42,236 nt of DNA from an uncultured Alistipes sp. (GTDB lineage Bacteria > Bacteroidota > Bacteroidia > Bacteroidales > Rikenellaceae). The translations under genes were made by a program, and so were the position numbers. Location of the stretch: NCBI GenBank assembly GCA_944321755.1, contig CALUMM010000019.1, forward strand, positions 1-42,236, read 5' to 3'. Position 1 is the first letter of the stretch. Each line of letters begins with the position of its first letter. Shown here one piece after another: positions 1-42,236 of this stretch. The notes under the pieces are model-generated. The model did not search any database. It saw only the letters and a program-made list of their open reading frames with translations, and was not told the origin of the DNA.

Positions 1-1572
1 GACGAGTGGTCCGAAGCGGTGATTCTCTACCGCACGAACAACCAGTCGGCCGTGCTGGAGGACAATCTCCGGCGGCGCGGCATCCCCTACCGCATCTACA
101 AGGGTTCGTCGTTCTACGACCACAAGGAGGTGAAGGACCTGATGGCCTACATCCGGCTGGTGATCAATCCGCGCGATGACGAGGCTTTCCGGCGGATCGT
201 CAACTGCCCGGTGCGGGGGATTGGCGATACGACCGTGCAGCGGATCGCCGACCTGGCCGTGCAGCGGGGCGTCTCGATGTGGGAGGCGGTCGATGCACTG
301 ACGGCCGAACCGACGACCGACCCCGTGCAGCGGACCATCGCGCGCAAGGTCGCGGAGTTCGTGGCGATGATCCGTTCGCTGTCGCTCTCCCGCACGGACA
401 AGGGACTCTACGACTTCGGTCTGGAGGTGGCGACACGCTCGGGGCTGCTTGCCGCCTACCGGGCCGAGAATACCCCGGAGGCGGCCTCGGCGCTGGACAA
501 CATCGAGGAGTTGTTGAACTCGATGCAGGAGTTCAAGGAGCGTTGCGACGCCGAGATCCGCAACGGCGAGCGGCAGCCCGAGGAGGAGGCAACCGTCGAG
601 GAGTGGCTGCAGGGGATGATGCTGATGTCGGACATGGACAAGGACGATCCCGAAAGCAGCAACAAGGTGACGTTGATGACGGTCCACTCGGCCAAGGGCC
701 TCGAATACAAATATGTCTATATCGTGGGTCTGGAGGAGAACCTCTTTCCCTCGCAGCGGGCGGCCGAATCGCCCGACGGTATCGAGGAGGAGCGGCGTTT
801 GTTCTACGTGGCGCTGACCCGTGCGAAGGTTGCGGCGACGATCTCCTATGCCGAGATGCGTTTTCGCTGGGGCAACATGGAATTTTCGCGTCCGAGCTGC
901 TTCCTGCGGGAGATCGACCCGCGTTATGTCGAGACGGAAGTCGATCTGGGCGACGAGCGGATGCCGCGCCCGGGCGCCGAAGGCGCCTCGGCTATCGACG
1001 AGCTGCGCCGCCGTTTCGACTACCGCTTCCAGCAGAAACAGCAGACCTCGCGTTTCGGCGGTCCTGCTTCGTCGAACGGCTTCGGGGGGCGCGGCGGCGC
1101 GGCATCCGGCGGCGGTTCGGGCTCCTACGGCCGCGGCGGGAATTACGGCGGTGCTTCCGGGCCCGGCCGCGGCAGCTATGGGACTGGTGGTGCTGGTTCC
1201 GGTTCGCGCAGCGGCGGTTTCGGAATCCCTTCAGACGGCGAATCGGGCCCGGCCCGGCGTTTTCCGCGTTCTTCCCAGCCCCAGTCCCCGCAAACGTCGC
1301 CGCGCCCGACGGCTCCGGATCCGGCCCTGGTGCAGCCCCTGCGCCCCTCGACCGAAGGGATGCGGCGCCTCGGCGTGCGTCCGGCGGGCGGGAGCGGCAG
1401 CCTCTCCGCGAGTGAATACGCGGTCGGACAGCGGGTTGAACATCCGATGTTCGGTGTCGGGGTCGTGGAACGCATCGAGACCCTTGCTACGGATCATAAA
1501 TTAGTGGTGCGCTTCGACAATGCGGGCGAAAAGACCCTGTTGGCGAAGTTTGCCAAACTGACCAAGCTTTGA
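1..1572 (+). CDS. UvrD/PcrA-family ATP-dependent DNA helicase, C-terminal part (5' end outside window)
   Basis: This is the C-terminal 523 residues of a superfamily 1A 3'-5' DNA helicase of the UvrD/PcrA type, which unwinds DNA in repair and in clearing replication or transcription conflicts. The frame is open from base 1, so the gene starts upstream; the Walker A part is not in the window. Helicase motif IV (AVILYRTNNQS), motif V (TVHSAKGLEYKYVYIVGLEE) and motif VI (EEERRLFYVALTRAK) are all visible. The last 50 residues (YAVGQRVEHPMFGVGVVERI onward) match the PcrA/UvrD Tudor-like C-terminal domain, which binds RNA polymerase in characterised homologues. Between helicase core and Tudor domain (bases about 1054-1340) lies a long Gly/Ser/Arg-rich linker that looks disordered. 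A glycosyltransferase gene starts 5 bases after the stop. Family assignment is firm; UvrD versus PcrA naming is not. Confidence 0.93.
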   Translation, partial: DEWSEAVILYRTNNQSAVLEDNLRRRGIPYRIYKGSSFYDHKEVKDLMAYIRLVINPRDDEAFRRIVNCPVRGIGDTTVQRIADLAVQRGVSMWEAVDALTAEPTTDPVQRTIARKVAEFVAMIRSLSLSRTDKGLYDFGLEVATRSGLLAAYRAENTPEAASALDNIEELLNSMQEFKERCDAEIRNGERQPEEEATVEEWLQGMMLMSDMDKDDPESSNKVTLMTVHSAKGLEYKYVYIVGLEENLFPSQRAAESPDGIEEERRLFYVALTRAKVAATISYAEMRFRWGNMEFSRPSCFLREIDPRYVETEVDLGDERMPRPGAEGASAIDELRRRFDYRFQQKQQTSRFGGPASSNGFGGRGGAASGGGSGSYGRGGNYGGASGPGRGSYGTGGAGSGSRSGGFGIPSDGESGPARRFPRSSQPQSPQTSPRPTAPDPALVQPLRPSTEGMRRLGVRPAGGSGSLSASEYAVGQRVEHPMFGVGVVERIETLATDHKLVVRFDNAGEKTLLAKFAKLTKL

Positions 1573-1577
1573 CAACC

Positions 1578-2561
1578 ATGAAACCTCGGCAACCCGGAAT
1601 GAATCCCCGGGAAACGGCGTCGGCAACCCCGCTGGTCTCGGTCTGCATGACGACCTACAACCACGAAGCCTACCTGCCCCGGGCCATCGAGAGCGTACTG
1701 GCTCAGAAGACGACGTTCGGTGTGGAGCTGGTTCTGGGTGAGGATTGCAGTACGGATGCCACGCGGTCGATCTGCGAGAGCTATGCGGCACGCTATCCGG
1801 AGCGGATCCGGCTGGTGACCTCGGCGGAGAATGTCGGCTGGCGGGCCAACTACCGGCGGACGTTCGAGGCGTGCCGGGGGAAATACGTGGCCTACCTCGA
1901 CGGTGACGACTGGTGGAGTGATCCGCGGAAGCTGCAGAAACAGGCCGACGTGCTGGAGGCCGATCCGGAGTGCGGGATGTGCTATACCGCGGCCGAGCGC
2001 TTCTGGGCTGCGGAGAACCGCACGGAACCCGACTATCCGGCCCACTATACCGATTTCGACCACTTGTCCTACCGCCTGACGATCTGCAATTGCGCGACGC
2101 TGGCCCGCCGCGGGCTGATTGCCCGCTACTATGCGGAGGTGCGCCCCGAGGAGCACCCCGAGTGGCTGACCGACGATGCACCGATGTGGCTGTGGTTTTC
2201 GGTCCGGAGCCGCATTGCCTTCCTTCCGGACACGACGGCCGTGCACCGGCGGCTTTCGGACAGCGTGAGCCACAGCGGAGCCTATCAGCGGCAGATCGCC
2301 TTCAGCGATTCGATCCTCGACATCGATCTCTGGTTCGAGGCGCATTACGGGACGGGCCGCAACCGGTTCCGGCTGGAGCGGCGTCGTGCTTCCGTGGCGT
2401 GGTGGGTGCTGTCATGGAACGGCGGGGTCCGGGAGTATCTTGCGCGTTGGTGGCGGGATGTAAAGCGCTGCCCGCGGCTGCTGCTCTGCCCCGAAGGCCC
2501 CGGGCTGCTGGTCAAGAAGGTGCTGTTCCGCCGCCATAAAAACAACAGGAAGAACCGATGA
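1578..2561 (+). CDS. Family 2 glycosyltransferase
   Basis: Predicted 327-residue cytoplasmic GT-A glycosyltransferase that transfers a sugar from a nucleotide-sugar donor, probably to a surface glycan; the substrate cannot be read from sequence. The N-terminal strand and loop (PLVSVCMTTYNHEAYLPRAIESVLAQ), the acidic nucleotide-binding region (VLGEDCSTDATRSICE) and a DXD-like metal site (YVAYLDGDDWW) are typical of GT2. The C-terminal third is basic (RRHKNNRKNR at the end) with no clear membrane helix. I chose ATG 1578; a TTG in frame at 1569 would overlap the helicase stop. The stop codon overlaps the start of the following endonuclease III gene (ATGA at 2558-2561), so the two are probably translationally coupled. 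Confidence 0.88.
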   Translation: MKPRQPGMNPRETASATPLVSVCMTTYNHEAYLPRAIESVLAQKTTFGVELVLGEDCSTDATRSICESYAARYPERIRLVTSAENVGWRANYRRTFEACRGKYVAYLDGDDWWSDPRKLQKQADVLEADPECGMCYTAAERFWAAENRTEPDYPAHYTDFDHLSYRLTICNCATLARRGLIARYYAEVRPEEHPEWLTDDAPMWLWFSVRSRIAFLPDTTAVHRRLSDSVSHSGAYQRQIAFSDSILDIDLWFEAHYGTGRNRFRLERRRASVAWWVLSWNGGVREYLARWWRDVKRCPRLLLCPEGPGLLVKKVLFRRHKNNRKNR

Positions 2562-3211
2562 AAACAAAAGAGCGTTACGACGGTATTATCGCCTGGTTTT
2601 CGGAGCACATGCCCGTAGCCGAGAGCGAGTTGCACTACGAAAACCCCTATCAGTTGCTGGTGGCGGTGGCCCTCTCGGCACAGTGTACCGACAAACGGGT
2701 CAACATGACCACTCCGGCGCTGTTCGAAGCCTTCCCGACGCCGCAGGCGATGGCCGCGGCCACGGCCGAAGAGATTTACCCCTACATCCGGAGCATCTCC
2801 TACCCGAACAACAAGGCGCGGAATCTGGCCGGTATGGCGCGGATGCTCTGCGAGGAGTTCGGGGGCGAGGTTCCGAGCGATCTGGAGGCGCTGCAGCGCC
2901 TGCCGGGTGTCGGGCGCAAGACGGCCAATGTGCTGGGGGCTGTGCTGTGGCAGAAGGAGGTGATGCCGGTCGACACGCACGTCTTCCGGGTTTCGGAGCG
3001 CATCGGCCTGACGACGCGCTCGAAAACCCCGCTGCAGACCGAACTGACGCTCGAAAAGAACATCCCGAAACACCTGCTGCCCATCGCGCACCACTGGCTG
3101 ATCCTCCACGGGCGTTATGTCTGCACGGCCCGCTCCCCGAAGTGTACGGAGTGCGGGATCTCGGCGTGGTGCCGCAAGTACGCCGCCGACCACCGGCCGC
3201 CGCGATCCTGA
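2558..3211 (+). CDS. nth: Endonuclease III (DNA glycosylase/AP lyase)
   Basis: Base-excision repair enzyme of 217 residues that removes oxidised pyrimidines and nicks the abasic site by beta-elimination. The helix-hairpin-helix (LPGVGRKTA, about 115-123) carries the catalytic lysine K121, and the catalytic aspartate is D139 in VDTHV; these sit one position from K120/D138 of the E. coli enzyme. The four cysteines of the [4Fe-4S] cluster are present with canonical spacing C189-X6-C196-X2-C199-X5-C205. Length is normal. The start overlaps the upstream glycosyltransferase stop by 4 bases. A promoter for the next gene begins about 120 bases after its stop. Confidence 0.96.
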   Translation: MKTKERYDGIIAWFSEHMPVAESELHYENPYQLLVAVALSAQCTDKRVNMTTPALFEAFPTPQAMAAATAEEIYPYIRSISYPNNKARNLAGMARMLCEEFGGEVPSDLEALQRLPGVGRKTANVLGAVLWQKEVMPVDTHVFRVSERIGLTTRSKTPLQTELTLEKNIPKHLLPIAHHWLILHGRYVCTARSPKCTECGISAWCRKYAADHRPPRS

Positions 3212-3334
3212 ATTTTTCGAGAGAGAGGGGGGATGTGGCCGCCGGGGAGGGTGCCGGAGCTCCGGTGTCGGCCGCGCAACCCGGACCCGGGAATCCCGGA
3301 GGGGCCCGTCCGCAGAGACCTTGCCGGCCATCGG

Positions 3335-3365
3335 TTTGTGATCTCCCTCTTTTTTTGTATCTTTG
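3335..3365 (+). promoter_or_regulatory. Bacteroidota-type promoter for the DHH phosphoesterase gene
   Basis: A -33 element TTTG (3335-3338) and a -7 element TATCTTTG (3358-3365) are separated by 19 bases, an exact match to the Bacteroidota primary sigma factor consensus. A start of transcription near 3372 would leave only about 6 bases before ATG 3378, which favours ATG 3393 as the true start of the gene. Confidence 0.8.
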
Positions 3366-3392
3366 CCGGGTCCACCAATGCGAAGTCAGCCG

Positions 3393-4424
3393 ATGGAATT
3401 GTCGAAAGAGCATATCGCACGCCTGCGGGAACTGCTTGCCCGCCCCGCACAGCGTATCGTCATCCTCTCCCATACCAACCCCGACGGGGATGCCGTCGGA
3501 TCGTCCCTTGCCTGGGCCGAGGTGCTCCGCGGGATGGGACATGCGGTGACGTGCATCGTCCCGAACAAATACCCCTATTTCCTCGACTGGATGCCCGGCA
3601 TCGAGGAGGTCGTGGTCTTCAAGACCGATACCGAAGGGCGTGCGGCGCGTGCCGTTTCCGAGGCCGACATTCTCTTCTGCCTCGATTTCAATGCCGTTTC
3701 GCGGCTTGAAATTCTCAGCGAGACGATCGAGGCCAATACGACGGCCGTGCGGGTGCTGATCGACCACCACCTGTCGCCCGACAAGGGTTTCGACCTGGCC
3801 ATTTCGCATCCCGATTCGTCGAGCACCTGCTTCCTGGTCTACAGCATCGTCGAGGCGCTGTGCGGCACGGATGCCATCACGCGGCGCATGGCTGAACTGC
3901 TCTACGTCGGGATGATGACCGATACGGGGAACTTCGCCTTTTCGTTTCTCACGCCGGAGCTGTTCCGGGCCGTGGCGGTGCTGGTCGAGAAGGGAATCCG
4001 GATCCCCGACATCCACAACAGCGTCTACAACGCCTATACCGAAGGCCGTGCGCGGCTGTTCGGCTACGCCATCAACCGCAAGATGGAGGTGATCCAGAAC
4101 GGCACGGTGGCCTACATGTCGCTGCTGGAGAGTGAGATGCGCCGCTTCCAGTTCCAGCAGGGCGACAGCGAGGGATTCGTGAACTACGCCCTGACGATCA
4201 AGAAGGTCAAGATGTCGGCGATGTTCCTGGCCCACCGCAAGTTCATCCGCGTGTCGCTGCGTTCGCGCGGCGACGTGGACGTGAACCTCTTTGCCCGCAA
4301 ATACTTCAACGGCGGCGGCCACAAGAACGCCGCGGGCGGTAAGTCTTTCGTTTCGATGCGGGAGACCATCGACCATTACGTGCGTTCCGTTGCGGAGTTT
4401 GCGGCCGAAGGGCATCTGGGCTGA
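3393..4424 (+). CDS. nrnA: DHH/DHHA1 phosphoesterase, NrnA-type oligoribonuclease / pAp phosphatase
   Basis: Predicted 343-residue cytoplasmic phosphoesterase. Family members degrade short RNA oligonucleotides and dephosphorylate 3'-phosphoadenosine-5'-phosphate, using Mn2+. All DHH metal-binding motifs are present: HTNPDGDAVGSS (about 27-38), LDFN (D98), DHH (124-126) and MMTDTGN (D177). The C-terminal DHHA1 motif GGGHKNAAGG is also intact. Start ATG 3393 (MELSKEH) is chosen because it leaves a normal leader after the promoter at 3335-3365; ATG 3378 is possible. A LysR regulator begins 5 bases downstream and may be cotranscribed. The exact substrate (nanoRNA, pAp or cyclic dinucleotide breakdown products) cannot be decided from sequence. 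Confidence 0.9.
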   Translation: MELSKEHIARLRELLARPAQRIVILSHTNPDGDAVGSSLAWAEVLRGMGHAVTCIVPNKYPYFLDWMPGIEEVVVFKTDTEGRAARAVSEADILFCLDFNAVSRLEILSETIEANTTAVRVLIDHHLSPDKGFDLAISHPDSSSTCFLVYSIVEALCGTDAITRRMAELLYVGMMTDTGNFAFSFLTPELFRAVAVLVEKGIRIPDIHNSVYNAYTEGRARLFGYAINRKMEVIQNGTVAYMSLLESEMRRFQFQQGDSEGFVNYALTIKKVKMSAMFLAHRKFIRVSLRSRGDVDVNLFARKYFNGGGHKNAAGGKSFVSMRETIDHYVRSVAEFAAEGHLG

Positions 4425-4429
4425 GCATC

Positions 4430-5317
4430 ATGGACGATTTCCGCCTCAAGGTCTTCATCACGGCGGCGCGGACGCTGAGTTTCACGCGCACGGCCGAACA
4501 ACTCTGTATTTCGCAACCGGCGGTCAGCAAACACGTCGGCGAGCTGGAATCCCGTTACGAGGTGCAGCTTTTCACACGTCGGGGCAGCCGTCTGGAGCTG
4601 ACCGAGGCGGGGCGCACGCTGCTCGCATCGGCCGAACGGGTGGCCGACGACTACCGGCGCCTGGAGTACGAAATGAGCCTCTGCACGGGCCAGACCGAGG
4701 GCGAACTGCGTCTCGGGGCCAGTACGACCATTGCGCAGTACCTGCTGCCGCCGATTCTGGCGCGTTTTACGGCTCGTTTCCCGAAGGTGCGGGTTTCGCT
4801 GCTCTCGGGCAACAGCGAGCAGGTCGAGCAGGCGCTGGGCGACCATGCCATCGACCTGGGGCTGGTCGAGAGCGTCAGCCGCCGCCAGGGGCTTCACTAC
4901 ACGCCGTTCCGGGCCGACGAACTGGTGCTGGTGGCGCGCCCGGGCGGGAAGTACGCCCGCATGGAGTCGGTGACGCCCGAAGCGTTGTGCCGGATCCCGC
5001 TGGTGCTGCGTGAGAACGGTTCCGGAACGCTGGAGGTGATTACCGCGGCGCTGGCCGACCGTGGGATCCGCCTTTCGCAACTGAATGTCGTGCTGCGGCT
5101 CGGTTCGACGGAGGGGATCAAGGGTTTCGTGCGCCACAGCGACGCGATGGCGATCGTTTCAGCCTTCTCGGTGGTCGACGAACTGCGCAGCGGGGCCCTG
5201 CGGATCGTGGATCTGGAGGGTCTGACCCTGCTCCGGGACTTTGTCTTCGTGCACAACGAGGCGCATCCGGCGCGTCTGGTGCGTCAGTTCCTGGATTTCG
5301 TCCGGGCCGGGCTCTGA
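4430..5317 (+). CDS. LysR-family transcriptional regulator
   Basis: 295-residue LysR-type regulator. The winged helix-turn-helix lies at about residues 3-62 (FITAARTLSFTRTAEQLCIS followed by QPAVSKHVGELE), followed by a linker and a type 2 periplasmic-binding-fold effector domain from about 90 (GELRLGASTTIAQYLLPPIL...). It starts 5 bases after the DHH phosphoesterase stop. The next gene on the same strand encodes a YeiH-family protein, and a perfect dyad ATAACC-TGC-GGTTAT (5327-5341) lies between them. The pairing resembles E. coli yeiE-yeiH, where a LysR regulator also neighbours yeiH, although there the genes are divergent. It is likely the local regulator of the yeiH-type gene; the effector is unknown. 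Confidence 0.9.
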   Translation: MDDFRLKVFITAARTLSFTRTAEQLCISQPAVSKHVGELESRYEVQLFTRRGSRLELTEAGRTLLASAERVADDYRRLEYEMSLCTGQTEGELRLGASTTIAQYLLPPILARFTARFPKVRVSLLSGNSEQVEQALGDHAIDLGLVESVSRRQGLHYTPFRADELVLVARPGGKYARMESVTPEALCRIPLVLRENGSGTLEVITAALADRGIRLSQLNVVLRLGSTEGIKGFVRHSDAMAIVSAFSVVDELRSGALRIVDLEGLTLLRDFVFVHNEAHPARLVRQFLDFVRAGL

Positions 5318-5326
5318 GGTTGTGCT

Positions 5327-5341
5327 ATAACCTGCGGTTAT
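5327..5341. promoter_or_regulatory. Candidate LysR-box operator
   Basis: ATAACC-TGC-GGTTAT is a perfect 6+3+6 dyad fitting the T-N11-A rule of LysR boxes. It lies 9 bases after the LysR stop and 79 bases before the YeiH-type start. A second, partial copy (ATAACGATTTATTGTT) follows at about 5347-5362, as expected for the recognition and activation half-sites of LysR regulators. Confidence 0.55.
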
Positions 5342-5420
5342 TTCATATAACGATTTATTGTTCCGTGTTTCGGAAAAAGGTGCGATCTTTGCGGCCGGAA
5401 AAATAAAAAGTTATTCTGAT

Positions 5421-6506
5421 ATGCTGGAAAAAGGCAACCGGGCCAATACGCTCCACGGAATTCTTCTGATCGCACTCTTCTCTTTTGCAGCCTTCTACAT
5501 CGCCGAAATCCCTGTCGTCAGGCGGCTCTCGTTCAGCCCGCTGATCGTCGGCATCGTGCTGGGAATGCTCTACGCCAACAGCCTGCGCAACAAACTCCCC
5601 GAGACGTGGGTCCCGGGCATCAAGTTCTGTACGAAACAGGTGCTGCGCTGGGGCATCATCCTCTACGGCTTCAGGCTGACGCTGGCGCAGGTTGCGGCCG
5701 TGGGAATCCCGGCCGTGACGGTCGACCTGGTGATTGTGACGGTCACGATCCTGGGCGGCGTGCTGCTGGGGCGCCTGCTGAAGATCGACCGCGATACGGC
5801 GCTGATGACCTCCACGGGCAGCGCCATTTGCGGGGCTGCCGCCGTTCTGGGCGCCGAACCGGTGGTGAAGTGCGAAGGCTACAAGACGGCGATTGCCGTC
5901 TCGACGGTGGTGATCTTCGGAACGCTCTCGATGTTCCTTTACCCGGTGATGTACCGCACGGGGCTGCTCGACGGCATGACCGACACCGAGGTGGCGATCT
6001 ATACGGGCAGCACGCTCCACGAGGTGGCGCACGTCGCCGGGGCGGGCAATGCCATGGACCCGACCGATTCGCTGGGCATCGCCGCAACGGCCACCATTAC
6101 GAAGATGATCCGGGTGATGATGCTGGCTCCGGTGCTGGTGGTGATGAGCTTCGCGCTGGCCGGACGGCGCCGCCGGGAGGCTGCCGCCGTGCAAGGCGCC
6201 AAGGCCGAAAAGAGCCGGATCACGATTCCGTGGTTCGCCTTCGGGTTTATCGCGGTGATCTGCCTCAATTCGCTGCTGCAGTCGCTGCTGGGGGTGGCGA
6301 GCGTGCGGGAGATTCCGCTCAACGGTGCGATCGAATATATCGACACCTTCATGCTGACGATGGCCATGACGGCCCTGGGCACCGAGACGAGCCTCGACAA
6401 GTTCCGCCAGGCGGGTGCCAAGCCCTTCGTGCTGGCCGGACTGCTCTACGTGTGGCTGGTGGTGGGAGGTTATTTCCTGACGAAGTGGGTGGTCGGGGTG
6501 CTTTAG
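5421..6506 (+). CDS. YeiH-family (UPF0324) inner-membrane protein, putative sulfate/sulfite exporter family
   Basis: 361-residue polytopic inner-membrane protein with about ten hydrophobic segments. Family hallmarks are SFSPLIVGIVLGMLYANSLR near the N terminus, the repeat-like GSAICGAAAVLGAEPVVKC in the first half, and STLHEVAHVAGAGNAM and ATATITKMIRVMMLAPVL in the second. The family is often annotated as a putative sulfate exporter, but its substrate is not settled. ATG 5421 is chosen because the upstream in-frame extension lies over the probable promoter (GATCTTTG, 5384-5391, a one-base variant of the -7 consensus). A strong terminator follows at 6529. Confidence 0.85.
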   Translation: MLEKGNRANTLHGILLIALFSFAAFYIAEIPVVRRLSFSPLIVGIVLGMLYANSLRNKLPETWVPGIKFCTKQVLRWGIILYGFRLTLAQVAAVGIPAVTVDLVIVTVTILGGVLLGRLLKIDRDTALMTSTGSAICGAAAVLGAEPVVKCEGYKTAIAVSTVVIFGTLSMFLYPVMYRTGLLDGMTDTEVAIYTGSTLHEVAHVAGAGNAMDPTDSLGIAATATITKMIRVMMLAPVLVVMSFALAGRRRREAAAVQGAKAEKSRITIPWFAFGFIAVICLNSLLQSLLGVASVREIPLNGAIEYIDTFMLTMAMTALGTETSLDKFRQAGAKPFVLAGLLYVWLVVGGYFLTKWVVGVL

Positions 6507-6528
6507 CCCGGCGGTGCGATACGATGCA

Positions 6529-6567
6529 AACGGTCCGGCAGACGGGAGTCTGCCGGACCGTTTTTTT
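6529..6567 (+). terminator. Intrinsic terminator after the YeiH-type gene
   Basis: A perfect 15-bp stem (6529-6543 with 6548-6562) closes a GGGA loop and runs into seven T residues. It begins 22 bases after the stop codon. Confidence 0.9.
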
Positions 6568-6708
6568 GTGAAAACCGGCCTTCTGCCGACCTTCGATTTC
6601 CGCCGTCCGGACCGTCGGCTGCCCGACCATCAAGCCCTTGCCGGACTGTTCAGGCGGTCGGCCGAATCGTGAAGGCCGGGTCCTGTCCCGGAGGGCCGGG
6701 GCCGCGGT

Positions 6709-7278
6709 TTACCCGATGCACGGGAGCTCGGGACGCTCGTGCTCGGAGTAGCGCAGGACCCGTTCGCGGATGAAGTCGGCGAAGCGGCGGGCTTCGTCGT
6801 CGGAGAGCGCTCCGGGACGGCTCATCAGCACCAGCCGGTGATGCTGGAAGGGGCGCCGGAACGAGGGGTGGATGTATGTGTGGGGATTGGCGACGAATCC
6901 CAGCCGCTCGTAGAAGTGGAGCCGCCGGATCGAAATCTCGTCCTCGGGCGGGTCGATCTCCAGGATGACGCGGCGCCCTTCGCAGAAGGCCGCCAGGGCC
7001 CGGGAACCGATGTTCTGTCCGCGCAGGAGGGGCGATACGGCGAGGTGTTCGACGTAATGGAATCCGTCTCCCCGCCAATGGAAGAGGATTCCGGCGAAGC
7101 GGCCGTCGCAGCGGATGGCGTCGGCTTCGAAAAGGGGGTCTTCGAAGGCGCGGTCGTACTCCGCTTCGTTCCAGCGTTCGCAGGCGGGGAAGGCGTTTTC
7201 GTAGAGTTCCCAGGCTTCGGTCCACGCTTCGTCGAGGCGGGAGCGGAAGGGGATGAACTGGATTTTCGGTTCCGACAT
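6709..7278 (-). CDS. GNAT-family N-acetyltransferase
   Basis: 189-residue acetyltransferase of the GCN5-related fold that uses acetyl-CoA. The core is VEHLAVSPLLRGQNIGSRAL, where RGQNIGS is the pyrophosphate-binding Q/RxxGxG/A-like loop. It is followed by the usual strand (VILEIDPP) and the LHFYERLGFVANPHTYIHPS helix and loop. Acceptor substrate is unknown. Start ATG 7278 (MSEPKIQF) is preferred over an in-frame codon at 7347, because the extension is not GNAT-like and falls in the divergent intergenic region. The gene stands alone, divergent from the GH2 gene. Confidence 0.85.
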   Translation of the reverse strand: MSEPKIQFIPFRSRLDEAWTEAWELYENAFPACERWNEAEYDRAFEDPLFEADAIRCDGRFAGILFHWRGDGFHYVEHLAVSPLLRGQNIGSRALAAFCEGRRVILEIDPPEDEISIRRLHFYERLGFVANPHTYIHPSFRRPFQHHRLVLMSRPGALSDDEARRFADFIRERVLRYSEHERPELPCIG

Positions 7279-7466
7279 GTTTTTCGATTTTGCGGCAATA
7301 TACGCTAAATTTCCGAGACCGCCAATCCGGATATCGACTCCGTACAATGACCTCCGAGACCGCTTTTTTCTGAAGAATCCGAGCCAAACGTGTTCTCAAA
7401 TCCCGAAAAGAGCAAAAAGTGCTATCTCTTGATGAAAAAGTTTTATCGTTTTTTGCGGTTTCGTTG

Positions 7467-7474
7467 TAAGTTTG
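7467..7474 (+). promoter_or_regulatory. Probable -7 promoter element of the GH2 gene
   Basis: TAAGTTTG matches the Bacteroidota -7 consensus TAnnTTTG and lies 38 bases before ATG 7513. A convincing TTTG -33 element at the ideal distance is not seen; only a T-rich stretch occurs at 7441-7444. The divergent stretch 7279-7512 holds nothing else I can identify. Confidence 0.5.
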
Positions 7475-7512
7475 TATGAAAATAAACTATTCAACGAAAC
7501 CTTAGAAACGAC

Positions 7513-9360
7513 ATGATTGACAAATTGATGCCCAGTTTGAAGCGGGCCGTGTGCCTGCTTTTTCCCACCGCCGCTCTGTTGTCGGCGATGCCGGGTCTGG
7601 CCCAGTGGCGGCCGGCCGGCGAGCGGATCCGCACGGCGTGGAGCGAACAGCTCGACCCGGAGCACGTGTTGCCGGAGTATCCGCGGCCGCAGCTGGTCCG
7701 CGGCGATTGGCAGAACCTGAACGGACTCTGGAACTACGCCATCCTGCCGCTGGGCGAGCAGCCTGCGGCGTGGGAGGGTGAGATTCTGGTTCCGTTTGCC
7801 GTGGAGTCGTCGCTCTCGGGGGTCGGGCGCCGGGTGGGTGCCGACCGGGAGCTGTGGTACGAGCGCACGTTTGCGGTTTCGCCGAAATGGTCCGGGAAGC
7901 GGGTGCTGCTCCACTTCGGGGCTGTGGACTGGCGGGCCGACGTGTGGGTCAACGGCGTGAGCGTCGGGACGCATACGGGCGGCTTCACCCCCTTCGAATT
8001 CGACATCACCGAGGCGCTGAAAAAGGGCGGCAACACGTTGCGGGTCCGGGTCTGGGACCCCACGGACGAAGGACCCCAGCCGCGCGGCAAGCAGGTCAAC
8101 AACCCCGAGGGGATCTGGTATACGCCGGTGACGGGCATCTGGCAGACGGTGTGGCTCGAAGCGGTTCCGCAGCAGTATGTGCGCGGCGTGAAGACGACGC
8201 CCGACCTCGACCGGAAGCTCTTCCGGGTCGAGACCGATCTTTGCGGGGCGCAGCCCGGCGACCGGGTGGTGGTCCGGCTTTTCGACGGGGGGACCGCGGT
8301 TGCTGAGACGGAGGCGCTGAGCGGCGCTCCGGCGGAACTCTACCTCCCGGAACCGAAACTCTGGAGCCCCGATTCGCCGTTCCTTTACGATATGAGCATT
8401 GCGCTGGTGCGCGACGGCCGCACGCTGGACGAGGTCCGGAGCTATGCGGCGATGCGTAAGTTCTCGACGGGCCGCGACCGTTCGGGCGTCATGCGCCTGC
8501 TGCTCAACAACCGTCCGCTGTTCCAGTTCGGGCCGCTGGACCAGGGCTGGTGGCCCGACGGCCTCTATACGGCGCCGACGGACGAGGCACTGGCCTTCGA
8601 CGTGGTGAAGACCAAGGAGTTGGGCTACAACATGATCCGCAAGCACATCAAGGTGGAACCGGCCCGCTGGTACTGGCATTGCGACCGCCTGGGGATGATT
8701 GTCTGGCAGGACATGCCGAGCGGCGACCAGGCCGACCGGATGCCGCAATGGCAGAACAAGCGTTACTTCACGGGTGAGGAGAAGCACCGTTCGGCGCTTT
8801 CGGAGCAGTATTACCGCAAGGAGTGGCGGGAGATCATCGACTGCCTCTATCCGTTCCCGTCGATCGGCGTATGGGTTCCCTTCAACGAGGCGTGGGGACA
8901 GTTCAAGACCGTCGAGATTGCCGAATGGACCAAGGCCTACGATCCCTCGCGGCTGGTGAACCCGGCCAGCGGCGGCAACCACTACCTGACGGGCGATCTG
9001 CTCGACCTGCACAACTATCCGGCCCCGGAGCTTTATCTCTATGACCACAACCGCCCCACGGTGCTGGGCGAATACGGCGGCATCGGGTTGGTGCTGGAGG
9101 ATCACCTGTGGGAGCCCGACCGGAACTGGGGCTACGTGCGTTTCGACACCCCGAAGGCCGTGACCGACGAATACGAGCGTTATGCGGAGATCCTTTCGAG
9201 ACTCATTCCGAACGGCTTCTCGGCGGCGGTCTACACGCAGACGACCGACGTGGAGATCGAGGTCAACGGCCTGATGACCTACGACCGCAAGGTGATGAAG
9301 GTGGAGCCCGAGCGGATCCGGGCGATCAATACGCGGATCTGCCATTCGCTCGACGAATAA
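7513..9360 (+). CDS. Exported glycoside hydrolase family 2 enzyme (beta-galactosidase/mannosidase-like)
   Basis: 615-residue secreted retaining beta-glycosidase. A type I signal peptide ends near SAMPGLA/Q (residue 30), so the product is probably periplasmic. A jelly-roll sugar-binding domain spans about 60-215 (GLWNYAILP, DWRADVWVNGVSVG, GIWYTPVTGIWQTVWLE). An immunoglobulin-like domain (about 220-310) and a TIM barrel follow. The predicted acid/base is E459 in VPFNEAWG and the nucleophile E520 in VLGEYGGIG. The protein is shorter than LacZ and lacks its C-terminal domains. Substrate (beta-galactoside, beta-mannoside or beta-glucuronide) cannot be fixed. An AmpG-like MFS transporter lies downstream on the same strand but has its own promoter. 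It may assist the neighbouring mannan locus. Confidence 0.88.
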   Translation: MIDKLMPSLKRAVCLLFPTAALLSAMPGLAQWRPAGERIRTAWSEQLDPEHVLPEYPRPQLVRGDWQNLNGLWNYAILPLGEQPAAWEGEILVPFAVESSLSGVGRRVGADRELWYERTFAVSPKWSGKRVLLHFGAVDWRADVWVNGVSVGTHTGGFTPFEFDITEALKKGGNTLRVRVWDPTDEGPQPRGKQVNNPEGIWYTPVTGIWQTVWLEAVPQQYVRGVKTTPDLDRKLFRVETDLCGAQPGDRVVVRLFDGGTAVAETEALSGAPAELYLPEPKLWSPDSPFLYDMSIALVRDGRTLDEVRSYAAMRKFSTGRDRSGVMRLLLNNRPLFQFGPLDQGWWPDGLYTAPTDEALAFDVVKTKELGYNMIRKHIKVEPARWYWHCDRLGMIVWQDMPSGDQADRMPQWQNKRYFTGEEKHRSALSEQYYRKEWREIIDCLYPFPSIGVWVPFNEAWGQFKTVEIAEWTKAYDPSRLVNPASGGNHYLTGDLLDLHNYPAPELYLYDHNRPTVLGEYGGIGLVLEDHLWEPDRNWGYVRFDTPKAVTDEYERYAEILSRLIPNGFSAAVYTQTTDVEIEVNGLMTYDRKVMKVEPERIRAINTRICHSLDE

Positions 9361-9381
9361 GGGTAGAAGCGACCGCTTCGG

Positions 9382-9420
9382 AAAACGACGGCCCGGAACA
9401 ACGCTCCGGACCGTCGTTTT
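9382..9420 (+). terminator. Intrinsic terminator after GH2
   Basis: Stem 9382-9397 pairs with 9405-9420 (16 positions, one mismatch), ending in TTTT. It lies 21 bases past the stop. The A-tract on the other side would give T residues on the minus strand too. Confidence 0.75.
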
Positions 9421-9495
9421 CGCTGTTTTTCAAGGGTTGTGGAGGGCCTTCGGGCCGATCCGGCACCGGGACTTCCGGGAATTCGGATGCCGGGT

Positions 9496-9526
9496 TTTGA
9501 CCGAACGCGGTTTTTTGCTACTTTTG
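9496..9526 (+). promoter_or_regulatory. Bacteroidota-type promoter of the MFS gene
   Basis: TTTG (9496-9499) and TACTTTTG (9519-9526) are separated by 19 bases, an exact consensus arrangement. The start codon is 31 bases past the -7 element. Confidence 0.8.
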
Positions 9527-9557
9527 CAGACAAATCTACGACCGGACCGAGAATCCT

Positions 9558-10844
9558 ATGACTTCAAAGAAAATTTCCCCGCTTGCGTGGGTCCCGACGG
9601 CCTACTTTGCGATGGGACTGCCGTTCATCATGCTCAACCTGGTAGCCCCGATCATGTTCAACGACTTCGGCATCAGCGATACGCAGGTGGCGTTCTGGAC
9701 CTCGCTTCTGATCCTTCCGTGGTCGCTCAAACCCTTCTGGAGCCCGTTGCTGGAGATGTTCCGCACGAAGAAGTTCTTCGTTGTGACGACGCAGCTTCTT
9801 TCGGGCGTCTCGCTGGCCCTGGTGGCCATGACGCTGCCCCTTCCGAATTTCTTCCCGTATGCGGTGGCGATCATGGCGGTGCTGGCCTTCAGCGGCTCGA
9901 CGCACGACATCGCGCTCGACGGGCTCTATATCCAGGAGCTCTCGAAGACCCAGCAGGCGCAGTATATCGGCTGGCAGGGGGCCTTCTACAACATCGCCAA
10001 GGTGACGGCGATGGGCGGGCTGGTTTACCTGGCGGGGGTTCTGGAGACGCACGTCGGGGTTCTCTACGCCTGGATGATCATCATGGGGGCGAGCGGGGCG
10101 CTGTTGTTCCTGCTGGGTCTCTACCATGCGCGGATCCTGCCTTCGGGGGGCTCGGCCACGGCACAGGCCGGCAGCAACCTCCGCGAGACGATGCGCGAAA
10201 CGTGGTCGGTCTTCCGGCTCTTCTTCCAGAAACGCTTCATCTGGATCTACATCGCGTGGATCTTCTTCTACCGGTTTGCCGAGGGGCTGGTCATCAAGAT
10301 CGTGCCGCTGTTCCTCAAGGCTCCGCTTGCCGATCAGGGTCTTGCCCTGACCAAAAACCAGATCGGCATCTACTACGGTACGGTGGGCGTGGCGGCTTTC
10401 GTCATCGGTTCGATCCTCGGGGGTTACTTCATCTCGTGGCGCGGATTGCGGAAATCGATCTTCCCGCTGTGCTGCATCTTCAACGTGCCGTTTGCGGTCT
10501 ACGCGCTTCTGGCGTGGCTGCAGCCCGGGAATCCGGTGCTGGTCTGCGCGGCGATCGTCTTCGAGTATTTCAGCTACGGATTCGGATACGTCGGTCTGAC
10601 GCTCTTCATCATGCAACAGGTGGCGCCGGGCAAGCACCAGATGGCCCATTACGCCTTCGGGACGTCGCTGGCGAACCTCGGCGTGATGCTCCCGGGCATG
10701 ATCAGCGGTGCGATCAGCGACTCGATCGGCTACCAGTCCTTCTTCCTGTGGTCGCTGCTGGCCACGATCCCGGCCTTCCTGCTGACCTGGAAACTCCCCT
10801 TCTCGTACGATTCCGAGGGCAAACCGATTTCGAAAGGGGCCTGA
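9558..10844 (+). CDS. MFS transporter, AmpG/SLC33-like
   Basis: 428-residue inner-membrane transporter with about 12 predicted membrane segments. The first helix (VPTAYFAMGLPFIMLNLV), the loop LPWSLKPFWSPLLEMF and the helix containing FSGSTHDIALDGLYI resemble the AmpG-type (muropeptide permease/acetyl-CoA transporter) branch of the major facilitator superfamily. In that branch a G-x-T-x-D-I-x-x-D motif marks helix 4-5. It probably carries an oligosaccharide or amino-sugar-containing compound inward with protons; the substrate is an inference. It has its own promoter and terminator and lies between the GH2 gene and the convergent end of the polysaccharide locus. Confidence 0.8.
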   Translation: MTSKKISPLAWVPTAYFAMGLPFIMLNLVAPIMFNDFGISDTQVAFWTSLLILPWSLKPFWSPLLEMFRTKKFFVVTTQLLSGVSLALVAMTLPLPNFFPYAVAIMAVLAFSGSTHDIALDGLYIQELSKTQQAQYIGWQGAFYNIAKVTAMGGLVYLAGVLETHVGVLYAWMIIMGASGALLFLLGLYHARILPSGGSATAQAGSNLRETMRETWSVFRLFFQKRFIWIYIAWIFFYRFAEGLVIKIVPLFLKAPLADQGLALTKNQIGIYYGTVGVAAFVIGSILGGYFISWRGLRKSIFPLCCIFNVPFAVYALLAWLQPGNPVLVCAAIVFEYFSYGFGYVGLTLFIMQQVAPGKHQMAHYAFGTSLANLGVMLPGMISGAISDSIGYQSFFLWSLLATIPAFLLTWKLPFSYDSEGKPISKGA

Positions 10845-10878
10845 CCAAAGGGTCTGACCGGTCGGAGGTATATGGAAA

Positions 10879-10913
10879 ACGGCGGTCCGGAGAGATTCCG
10901 GACCGCCGTCTGT
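10879..10913. terminator. Bidirectional terminator between the MFS gene and the mannan locus
   Basis: A 13-bp perfect stem (10879-10891 with 10897-10909) is flanked by GGAAAAC on the left and CTGTTTTC on the right, so it gives T-runs in both directions. It serves the MFS gene (plus) and the last gene of the polysaccharide locus (minus). Confidence 0.8.
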
Positions 10914-10932
10914 TTTCGGGCGGAGGGGCCGC

Positions 10933-13452
10933 CTATCGGTCGAGTTTTCCTTCGAGCATCTTGATGAAGTATCCTCCGACGACGGAACGGGCCTGGAATC
11001 CCACCTGCCGCGGGGTGTCGGTGTAGACCCAGTCGGACATCGGGACGCGGTCGGTGGTCTCGTTCATGAAGCGGTAGACGGGCTCGATGAACTGCTCGAA
11101 TTCGCCGGGCGTATCCGAGAGGGTGGCGGTCCACATGATCCAGTCGGTCTTGGTGTAGGTCCGGCGGTTGTCGAGCGGGAGTCCGTAGGTGTTCTGCTTC
11201 GTGAGGTAGTAGGCGATTTCGGTCCGGGCGATTTCGGGATCGAAGATGCCGAGTCCGAGCAGTTTGTCCCAGACGAGGTTGTATTTCTGGCTCCAGGTTC
11301 CGGGCTTGTCGAACGTCAGGCGGTAGTGGTCCCCGTCGGCAGCCATCTCCTTCCAGCGTGCGGCCATGTCGCGGGCCGTGGCGAACGACTTGTCGGCCAG
11401 GGTCTGGTCGCCGAGCATTTCGGCCAGCATTCCGTAGGAGGCGATGCCCATGATGGCCTTGATGGAGAGGTTCGTATTGTGTGCGAAGTGGCCTGCGAAG
11501 TCGTCCGTGCAGAGCTGGTTGGCGGGGTCGAGTCCGTGTTCGAGGAGGTAGTCCTTCCAGGTGGTCAGCACCTCCCAGTGTTTCCGGGCGTATTCGGCAT
11601 TCCCCTCGACGGCGGCGATGGCGGCCGTCAGCACGAGCATGTTGCCGCTCTCCTCGACGGGCATGTCGCCGCCGTAGGTCTGTCCGTTGGCCAAGGGGTA
11701 GGTTCCGACGTCGTGCGCGGCGAAGGGTTTGGTCCACTTGCCGCTCTCGCTGTAGTAGAAGATGTGGTTGAGCATTCCCTTCACGAGTTCGGGGTTGTAG
11801 AGCAGGAAGAGCGGGGCCGAGGGATAGGAGATGTCCACGGTTCCGATCGAACCGTTGGAGAAGTTCTCCTTGGAGAACCACAGCAGCTCGCCCTGGGGCG
11901 ACTCCACGAGTTTGTGTGCGGCGATGGCCTGCCGGTAGGCCAGGGCGCAGAGTTCGGCGTAGGAGCGGCCTCCGGCCTCTTCCGTGGCCTGCATCATCTC
12001 GCGGTCGAAGGCCTCGCAGCGGTCGAGCGTTGCGTTGTAGGTATCGGCGGCGGCCTTCAGTTCGCGGCGGATGTCGTTTTCGCCCGTGCGGTTCCAGTAG
12101 GGCCGGAGGTTCTCGCCGAAGTACTGGATCGAATAGAGGTCGTCGTATCCGAGCAGAACGTAGTCGCAGACGGCCTCCGCGCCGACCTTTCCGAGGTCAT
12201 TGGCATAGGCCAGGGCGACGGGCTCCCTGAGCATGTTTTCGGTCCGGATGCTCTGTTGGCTTTCGGGAAGGGTTCCCGAGGCGGTGAATGCCTCCTTCGA
12301 GTCGTAGTAGTCTGCCAGGGCGATCTTTCCCTTGCCCGAAGGGGTTGCGAGGTAGAAGTATCCCCAGTCGATGCGGACGTTGTCGCCCTTTTTGCCGAGG
12401 ATGTTCTGCTCGACGGTTCCCGTGCGCACGAAGTCGATGCCCTCCCCGCTTCCGGTTTCGGAGACGACGGGCTGGCTCAGGTCGTCGACGGCAAACTGCG
12501 GCGTGGCTTCGAGGTAGAGTTGTACGTCATGCTCGGCCTCATCGACGGCGCGGACCTGCCAGGTGAGGTAGTTTACCGGCCGTGTGAGCAGGGCGAGGTC
12601 GTCCATCAGGAGCGGGGCGGTGAAGATCACCTCGACCTCGACCCCTCCGCAGAGGAACGTGTAGACGGTCCGGGTGGGGAGTACGCTGACGGACTTCTGC
12701 TCGGCGGCCAGTCCGAAACCTTCGTAGGGGATTTTGCGGAAGAGCCCGAAATCGACGTAGGCGCCGCCTACGGTGTTGTGGCAGTGTGCGGCGATGGTGA
12801 CCGTTCCGGGTTTGAGCGTGGCGGCGGCTTCGGCCGGGAGCGGTTTGCGGATGTAGCTCTCCCAGGTGTTGCCGGTATTGGCGACCTCGACGCCGTTGAC
12901 GTAGAGTTCGAAGACGTCGTCGTGCGAATATTCGAGGAGGAGATCCTCGGCCGAGAGGTCGCGGTCGAGCTGGAAGGTGCGGCGCACCCAGATGTCGCGG
13001 TTGTCGCCCTGCCATTCGGTTCCGATTTTGGGCATTTCGGGCGATCCGAAGGCTCCGGGACCGGTTTGCCAGGCGGAGTCGTCGTAATCGGGCGAGGTCC
13101 AGGCTCCGGCGGGTTTGCGGTCGATGACGTAACGGGCCGACCAGGGTTCCAGGGCGATGGTCGGGAGGATGGTTTCGAGTTTCGGGTTTTCGAGTCCGAT
13201 GATCCGGTAGGTGGTTCCGTCGACGCGGATGGCACCGGTCAGGGGCTGGTCCTTGCCGGTCCAGTGTCGGGTGGGGGATTCGTTGAGGCGGTCGGTGGCG
13301 GACCACACCGAGAAGTAGGGGTCCACGGTGACGAGCGGCACGGCGGAGGGCCGCACGGCGGTCGAAAGCGAGGTGTCGGTGCGTTCGACGGAGTTCGCAC
13401 AGGCGGCCATGGCCGCCGAGGCGGCGCAGAGAGCGAGTTTTTTGAGATACAT
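10933..13452 (-). CDS. DUF4965/DUF5127/DUF1793 'glutaminase-like' lipoprotein
   Basis: 839-residue exported lipoprotein. The signal peptide ends in a lipobox (MAAC, C18 counted from ATG 13452). An N-terminal DUF4964-like segment (SAVPLVTVDPYFSVWSATDR) is followed by a jelly-roll insertion at about 95-240 (ARYVIDRKPAGAW to ELYVNGVEVANTG), similar to GH2 sugar-binding modules. Then come DUF5127, DUF4965 and an alpha/alpha-barrel DUF1793 region (SYAELCALAYRQAIAAHKLV onward). Such proteins are annotated as glutaminases after fungal GtaA, but in Bacteroidota they are frequent in glycan loci and a carbohydrate role is plausible. It is the last gene of the GH97 transcript, 93 bases after the GH97 stop; that gap holds a weak CCCCGG/CCGGGG hairpin. 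An in-frame ATG at 13482 would bury the signal peptide and is rejected. Confidence 0.8.
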   Translation of the reverse strand: MYLKKLALCAASAAMAACANSVERTDTSLSTAVRPSAVPLVTVDPYFSVWSATDRLNESPTRHWTGKDQPLTGAIRVDGTTYRIIGLENPKLETILPTIALEPWSARYVIDRKPAGAWTSPDYDDSAWQTGPGAFGSPEMPKIGTEWQGDNRDIWVRRTFQLDRDLSAEDLLLEYSHDDVFELYVNGVEVANTGNTWESYIRKPLPAEAAATLKPGTVTIAAHCHNTVGGAYVDFGLFRKIPYEGFGLAAEQKSVSVLPTRTVYTFLCGGVEVEVIFTAPLLMDDLALLTRPVNYLTWQVRAVDEAEHDVQLYLEATPQFAVDDLSQPVVSETGSGEGIDFVRTGTVEQNILGKKGDNVRIDWGYFYLATPSGKGKIALADYYDSKEAFTASGTLPESQQSIRTENMLREPVALAYANDLGKVGAEAVCDYVLLGYDDLYSIQYFGENLRPYWNRTGENDIRRELKAAADTYNATLDRCEAFDREMMQATEEAGGRSYAELCALAYRQAIAAHKLVESPQGELLWFSKENFSNGSIGTVDISYPSAPLFLLYNPELVKGMLNHIFYYSESGKWTKPFAAHDVGTYPLANGQTYGGDMPVEESGNMLVLTAAIAAVEGNAEYARKHWEVLTTWKDYLLEHGLDPANQLCTDDFAGHFAHNTNLSIKAIMGIASYGMLAEMLGDQTLADKSFATARDMAARWKEMAADGDHYRLTFDKPGTWSQKYNLVWDKLLGLGIFDPEIARTEIAYYLTKQNTYGLPLDNRRTYTKTDWIMWTATLSDTPGEFEQFIEPVYRFMNETTDRVPMSDWVYTDTPRQVGFQARSVVGGYFIKMLEGKLDR

Positions 13453-13545
13453 GGTGTTTATTTTGGTTTTTTGAAGATTCAAGATCTCTTGCCCCGGCGG
13501 TCGGCATCGCCCCGGGGATTACCATATCGATTCGGAATCGGTTGT

Positions 13546-15540
13546 TTACTCTTGAACGGGTTCGAACGTGACGGCACAACCACCGGCGGGCGCCATTTCG
13601 ATCCGCAGCGAGTCGGCAGCCGTAACCCGGCGCTCTTCGATGCGATAGGCGGTGCGGAGCGTGGATGACGGGTCGTCGGCGTAGATGCGGGCCGTGTAGG
13701 TGACGCCGGGTTTGAGGAATCCGAGGGGTTGTTCCAGCGTGCGGGCTTCGGCGTTGGTTCCGGCCCCGAGGAAGAAACGCTCTCCGGCGCGACGTGCCAC
13801 GACAATGTAATCGCCGATTTCGCCCTGCAGGGCTTCGGACCAGTCGCAGTCGGCGTCGAAGTCGCGGAAGAACCGGAAGGCCGGATGCCCTTCGTAGTTC
13901 TCGATCAGGTCGGCGGCCATCTGCAGCGGCGAGTAGATGATCACCCAGTTTGCGATCTGGCGGGCCAGGGTGGTTTTGATCGAGCAGTGGGTGTTGTCAC
14001 CGTTCCACTGGATGCGGCCCGGATCGGCCTTGGCGCGGTCGTAGTAGATGTCGAAGATGCCGGGGGTGTAGTCCATCGGGCCGCTCAGCAGCCGCACGAA
14101 GGGCAGCGTGCAGAGATACTCCGCGGAGTTGCCTTCGGACCAGGCGTTCCACTCCATGCCGCGGGCCCCCTCACGGGTCATCATGTTGGGCCACGTGCGG
14201 CGGATGCCGGTCTCCTTGATCGGTTCGTGGACGTCGAGCATGATGTGGTACTTGGCTGCGAGTTCCACGACGCGCTGGTAGTGCTGCACGCCGTACTGCG
14301 AGTGGTGGGAGTATCCGCCCTTGAAACCTCCGGCGTAACCCGTCTTGAGGGTGTGGATGCCCAGTTCGGCGTAGCGCTGCATGGCCTGCTCCATGTGGGC
14401 CTCGTAGTCGGGGATGTTGCCGCCGGTTTCGTTGTGCATCCAGAGTTCGACGCCCTTTTCGGCGGCGTAGCGGGCGATGCGCTCCAGATCGAAGTCGGCA
14501 TAGGGCTCCACGTAGTCGAACTGCTGGTTCCCGCCCCAGTTCTCCCATCCGCGGTTCCAGCCCTCGAACAGCACGCCCTGAATGTCGTTCGCGGCGGCGA
14601 AGTCGATGTGCCGGATTGCGTTTTCGGTCGTGGCACCGTGGCGCGGTCCCATGGTCCAGACCTGCGTTCCGAGGTGCATTCCCCACCAGACCCCGACATA
14701 CTTCTGGGGTCGGATCCACGAGGTGTCGGCGATCTTCGAGGGTTCGTTGAGGTTGAGGATCAGCGACGAGTTGATCAGTCCGACGGCCCGGTCTGCGATC
14801 TGCAGCGTGCGCCACGGCGTGGTGAACGATCCCGCGAGGCGGGCCTTCACGCCGTCGGGCAGCGGGGCCAGCTCGGCCTTGAATGCGAGTGAATCCTGCC
14901 GCAGCAGGTGCATTTCGGGATAGTCGTAGAGGGCCGCTTCGTGGATTGAGCCGTAGCGGTCGCCGACGCGGAAGGTGAAGGGGGTGTTGGCGCGTTCGAC
15001 GGCCGAGACGGGCTGCTCGCGGTAGGGGAGCTCATAGGTGTCGTAATTCCCGTCGATGCTCCACGAGAGTCCGTCCTGCGCGAACCGGAAGGTCGTATGC
15101 TCGTCGGTCAGCCGCAGCGAATCGGCCGGCGTGTCGTATTCGTACCGGAACCCGACGCCGTCGTCGAAGGCCCGCACCCGCAGCACGAACGTAACCCCTT
15201 CGCTGTTGCGCATCGTCACGGCCATCTCTTCGTGACGGTCGCGGATCACCTTGTTTTCGCCCCAGGGCTGCGTCCAGGTTTCGTCACGCCGGTCGCGGGT
15301 CACGCCGGTGACGGCAAATCCCGAAGCGAGATTCAGGCCGTCGGCTTCGAGTCCGAGTTCCGATGCGGAGATCAGGGTTTTTCCGTCGACATCGATCTGC
15401 AGGGCGGGGACTCCGCCGTCACCGATCGAAACCGAGGTGCGGATTCTGCCGTCGGGCGAAGTGACCGAATTGTCGTTCGAGCAGGAGATCAGCGCCATTG
15501 CAGCAGCAGCCGCTGCAAAGCGGAGGAGGTTTTTTTTCAT
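13546..15540 (-). CDS. Glycoside hydrolase family 97 lipoprotein (alpha-glucosidase/alpha-galactosidase family)
   Basis: 664-residue lipoprotein with lipobox LISC (C20). GH97 enzymes hydrolyse alpha-glucosides (SusB type, inverting) or alpha-galactosides (retaining). The N-terminal beta-sandwich begins at SVTSPDGRIRTSVSIGDGG. The TIM barrel contains the family signatures VGVWWGMHLG, GVLFEGWNRGW, HNETGGN, DVHEPIKETGIRRTWPN (about 436-451), GARGMEWNAWS and YSPLQMAADLIENY. I cannot tell the two specificities apart from memory of the active-site loops. It is the first gene after the internal promoter at 15647-15677, followed by the DUF4965 lipoprotein. It would remove alpha-linked Glc or Gal decorations from the locus substrate, or act on an unrelated oligosaccharide. 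Confidence 0.9.
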   Translation of the reverse strand: MKKNLLRFAAAAAAMALISCSNDNSVTSPDGRIRTSVSIGDGGVPALQIDVDGKTLISASELGLEADGLNLASGFAVTGVTRDRRDETWTQPWGENKVIRDRHEEMAVTMRNSEGVTFVLRVRAFDDGVGFRYEYDTPADSLRLTDEHTTFRFAQDGLSWSIDGNYDTYELPYREQPVSAVERANTPFTFRVGDRYGSIHEAALYDYPEMHLLRQDSLAFKAELAPLPDGVKARLAGSFTTPWRTLQIADRAVGLINSSLILNLNEPSKIADTSWIRPQKYVGVWWGMHLGTQVWTMGPRHGATTENAIRHIDFAAANDIQGVLFEGWNRGWENWGGNQQFDYVEPYADFDLERIARYAAEKGVELWMHNETGGNIPDYEAHMEQAMQRYAELGIHTLKTGYAGGFKGGYSHHSQYGVQHYQRVVELAAKYHIMLDVHEPIKETGIRRTWPNMMTREGARGMEWNAWSEGNSAEYLCTLPFVRLLSGPMDYTPGIFDIYYDRAKADPGRIQWNGDNTHCSIKTTLARQIANWVIIYSPLQMAADLIENYEGHPAFRFFRDFDADCDWSEALQGEIGDYIVVARRAGERFFLGAGTNAEARTLEQPLGFLKPGVTYTARIYADDPSSTLRTAYRIEERRVTAADSLRIEMAPAGGCAVTFEPVQE

Positions 15541-15601
15541 CGTGAGACAGGTTGGTGTTTGAGGTTTGGGCTTTCGCCGTTGGTTTCGTGGTTCGACATC
15601 G

Positions 15602-15634
15602 GCGAAGGCCCTCCCTCGCGGGGAGGGCCTTCGC
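15602..15634 (-). other. Perfect 14-bp leader hairpin upstream of GH97
   Basis: Bases 15602-15615 pair perfectly with 15621-15634 around a 5-base loop. It has no T-run on the minus strand, so it is not a classical terminator. It would lie within the first 40 bases of the GH97 transcript, just after the promoter at 15647-15677. It could stabilise the 5' end, or help stop read-through from the GH43 gene. Confidence 0.6.
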
Positions 15635-15646
15635 TCAATATCGCTA

Positions 15647-15677
15647 CAAAGTTAACATTTCGGACGGTTTGTTCAAA
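15647..15677 (-). promoter_or_regulatory. Internal Bacteroidota-type promoter for GH97 and the DUF4965 gene
   Basis: On the minus strand TTTG (15677-15674) and TAACTTTG (15654-15647) are exactly 19 bases apart, matching the consensus. It sits between the GH43 stop (15693) and the GH97 start (15540), giving a leader of about 100 bases. Confidence 0.75.
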
Positions 15678-15692
15678 ATCCGTCCGGAGTTC

Positions 15693-17438
15693 TCAATGGA
15701 ATACGGGCCGGTCGACCGAAGCCGAAGTGGGCTGCTGTCCGGGCGAGACGGGCCATCCGTCGACCCAGTTGACGCGGTCGAGCATCAGCGTGCGGTAATT
15801 CAGCTCCTCCGTATAGGCGTGGTAGAGGATCCAGTCCTGTCCGTTGTCGTCGGTGATCAGGCGCGAGCAGTGTCCGGGTGACGAGAAGGTGTCGTTGCCC
15901 TGGAGGACGAGTTCGTCGTGGACCTGCATCATGTCGTTTCCGTCCTTGTCGACATAGGGTCCGAAGAGGCTCTGCGAGCGCCCGACGACGAGGCGGTAGG
16001 TCCCGCCTTTGGAGTAGTCGCCCGTGGAGACGATCAGGTAGTACCATCCGTCGCGTTTCACGACGACGGTTGCTTCGTACTGACCTCCGGCCACTTCGCG
16101 GCGTTTCTGGGTCTCCTTGTTCTTGATGGCCAGGCCGTCTTCGGTGAGTTCGAGGACGCTGATGTTTCGGAAGCTGCCCCAGAAGAGGTAGTTGCGTCCG
16201 TCCTCCTGGTAGAGGTAGGCATCGATGGAGATGTCTACGCCCTGCTCGTTGCTGTCGATGAGTTTGCCGTGATCCACGAACGGGCCGGTGGGTGAGTCGG
16301 CGACGGCGACCCCGATGGCGTGTTTGTAGTTGTCACCCGGCTGGGAGTAGTAGCATACGTACTTGTCGCCGATGCGGTTGATCGAGGGGGCCCAGATTCC
16401 GGCATTTCCGTTGGTGATCTGGGGATGGTTCTGGTCGGTGAACATCGCCCCGACGCGCGTCCAGTTCATCAGGTCGGACGACCGCATGATCGGGACGTTC
16501 CTCATGTTGGCATTGTTGCGGTCGTGCTCCGTGGCGTAGAGGTAGAAGTAGCCGTCGTCGGCGCGGATCACGTCGGGATCGGGGAGCGAGAAGTCCGTGA
16601 AGAGCGGGTTCCGGTAGGCGACGGGCAGCGTCGTTACGGTCAGCGTATTCGTCGCCGAAGCCATCCAGGTGTTGTCTTCGACCTGGCTGCGGACGGTCCA
16701 GATGAGCGGCAGGGTTTGCGAACCCGCTTCGGCATGGTTGTCGAAGAGGGCCTGCACCTGCTCCTTCGTGAGCGAGAGTTCGGTCTTCTCCCCGGCGTCG
16801 AACGTAGCCAGCGGGGCCGAGAAATCCCCGCCCTGTCGGTCGATCAGCAGGGTGTACGCGGGGGTTTTCTGACCGTTGCTGCGGGCCGCCGACCAGCTGA
16901 AGCGGAGCGACTCTCCGAGCAGTACCAGATCGGCCCGTCCGCCATCCTCGGGGGTGAAGAGCGCCTCGACGATGTAGGGCTCCACGCTGTTGGTAATCGT
17001 CATCGAGCGCTGCACCGGGCCCGTGAAGCTTTGGCTTCCGGCGACGGTCTTCACGCTCCAGACGAGCGCGGAGGTTCCGTTCTGCTGCGTGGCCTCGTAG
17101 ACGTTTTTCAGCTCCTGATAGGAGAGCGTCAGTTCCGTGGTTCGGTTGTCGTCGGTACGGAATGCGGCGGCCGGATCGGAGAAGTCGCCGCCCTTGCGGT
17201 CGAAGACCACTTCGTAGGCGTCGAACGAGCCTTGAGCGGCCTCCCACCAGAAGGTAAGCGAATTCAGTGCGTCGAGGTTGACCGCAAGGCCCTCCTTGGG
17301 GGCGGTCAGCGTCGAGACGACGGGGTTGTTCCCGCCCGTCGACCCGTCCGGGCCAGCCGGATCGGAATCCGACTGGCCGCAGGCCGACAGCATTCCGACG
17401 CAAAGCAGTGCGAAGGTGCTGATCATCACGTTATTCAT
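15693..17438 (-). CDS. SusE-module/GH43 fusion lipoprotein
   Basis: 581-residue lipoprotein (lipobox LSAC, C20) that joins a glycan-binding scaffold to an enzyme. Two SusE-type immunoglobulin-like modules (about 45-150 and 156-271) share the features of SusE-like neighbours: (V/L)xFDRxGGDFS, an LTxxELxxLF-like helix, and W(S/T)V(K/R) strands. A GH43 five-bladed propeller follows from about 274. Candidate GH43 catalytic residues are the base D287 (LPDPDV), the pKa modulator D406 (SIDAYLYQEDG) and the acid E455 (GGQYEATVVVKRDGWYYL). GH43 enzymes act on alpha-L-arabinofuranosides, beta-xylosides or galactofuranosides; which applies here is unknown. Start 17438 overlaps the upstream stop by 8 bases, suggesting coupling. 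Acidic residues after the lipid cysteine fit surface display. Confidence 0.85.
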   Translation of the reverse strand: MNNVMISTFALLCVGMLSACGQSDSDPAGPDGSTGGNNPVVSTLTAPKEGLAVNLDALNSLTFWWEAAQGSFDAYEVVFDRKGGDFSDPAAAFRTDDNRTTELTLSYQELKNVYEATQQNGTSALVWSVKTVAGSQSFTGPVQRSMTITNSVEPYIVEALFTPEDGGRADLVLLGESLRFSWSAARSNGQKTPAYTLLIDRQGGDFSAPLATFDAGEKTELSLTKEQVQALFDNHAEAGSQTLPLIWTVRSQVEDNTWMASATNTLTVTTLPVAYRNPLFTDFSLPDPDVIRADDGYFYLYATEHDRNNANMRNVPIMRSSDLMNWTRVGAMFTDQNHPQITNGNAGIWAPSINRIGDKYVCYYSQPGDNYKHAIGVAVADSPTGPFVDHGKLIDSNEQGVDISIDAYLYQEDGRNYLFWGSFRNISVLELTEDGLAIKNKETQKRREVAGGQYEATVVVKRDGWYYLIVSTGDYSKGGTYRLVVGRSQSLFGPYVDKDGNDMMQVHDELVLQGNDTFSSPGHCSRLITDDNGQDWILYHAYTEELNYRTLMLDRVNWVDGWPVSPGQQPTSASVDRPVFH

Positions 17439-19764
17439 GTGCGTTGAAGAACTCATGGGTATAGTGGCCCTTCTCGACATTCATATAGAGTCGCAGGTCG
17501 GTGTACCAGCGATCGAGGTCATTTCCGTCGCACAATTCGTCGGGATACTTGAAGGCGGTTGCCCATTGGTCTCCTACACCTGGCTGCACATACCAATAGC
17601 TTGCCGCCGTGGAGGCATTGGGACGGTCCCCGTTGCTGTCCATGCGCCCGTAGTACTGTTGTACACCATTAATAACAAAAGTGAATTTGTAACGCGAGTC
17701 AAATGGATCCCAACTCCAGCCGGTCTCTTGAAGTTCGATGTGCAGGTCTTCGACGAGCCAGACGCCCTTTCCTTCGTAGGTCATTTCGGTCTCCTCGCGA
17801 GTCCAAGAGTAAAAGTGGGCAACCTTGTCTACCGAAGCCACATAGGCCGATCCCGTAGCGATGTTGAATCGGATGCGGTAGATGCCGGTTTCGGAGACGG
17901 GAGCCTCGGCGGCGTCTGCGGATTCGATCTTCGTGACCTTCGAACCGTTGTCGGTCAGTGTATAGAGCGCATCGCTGAATTCCGAACGGAAATAGAACTT
18001 GCTGCCGCCCTCGATCTTGGTGAAGATTTCGTACTTGTAGTCCTCATCCTTGTAGGCATCGGCCTCACCTCCGGCGTTGTCGATTCCCGGGTTGTAGTAG
18101 CTGCCTGAAATGTAGGCCATCTGCTGTCCGGCCTCGGTTCCCTGGCCGTCGATGTAGAGCGGATCGCCGTCGGTGAAGTCCGTCATCTCGACGGGATTGA
18201 CGAATTCATGGGTATAGTGTCCCTTGTCGTCGTTCATGTAGAGCCGCAGGTCGGCAGCCCAGTGGTTCCAGTCGTTGGGGTCGCACAACTTGTCGGAGTA
18301 CTTGAAGGCGGGATCCCACGTGTTGACCAGACTCGGCTGCAGATACCAGTAGCTGTCGGGCACCGACGGATATTTCTCGCCGTGGGGGCGTTCTCCGTTG
18401 TTCTCCATGCGACCGTAGGGCTGGTCCACGCCGTCGATGACGAAATTGAACTTGTAACGTTCGTCGGAGCCGCCTCCTCTGTCGATATTGATCACCATTT
18501 TGTTGACTGCCCAGATGCCTTTTCCTTCGTAGGTCAGCTCTGTTTTCTGCGAAGTCCAGCAGAAGACATGCTCGACGCGGGTTACTTCGGCAACGTAGGC
18601 CGATCCCGTGGCGATATTGAATCGGATGCGGTAGATACCGGTCCGGCTTACGGGAGCCTGGGCCTGCTCTTCGGTTTCGATGGCCTGGATCTTGGTTCCG
18701 TCGGCGCTGAGCGTGTAGATCGTATTGCTGGGCTGCGAGCGGAAACAGAACTTGCTGCCGCCTTCGATCCGGGTGAAGATTTCGTACTTGTAGTCCTGGT
18801 CCTTGAATGCGTCAACCTCTCCGGCCTGACCGATTGCCAGGTTGTAGGAATCCTCGGTGATATAGGACATCTTTTGTCCGGCTTCGGTTCCCTCGCCTTC
18901 GATGTAGAGCGGGTCACCGTCGACGAAATCCGGGAGTTTGACCTGCGGGATGATCGAGAAGGTGCGGACCTCCTCGGAGATCTTCACGTTCTTGTCGATT
19001 TTGGCGTAGACGGCCCACTGCAGGTAATAGGGATCCTCGGTAGTTGCGGCCTCCGAAGCGTTGTAGAGTTCGGCGAGCTGCTCCCGGGTTACGGTAGCCT
19101 GTGTGGCGGCTGCGGACTCGGAGGCGGGGTTCACGTCGATGCTCAGCAGCGGCTCCGAGAAGTCCGCATCGGCCTGATCGATGACCAGCGTGTAGGAGAT
19201 CAGTTTGTCGTCACCGAGCCATACGGGCTTCGACCACGAGAAGTCGACATCCGCGGTGAGCTCCTTCAGGTTGAGGACCACATCCTTTTCGGGGGCGATG
19301 AGGGTCTCGACGACGACCTCCGAACGGGTTGTAAGCGTCAGGGTGCGGGTTTCGGTCGAGGGAGTGCGTCCGGCATCCGTGAGGGTGTAGACTCTCCAGT
19401 CGAGGACGGCCGCCTCACCGGCCTCGTCGGCATTGTCGTCGAAGAGGGCCTGGATCTCCTCCAGTTGCAGCGTGTAGTTGTTCTCTGTGGTTTCGAAGCT
19501 CGCCACGGGAGCCGAGAAGCTGCCTCCGTTCTTGTCGAAAGCGAGTTCGTAGGTAACGTTTCCTGCCGCCGGCTGCCATTCAAAGCGCAGCCCCTCGAAT
19601 TCGGCGGGATCCAGCAACAGCATACTGACGCTCAGGCCGTTTTTCGGTGTTTCCAGTTTTTGGACGTTGGCCGGACCGGCTTCCGCGTCGGATTTGTCCG
19701 ACGTGCAGGAAGCGAGCATCGCAGAGGCTGCAAACAGATATAGGAGTTTTTTGTAAAGTCTCAT
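17431..19764 (-). CDS. Large SusE/SusF-like glycan-binding lipoprotein with duplicated C-terminal module
   Basis: 777-residue surface-type lipoprotein (lipobox LASC, C20). Two SusE immunoglobulin-like modules (about 35-147 and 150-272) are followed by two near-copies of a module of about 250 residues (279-527 and 528-777). Each starts with DF(V/T)DGDPLYI and contains DYKYEIFT(R/K)IEGGSKF, TGIYRIRFNIATGSAYVA, TYEGKG(I/V)W, RYKF(N/T)FVI and YTHEF. Paired aromatic residues in each copy (such as SYWYxQP) may bind sugar. The role is most likely substrate capture on the outer membrane, as for SusE/SusF. It lies between GH125 (58 bases upstream) and the GH43 fusion, whose start overlaps its stop. 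Confidence 0.85.
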   Translation of the reverse strand: MRLYKKLLYLFAASAMLASCTSDKSDAEAGPANVQKLETPKNGLSVSMLLLDPAEFEGLRFEWQPAAGNVTYELAFDKNGGSFSAPVASFETTENNYTLQLEEIQALFDDNADEAGEAAVLDWRVYTLTDAGRTPSTETRTLTLTTRSEVVVETLIAPEKDVVLNLKELTADVDFSWSKPVWLGDDKLISYTLVIDQADADFSEPLLSIDVNPASESAAATQATVTREQLAELYNASEAATTEDPYYLQWAVYAKIDKNVKISEEVRTFSIIPQVKLPDFVDGDPLYIEGEGTEAGQKMSYITEDSYNLAIGQAGEVDAFKDQDYKYEIFTRIEGGSKFCFRSQPSNTIYTLSADGTKIQAIETEEQAQAPVSRTGIYRIRFNIATGSAYVAEVTRVEHVFCWTSQKTELTYEGKGIWAVNKMVINIDRGGGSDERYKFNFVIDGVDQPYGRMENNGERPHGEKYPSVPDSYWYLQPSLVNTWDPAFKYSDKLCDPNDWNHWAADLRLYMNDDKGHYTHEFVNPVEMTDFTDGDPLYIDGQGTEAGQQMAYISGSYYNPGIDNAGGEADAYKDEDYKYEIFTKIEGGSKFYFRSEFSDALYTLTDNGSKVTKIESADAAEAPVSETGIYRIRFNIATGSAYVASVDKVAHFYSWTREETEMTYEGKGVWLVEDLHIELQETGWSWDPFDSRYKFTFVINGVQQYYGRMDSNGDRPNASTAASYWYVQPGVGDQWATAFKYPDELCDGNDLDRWYTDLRLYMNVEKGHYTHEFFNAHE
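17434..18930 (-). repeat. Intragenic tandem duplication (two units of about 750 bp)
   Basis: Unit 1 (18930-18184) and unit 2 (18183-17434) encode consecutive modules that align over their full length. Nucleotide identity is visibly high in blocks; for example the sequence around 18600-18660 closely matches that around 17850-17910. The units differ by scattered substitutions and small indels. Confidence 0.85.
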
Positions 19765-19822
19765 AGACAGGGTTGTTGATAGGTTGTTTTTCAGAATTTC
19801 GGTTTTTGCGGCTCGGGGACTG

Positions 19823-21241
19823 CTATTCCACGGTGATGGAGTTGAGCAGGTCGAGTTTTCCGTCGTGGATGAGTTTGAGGATCAACTCGCCGAAGAGGGT
19901 GTTCTGCCAGGCGAACCAGGCGCGGGTGAACTTCTGCGGGTTGTCCTTGTGGAAGGATTCGTGCATGAATCCGGTTCCGGCATCGGTGGTCATGAGCATT
20001 TCGATGCACGCCTTGATTTCGGCGTCGTCGGTCGACGTGAAGGCCCTCATCATGATGCTCATGGGCCAGACCATGTCGTAGCCGATGTGCGGGCCACCGA
20101 TCCCCTCCCCGGCGGTTCCGCGGAAGAAGTAGGGGTTGGCCTCGCTCCAGACGAACCGGCGGGTATTTTCGTAAATGGGGTCCGTGCGCTCGACATCGCC
20201 CAGGTAGGGCATGGCCAGCAGGCTCGGGACGTTGGCGTCGTCCATCAGGAATCGGTTTCCGAAGCCGTCGACCTCGAAGGCGTAGATCTTGCCGAACTGC
20301 GGGTGCTCCACGACGGCGTACTTTTTCAGGGCCGCTTCCACTTCGTCTGCCAGGTCGAGACACTCCCTGGCGAGTTGTTTTTCACCGTTGACCTTGCGGA
20401 GAATCTCCGCGGCCTTGCGCAGCGAGCTCACGGCGAAGAAGTTCGACGGTACGAGGAAATCGAAGGTCGTGGCGTCGTCCGAGGGCCGGAACGAGGAGAC
20501 GATCAGCCCGACGGGATTGACCGGGTTTCCCCACCCTTCGCAGCACTTGGTGTCCAACTGCCGGTCGGTGGTCCGGCGGAAGTAGTAGGGTCCGAGATTC
20601 TCCTTGCGCTGCTGGGCGCGGAACGTGGTGAGGATGTTCCGCACGGCTTTGATCCAGACCTCGCCGAAGACGGACTCATCGCCCGTCGTTTTCCAGTAGT
20701 GGTAGGCCAGGCGGATGGGGTAGCAGTGGGAGTCGATCTCCCATTTGCGCTCGTGCACTTCGGGATGGATCGGTGTTCCGGTCTGGTCCGAAGCCCAGTG
20801 GCTTCCCGTTGCGCCGTCGTTGAAGGCGTTGGCGTAGGGGTCCGTGTTGATGAGCTTGAACTGCCGGACGATGACCCCCGCAACCATGTTGCGGAGGTGT
20901 TCGTCGCGGGGTGTCAGCTGCACGTAGGGCCAGACCTGGGCGCCGGAGTCGCGGAGCCACATGGCATGGATGTCGCCCGTATAGACGAACGTGTCGTAGA
21001 GACCGTCCTCGCCCTTGTCCTTGAAATGGACGGTGGTATCGAGCGTGTTCGGGAAGCAGTTGCCGAACATCCAGGCCAGTTTTGCGTTGGTAAGCATCCC
21101 CTGGACCTCGGCGATGGTCTGCTCGACGGCTTCGGAGACGAACAGCCGGTCCTGCGGCGCGGGGCGCTGCGACTCATGGTTCTGAGCCGCGAGCACTCCG
21201 ACGCCCAGCAGGGCGGAAAGGGATAACAGCAATCTCTTCAT
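19823..21241 (-). CDS. Glycoside hydrolase family 125 exo-alpha-1,6-mannosidase
   Basis: 472-residue exported inverting alpha-mannosidase; characterised GH125 enzymes release mannose from the non-reducing end of alpha-1,6-mannosides. A type I signal peptide (MKRLLLSLSALLGVGVLAA/Q) with no lipobox places it in the periplasm. The family signatures are FVYTGDIHAMWLRDSGAQVWPY, KWEIDSHCYPIRLAY and FRPSDDATTFDFLVPSN (the general acid is probably D255 or D256). Also present are GGPHIGYDMVWPMSI and TGFMHESFHKDNP (candidate base E428). It starts 9 bases after the stop of the SusE-like protein upstream. Its partner in the locus is the surface GH76, whose products it would trim after import. Confidence 0.93.
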   Translation of the reverse strand: MKRLLLSLSALLGVGVLAAQNHESQRPAPQDRLFVSEAVEQTIAEVQGMLTNAKLAWMFGNCFPNTLDTTVHFKDKGEDGLYDTFVYTGDIHAMWLRDSGAQVWPYVQLTPRDEHLRNMVAGVIVRQFKLINTDPYANAFNDGATGSHWASDQTGTPIHPEVHERKWEIDSHCYPIRLAYHYWKTTGDESVFGEVWIKAVRNILTTFRAQQRKENLGPYYFRRTTDRQLDTKCCEGWGNPVNPVGLIVSSFRPSDDATTFDFLVPSNFFAVSSLRKAAEILRKVNGEKQLARECLDLADEVEAALKKYAVVEHPQFGKIYAFEVDGFGNRFLMDDANVPSLLAMPYLGDVERTDPIYENTRRFVWSEANPYFFRGTAGEGIGGPHIGYDMVWPMSIMMRAFTSTDDAEIKACIEMLMTTDAGTGFMHESFHKDNPQKFTRAWFAWQNTLFGELILKLIHDGKLDLLNSITVE

Positions 21242-21249
21242 CGCATCGC

Positions 21250-22425
21250 TTATTTGTCACGGAACGAGCGTTCGTGGTAGTAATCGGCCTTGTCCGTGTT
21301 GTTCATGTGCACGCGGAACGTGGCAAGCTGATTGATACCCTCTTTGTCATTTTTGCTCTTCCAGGTGTGGTCCCATTCGTCGAGCGAGCTGTGCGTGAAG
21401 CGGTAGATGTTGTAGAACTTGGGGTCCTCATCGGGCTTGTCGTTGTTGCGGCAGTCGTCGTCCCAGAACGACCAGCGCTCGGCGCTCTCGTCCTCGTAGG
21501 TTGCGATGAAGTAGTACCGGGAATCCGTCCGTTGTCCGTCATCGGTGATTACCCAGGCGAAGTCGACGAGTTCCCAGACGCCGTTGCCCGTATAGGTCAT
21601 CTCCTCTTGGCTTGCGGCTCCGAACCAGGGGTGGTTCCAGAACTCGACCTTTTCGATGCGCTTCATCGACCACTTCATGGTGTTGAAGTCGATGTAAACC
21701 CAGTAGATACCCGCTGCAGGAGCGGAGATTTCGGTCTCTTCGGTGTAGGTGCAGCGCAGCGTTCCGTTTGCTTCCAGGTCGTAGTAGCGGTCGAGGTTGT
21801 CCTTGACGGTGAAGGTCCCGGCCGAGAAGCGGGTGAAGCACTCCATGGCGCCCGATTTGCGGTCGGCGATGTGTTGACCCTTGGTGGTTCCGACGGGGAG
21901 TGCGGCGTTGAACTTGACTGCTGCCTGGTTCTCCGTGGCCGATCCCTGGAGCGACAAGGTTGCCGGCAGCGGGTCGACCGTATTGGGCAGCGAGACGATG
22001 AGCGTGCGTGCATTCTGCCCGTCGGCGACCTGTTCGGTACCCTGAATCGTGCGGACCGTCCATTTTATGTTGAGGGTCTGTCCGGGGAGACCTCCGCACA
22101 GGGTGGCGATGGTCGACAGGGTGCTTGTTTCAATCTCCAGGGAGGGTTCGAAACCGTTGGCGTCGCTCGTGGCCACATAGGTCGGATTGGAGAAGTCTCC
22201 GTCTTCGCGGTCGAAGAGGACCTGGTAGACGACATTGCCGGAGGTTGCGTTCTCCCACTCGAAGATGACGGAGAGTCCGGTCGTGATGTCGATTGCGTAT
22301 TGGTCTTTGGGGAAGTACAACTGGGGTGCGGAGAGTGCGGCACCGTTGTCCTTCTCGTCGGAATCGCAGGCCGCAGCGGTAACGGCGAGCACGGCAGTCA
22401 GGAAGAGATACAATATGCGTTTCAT
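21250..22425 (-). CDS. SusE-like outer-membrane glycan-binding lipoprotein
   Basis: 391-residue lipoprotein with lipobox TAAAC (C20) followed by acidic residues (DSDEKD), which fits export to the cell surface. It has one SusE-type N-terminal module (about 33-150: APQLYFPKDQYAIDITTG, YQVLFDREDGDFSNP, IKWTVRTI). A C-terminal region of repeated beta-strands follows, with TGNGVWEL and clustered Trp/Tyr residues (WNHPWFG, RWSFWDDD, EWDHTW) likely to stack on sugar rings. It is the second of three SusE-like proteins here and lies 13 bases after the GH76 stop. A non-catalytic capture role is inferred from the family and position. Confidence 0.8.
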   Translation of the reverse strand: MKRILYLFLTAVLAVTAAACDSDEKDNGAALSAPQLYFPKDQYAIDITTGLSVIFEWENATSGNVVYQVLFDREDGDFSNPTYVATSDANGFEPSLEIETSTLSTIATLCGGLPGQTLNIKWTVRTIQGTEQVADGQNARTLIVSLPNTVDPLPATLSLQGSATENQAAVKFNAALPVGTTKGQHIADRKSGAMECFTRFSAGTFTVKDNLDRYYDLEANGTLRCTYTEETEISAPAAGIYWVYIDFNTMKWSMKRIEKVEFWNHPWFGAASQEEMTYTGNGVWELVDFAWVITDDGQRTDSRYYFIATYEDESAERWSFWDDDCRNNDKPDEDPKFYNIYRFTHSSLDEWDHTWKSKNDKEGINQLATFRVHMNNTDKADYYHERSFRDK

Positions 22426-22438
22426 GGTTCAAATCGGT

Positions 22439-23695
22439 TTATTGGTTCCTTTCAATGATCCACATGGATTCGATGGCCTGTGCGGCGCTCGAATAGGCAC
22501 CGAGCGATCCTCCGGTTCCGGGTTCGCGGGCTTCGGTGCACTTGACGCCGAAGTAGGAGTCCTCCCAACCCAGCTGGGACTTGTCGATTCCGATGGTCCA
22601 GTAGTAGGAAGCGTGGCGCAGCACGTAACGGGTCAGCTCCTTCCGGATGGAGGGATCCACGGCATCAATATCCTTGTCGATGGCCATGCGTGCGGCCCAG
22701 TGGAAGAGTACGGCGTGGAAGATCGAGTTGTTCTCGTCGGTACCCTCGTCGCGCATGATCATTTCGTTTTCATAGGTTTCGTTCATTCTCGACGAGGTCA
22801 TCTGCCCGCGGGCTGCGGAGATCGCCTTCTTGATGTATCCGGTATTTCCGGTGAGTTTCCAGAGCAGGCGTCCGGCCTCCATGCAGGTGCCCTGGGTGTA
22901 GCTCAGGGGCGTACCGTCCAGCGTACCGTCGGCGTTCATGACATGGATGTTCTGGTCGAAACAGGTCTGCGACTCTTCGAGATAGCGGTTGTACTCCTCG
23001 CTGTTTCCGGCCTCTTTGGCGTAGCTGGCCAGCATGGCCGAAGCGATGGCTCCGGGGCCGTTCGTACAGGTGTTTGCCCCCAGGTCGGTCATTTTCCAGG
23101 GCAGCCAGCCGTATTCGTTCAGCGCGAAGCGGGGTCTTACGCACTCGTCCCAGGTCTGTTTGGCGGCGTTGTAGTAGGTTTCATCCCCCGTTGCGTCGTA
23201 CATCTGCAGCAGGGCGATGGTGATCCAGAGCGTATCGTCCGTGAAGTCGTTTCCGAAACCCGACGCACCGCGATACGAGGCATTCCCCTCGTAGTTGTTG
23301 CCGCGCTTGTCGTACCAGCGTTTGAAGTAGCTGCGGATGAGAGCGGCCTGGTCGGGGTCCGTGAGTTTGATACGGTTGTAGTAGTCGACCATCGCGGCCA
23401 TGGCGTGAGCCTGCTGCCAGTAACAGTTTCCGTTGTTTTTCTGGTTGTTGTATTCGCTGTAGGAGAATACGCCGTCGGCGCCGTTCCGGTTTGAGCTGCA
23501 GTAGAAACGTTCGATGAAGGCCGTCGATACGGAATCCGCGGCTTCGGCCCAGTCGATTTCATAGTCGGCGTATGAATTGGCTTTCTGCTCGGTTTTCGGA
23601 TTGGTGATGGACATGTAGTCTTCCTCGCAGCCGACGGGGAGCAAGGCGAGCATGGAGAATACGAACAGGGTTCCCATTGATTTATAGAGTTTCAT
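22439..23695 (-). CDS. Glycoside hydrolase family 76 lipoprotein (endo-alpha-1,6-mannanase family)
   Basis: 418-residue lipoprotein (lipobox PVGC, C23) with EED directly after the cysteine, typical of surface lipoproteins in this phylum. GH76 enzymes are retaining endo-alpha-1,6-mannanases that cut mannan backbones. The (alpha/alpha)6 fold signatures are present: CYWQQAHAMAAMVDYYNR, SGFGNDFTDDTLWITIALLQ with the conserved catalytic Asp pair D153-D154, ALNEYGWLPWK, NGPGAIASAML and YTQGTCMEAGRLLWKLTG. It is probably the surface enzyme that starts mannan breakdown for import by the SusCD pair. It sits between two SusE-like genes with gaps of 11 and 13 bases, so the genes are almost certainly cotranscribed. 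Confidence 0.92.
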   Translation of the reverse strand: MKLYKSMGTLFVFSMLALLPVGCEEDYMSITNPKTEQKANSYADYEIDWAEAADSVSTAFIERFYCSSNRNGADGVFSYSEYNNQKNNGNCYWQQAHAMAAMVDYYNRIKLTDPDQAALIRSYFKRWYDKRGNNYEGNASYRGASGFGNDFTDDTLWITIALLQMYDATGDETYYNAAKQTWDECVRPRFALNEYGWLPWKMTDLGANTCTNGPGAIASAMLASYAKEAGNSEEYNRYLEESQTCFDQNIHVMNADGTLDGTPLSYTQGTCMEAGRLLWKLTGNTGYIKKAISAARGQMTSSRMNETYENEMIMRDEGTDENNSIFHAVLFHWAARMAIDKDIDAVDPSIRKELTRYVLRHASYYWTIGIDKSQLGWEDSYFGVKCTEAREPGTGGSLGAYSSAAQAIESMWIIERNQ

Positions 23696-23706
23696 AGTTT
23701 CAGGTT

Positions 23707-24864
23707 TTATTTGAATTTATATTCGTGCCACCAGGTTCCGGCCGGGTTGTCTGCGTTCAGATAGAGGTAGCAGTCGAATGCGCGGCCGCAATCCGTCGTG
23801 AGGAAGTTGTAGGTGTTGTCCCAGTCGGCATTTCCGAGCGAGGTGTAGAGGTTAACCTTGAGGTAGTCGGTCGTATAGGCTGATCCGAGCGAACTCTGGG
23901 TTCCGAGGTAGAGCATGGATCCGTCTCCGAGGGTGGCATTGAACCGGTGTCGCGAGTCTTTTGCCGAGTTGTCGGAGATGGTGTTCTCGTAGTCGGCGAG
24001 CATCCAGACACCTTTGCCCTGGTAGTCCATGGTGACCCGGGATGTCGACATCTGGTTGTCGGCCCAGGCTGCGGCGTAGTATTCGATTTTGGAGATGGTG
24101 TTCGACTCCCAGGTCATCACGCCGAAATCGATCTTGATCCAGTAGATGGCCTCGGTCGTGAAACGGTTGTTGACGGGGGTTTCGGAATCGGTCACCGTTC
24201 CGTCGGCGTTCAGGCTGTAGTAGCGGCCCAGATCGTCGACGACGGTAAAGTCGCTGCCGCTCTTGATGCGGGTGAAGGCCTCGAAGGTTCCCTCCGTAGC
24301 GGCCACGTTGTCGATTCCTGCCGAGACGGCCATGTTGATTCCGTTCTGGGGATCCTCGGTAGCCTCGCCCTGGAGCGTGATGCTTTGGGGCAGCGGCGAC
24401 ATGGAGTTCATGGTCGTGACGGAGAGCAGGCGCGATTCGGTGTAGACGCTTCCGTTGATTCCCTTCGATGCGCGGACGGTCCAGCGGATGTTTCCGGTCT
24501 CCCGGGTTCCGAGTCCTGCGGCCCGGGCCACGGTGTTGAGGTCCTTGGCCGAGACGCTCAGATAGGTCTGCGAACCGGTGAGCTGGCTGGTCATGGCGGC
24601 GAGGGGCTGGGAGAAGTCTCCGTTTTCGCGGTCGAAGAGGAGTTCGTAGGATACGAATCCGTTGTCTTCGGCGATCGAGGGGCTCCATTCGAAGCGCACG
24701 TCGCTGCCCTGGGAGAGGTCTATGCTCTTGCCTTCGGCGGGGAGATAGAGTTTGTTCCCGGTCTGGATGTTGTAGTTGATCTCATTGCCCTCGTCCGAAC
24801 ATCCGGAGACGAACGGCGTGGCCGCGAGTGCCAGGATCGTGATATTTTTAAACAGGATATTCAT
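23707..24864 (-). CDS. SusE-like outer-membrane glycan-binding lipoprotein
   Basis: 385-residue lipoprotein (lipobox VSGC, C22, then SDE). It occupies the classic susE place directly after susD. The N-terminal SusE module (about 37-155) contains KLYLPAEGKSIDLSQGSDVRFEW, YELLFDRENGDFSQP and IRWTVRASKG. The C-terminal half contains VDDLGRYYSLNADGTV, AIYWIKIDFGVMTWES, YQGKGVWMLADY and a final WWHEYKF, matching the layout of the 21250-22425 protein. This suggests the two are diverged paralogues. Likely a surface glycan-binding partner of the SusCD pair; no catalytic motif is visible. Confidence 0.85.
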   Translation of the reverse strand: MNILFKNITILALAATPFVSGCSDEGNEINYNIQTGNKLYLPAEGKSIDLSQGSDVRFEWSPSIAEDNGFVSYELLFDRENGDFSQPLAAMTSQLTGSQTYLSVSAKDLNTVARAAGLGTRETGNIRWTVRASKGINGSVYTESRLLSVTTMNSMSPLPQSITLQGEATEDPQNGINMAVSAGIDNVAATEGTFEAFTRIKSGSDFTVVDDLGRYYSLNADGTVTDSETPVNNRFTTEAIYWIKIDFGVMTWESNTISKIEYYAAAWADNQMSTSRVTMDYQGKGVWMLADYENTISDNSAKDSRHRFNATLGDGSMLYLGTQSSLGSAYTTDYLKVNLYTSLGNADWDNTYNFLTTDCGRAFDCYLYLNADNPAGTWWHEYKFK

Positions 24865-24898
24865 AATTTCAGGTCATTTATGTTATTCCGGGTCGGGT

Positions 24899-26557
24899 CT
24901 ACCATCCGGGGTTCTGCGTGAGGTTGTGGTTGATGTCGCGTTCGCTCTGGGGGATGGGGAACCAGTATTTCATGTTGTAGGTGGAGGGGCACTGGATGTT
25001 GCTTCCGTCGTCGAGGAAGGGGGCACCCGTTGCCTGTGAGGTCAGATAGACGGCTCCGGTGCTTTTGAGCGAGGCGTTCTCCATCAGGGCCCAGCGGCGG
25101 ATGTCGAAGCAGCGGCGGCCTTCGAGCGCGAGTTCCACGCGGCGTTCGTCGCGGATGGTCTGACGCAGGTTGTCGCTGTCGCCGGGATATGCGCAGTAGG
25201 CCTCGTCGAATCCGGCGCGTTCGCGCAGCGGGCGGATCGTGGCGTCCCAGACCTCGGAGGTCATGTTGTCGGTTTCGTACATCGACTCGGCGTACATGAG
25301 CAGCACGTCGGCGTAACGGATCTCCATGAGGGGCTTGTAGGAGCCGCCTCCGGCGCCGACCGTATTGGCCACGTAGTTCTTGATGTTGTAGTATCCGGTG
25401 ACGGTTCGGTTCTGCGAACCGTTGTAGGAGTCGTTCAGTGCGGGATCCGATTTCAGGGCTTCGGCCTCATCGTCGGGGTTCGTCCAGCAGGTGTAGGTAC
25501 CCTTTCCGACGCCTTCCGAACCGATGATCTTGCAGGCCTTGGCCTCGGGGATCTCGATCGTGCAGCCGTTGTAGGCGATGGTTGCGTAGAAGCGCAGGTC
25601 GCGGTCCGTGTAGTCGGTGTCGTCGGCAATCGATCCGTCGGTCTTGCGGAAGCAGTCGACGAGCTCCTGGGTGGGCGAGAATGAGACGATTTCGCCCGAT
25701 CCGATCGACTGGGGTACGCGGCTTCCGGTGTCCCAGCTTCGCTTGATGTTTTCGACGCCGCCCTCGTAGGCGAATTCGATGGTCAGGATCGATTCGGAGC
25801 CGTAGTGTCCGTTGACGAAGAGGTCGGCATAGCTCGAAGCCAGTTCGTAGGTTCCGAATTCGGAGCTGTTGATGAGTTTGGCACACTCGCGGGCGCAGTT
25901 TTCGAAATCGTTGTCCAGGAGGTATGCGCGGGCGTTGAGGGCTACGGCCGTACCGCAGGTGACACGTCCGTTCTCATCGGTGGGGATTTCGGTATTCTTG
26001 GGCAGGATGTGCGATACCTCCTCCAGTTCGGCGTGGATGAACTGCTTGATCTGGTCGGCGCTCGTTCTCGAAATGGATTTCGATTCGGGAAGCGTGGGGT
26101 TGGTCGTGAAGAAGGGCACGTCCCCGAACCAGGTGGTCAGCCGCAGATAGGTGAAGGCCCGGAAAAGCCGGAGTTCGGCCACGAGGCGGTTTTTGACGTT
26201 TTCGTCGATGTTCATGCGGTCCTGGTTGTCCAGTGCGGTGTGGATGGTGCGGAGCTCCTGGTAGCACTGGTTCCATTCGTCGGAGAAACGTCCGCCGTTT
26301 GTGGTAGCGAATCCGGTGGCGACATCGGTCGAGTTCTGGGAGTGGCGGCTTCCGTATACGTCATCGGAGAGGATGTTGTTGTTGAAGTACATGTCGGCGT
26401 TCCAGTACTGGTTGTATCCGAGGTAGAGTGCAGCCATGCAGTTGTCCTCGTAATCCCAGAAGTTTTCGTCGGAATAGGAGTTGGTGGGATACTGTTCGAT
26501 GCCTACGCAACCGACCAGTCCGGCCATCAGGAGTGCGAATATGGTGTGTTTTTTCAT
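24899..26557 (-). CDS. susD: SusD/RagB-family outer-membrane nutrient-binding lipoprotein
   Basis: 552-residue surface lipoprotein that forms the lid over the SusC channel and binds the glycan. Lipobox LVGC (C17) follows a short signal peptide. SusD landmarks are YPTNSYSDENFWDYEDNCMAALYLGYN near the N terminus, the TPR-like helices LVAELRLFRAFTYLRLTTWFGDVPF and RVTCGTAVALNARAYLLDN, and the C-terminal EIRYADVLLMYAESM, IRDERRVELALEGRRCFDIRRWALM and YWFPIPQSERDINHNLTQNPGW. The gene starts 13 bases after the susC stop. The symbol reflects family membership, not starch specificity. Confidence 0.96.
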   Translation of the reverse strand: MKKHTIFALLMAGLVGCVGIEQYPTNSYSDENFWDYEDNCMAALYLGYNQYWNADMYFNNNILSDDVYGSRHSQNSTDVATGFATTNGGRFSDEWNQCYQELRTIHTALDNQDRMNIDENVKNRLVAELRLFRAFTYLRLTTWFGDVPFFTTNPTLPESKSISRTSADQIKQFIHAELEEVSHILPKNTEIPTDENGRVTCGTAVALNARAYLLDNDFENCARECAKLINSSEFGTYELASSYADLFVNGHYGSESILTIEFAYEGGVENIKRSWDTGSRVPQSIGSGEIVSFSPTQELVDCFRKTDGSIADDTDYTDRDLRFYATIAYNGCTIEIPEAKACKIIGSEGVGKGTYTCWTNPDDEAEALKSDPALNDSYNGSQNRTVTGYYNIKNYVANTVGAGGGSYKPLMEIRYADVLLMYAESMYETDNMTSEVWDATIRPLRERAGFDEAYCAYPGDSDNLRQTIRDERRVELALEGRRCFDIRRWALMENASLKSTGAVYLTSQATGAPFLDDGSNIQCPSTYNMKYWFPIPQSERDINHNLTQNPGW

Positions 26558-26570
26558 GGAAGTGTTGTTT

Positions 26571-29500
26571 TTAGAAAGTCAGGTTGATACCGCCGCCCCA
26601 GTAGCGCAGGGTGGGATAGTTACGCAGGGAGTTTGCTCCGGATTTTCCCATGTTGCTTCCGAACTCCGAGGATTCGGGGTCGAAGAATCCGTATTTGGAG
26701 AAGGTCAGCGGGTTCTGGGCATCGAGGTAGATGCGCAGGCTCTTGCACCCGAATTTCTTGGTCCACTTTTCGGGCAGGGTGTATCCGATCTGAATATTCT
26801 TGACGCGCAGGTAGGCGGCGTTCACCATGTTCAGTTCCGAACCGGGCTGACCCCAGTTGTTCGCATTGCTTACGGAGCCGTTGACGGCCAGTCGCGGCCA
26901 CTGGGCATCGGTATTGTCGGGCGTCCAGTAGTCGAGCTGGTGCTGGTACATGGTCATGCCGTAATCGGAGTGGAAGGGCTGTACGAGCTCTCCGCGAATG
27001 GCCTGCGTACGCTTCATTACGCCCTGGAGCATGATGCCGAGGTCGATGCCCTTCCAGCTGACGTTGTAGCTGAAGCCGTAGGTGTAGCGCGGGAATGCGT
27101 ATCCGAGATAGGTTCGGTCGTCGGTGTCGATCACGCCGTCTTCGTTGATGTCGACGTAGCGGACGTCACCCGGCCGGAGTTGCGAGCGGTCTACGGTCGA
27201 GGGGATCGCGGCGTTCTGAATCTCCTCGTAGTTGGAGAAGTACCCGGCAACCTTGTATCCGTAGTAGGAGTTCAGGGGGAGCCCCTCCTGGATGATGGTT
27301 GTGACGCCGTCGACCGAGGCGATGTTCGGGGTTCCGTAGGTGACGACCTCGTTTTTCGAATCGGCGAGGTTGAGCGAGAAGCGGTGCTTCCAGTCGCCGC
27401 GGTTGAGGTCGTAGTTGATGGTGAGCTCCCAGCCCTGGTTGTCCATGACGCCGCGGTTCTCCTTGGCGATGCTGGCTCCGAATACGCCGGGGACGATGGC
27501 CGGGAGGAGGATGTCCGAGGTGCGTTTGTAGAAGTAGTCGAAGTTGACGTTCAGGGTATTCCGGAAGAAGGAGGCGTCGAGACCGATGTTGAAGGTTTTC
27601 GAGCGTTCCCAGGTGAGGGCCTCGTTGCCCATGGTGAACATCAGTCCGGGAACGGAGCTTCCGTTGAACCCGTATGCGTCGGTCCAGATTCCGTAGGTGG
27701 TCATGAAGTCGTAGAGACCCACATCCTGCTGGTTACCGTTGATACCGTATGAAGCGCGGAGTTTGAGGTCTCCGACCTTGTTGTAGTAATCGCCCATGAA
27801 CGCCTCCTGGGAGATGCGCCAGCCTGCGGAGATAGCGGGGAAGAAACCGCCGTTTCGCTCCTTGAGGAACTTGGACGACATGTCGTAGCGGGCGGTGAAT
27901 TCGATGTAGTATTTGTCGTCGTAGGAGTATCCGACACGCCCGAAGTAGGATTGCAGAGCCGAACGGGTGTTGTCCTGCGAGGAGAGGGTGGTGCCGCTGT
28001 CGCTCGTGATCGTACCGTCGCTGGGCTGGTTGAGGTCGTTGAGATAATCCTTCGAGGCGTTGATCGAGTAGTGTTTGTTCGACTCCTGCGACCAGCCGAC
28101 CAGTGCGGTGACGTTGTGTTTTTCGGCGAACGTGCGGTTGAAGTCGAGGAGGAGCTGCCCGTTGAGATAGGTGTCTCTTCCGACCCAGTCGTCTGCGGGC
28201 TCGGTGGTGCTTCCGGAGAGTACGGCGGTCGAGGGGTCGGACCAGTTGGCACCGTTGTCGGTGACCACGTAGTAGCTCATGTGGTCGGAGAAGCGGTGTT
28301 CGGTGCGGGACTCGGCACTGAGCACGCCGCGGAGCTTCAGACCTTTGATAATTTCGAATTCGGCATTGAAGATACCGCTGAGGTAGTCGTTATCGTACTT
28401 GTTGTACCCCCCCCCTACGAGCCCGGCGAGTAGGGCGCCGCAACTGCCATATTTATAGTTGTTTGCGTAGAAGATACCGTCATCGTCCATCGACCGGAAG
28501 AAGTAATAGGTCGGGAATCGGGAGAGATCGGCGAAGAGGTATCCGCTGGTTGTGGGGGCTTTGGTTTCGGCGCGGGTGTAGCTGATGTTGGCTCCGACCT
28601 TGAGCCGTCCCCATTCGGTCGAGAGGTTCGAGCGGACGTTGTAGCGCTGTTTGCCGTAGTCGGGGCCGATGTAGTTGGACTCCTGGTCGAAATACCCGGC
28701 CGAGAGCATGTAGGTCGAGTGCTCGGTACCGCCCGTGACGCTGACGTTGTAATTTTGCTGGAGGGCATTTTTCATGGCCTGGTTCACGAAGGGCTCGCAG
28801 TCGCCGTTGATGTACATGTCCTGAATTTCGGCTGCGGAGAAGATGGGGTCCTGGCCGGAGTTGACCAGGGCTTCGTTGCGCAGGATGGAGTTCATGTAGG
28901 AGGGTACGGGCTCGAAGAGGATGTGAGGCTCCTGGGCACCCAGCTGTGCGCTGAAGGAGATGGTCGGAGCGGTCTCCTTGTGACCCTGCTTGGTGGTGAT
29001 GAGGATGACGCCGTTCGAGGAGCGGGCTCCGTAGATGGCGGCCGATCCGGCATCCTTGAGGATGTTCACCGACTCGATGTCATTGGGGTTGAGATCGTTC
29101 ATCCGGGATGCGTCGGCCTGGGGCACGCCGTCGATAACGACCAGCGGCGAGTTGTTGCCCATGGTGTTGATGCCTCGGATCGAGAGGTTCATCTGATCGC
29201 CGCCCGTGGGGTCGTAGTTGCGGGTCTGGATGATGAGGTTTGCGGCCGTACCCTGGAGTGCCTGCTGGATGTTTGCGACGGGACGGTCGGCGAGGTCCTC
29301 GCGATTGACGGTTGAGATGGCCGAGGTGATGTGCCGACGGGTGGTTGTACCGTAGCCGATGACGACGACCTCGTCGAGATAGCTCGTATCCTCGGTCATG
29401 GTCACGGAGATTTCGGTTTTGGTTCCGACCTCCTGTACGACGGTTTTGTACCCGAGGTAGATGAACTGGAGTTTGTCGGAGTTCTTGACTCCCTTGATGA

Positions 29501-29717
29501 GATAGTCTCCGTCGGCGCCGGTAGCGGTACCGTTGACGGTTCCCTCGACGATTACGGAGACACCGACGAGGGGTTGTCCCTTCTCATCCACGATTCTGCC
29601 GCTTACCGACTTGGTCGCGGATTGCCCGAAGGCCTCGCAGACGCCGGAAACGACCAGACACCACAGCACTGCGAGCGAGTAGCGCGCAAGCGTGCTAAAA
29701 GTCGATTTCTTGATCAT
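26571..29717 (-). CDS. susC: SusC/RagA-family TonB-dependent outer-membrane transporter
   Basis: 1048-residue TonB-dependent importer, first gene of the locus. A signal peptide (MIKKSTFSTLARYSLAVLWC onward, to about residue 31) is followed by a carboxypeptidase-D-like domain (SGRIVDEKGQPLVGVSVIVE). The SusC junction LDEVVVIGYGTTTRRHITSA, a plug (LQGTAANLIIQTRN, LSIRGINTMGNNSPLVVIDG, GSAAIYGARSSNGVILITTK) and a long barrel follow, ending in NLTF. No N-terminal STN domain is seen, so it is not the anti-sigma-coupled type, in keeping with control by the divergent sensor regulator. ATG 29717 is chosen; in-frame codons up to 29828 run into the promoter. A run of nine G residues lies in the barrel coding sequence (28407-28415). 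Confidence 0.95.
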   Translation of the reverse strand: MIKKSTFSTLARYSLAVLWCLVVSGVCEAFGQSATKSVSGRIVDEKGQPLVGVSVIVEGTVNGTATGADGDYLIKGVKNSDKLQFIYLGYKTVVQEVGTKTEISVTMTEDTSYLDEVVVIGYGTTTRRHITSAISTVNREDLADRPVANIQQALQGTAANLIIQTRNYDPTGGDQMNLSIRGINTMGNNSPLVVIDGVPQADASRMNDLNPNDIESVNILKDAGSAAIYGARSSNGVILITTKQGHKETAPTISFSAQLGAQEPHILFEPVPSYMNSILRNEALVNSGQDPIFSAAEIQDMYINGDCEPFVNQAMKNALQQNYNVSVTGGTEHSTYMLSAGYFDQESNYIGPDYGKQRYNVRSNLSTEWGRLKVGANISYTRAETKAPTTSGYLFADLSRFPTYYFFRSMDDDGIFYANNYKYGSCGALLAGLVGGGYNKYDNDYLSGIFNAEFEIIKGLKLRGVLSAESRTEHRFSDHMSYYVVTDNGANWSDPSTAVLSGSTTEPADDWVGRDTYLNGQLLLDFNRTFAEKHNVTALVGWSQESNKHYSINASKDYLNDLNQPSDGTITSDSGTTLSSQDNTRSALQSYFGRVGYSYDDKYYIEFTARYDMSSKFLKERNGGFFPAISAGWRISQEAFMGDYYNKVGDLKLRASYGINGNQQDVGLYDFMTTYGIWTDAYGFNGSSVPGLMFTMGNEALTWERSKTFNIGLDASFFRNTLNVNFDYFYKRTSDILLPAIVPGVFGASIAKENRGVMDNQGWELTINYDLNRGDWKHRFSLNLADSKNEVVTYGTPNIASVDGVTTIIQEGLPLNSYYGYKVAGYFSNYEEIQNAAIPSTVDRSQLRPGDVRYVDINEDGVIDTDDRTYLGYAFPRYTYGFSYNVSWKGIDLGIMLQGVMKRTQAIRGELVQPFHSDYGMTMYQHQLDYWTPDNTDAQWPRLAVNGSVSNANNWGQPGSELNMVNAAYLRVKNIQIGYTLPEKWTKKFGCKSLRIYLDAQNPLTFSKYGFFDPESSEFGSNMGKSGANSLRNYPTLRYWGGGINLTF

Positions 29718-29772
29718 ACATAAGTGGTTATTAGTAATAAAGGTTGCTTGTTGGGTGTACCAATTTCGCAAG

Positions 29773-29780
29773 CAAAAGTA
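29773..29780 (-). promoter_or_regulatory. -7 promoter element of susC
   Basis: TACTTTTG on the minus strand matches TAnnTTTG and would start transcription near 29766, giving a leader of about 50 bases. No TTTG is found at the -33 position, which fits an activator-dependent promoter. Confidence 0.6.
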
Positions 29781-29833
29781 TTTATTAAAGTATTTCTGCG
29801 AGTACGATTTCATGCCATTTAAGTACAAAGCTG

Positions 29834-29841
29834 TACTTTTG
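29834..29841 (+). promoter_or_regulatory. -7 promoter element of the sensor regulator gene
   Basis: TACTTTTG matches the -7 consensus and overlaps the right arm of the dyad at 29821-29838, so a protein bound there could repress or autoregulate this gene. The -33 element is weak. Confidence 0.5.
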
Positions 29842-29893
29842 TGATGATTTATGGCGAAAAAAGCTTAATTTCGGGGCAAATATAGTACGAATT

Positions 29894-32800
29894 ATGGATA
29901 TGGGGTCCTTTTTTCGGGTTGTGTGCGCGAGTACGCTGCTGACGGGCACACCCCTGCTTGCCGGAGCGGGGAATTTGCGGATGATTTCCAGCCGCGAAGG
30001 GATCAGCAACAACTCCATTCTGTGTCTGGACCAGGATGCGGACGGTTACATTTGGCTGGGGACGTGCGAGGGTCTCAACTTCTGGGACGGGCAGCAGATG
30101 GCCTGCTACCCGTTGGCCGAGAGCGGGATGCTCCCGCTTTCGGGGAACCTGATCGAGAAGATCCACCCGACGCAGGACCGTTACAGCTGGCTTCGGACCA
30201 ACTACGGGCTCGATCTGATGTACCGCAACAAGGTAGTCGAGCAGCACCGGGAGTTCCAGGGGATCTACTTTCTGCTCACGCGCAACCGCTCGGAGACGAT
30301 CGTGCTGACCCAGGGCGGAGGTTTCTATGGTTATTGCGAGGAGGATGCGTCGTTCCGTCCGATTCCGGAGCCGTTTTCTTTCGATACCTATATCACTTCG
30401 TGGTCGGGGGCGTGCGATTCGGTTTACCTTTTCCGCACGGACGGGATCTACCGGACGGCTTTTTTGCCCCGTTATCCGGGAGAGCCGTGCCGGCTGGATT
30501 CGCTGGAATGCGTGCAGCCGCTTGCATTGAGCTATGCCTTTGCCGACGGGGATTCGGTTTTGGTGATCGACACCCGGGGCATTCTCTATACCTTCGATCC
30601 GCAGAGCGAGGTGCTCGAATACATCACGGACCTCAGCGGGGAGATCGAGCGTTATGGAAAGGTTTCGGCGGCGATCCGCTACGGCGACGACTTTCTGGTA
30701 TCGTTTCTGTTCGACGGGGTGACGAGGCTCTGTTTCACGCCGGAGAATGCCCGCAAATACGAGACCGAGCGTCTGGATATCAACTGCGGGGTTTTCAGCC
30801 TGCTCAAGGATAAGAAGCAGGATATCGTCTGGATCGGGAGCGACGGCCAGGGACTTTTCATGTATGCCGACGACGAGGTTTCGTTCCATTCGTACACGTT
30901 CGACAAGCTGCCTTACAACCTCTCCAAGCCGGTCCGGAGTCTGCTGCTCGATTCGCGGGGGACGCTGTGGTTTGCGACCAAGGGCGAGGGGATCATCCAG
31001 ATTCCGAACTTCTCCACGTCCCGCAAGCCGACGGATTTCGAGCAGATCAACGGTCCGGATTCGGGGCTTTCGGACCATGCGGTCTTTGCCCTGGAGGAGA
31101 GTGAGCGGGGCGTGGTGTGGATCGGCTCCGAGGGGTTCGGGATCAATTACCGGTCGCTGTCGGGCGGTGCGGTGCGGACGCTGGGCGGGGATCTTCCGCC
31201 GGATCTCCGCTACATCCATGCCATCCGGGAGAGCCATCGGGATACGCTTTGGGTTGCCACGGTGGGCTGCGGGGTTTTCCGGCTGCTGCTCGGCGACCGG
31301 GGCGGGGTTCCCTACGTCCGGGCGTGGAAGAAGCTCGATTTCGGCCGGGCGCTGGAGAACAAGAACTTCTTCTTCACGCTCTTCGAGGATGTGGACCATA
31401 CGCTCTGGATCGGGAACCGGGGCGGGGGTTTGATCCACTACTTTCCGCAGAGCGACTCCTGTACGGTGACGACCTTCGACGATTCGCGGGCGGAGATCGC
31501 CAACGACGTGTGGTCGATCCTCCGTTCGGAGGACGGGCGGCTGTGGATCGGCACGAGCTGGGGTCTGTTGCAGCTCGGGGATGACGGGACGGTGCACGAG
31601 ACGCCGATCCGGAACATCGTGCACGGGATCCTGGAGGACAGCGGCCGGAAGCTTTACCTGACGACCAACAGCGGTCTTGTGCGCTACGACCCGGCGACCT
31701 CCTCGCAGGTGAAGTACGGCTACTCCTACGGGGTCAACACCATCGAGTACAGCGACGGAGCGGCCTTCGAGGACACGAAGGGCAATACGTTGTTTTTCGG
31801 GGGTACGAACGGTTTTGTGGTGATGGAGCAGACCCGCTACAGGGCCGAACCGTTCTATCCGGAGCTGCTTTTCCGCTACGTGCGGATCAATGACCGGCTG
31901 ATTCCGTTTGAGGATGCGGTGAATGGTGACGGGGAGTTGGTCATCCGGCCCTACGAGCGGCTTTACGGCGTGGGGGTGATCGCCCTGGACTACATCAACG
32001 GCAGCAATTACGTCTATCTGTACAATACCGAGGAGTTGGAGGGCGGTTGGCTCGAATCCTCTTCGGAGATTCAGTTTGCGGAACGTCATCCGGGGCGTTA
32101 CCGGCTGAAGGTGCGTTATCGGAATACCGTCACGGGGGATACGAGTCCGGTTCGTTCGCTGACGGTGGTAATCCGGGCTCCGTGGTTTGCGACGCTCCTT
32201 GCGAAGTGTCTCTACGTGCTGTTTTTCCTGCTTTTCGTGGCCGGGGCGGGCTTTTACCTCTACCGGCGCCGGCAGCGGAAGCGGGCCGTGGCTTTAGAGC
32301 GGATCGAGGCCCGGCGCAAGGAGGAGATCCTCGATTCGAAACTCCATCTGATGGAGAATCTGGCCCAGCAGATGGCGGCTCCGGTCTTCATGGTTTCGGT
32401 TCCCTGCCAGCAGCTGCTCGACTACGGGCATTCGGACGATTACATCCGTCAGCGGTTGCGGAAGGTGCTTCAGCAGAGCGACAAGTTGTCGAACATCATC
32501 CACATGCTGCACGATTTCCGGGAGTCGAGCGAGTCGGGGAATCTCAGCGTGAAGATCTTCTCCGTGACGGAGTATGTGACGGAGATTGCGAAGAGTTACG
32601 TTTCGCTGGCCGAGGAGCGCGGGATTTCGTTCGAGCTCCGGGTTCCCGGGGAGCTTCTGTGGACGAGCGATCCGAAGCGGGTTTCGGAGGTGGCGGACAT
32701 GACGATGGCCAACGCCTTCCTGCACGTGGCGCGGAAGGGCCGGATCGGGCTTGACATCGCTTCCGAGGGGGAGCGTCTTGTCATCCGGCTGGAGGTCGAC

Positions 32801-33925
32801 GGGCACTGGATCGACGAGGAGGCGTTCGGCCGGTTGACGGACCGTTACGACATGATGGAGTATTTCCAGCGTCGCAGCGAGGGCGGGGATTCGTTTCAGG
32901 ACGAGATGCGTCTGGTCGTCTGCTTCAACTATGTGACAAGTCTGGGGGGTGTAATGCGTTTTCGGGATCGGGGCGACCGGTTTTCGTTCGAGATCGAGCT
33001 TCCGTCGCTCAGCGTCACCGATGCGGGTTCGGGCATGGAGTCTTACGGGGCATTTCCCGAGGAGTACCTGTTGAACAGCCACATCCTGATGGTCGAGAAG
33101 GAGCGGATCCGTCAGTTCGACGTCGGGGGCGATCGTCCGACGATGTTCGTGATCGGTTCCGACGCGGGGATCATCAACTCGCTGGCGGAGATGTTCTCCG
33201 AGGAGTACAACATCCGCACGTTCCGCAAGCCGGAGAAGTTCGCCGAGGAGATGCAGGCGGGGCATCCGGACATTATTCTTTGCGAGAACATCCCGATGAA
33301 GGAGGATCTGGAGCAGCTGATGTCGTCGGTCAAGCGGGACCGGATGACGGTGAAGATTCCCGTCATTCTGATTACGAGTCTGCAACATGCGGATTCTCCG
33401 GTCGGGGAGTATGCGGATGCGGTTCTCTCGCTGCCGATCAACGTGAAGACCCTGAAATTTACGGTTCGTCAGAGTCTCAACCGGGTAAGTTCGTTGCGGG
33501 AGTATTACAGTTCGTCGATCAGCGTCTATGAGTTCAGCGACGGGAAGATGCTGCACAGCGAGGACAAGCAGTTCCTGGAGCGGATGTTCAAGATCATCCA
33601 GGAGAACCTTGCGGACAGCAGCATGACGACGGGGACGATTGCGCGGCAGATGGGGATCAGCCTTCGGAATCTCTACCACCGGCTCGAAGGGATCGTGAAC
33701 GTGACTCCGAGCAGCATTATCCGGGAGTATCGGTTGGCCTATGCGGAGCATCTGCTGACGAAGACGAAGCTTTCGGTGGACGAGATCATCTACAAGTCGG
33801 GCTTTACCAACCGGGGGACCTTTTTCAAGAACTTTTCGGCGAAGTACGGCTGTACGCCGAAAAGTTACCGGAGCCGGAAGATCGAGGAGGTTCCGGATGC
33901 CCCGGATGCCCCGGAGCAGGCATAA
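29894..33925 (+). CDS. Hybrid two-component-type sensor/AraC regulator with degenerate kinase and receiver
   Basis: 1343-residue inner-membrane regulator, divergent from susC and its likely controller. A signal peptide (1-25) leads to a periplasmic two-bladed propeller sensor built of Reg_prop repeats (about 30-650: GYIWLGTCEGLNFW, DIVWIGSDGQGLF, GTLWFATKGEGI, TLWIGNRGGGL). A Y_Y_Y domain (about 690-760) and one membrane helix (763-790) follow. The dimerisation/H-box region (805-872) has Gln825 where the phospho-accepting His belongs (ENLAQQMAAP). The ATPase-like domain (about 920-1038) lacks the G1 Asp (V968) and the GxGIGL loop. The receiver (1082-1198) has G1088-S1089 for the acidic pair, E1131 for the phospho-accepting Asp and L1180 for the Lys, keeping only T1161. 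The AraC-type double helix-turn-helix (about 1228-1328) looks intact. The frame is uninterrupted. Signalling by conformational change rather than phosphotransfer is inferred. Confidence 0.9.
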   Translation: MDMGSFFRVVCASTLLTGTPLLAGAGNLRMISSREGISNNSILCLDQDADGYIWLGTCEGLNFWDGQQMACYPLAESGMLPLSGNLIEKIHPTQDRYSWLRTNYGLDLMYRNKVVEQHREFQGIYFLLTRNRSETIVLTQGGGFYGYCEEDASFRPIPEPFSFDTYITSWSGACDSVYLFRTDGIYRTAFLPRYPGEPCRLDSLECVQPLALSYAFADGDSVLVIDTRGILYTFDPQSEVLEYITDLSGEIERYGKVSAAIRYGDDFLVSFLFDGVTRLCFTPENARKYETERLDINCGVFSLLKDKKQDIVWIGSDGQGLFMYADDEVSFHSYTFDKLPYNLSKPVRSLLLDSRGTLWFATKGEGIIQIPNFSTSRKPTDFEQINGPDSGLSDHAVFALEESERGVVWIGSEGFGINYRSLSGGAVRTLGGDLPPDLRYIHAIRESHRDTLWVATVGCGVFRLLLGDRGGVPYVRAWKKLDFGRALENKNFFFTLFEDVDHTLWIGNRGGGLIHYFPQSDSCTVTTFDDSRAEIANDVWSILRSEDGRLWIGTSWGLLQLGDDGTVHETPIRNIVHGILEDSGRKLYLTTNSGLVRYDPATSSQVKYGYSYGVNTIEYSDGAAFEDTKGNTLFFGGTNGFVVMEQTRYRAEPFYPELLFRYVRINDRLIPFEDAVNGDGELVIRPYERLYGVGVIALDYINGSNYVYLYNTEELEGGWLESSSEIQFAERHPGRYRLKVRYRNTVTGDTSPVRSLTVVIRAPWFATLLAKCLYVLFFLLFVAGAGFYLYRRRQRKRAVALERIEARRKEEILDSKLHLMENLAQQMAAPVFMVSVPCQQLLDYGHSDDYIRQRLRKVLQQSDKLSNIIHMLHDFRESSESGNLSVKIFSVTEYVTEIAKSYVSLAEERGISFELRVPGELLWTSDPKRVSEVADMTMANAFLHVARKGRIGLDIASEGERLVIRLEVDGHWIDEEAFGRLTDRYDMMEYFQRRSEGGDSFQDEMRLVVCFNYVTSLGGVMRFRDRGDRFSFEIELPSLSVTDAGSGMESYGAFPEEYLLNSHILMVEKERIRQFDVGGDRPTMFVIGSDAGIINSLAEMFSEEYNIRTFRKPEKFAEEMQAGHPDIILCENIPMKEDLEQLMSSVKRDRMTVKIPVILITSLQHADSPVGEYADAVLSLPINVKTLKFTVRQSLNRVSSLREYYSSSISVYEFSDGKMLHSEDKQFLERMFKIIQENLADSSMTTGTIARQMGISLRNLYHRLEGIVNVTPSSIIREYRLAYAEHLLTKTKLSVDEIIYKSGFTNRGTFFKNFSAKYGCTPKSYRSRKIEEVPDAPDAPEQA

Positions 33926-33986
33926 GTTTCATCGGGGGCCTTTTTCTTTCCTTCCGGCTGTTATTCTGCGGGTGTCGGTTTCGTGT

Positions 33987-34016
33987 CGGGCGTTCCGTTT
34001 CGGGGACGCCCGTTTT
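33987..34016 (+). terminator. Intrinsic terminator after the sensor regulator gene
   Basis: CGGGCGT (33987-33993) pairs with ACGCCCG (34006-34012), extended by a T-G wobble and two C-G pairs, and is followed by TTTT. It lies 61 bases after the stop. Confidence 0.65.
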
Positions 34017-34238
34017 GTGTGTGTCGGGATCATACGGCCGGGGCATTGGGGATCTTGGTGTTTTCGACGTTTTTCCGGTATTTCCGGCTTTCCGGTGTCG
34101 GCGCCTGCATCTGCCTCCCTGCGTCTCGGTGCTCCGAAAAGGTTAGCGTAATCCCGTACCTAACTCGTTGCTCTGTGAATCGCCTTTCTAAAGGGTTTTC
34201 GGGGGTTTGTTGAAGGATTCTTAGCGTATAAAATACAA

Positions 34239-34246
34239 TAAGTTTG
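34239..34246 (+). promoter_or_regulatory. -7 promoter element of the xylose operon
   Basis: TAAGTTTG matches the Bacteroidota -7 consensus and lies 56 bases before the regulator start codon. The -33 region (about 34216-34219) is not a clear TTTG. Confidence 0.55.
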
Positions 34247-34264
34247 CAATCCCGATGATGAATG

Positions 34265-34285
34265 GGTAACTTTACAAACGTTACC
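34265..34285. promoter_or_regulatory. Candidate operator of the NUDIX-type xylose regulator
   Basis: GGTAAC-N9-GTTACC is a perfect 6+9+6 dyad placed about 12-32 bases downstream of the predicted transcription start and 17 bases before the regulator ATG. This is an expected place for a repressor that controls its own operon. Confidence 0.6.
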
Positions 34286-34302
34286 TGAAATCGCTACCAA
34301 CC

Positions 34303-35049
34303 ATGACCGTCCAGATGAACCAGTCGCTGTCGGTGGACTGCGCCGTCTTCGGCTTCAACGGCAAGACGCTCAAAGTCCTGCTGATCGAACGGCGCTACTA
34401 CAAGCCCGACACGCATCTCGACCCTTTGAAACTGCCCGGTGCGATGATCCTCGAAAACGAGACGCTTCCCGAGGCGGCTTATCGTGTCCTGGAGGAGGCC
34501 ACGGGTCTCAAGAACGTCTATCTGAAACAGATGGATATTTTCTCCGACCCGCAGCGTGTCTGCGGTGAAGAACTGGAGTGGATCAATCGTTATCATGGGA
34601 TTCACAGCGAGCGGGTTGTGACAGTAGGCTATTATGCGCTGGTGAAACTCGATCATCGAACCATCGCCTATACCACGGCCAAAGGAGCGCAGTGGGTTGA
34701 CGTGGATTCGATTCAGCGATTGGCCATGGATCACAAACAGATCCTTTCGTCGGCTCTGCGGCATCTTTGCCGTGAGATGCTTCAGTCGCCTGTAGCCTTC
34801 GAGCTGCTGCCTCGGAAGTTCACGATACGGTCCCTTCAGAATCTTTACAGTGCCGTGCTGGGCATCGAGATCGATAACCGCAATTTCCGGAAAAAGATCC
34901 TCTCATCGGGTTTTCTGACCCCGACGGCCGAGAAGGAGCAGGGCGTAGCCCACAAACCGGCGCAATACTATACATTTAATAAGAATGCCTACAAGAAAGC
35001 CGTCAGGGAGAAGTTGAAGTTGGGATTTATCAACAATTGGAAATATTGA
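34303..35049 (+). CDS. NUDIX-domain transcriptional regulator of xylose use (NrtR-like)
   Basis: 248-residue cytoplasmic regulator: an N-terminal NUDIX-fold domain (about 8-145) joined to a C-terminal winged helix (about 160-245: PRKFTIRSLQNLYSAVLG, NRNFRKKILSSGFLTPT). The NUDIX box is degenerate (GAMILENETLPEAAYRVLEE), with the catalytic REUxEE core reading RVLEEA, so it should bind a ligand rather than hydrolyse it. This is the pattern of NrtR-family sugar regulators such as B. thetaiotaomicron AraR. It is followed by xylulokinase, xylose isomerase and a xylose symporter, an arrangement also known from Bacteroides. D-xylose or a derivative is therefore the probable effector. Confidence 0.88.
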   Translation: MTVQMNQSLSVDCAVFGFNGKTLKVLLIERRYYKPDTHLDPLKLPGAMILENETLPEAAYRVLEEATGLKNVYLKQMDIFSDPQRVCGEELEWINRYHGIHSERVVTVGYYALVKLDHRTIAYTTAKGAQWVDVDSIQRLAMDHKQILSSALRHLCREMLQSPVAFELLPRKFTIRSLQNLYSAVLGIEIDNRNFRKKILSSGFLTPTAEKEQGVAHKPAQYYTFNKNAYKKAVREKLKLGFINNWKY

Positions 35050-35089
35050 GGCCGCACGACTTGCGGGAAACAACGAAAAGGAAAAAATC

Positions 35090-36586
35090 ATGAAAAGTTT
35101 GGGAATAGACATCGGCTCGTCATCGGTCAAGGTGTCGTTGCTGGACATCGCGACGGGCGAATGCGTGGCGTCGGTCTCCAATCCCACCCAGGAGATGTCC
35201 ATCGAGGCGCAACAGGCGGGCTGGGCCGAGCAGGACCCGGAGATGTGGTGGCACTATGTTTGCGAGGGAATCCGGCAGATCGGCGCCGCACATCCGCTGC
35301 GCGAGGTGGTGTCGGTGGGCATCACCTACCAGATGCACGGTCTGGTCTGCCTCGACCGTGCGGGGCACCCGCTTCGCAAGTCGATCATCTGGTGCGACTC
35401 GCGGGCCGTGAGGATCGGTGCCGAGGCCCTGGAGGGGATCGGGCGCGACTACTGCCTGCGTCATACGCTCAACTCGCCGGGCAACTTCACGGCCTCGAAA
35501 CTGGCATGGGTCAAGCGCCACGAACCCGAACTCTTCGCGCGCATCGACAGGTTCCTCCTGCCGGGCGACTATATCGCCTGCCGCCTTTCGGGGCATCTCT
35601 CAACGAGCATCAGCGGCCTTTCGGAGCAGATTCTCTGGGATTTTAAGGAGGAGCGGCGCGCCGATTTCGTGGCCGACTACTATGGTATTCCGCATGAGTT
35701 GATCCCCGAAGCGGGACCTTCGATCGGCGTGCAGTGCGAAACCGATGCCGCGACGGAGCGGCTGTTAGGCATTCCGGCCGGGACTCCGATTTCGTACCGT
35801 GCGGGCGACCAGCCGAACAACGCCTTCTCGCTCAACGTGCTGGAGGCGGGCGAGGTGGCCGCGACGGGCGGCACGAGCGGCGTGGTATACGGTGTGACGG
35901 ACAGGCCGAAGGCCGACCCGCAGTCGCGCGTCAACACCTTCGTGCACGTCAACCATACCCCCGAACACCCCCGCTACGGCATCCTGCTCTGCATCAACGG
36001 TACGGGGATCATGAATTCGTGGCTGCGCCGCCACGTCGTGCAGCGGACGCTCGACTACGGGGAGATGAACCGCCTGGCAGCAACGGCTCCCGTGGGGTCG
36101 GACGGCGTTGTGGTGCTTCCCTTCGGCAACGGCGCCGAGCGGGTGCTCGGCAACCGCACGACGGGCGCTGCGATCCTCGGCCTCGACCTGAACCGCCACT
36201 CGACGGCCCATGTGCTGCGGGCCGCGCAGGAGGGGATCGCCTGCTCGTTCCGCTACGGCATCGACATCATGCGCGGACTGGGGCTTGTGCCGGACGTGAT
36301 CCGGGCGGGAGCCGCGAATCTCTTCCTTTCGCCGCTCTTCCGGCAGACGCTGGCCTCGCTGACCGGTGCGCGCATCGAACTCTTCAATACGGACGGGGCT
36401 TTGGGTGCGGCGCGTGGCGCGGCGCTCGGGGCCGGATACTACCGCACGCGCGAGGAGGCTTTTGCCTCGCTTCGGTGCGTGGAGACGGTGGAACCCGTCG
36501 AGGCCGACCGCGAGGTGCTGGAGGCAACCTACCGCACATGGGTGGCGGCCGTCGAATCGAAACTCAACGAACAGAACAACCGATAA
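35090..36586 (+). CDS. xylB: Xylulokinase (FGGY family)
   Basis: 498-residue cytoplasmic kinase that phosphorylates D-xylulose to D-xylulose 5-phosphate with ATP. The N-terminal actin-like phosphate loop (SLGIDIGSSSVKVSLLD), the substrate region (ITYQMHGLVCLD, IIWCDSRA), the catalytic aspartate D240 in YRAGDQPNNAF and the C-terminal FGGY nucleotide region (IRAGAANLFLSPLFRQTLA, GALGAARGAALGAGYY) are all present. Length is normal. It lies 40 bases after the regulator and 12 bases before xylA, consistent with one transcript. Confidence 0.94.
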   Translation: MKSLGIDIGSSSVKVSLLDIATGECVASVSNPTQEMSIEAQQAGWAEQDPEMWWHYVCEGIRQIGAAHPLREVVSVGITYQMHGLVCLDRAGHPLRKSIIWCDSRAVRIGAEALEGIGRDYCLRHTLNSPGNFTASKLAWVKRHEPELFARIDRFLLPGDYIACRLSGHLSTSISGLSEQILWDFKEERRADFVADYYGIPHELIPEAGPSIGVQCETDAATERLLGIPAGTPISYRAGDQPNNAFSLNVLEAGEVAATGGTSGVVYGVTDRPKADPQSRVNTFVHVNHTPEHPRYGILLCINGTGIMNSWLRRHVVQRTLDYGEMNRLAATAPVGSDGVVVLPFGNGAERVLGNRTTGAAILGLDLNRHSTAHVLRAAQEGIACSFRYGIDIMRGLGLVPDVIRAGAANLFLSPLFRQTLASLTGARIELFNTDGALGAARGAALGAGYYRTREEAFASLRCVETVEPVEADREVLEATYRTWVAAVESKLNEQNNR

Positions 36587-36598
36587 AACACAAAAAAG

Positions 36599-37912
36599 AT
36601 GGCAACGAAAAGCTACTTCCCCACGGTGGGGAAAATTCCCTTCGAGGGGAAGGATTCGAAGAACCCGATGGCATTCCACTACTACGACCCGGAGCGTGTC
36701 GTGCGCGGGCGCAAGATGAAGGATTGGTTCCGTTTCTCGATGGCGTGGTGGCATACGCTCTGCGCCGAGGGCAGCGACCAGTTCGGCGGCGGCACGAAGA
36801 AGTTTCCGTGGAACGAGGCGGCCAGCCCGCTGGAGCGCGCCAGGGCGAAGATGGATGCCGGCTTCGAGTTCATGCAGAAGATGGGCATCGAGTACTACTG
36901 CTTCCACGACGTGGACCTGGTGGACGAAGCCGCTACGGCCGGGGAGTACGAGCGGAACCTGAAGGAGATCGTGGCCTACGCCAAGCAGAAGCAGGCCGAG
37001 ACGGGCATCAAGCTCCTTTGGGGTACGGCCAACGTCTTCGGACACGCCCGCTATATGAACGGCGCCTCGACGAACCCCGATTTCGACGCCGCGGCGCGCG
37101 CCATGCTGCAGATCAAGAACGCCATCGACGCGACGATCGAGCTGGGCGGCGACTGCTACGTCTTCTGGGGCGGGCGCGAGGGCTACATGTCGCTGCTGAA
37201 CACCGACATGAAGCGCGAGAAGGAGCACATGGCCACGATGCTCCGCATGGCGCGCGACTACGCCCGCGCCAAAGGCTTCGAGGGGACGTTCCTCGTCGAG
37301 CCGAAACCCATGGAGCCGATGAAGCACCAGTACGACGTCGATACGGAGACGGTGATCGGCTTCCTGCGCGCCCACGGGCTGGACAAGGACTTCAAGGTCA
37401 ACATCGAGGTGAACCACGCCACGCTGGCCGGCCATACGTTCGAACACGAGCTGCAGTGCGCCGTCGATGCCGGGATGCTCGGATCGATCGATGCCAACCG
37501 CGGCGACTACCAGAACGGCTGGGATACGGACCAGTTCCCGATCGACCTTTACGAATTGGTTCAGGCGATGCTGGTGATCCTGCGCGGCGGGGGCCTGCAG
37601 GGCGGCGGCACGAACTTCGACGCCAAAACGCGGCGCAACTCCACGGATCCCGAGGATCTCTTCATCGCCCACATCTCGGGGATGGATACGATGGCGCGTG
37701 CGCTGCTGATTGCGGCCGACATCCTCGACAACTCGCCCTACGAGACGATGGTCCGGGAGCGCTACGCCTCCTACGACTCGGGCGAGGGCAAGGCCTTCGA
37801 GGAGGGGCGCCTCACCCTGGAGCAGGTGGCCGACTACGCCCGCACGCATGAACCCGAGCAGCGGAGCGGCCGTCAGGAGCTCTACGAGGCGCTGATCAAC
37901 CTCTATATCTGA
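36599..37912 (+). CDS. xylA: Xylose isomerase
   Basis: 437-residue TIM-barrel enzyme interconverting D-xylose and D-xylulose with two divalent metals. The N-terminal extension and length mark it as a class II xylose isomerase. Visible active-site parts are CFHDVDL (H103, D104), [31 protein letters not shown] (metal ligand E234), [18 protein letters not shown] and [21 protein letters not shown]. It lies between xylB (12 bases) and the symporter gene (67 bases); the latter gap carries a 12-bp hairpin. Confidence 0.97.
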
Positions 37913-37919
37913 ATCCCGG

Positions 37920-37955
37920 TCCGGAGCGGGCAGCGATCCCGTCGCCCGTTCCGGA
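37920..37955 (+). other. Hairpin between xylA and the xylose symporter gene
   Basis: Bases 37920-37931 pair with 37944-37955 (12 bp including one G-U pair) around a 12-base loop. There is no T-run, so it is more likely an mRNA processing or stabilising element than a terminator. Confidence 0.5.
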
Positions 37956-37979
37956 TCTCATACCTGCAAACTGCGAACC

Positions 37980-39407
37980 ATGACTTCAACCCAATCTACC
38001 GGCAGCCGCGCGTACCTCTTCTCGATCGTCCTGGTGGCGGTCATCGGCGGACTGCTCTTCGGTTACGACACGGCGGTGGTCTCGGGCGCCGAACAGGCCC
38101 TCGACCAGTTTTTCCGCACGGCAACCGACTTCACCTATACTTCGTGGCTGCACGGCTTCACGGCCTCCAGTGCGCTGATCGGCTGCGTCATCGGCGGCGC
38201 CATCTCGGGAGTGCTCGCCGCACGCTTCGGGCGGAAACGTTCGCTCATCACGGCGGCCGTTCTCTTCTTCGTTTCGGCCGTGGGATCGTGGTGGCCCGAG
38301 AGCGGCATCCTGCCCTACGGTGAAGCGTCGCTTCCGCTGCTCGTCTCGTTCAACTTCTACCGCATCATCGGAGGCATCGGTGTGGGACTTGCCTCGGCGG
38401 TCTGCCCGATGTACATCGCCGAGATCTCCCCGGCGAAGATCCGCGGGACGCTCGTTTCGTGCAACCAGTTCGCCATCATCTTCGGCATGTTGGTGGTCTA
38501 TTTCGTCAACTACCTGATCCGCAATAATCTCGGCGAGACTGCAGAAGCGATCCAGACAGCTATGGTCGATATCGGCTGGCGGCGGATGTTCCTCTCGGAG
38601 GCTTTCCCTGCGGGGGCGTTCCTGCTGCTGATCCTGCTGGTGCCGGAGACGCCGCGCTTCCTGGCCCTCAAGGGCAACGATACGAAGGCCTTTGCGGTGC
38701 TCGAACGCATCAACGGCACGTCCGAGGCCCGGACGATTCTCGATGAAATCAAGTCTACGGTCCACGAGAAGCGTGAGAAGCTCTTTTCCTACGGCATGGC
38801 GGTCATCATCATCGGCATCCTGCTGTCGTTCTTCCAGCAAGCCATCGGCATTAATGTGGTGCTCTACTATGCTCCGCGCATCTTCGAAAACATGGGCGCC
38901 ACGGGCGACGCCTCGATGCTGCAGACCGTGGTGATGGGTGTGGTGAACATCCTCTTCACCGTGGTGGCGATCTTCACGGTCGACCGCGTGGGCCGCAAAC
39001 CGCTCCTGATGATCGGCTCGACGGGCATGATGATCGGCATGGCGGCCCTTGCGACGCTGTCGTTCAGCGATTCGATCGGGATTGCGGCGCTGGTTTTCAT
39101 CATCCTCTACACGGCATCGTTCATGATGTCGTGGGGCCCGATCTGCTGGGTGCTTATCGCGGAGATCTTCCCCAATACGATCCGCTCGCAAGCCGTGGCG
39201 ATTGCCGTGGCGGCGCAGTGGATTTCGAACTTCCTGGTTTCGGCGACCTTCCCGTCGCTGAGTGCCTGGAGTGTTGGCGGCACTTACTGCATCTATGCGC
39301 TGATGTCACTCCTTTCAGCCCTCTTTGTCTGGCGCTGGGTTCCCGAGACCAAGGGCAAGACTCTCGAAGAGATGTCGGCCCTCTGGCGGGGTTCATCCGC
39401 CCGGTAA
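37980..39407 (+). CDS. xylE: D-xylose/H+ symporter (MFS sugar porter)
   Basis: 475-residue inner-membrane transporter with 12 predicted helices of the sugar porter branch. Signatures are GGLLFGYDTAVVSGA in helix 1, GRKRSLI after helix 2, PMYIAEISPAKIRG, the central VPETPRFLALKG, DRVGRKPLL between helices 8 and 9, and VPETKGKTLEEMS near the C terminus. Xylose is the likely substrate from the operon (regulator, xylB, xylA, transporter), though sequence alone would allow other pentoses or hexoses. A perfect palindromic terminator follows 20 bases after the stop. Confidence 0.92.
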   Translation: MTSTQSTGSRAYLFSIVLVAVIGGLLFGYDTAVVSGAEQALDQFFRTATDFTYTSWLHGFTASSALIGCVIGGAISGVLAARFGRKRSLITAAVLFFVSAVGSWWPESGILPYGEASLPLLVSFNFYRIIGGIGVGLASAVCPMYIAEISPAKIRGTLVSCNQFAIIFGMLVVYFVNYLIRNNLGETAEAIQTAMVDIGWRRMFLSEAFPAGAFLLLILLVPETPRFLALKGNDTKAFAVLERINGTSEARTILDEIKSTVHEKREKLFSYGMAVIIIGILLSFFQQAIGINVVLYYAPRIFENMGATGDASMLQTVVMGVVNILFTVVAIFTVDRVGRKPLLMIGSTGMMIGMAALATLSFSDSIGIAALVFIILYTASFMMSWGPICWVLIAEIFPNTIRSQAVAIAVAAQWISNFLVSATFPSLSAWSVGGTYCIYALMSLLSALFVWRWVPETKGKTLEEMSALWRGSSAR

Positions 39408-39426
39408 ACGGGATTTCGGCCCGTGG

Positions 39427-39462
39427 AAAAGGGGGCTTCGGGAATTCCCGAAGCCCCCTTTT
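39427..39462. terminator. Strong terminator of the xylose operon
   Basis: A perfect 36-base palindrome begins with AAAAGGGGGCTTCGGG and ends with its complement and TTTT. It could act on both strands. Confidence 0.85.
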
Positions 39463-39585
39463 CGCTTGTCGACGGCTCCGTGGGATCCGGATGCGGGCCG
39501 GGTGTCGGGTGAGCCGCGGATACCGTACCGTTTCCGGCCTTGTGGATGCGCATCTCCGTTCCCCGGCAGTTGTGCGGGGCTGGAT

Positions 39586-39632
39586 CCGAACCCGAATCCG
39601 GACCCGAGCCCGAATCCGGATTCGGATTCGGC
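39586..39632. repeat. Degenerate hexamer tandem repeat
   Basis: About eight units of the form CCGAAC/CCGAAT/CCGGAC/CCGAGC/TCGGAT run head to tail. The right part is the inverted complement of the left (CCGAAT against ATTCGG), so the region could also fold on itself. Confidence 0.7.
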
Positions 39633-39638
39633 GGTTGC

Positions 39639-39960
39639 CTACTTCGGCGGAGAGCAGACCGGTCCGTCGGGAGACTTTCGACCTGTGGCGGTGCCGTTGG
39701 TGCAGCGGCTGAAGTTCGGCAGATTCGGGGCCTCCATGCAAATTGCGGGAGTGTTGGGGATTGCTCCGCAGAGCGTCAATTCCCGGGTCGTCGAGGCAGT
39801 CTGCTTTTCGGTTGTTGAGCCGCACGCGGTTGGTATCCACGTTTTCCACATCCCGGTCGAGCAAAACCAGGGTATCCCGGCCTCAATGATTTTGGCGACG
39901 AGTCCTTCCGATTTTTCGCAGGGCACGACGATCTGGAGGCTTGAAACGGCGGTGCGAGAA
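39639..39960 (-). pseudogene. LacI-family regulator remnant
   Basis: Two minus-strand frames carry consecutive LacI-like pieces. VPCEKSEGLVAKIIEAGIP (about 39926-39870) continues only after a one-base shift as LVLLDRDVENVDTNRVRLNN (about 39871-39811). A further shift gives TRELTLCGAIPNTPA. The middle piece closely resembles the effector-domain core of LacI proteins (IPVVLxDRDxxxxxxNxVxxDN). No N-terminal helix-turn-helix is visible upstream. The gene is therefore truncated and frameshifted. Identity rests on motif recognition alone. Confidence 0.45.
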
Positions 39961-40176
39961 TATGGTCGGCAGCCGTATATCATCGGTGTATGGCTGCTTT
40001 TGTGAGAAGTTTCTTGTTCCGGGGAAAGAGAAGCCCCCGGAGGAGATCGCAAGGTCAAGACAAGTTGCCGTCCGGCAAGCCTTGGGCAAAGTCCCTCCGG
40101 CGGCTTCATTATGGTGCAACCCAAGGGGTGGGATCCGGAAAAATGAGTGGACCCCCCCCTTGTCGGAAAAAGACCG

Positions 40177-40506
40177 CTATTCCGGGACGTAGATGATCTC
40201 GCCGTTTTCGAGCTCGTAGGCCACGCCGACTTTCCGGCCGCGCTTGCCGCTCTGCGCATCCTGATCCTCCGAGGGTGTGTAGCGGTTGATCTTTTCGCCC
40301 TCTTTCGTAATGATCTCCATGTTCTCCCTGCCGGGGTTCTTCACCATCGTGAAATCCTCCTGGCTGAACATTTCGGTCATGTTGTACCGTGTGACCAAGG
40401 CCACCATCAGCGCCACGGCGAAGACCATCGCCACGTCGAACAGGTTGCTCACGACACTCATCGGGTCGCTCTCCCCGTCGTGTTGCAGCAGGCGGCGTCT
40501 CATCAT
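40177..40506 (-). CDS. hmuV: DUF2149 membrane protein, HmuV-like
   Basis: 109-residue single-pass inner-membrane protein. A basic N terminus (MMRRRLLQHDGESDPM) leads into one helix (SVVSNLFDVAMVFAVALMVALV), then a periplasmic tail with IITKEGEKINRYTPSE and a terminal VGVAYELENGEIIYVPE. This matches DUF2149 proteins, the last gene of the hmuYRSTUV haem-use operon described in Porphyromonas gingivalis. The topology resembles ExbD/TolR, so it may pair with the ExbB-like protein encoded just upstream. Its ATG overlaps that gene's TGA. An alternative start is the second ATG (40503). Confidence 0.8.
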   Translation of the reverse strand: MMRRRLLQHDGESDPMSVVSNLFDVAMVFAVALMVALVTRYNMTEMFSQEDFTMVKNPGRENMEIITKEGEKINRYTPSEDQDAQSGKRGRKVGVAYELENGEIIYVPE

Positions 40507-41102
40507 GCATCCGTTTTGGCGTTCAACAGATCGGCGACATACTCCAGGTTGGCCATGTCGTGCAGGTACCAGCGCCGTTTGACCTGCTGGGTGATGAAGC
40601 CGATCGCCGCGGAGAACAGCCCCACGACCGTCGTGGCGAAGGCCACCTGCATGTTGTAGGCCATCGAGGCGATGTCGCCCGTCGAGAGCCCCACAAGGGC
40701 CGGGCCCATCGGGATAAGCGTGCCCATCAGCCCGAGCATGGGGCCCATCTTGGCGAGGGTCTTCGAGGTCGCGAGGTCGCGGTCGGCCCCGATCTCGAAG
40801 TCGGCAAGCAGACGCTGGCGCAGGGGCGCATTGTCGCGGGCCGCAAGCAGGCGCTTCAGGCAGACGACCACCGGCGAAGGATTCTTCTCCGGGAGGCGGT
40901 CCGCGAGCGTTGCGACCGTCGCAGGAGTAAGGGCGTCGAGCTCCCGGTCGAGGAGCGAGGCCGTGCGGCGGATGGAGAGATACTGCCCGAAGAAGCTGCC
41001 GATCAAGAGCAGCGAGCGTCCGAAGAAGAAGATCAGCAGGACGATGACCGGCACGAGCAGGCCGGTCGAGATCCAGTAAAGGATGTCGGAGATGTAATTC
41101 AT
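40503..41102 (-). CDS. hmuU: MotA/TolQ/ExbB-type proton channel protein, HmuU-like
   Basis: 199-residue inner-membrane protein of the MotA/TolQ/ExbB family. An N-terminal helix (DILYWISTGLLVPVIVLLIFFF) is followed by a cytoplasmic helical region. The family core then appears in two helices (LAKMGPMLGLMGTLIPMGPALVGLS and YNMQVAFATTVVGLFSAAIGFITQ). With the DUF2149 protein it may form a proton-driven motor-like pair supporting haem or metal handling. It lies 4 bases after hmuT and overlaps hmuV. Confidence 0.85.
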   Translation of the reverse strand: MNYISDILYWISTGLLVPVIVLLIFFFGRSLLLIGSFFGQYLSIRRTASLLDRELDALTPATVATLADRLPEKNPSPVVVCLKRLLAARDNAPLRQRLLADFEIGADRDLATSKTLAKMGPMLGLMGTLIPMGPALVGLSTGDIASMAYNMQVAFATTVVGLFSAAIGFITQQVKRRWYLHDMANLEYVADLLNAKTDA

Positions 41103-41106
41103 GGCA

Positions 41107-41805
41107 TTATTTCAGTTTTTTGTTCATGCGTTTCGATTTCATGCGGAAGGCCGCGGTCCCGAGCAGCAATCCCGCAGCAACGAGGGCCGTCACCCCGCCC
41201 AAAGCCTCCCAGTCGACGGCCGTATTGCCGGCGACGGCCGTGCGGCCGTTGACCGTGGCGACGACGCCCAGTACGGCGATCAGCGCATTGGAGAGGAAGA
41301 GCACTTCGAGGCGGATCTCCTTCTCGGGCAGGAGGCGCTTCAACGCCCAACGCCCGAGGGGAATCGCTACCGCCACGACGGCGGCCAGCGACCAGGCCGT
41401 CAGCGGGAACGACACGCCCGGCAGGGCGAAGATCGCGGCGACGAGCACGCTGAAGAGCACCGGGAAGATCAGCAGCCCCGGGAACCAGCGCAGCAGGCGG
41501 TAGGCCCACACGACGGAGGGCTTTACGCGCCCCGCCGTGTGAATGTGCGCGGCTACGATGCAGAAGGCGATCTGCAGGGCGACCTCCAGCGTGAGGACAA
41601 CCGCGAGGTCGAGCATCAGCGACGTGTCGGCGAGCCAGCCCGCGATCCGGTTCTTCGACTGCTCGATGGCCCACGGCCACATCAGCCCCACGAACAGCCC
41701 ACACACGGCGGCCGACAGGGCCACAAACCAGGGCTTGCGCCAGGTCTGCTTCAGGATATAATTGAAACAGACCACGATCATCATGACGAGAACGACGCTC
41801 TCCAT
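41107..41805 (-). CDS. hmuT: Polytopic membrane protein of the hmu operon, HmuT-like
   Basis: 232-residue hydrophobic protein with about six predicted membrane helices (for example VVLVMMIVVCFNYIL, VALSAAVCGLFVGLMW, LLIFPVLFSVLVAAIFALP, ALGGVTALVAAGLLLGTAAF) and a basic C terminus (RMKSKRMNKKLK). It has no motif of known function. It is identified by position: between the CobN-like hmuS and the ExbB-like gene, as in hmuSTUV of other Bacteroidota. Its ATG shares one base with the hmuS stop (TAATG), so translation is probably coupled. Confidence 0.7.
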   Translation of the reverse strand: MESVVLVMMIVVCFNYILKQTWRKPWFVALSAAVCGLFVGLMWPWAIEQSKNRIAGWLADTSLMLDLAVVLTLEVALQIAFCIVAAHIHTAGRVKPSVVWAYRLLRWFPGLLIFPVLFSVLVAAIFALPGVSFPLTAWSLAAVVAVAIPLGRWALKRLLPEKEIRLEVLFLSNALIAVLGVVATVNGRTAVAGNTAVDWEALGGVTALVAAGLLLGTAAFRMKSKRMNKKLK

Positions 41806-42236
41806 TACCGTTCCATGTTTTTGCGGCGCCGACGCACCAGCCAGACCAGCAACACAAGGGCGCCGACAACCAGCACGGCTACCACGGCATTGCTGACAAG
41901 GGTCGTCGTGCGGTGAGTGGGGGCGATCTCCTCGCGTTTGAGCACCGTGCCGTCCCTTGTGTCGAGGGAGGCTTCGCGCACTTCGCGGATTTGCCGTTCA
42001 TAGGCGCGGGCGGCTTCGGGCGCGCTCTTCGAGGCGACGAACTCGCGCAGCCGGGCGTTGTCGCAGACAAATCCCGAGCAGGAGGGGCCGTGCTTGTCGA
42101 CCAGTCCGGTGTGAAGGGCGGCGAGCGTCGCGAGCTGTTCGTCCGAAGCCCTCCACATTCCCTTGCGGGCCGTTTCGAGCATCACGGCCGAGATCTCCTC
42201 CAGCGCCGCGGGGTTCTGACGCTCGAAATAGCCGCG
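41805..42236 (-). CDS. hmuS: CobN-like (HmuS) chelatase-family protein, C-terminal part (5' end outside window)
   Basis: The last 143 residues of a large CobN/magnesium-chelatase-H family protein; the frame is open to the window edge. The segment RGYFERQNPAALEEISAVML with ETARKGMW, and KHGPSCSGFVCDN, matches the C terminus of CobN-like proteins. A membrane helix (VSNAVVAVLVVGALVLLVWLV) with RRRRK after it anchors the protein. Ordinary CobN lacks this helix, whereas it fits HmuS, the CobN-like member of hmu operons linked to haem iron use. A cobaltochelatase role is the alternative, but the hmuTUV genes downstream favour haem handling. Confidence 0.82.
   Translation of the reverse strand, partial: RGYFERQNPAALEEISAVMLETARKGMWRASDEQLATLAALHTGLVDKHGPSCSGFVCDNARLREFVASKSAPEAARAYERQIREVREASLDTRDGTVLKREEIAPTHRTTTLVSNAVVAVLVVGALVLLVWLVRRRRKNMER

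Follow-up and report, generated by a model that had tools for sequence, protein, structure and literature searches.

An HTCS-like regulator beside a putative alpha-mannan locus in Alistipes in which the residues of His-Asp phosphotransfer are lost

An HTCS (hybrid two-component system) without its phosphorylated histidine has a precedent in BT4236 of B. thetaiotaomicron, which has Gln at this position and a non-consensus receiver/DNA-binding latch that reads CSIP-EK, and for which the authors suggest, in the excerpts of their paper cited throughout this text, a phosphorylation-independent mechanism (PMC11253607). According to the same excerpts, substitutions in the latch of BT4124 make its DNA binding independent of phosphorylation, the non-consensus HTCS BT2391 is a repressor, and the HTCS_Man regulators BT2628, BT3302 and BT3786 have a non-consensus latch (PMC11253607). 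The operators predicted for HTCS_Man are direct repeats made of two 16-bp sites with a 5-bp spacer (PMC3878776, excerpt). In DivL the His of the H box is replaced and the fold retained, with no autokinase activity (PMC4211667, excerpt), and the switching mechanisms of bacterial pseudo-receivers have been called a mystery (PMC12632262, excerpt). No HTCS answering its ligand without phosphate chemistry is shown in the open-licence literature covered, part of it in excerpt.

Layout of the gene and of its locus

We analysed a stretch of 42,236 nucleotides from an uncultured Alistipes sp. (the window; features in Table 1). The initial annotation had described in it a hybrid regulator whose phosphotransfer sites are lost and whose frame is intact. 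The frame is indeed open, with no stop over 1343 residues, and a single chain has the layout of an HTCS: propeller sensor, Y_Y_Y domain, membrane pass (placed by eye) and AraC-type HTH. In the sensor and the AraC domain, which had been described as normal-looking, five Reg_prop repeats, Y_Y_Y and HTH_18 (residues 1249-1328) are above the Pfam cut-off; PDB relatives of the sensor are 4a2l and 3v9f. HATPase_c (E 0.0057) and Response_reg (E 0.14) fall below the cut-off, HisKA is absent from the Pfam listing of the protein at E up to 10, and the 25 NCBIfam families listed, of 43, are all under their cut-off. The AF2 model (mean pLDDT 81.7; pTM 0.57, for which reason the placement of domains is not interpreted) predicts that the two-component fold is retained, and the Foldseek matches of this predicted fold include ShkA, RetS, HK853 and DivL. 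By alignment and model the protein has a receiver fold without phospho-Asp, as a pseudo-receiver does, and by alignment, model and Foldseek a DHp/CA fold without phospho-His, as in a pseudo-histidine kinase.

The divergent susC is the probable target of the regulator. The putative alpha-mannan locus is partly syntenic in relatives; with its GH76 and GH125 it resembles the alpha-mannan or alpha-mannoside loci of the HTCS_Man group, the substrate being deduced from enzyme families. Elsewhere, GH38 and GH92 adjoin the relative L006, and GH92, GH125 and GH76 adjoin L007, which is intact. The products of 7396-9345 and 2700-4415 matched no family.

Upstream of susC lies a putative operator, a direct repeat with the 21-bp period of HTCS_Man: in 8 of the 10 orthologue loci its two halves, at that distance, are both GTAC, and in the two others GTAC is followed by GTGC or GTAT. 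All ten keep a spacing of 21-22 bp between this repeat and the susC -7 box, TAnnTTTG, which we take to be the Bacteroides -7 consensus. Allowing up to two mismatches, the operator pattern, which was picked by eye from these very sequences after viewing them, is found upstream of all 17 rows of the clade described below; in shuffles of the same stretch it came up 4 times in 60 for L005, once in 60 for each of L044 and L006, and never in 60 for the other 14 rows.

Table 1. Features of the regulator gene and of its surroundings (positions in the window)
Feature	Position	Strand	Basis
Rest of putative alpha-mannan locus: susD, SusE-like proteins, GH43, GH97	13546-26557	-	Pfam
GH125 (putative alpha-mannan locus)	19823-21241	-	Pfam
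GH76 (putative alpha-mannan locus)	22439-23695	-	Pfam
Divergent susC-like TonB-dependent transporter, start ATG 29717	26571-29717	-	Pfam; start read from DNA
Putative susC -7 box TACTTTTG	29773-29780	-	TAnnTTTG in 10/10 orthologue loci
Putative operator: GTACGATTTCATGCC and second GTAC 21 bp on (29823)	29802-29844	+	10/10 orthologue loci, window included
Pseudo-HTCS, whole gene	29894-33925	+	Open frame, 1343 aa; frames open and of similar length in nine more distinct orthologues
Periplasmic sensor, residues 25-763	29966-32182	+	Pfam: Reg_prop propellers, Y_Y_Y 699-760
Transmembrane helix, about residues 768-793	32195-32272	+	Translation, boundaries by eye
DHp-like domain, residues 813-880	32330-32533	+	Alignments; long helices in AF2 model
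Q825 codon, replacing His, in DHp-like domain	32366-32368	+	Alignments
ATPase-like domain, residues 881-1045; V968 at G1 Asp, N-box N940 retained	32534-33028	+	Alignments
Receiver-like domain, residues 1081-1203; G1088-S1089	33134-33502	+	Alignments
E1131 codon, receiver-like domain	33284-33286	+	Alignments
Latch motif, receiver half: VKIP (residues 1153-1156) versus S/CHIP	33350-33361	+	Motif from PMC11253607 (excerpt)
L1180 codon, receiver-like domain	33431-33433	+	Alignments
AraC-type DNA-binding domain, residues 1235-1332	33596-33889	+	HTH_18, E 1e-18
Terminator-like hairpin 3' of the gene	33987-34012	+	Weak: 3 such sites versus 5.4 expected from shuffles

Phosphotransfer residues, latch and relatives

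We aligned the window protein with 29, later 72, relatives, and every residue named in the initial annotation was found at its site: Q825 at the H-box His, V968 at the G1 Asp, G1088-S1089 at the acidic pair, E1131 at the phospho-Asp and L1180 at the Lys, while the G2 glycine loop, said to be absent, is replaced by SFQDEMRL. The beta5 switch Tyr is also gone: in the 17-row clade described below, the window group has Val at its site and the remaining seven rows have Cys. An alignment error as the origin of these losses was rejected, as the sites sit in well-aligned blocks. That every site is lost was nevertheless a slightly too strong statement: it holds for the His, the G1 Asp, the acidic pair, the Asp and the Lys, but the N-box Asn N940, the first Gly of G1, G970, and the receiver Thr T1161 are still present. 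With Q825, G1088-S1089, E1131 and L1180 the residues of a His-Asp phosphorelay are gone, and we therefore class the protein as a descendant of the HTCSs and not as a working two-component system. The G1 Asp site is Asn across nearly the whole wider clade, including members that retain His, Asp and Lys; hence its loss alone, which we had considered as a sign of decay, was rejected as such.

Seven residues N-terminal of Q825, H818 is present in all ten sequences of the orthologue group, and near this position most relatives carry Arg, Lys or Gln-like residues. We saw in the alignment no sign that H818 might be a substitute phospho-His; its conservation counts against the explanation which we prefer below.

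The orthologue group consists of the window protein and nine other distinct sequences from Alistipes/Bacteroidales, 65-96% identical; at most six or at most two candidates were scored per genome in the searches with the protein, so that orthologues could be missed. All ten share Q, E and L at the His, Asp and Lys sites, and the local decay of a single copy is thereby rejected. Around this group, a clade of 17 rows, regulators mostly from alpha-mannan loci, was recovered in the sensor-only tree with an SH-aLRT of 100 (7 duplicate loci were dropped, and 9 partial or duplicate rows excluded from the 64-row tree). Lys is replaced by Leu in 17/17 of its rows; His and Asp are absent in 15 and present in two, the intermediates L046 and L047. 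The sister group, of seven members, is intact. An AU test rejected the grouping of the His-less rows in one clade (p 0.023, for a group named post hoc from the tree). The tree suggests that the latch changed before Lys, Tyr and the first acidic residue were lost, and that His and Asp were lost last; provided that they were never regained, their loss would have occurred three times.

In the window protein, the partners of VKIP in the latch, located through the 39-residue spacing, are D1224 and R1263, where the consensus has D and K. VKIP is common to the ten orthologue-group sequences, and the change of the Lys of the DNA-binding domain to Arg to all 17 rows of the clade. Since four of the other seven rows retain SHIP and have Lys-to-Arg as their sole latch change, a broken latch is not evident in these four. 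We surveyed 121 hybrid regulators in 12 genomes, which were hand-chosen, mostly for holding a relative of the window protein, and not sampled at random. Among the 69 regulators with a consensus latch none has lost His or Asp, versus 10 of the 52 without it. This association of phosphosite loss with a changed latch is new here. The ten rows amount to about six lineages, two of which lie within the 17-row clade. The pattern seen in the window protein goes beyond chance: His, Asp and Lys are jointly lost in 4/121, all from this one clade. In one search of the survey, motifs were scored in the best 52 of 108 matches, which are nearly full-length (L161 ends at model position 470), the remaining 56 being mostly shorter stretches; in the second, all 69 matches were scored, with a cut-off of E 1e-90.

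Selection and possible explanations

Simple pairwise counting gave for the sensor a dN/dS of 0.09-0.16 (8 pairs); control HTCSs are equally low (0.10-0.16), and sensing therefore still seems to matter. The values were 0-0.28 for DHp, 0.10-0.23 for the receiver (one pair at 0.51, with a dS of 0.04), 0-0.18 for the HTH (8 pairs) and 0.10-0.38 for the ATPase domain, versus 0.07-0.10 in the controls. By these counts all five domains are under purifying selection, which is weakest in the dead ATPase. As this domain is less constrained than in the controls and the linker 1046-1080 reaches 0.95 in a single pair, part of the protein may be drifting.

The losses are fixed, selection is purifying and a direct repeat of HTCS type is conserved before susC; hence the best reading is that the protein was kept as a phosphorylation-independent transmembrane regulator, as the initial annotation had proposed. 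We hold with moderate confidence that a former alpha-mannan HTCS would now be a transmembrane one-component activator without His-Asp phosphotransfer, and this membrane sensor probably switches on genes for the use of mannose-rich sugars. A mannan fragment would be sensed in the periplasm, ligand binding would alter the geometry of the dimer, and the DHp-like helices and the ATPase-like and receiver-like domains would relay this change mechanically. The receiver latch (VKIP-DR versus S/CHIP-DK) would no longer hold the paired DNA-binding domains, which, once freed, would bind the direct repeat, and transcription of susC would start. The position of the site is the one element that suggests activation and not repression.

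In 10/10 loci the repeat begins at 21-22 bp on the upstream side of the susC -7 box, by promoter geometry a usual position of an activator; this is a weak argument against a scheme in which the unlatched protein binds the operator by default and is released by the glycan. We consider such a repressor unlikely, even if the latch reads VKIP-DR and non-consensus HTCSs may repress, as BT2391 does (PMC11253607, excerpt). It had also been proposed that the protein dimerises with a catalytic partner. A regulatory subunit, joined to an active kinase in mixed dimers or larger complexes and under the control of that kinase, in the manner of DivL and RetS, would agree with the kinase regions of these two among the Foldseek matches, with a report of a kinase-dead protein acting on another pathway (PMC4211667, excerpt) and, in G199, with an HTCS about 30 kb away, 28% identical, whose His, Asp and Lys are intact. 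However, no positive sign of a partner was seen: among the 6 of 34 candidates scored in the 99%-complete G054 there is no close intact paralogue, the next match being 23% identical; a partner kinase would find no acceptor Asp in the receiver; and the protein conserves a DNA-binding domain and a putative operator of its own, all of which makes this arrangement quite improbable.

We likewise give little credit to a constitutively active form, kept on by the Asp-to-Glu change or by the lost latch and controlled through its own expression, although E1131 is present in 10/10 orthologue-group sequences and receivers without the Asp most often have Glu in its place (PMC12632262, excerpt). In the clade's other pseudo-regulators this site is G or T, in the partial row L088 A and in the two intermediates D; Glu as a required phosphomimetic is thus rejected, and the earlier idea of a protein partly locked on is weakened. 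A phosphomimetic is thought to act through the receiver Lys and Tyr, and both are gone in all 17 rows. The dN/dS of the sensor, as low as in the controls, is a further argument against permanent activity. Finally, a gene decaying toward a pseudogene could explain the raised dN/dS of the ATPase domain, and L052, which is more distantly related, has a frameshift near residue 280; but as the frames are open and selection is purifying across ten distinct sequences, also in DHp, REC and HTH, we regard decay as very improbable indeed.

Comparison with known systems

Regulators of the ToxR/CadC kind are transmembrane transcription regulators. It is our tentative suggestion, which may well prove wrong, that HTCSs can repeatedly follow one path to becoming transmembrane regulators of a purely mechanical kind. 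The latch would change first, so that DNA binding need no longer await phosphate; Lys, Tyr and the acidic pair would be lost next, and His and Asp after them, in several lineages independently. Selection would meanwhile continue on sensor, helices, receiver fold, DNA-binding domain and operator, and kinase and receiver, both dead, would serve only as a conformational relay. The intact, half-lost and fully lost proteins, with similar loci and a conserved operator-like site, form a natural series in which the steps from phosphorylated to phosphate-free regulators can be compared protein by protein. The association of latch change and phosphosite loss offers a simple rule to predict HTCSs needing no phosphorylation, for which more genomes are needed. 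It is also a warning that not every HTCS-like protein deserves the name of two-component system.

The window protein resembles BT4236 by its Gln in place of the phospho-His and by its non-consensus latch; it differs in that, by the description in the excerpts, BT4236 is not reported to lack the Asp, the Lys or the acidic pair (PMC11253607). The question of whether such regulators had been described before is thus answered for the His, and no report of HTCSs lacking His, Asp and Lys together was found in the open-licence literature. BT2628, BT3302 and BT3786 are likewise HTCSs of alpha-mannan loci with direct-repeat predicted operators and a non-consensus latch, but, again by description, they presumably retain their His, only BT4236 being named without it (PMC11253607, excerpt). 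Aspartate-less receivers also have a receiver fold without phospho-Asp, with Glu as commonest replacement; none is reported, in the excerpts of these sources, from an HTCS with a kinase half that is dead as well (PMC12632262, PMC4395418). DivL shares the replaced H-box His and the retained fold, but its N, G1, F and G2 boxes are intact and it works through other proteins (PMC4211667, excerpt), whereas the output domain of the window protein is fused to it. Transmembrane transcription regulators ("hybrid TTRs") similarly join a membrane part and a DNA-binding domain in one chain (PMC10269533, excerpt), whereas in the window protein a complete two-component scaffold, about 400 residues long, still separates the membrane from the DNA-binding domain.

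Loss of the phosphotransfer residues and its inheritance

The translated regulator gene runs through 1343 residues without a stop, as the initial annotation had held. The Reg_prop repeats, Y_Y_Y and HTH_18 score above the Pfam cut-off in the product, HATPase_c falls under it at E 0.0057, as does Response_reg at E 0.14, and HisKA is absent from the Pfam listing. When the protein is aligned to its relatives, each of the replaced residues proposed by that annotation lies at the position claimed for it (see the table), the N-box Asn N940, G970 and T1161 are still present, and the beta5 Tyr position holds a Val.

Features of the regulator and of its locus
Feature	Position (strand)	State	Basis
Regulator ORF	29894-33925 (+)	stop-free	translation
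H-box His position	residue 825	Q	alignment to relatives
G1 Asp position	residue 968	V	alignment to relatives
Place of the G2 box	residues 1000-1007 (32891-32914)	SFQDEMRL	
Receiver acidic pair position	residues 1088-1089	G-S	alignment to relatives
Phospho-Asp position	residue 1131	E	alignment to relatives
Receiver Lys position	residue 1180	L	alignment to relatives
649-aa product	7396-9345 (-)	no Pfam or NCBIfam match	
NrtR/AraR-like regulator, then FGGY kinase, xylose-isomerase-like protein, sugar transporter	34303-39407 (+)		

Orthologues were sought among 101 relatives, 268 genomes of the family and 393 of the order, and in one scan of named genomes (titles Alistipes, Bacteroidales). Once 7 duplicates had been removed there were 10 distinct sequences, including that of the window, to which the nine others are 65-96% identical. 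Q825, E1131 and L1180, whose sharing had been named as a check, are common to 10/10; at positions 1088/1089 nine sequences have GS and one has GT, and at position 968 a single I stands against nine V. The octapeptide at the place of the G2 box is invariant in the 10 sequences; the relatives L005, L043, L044, L045 and L048 have either SFQGDLRL or SFQGDMRL at this place.

Relatives, latch and rarity of the losses

We built the tree of the clade from the sensor only (residues 25-780), because the phosphosite traits must not shape it. The window group lies within 17 rows which group as one clade (SH-aLRT 100), and the Lys is replaced by Leu in 17/17. In L005, L043, L044 and L045 the His has become Gln and the Asp G, G, G and E respectively; L006 has Arg for His and Thr for Asp; in L046 and L047, where His and Asp are retained, the first residue of the acidic pair is gone together with the Lys. 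The sister group (7 rows) retains His, acidic pair, Asp and Lys. Three partial rows are not in the tree: L088, from the same genus as L006, has Arg for His and Ala for Asp, and L048 has Gln for His and stops ahead of the receiver. The third, L052 (locus L073), is a more distant relative with Thr for His, Asn for Asp and Leu for Lys; its frame is broken near residue 280, by pseudogenization or by an assembly error. On a 28-row tree the AU test rejects forcing the His-less rows into one clade (p 0.023; a single test, on a group defined post hoc), and support is only 85/82 for the branch that unites L046/L047 with the window group. With regain allowed, the His pattern takes two changes on a 64-row tree; with regain barred, it takes three losses.

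Among nearly full-length HTCS halves, His, Asp and Lys are all gone in 3/52 from five Alistipes genomes (the best 52 of 108 matches), all three being orthologues of the window protein, itself included, and in 1/69 from seven genomes of other families, namely L006. Counted site by site, 9 of these 121 proteins lack the His, 6 the Asp and 7 the Lys. An excerpt of PMC12632262 gives 0.9% for HisKA domains without His and 2.0% for receivers without Asp; set against these rates, 9/121 and 6/121 mean that single losses are not rarer in the chosen genomes.

The receiver S/CHIP loop and the D and K of the DNA-binding domain (the latch, consensus S/CHIP-DK) have been argued to restrain HTCS DNA binding until phosphorylation, and changes in them to release it (PMC11253607, available portion). 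This latch reads VKIP-DR in 10/10 window-group sequences; the seven other clade rows have SHIP (four), AHIP, QHIP and THIP (one each), all with DR. It is also off consensus in the intact sister rows (8/8) and in the outer rows (10/10). In the 121-protein survey, His or Asp is lost in 0/69 proteins with the full consensus latch versus 10/52 without it (Fisher p 1.3e-4, which is too small because the rows are related, the 10 representing about 6 lineages). Three Lys-to-Met proteins of the survey retain consensus latch, His and Asp; hence loss of Lys alone lies outside this rule. Both His and Asp are retained in 42/52 off-consensus proteins, and this fits an order in which the latch changed before the phosphosites.

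Other HTCSs with altered sites were seen. A second Alistipes group (L157, L159 and L160, from genomes G109, G199 and G023) carries Tyr at the phospho-His position, as is the case in DivL, retains Asp and Lys, and has a non-consensus latch. The receiver Lys is Met and the second acidic residue gone, with His and Asp retained, in L119, L122, L125 (from the window's own genome, G000:C18) and L101-L103; those three among them which were scored in the 121-protein survey have the consensus latch as well. Three separate HTCSs, each with a non-consensus latch, are L228 (G471:C22; His to Asn and Asp to Glu), L229 (G083:C2; His to Asn) and L230 (G524:C1; Asp to Glu). The receivers of L152 and L161 have Ala-Gly as acidic pair and keep His, Asp and Lys.

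The putative operator and the probable target sugar

The regulator gene and susC are divergently oriented, with a gap of 176 bp as read from the DNA. In this gap 10/10 orthologue loci have GTACGNTTT, 90-107 bp ahead of the regulator's first aligned base, with GTAC 21 bp past it in 8/10 (GTGC or GTAT in the others) and TAnnTTTG on the susC strand 21-22 bp from it in 10/10. HTCS operators have been predicted as direct repeats at an average distance of 21 bp, and three B. thetaiotaomicron mannan regulators have been grouped together (both in the accessible text of PMC3878776). A longer pattern, GTACGNTTTNNNGCC, which was picked by eye from these same sequences, occurs upstream of 17/17 clade rows (no mismatch in ten, one in six, two in one), of 2/7 intact sisters with at most 2 mismatches and of 1/9 outer relatives with 2; its best match has 3 or more mismatches in 20/20 far relatives. 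A second copy, with one mismatch, lies upstream of a separate susC at the Alistipes locus L067.

By Pfam the locus contains SusD, SusE-like proteins, GH76, GH125, GH43 and GH97, an enzyme set which points to alpha-mannan as the probable target. Within about 20 kb, a GH125 homologue accompanies all six other fetched Alistipes clade members (L063-L068) and also the intact L050 and L007 (stretches L070 and L075); GH38 and GH92 adjoin L006, and GH92, GH125 and GH76 adjoin L007. No GH125 or GH76 match was found in the stretches of about 20 kb by L049, L051, L060 and L052 (L069, L071, L072 and L073). It seems, then, that for most of the clade the phosphorelay went while the target sugar stayed. Copies of the 649-aa product, 37-40% identical, occur in four other loci of the regulator's relatives.

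Mechanism, selection and known systems

The window protein has lost its phosphotransfer residues, and both the protein and the site before susC are conserved. An AF2 model of residues 795-1343 (67 aligned sequences; mean pLDDT 81.7, pTM 0.57) has ShkA, ZraS, a bacteriophytochrome, RetS, HK853 and DivL as its top Foldseek matches, and the two-component scaffold is predicted to be kept; by sequence, the solved chains that come closest are sensors of HTCSs, together with the receiver-HTH chain 12aw, also from an HTCS. We propose that glycan would be bound in the periplasm, that the signal would be relayed across the membrane through the dead kinase and receiver scaffold, and that an unlatched pair of DNA-binding domains would receive it and activate susC.

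Rival readings to this activator would be a repressor, a subunit controlled by a partner, a constitutively active form, and a decaying gene. Selection was estimated as dN/dS by pairwise counting, for 8 pairs within the window group and four control pairs of other HTCSs from the same species, three of these being one protein which itself has Met for Lys. The window-group values are 0.09-0.16 for the sensor, 0-0.28 for DHp, 0.10-0.38 for the ATPase, 0.10-0.23 for REC (bar one pair at 0.51, with a dS of only 0.04), 0-0.18 for HTH and 0.04 to 0.95 for the linker 1046-1080; in the controls the ATPase lies at 0.07-0.10 and REC at 0.09-0.11. The higher ATPase values mean that the ATPase-like domain is relaxed yet still constrained, and the remaining domains look to be under selection much like that of other regulators.

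As for the proposed activator's precedents, the initial annotation had left unchecked whether pseudo-hybrid regulators had been described. The open-licence literature searched yielded no report of an HTCS with both relay halves lost, nor of a link between latch and phosphosites. Pseudo-receivers and pseudo-kinases are already known, according to the available parts of PMC12632262, PMC4395418 and PMC4211667, and one half of the loss has a published counterpart among HTCSs: BT4236 carries Gln at the phospho-His, as the window protein does at Q825 (PMC11253607, in the portion available).
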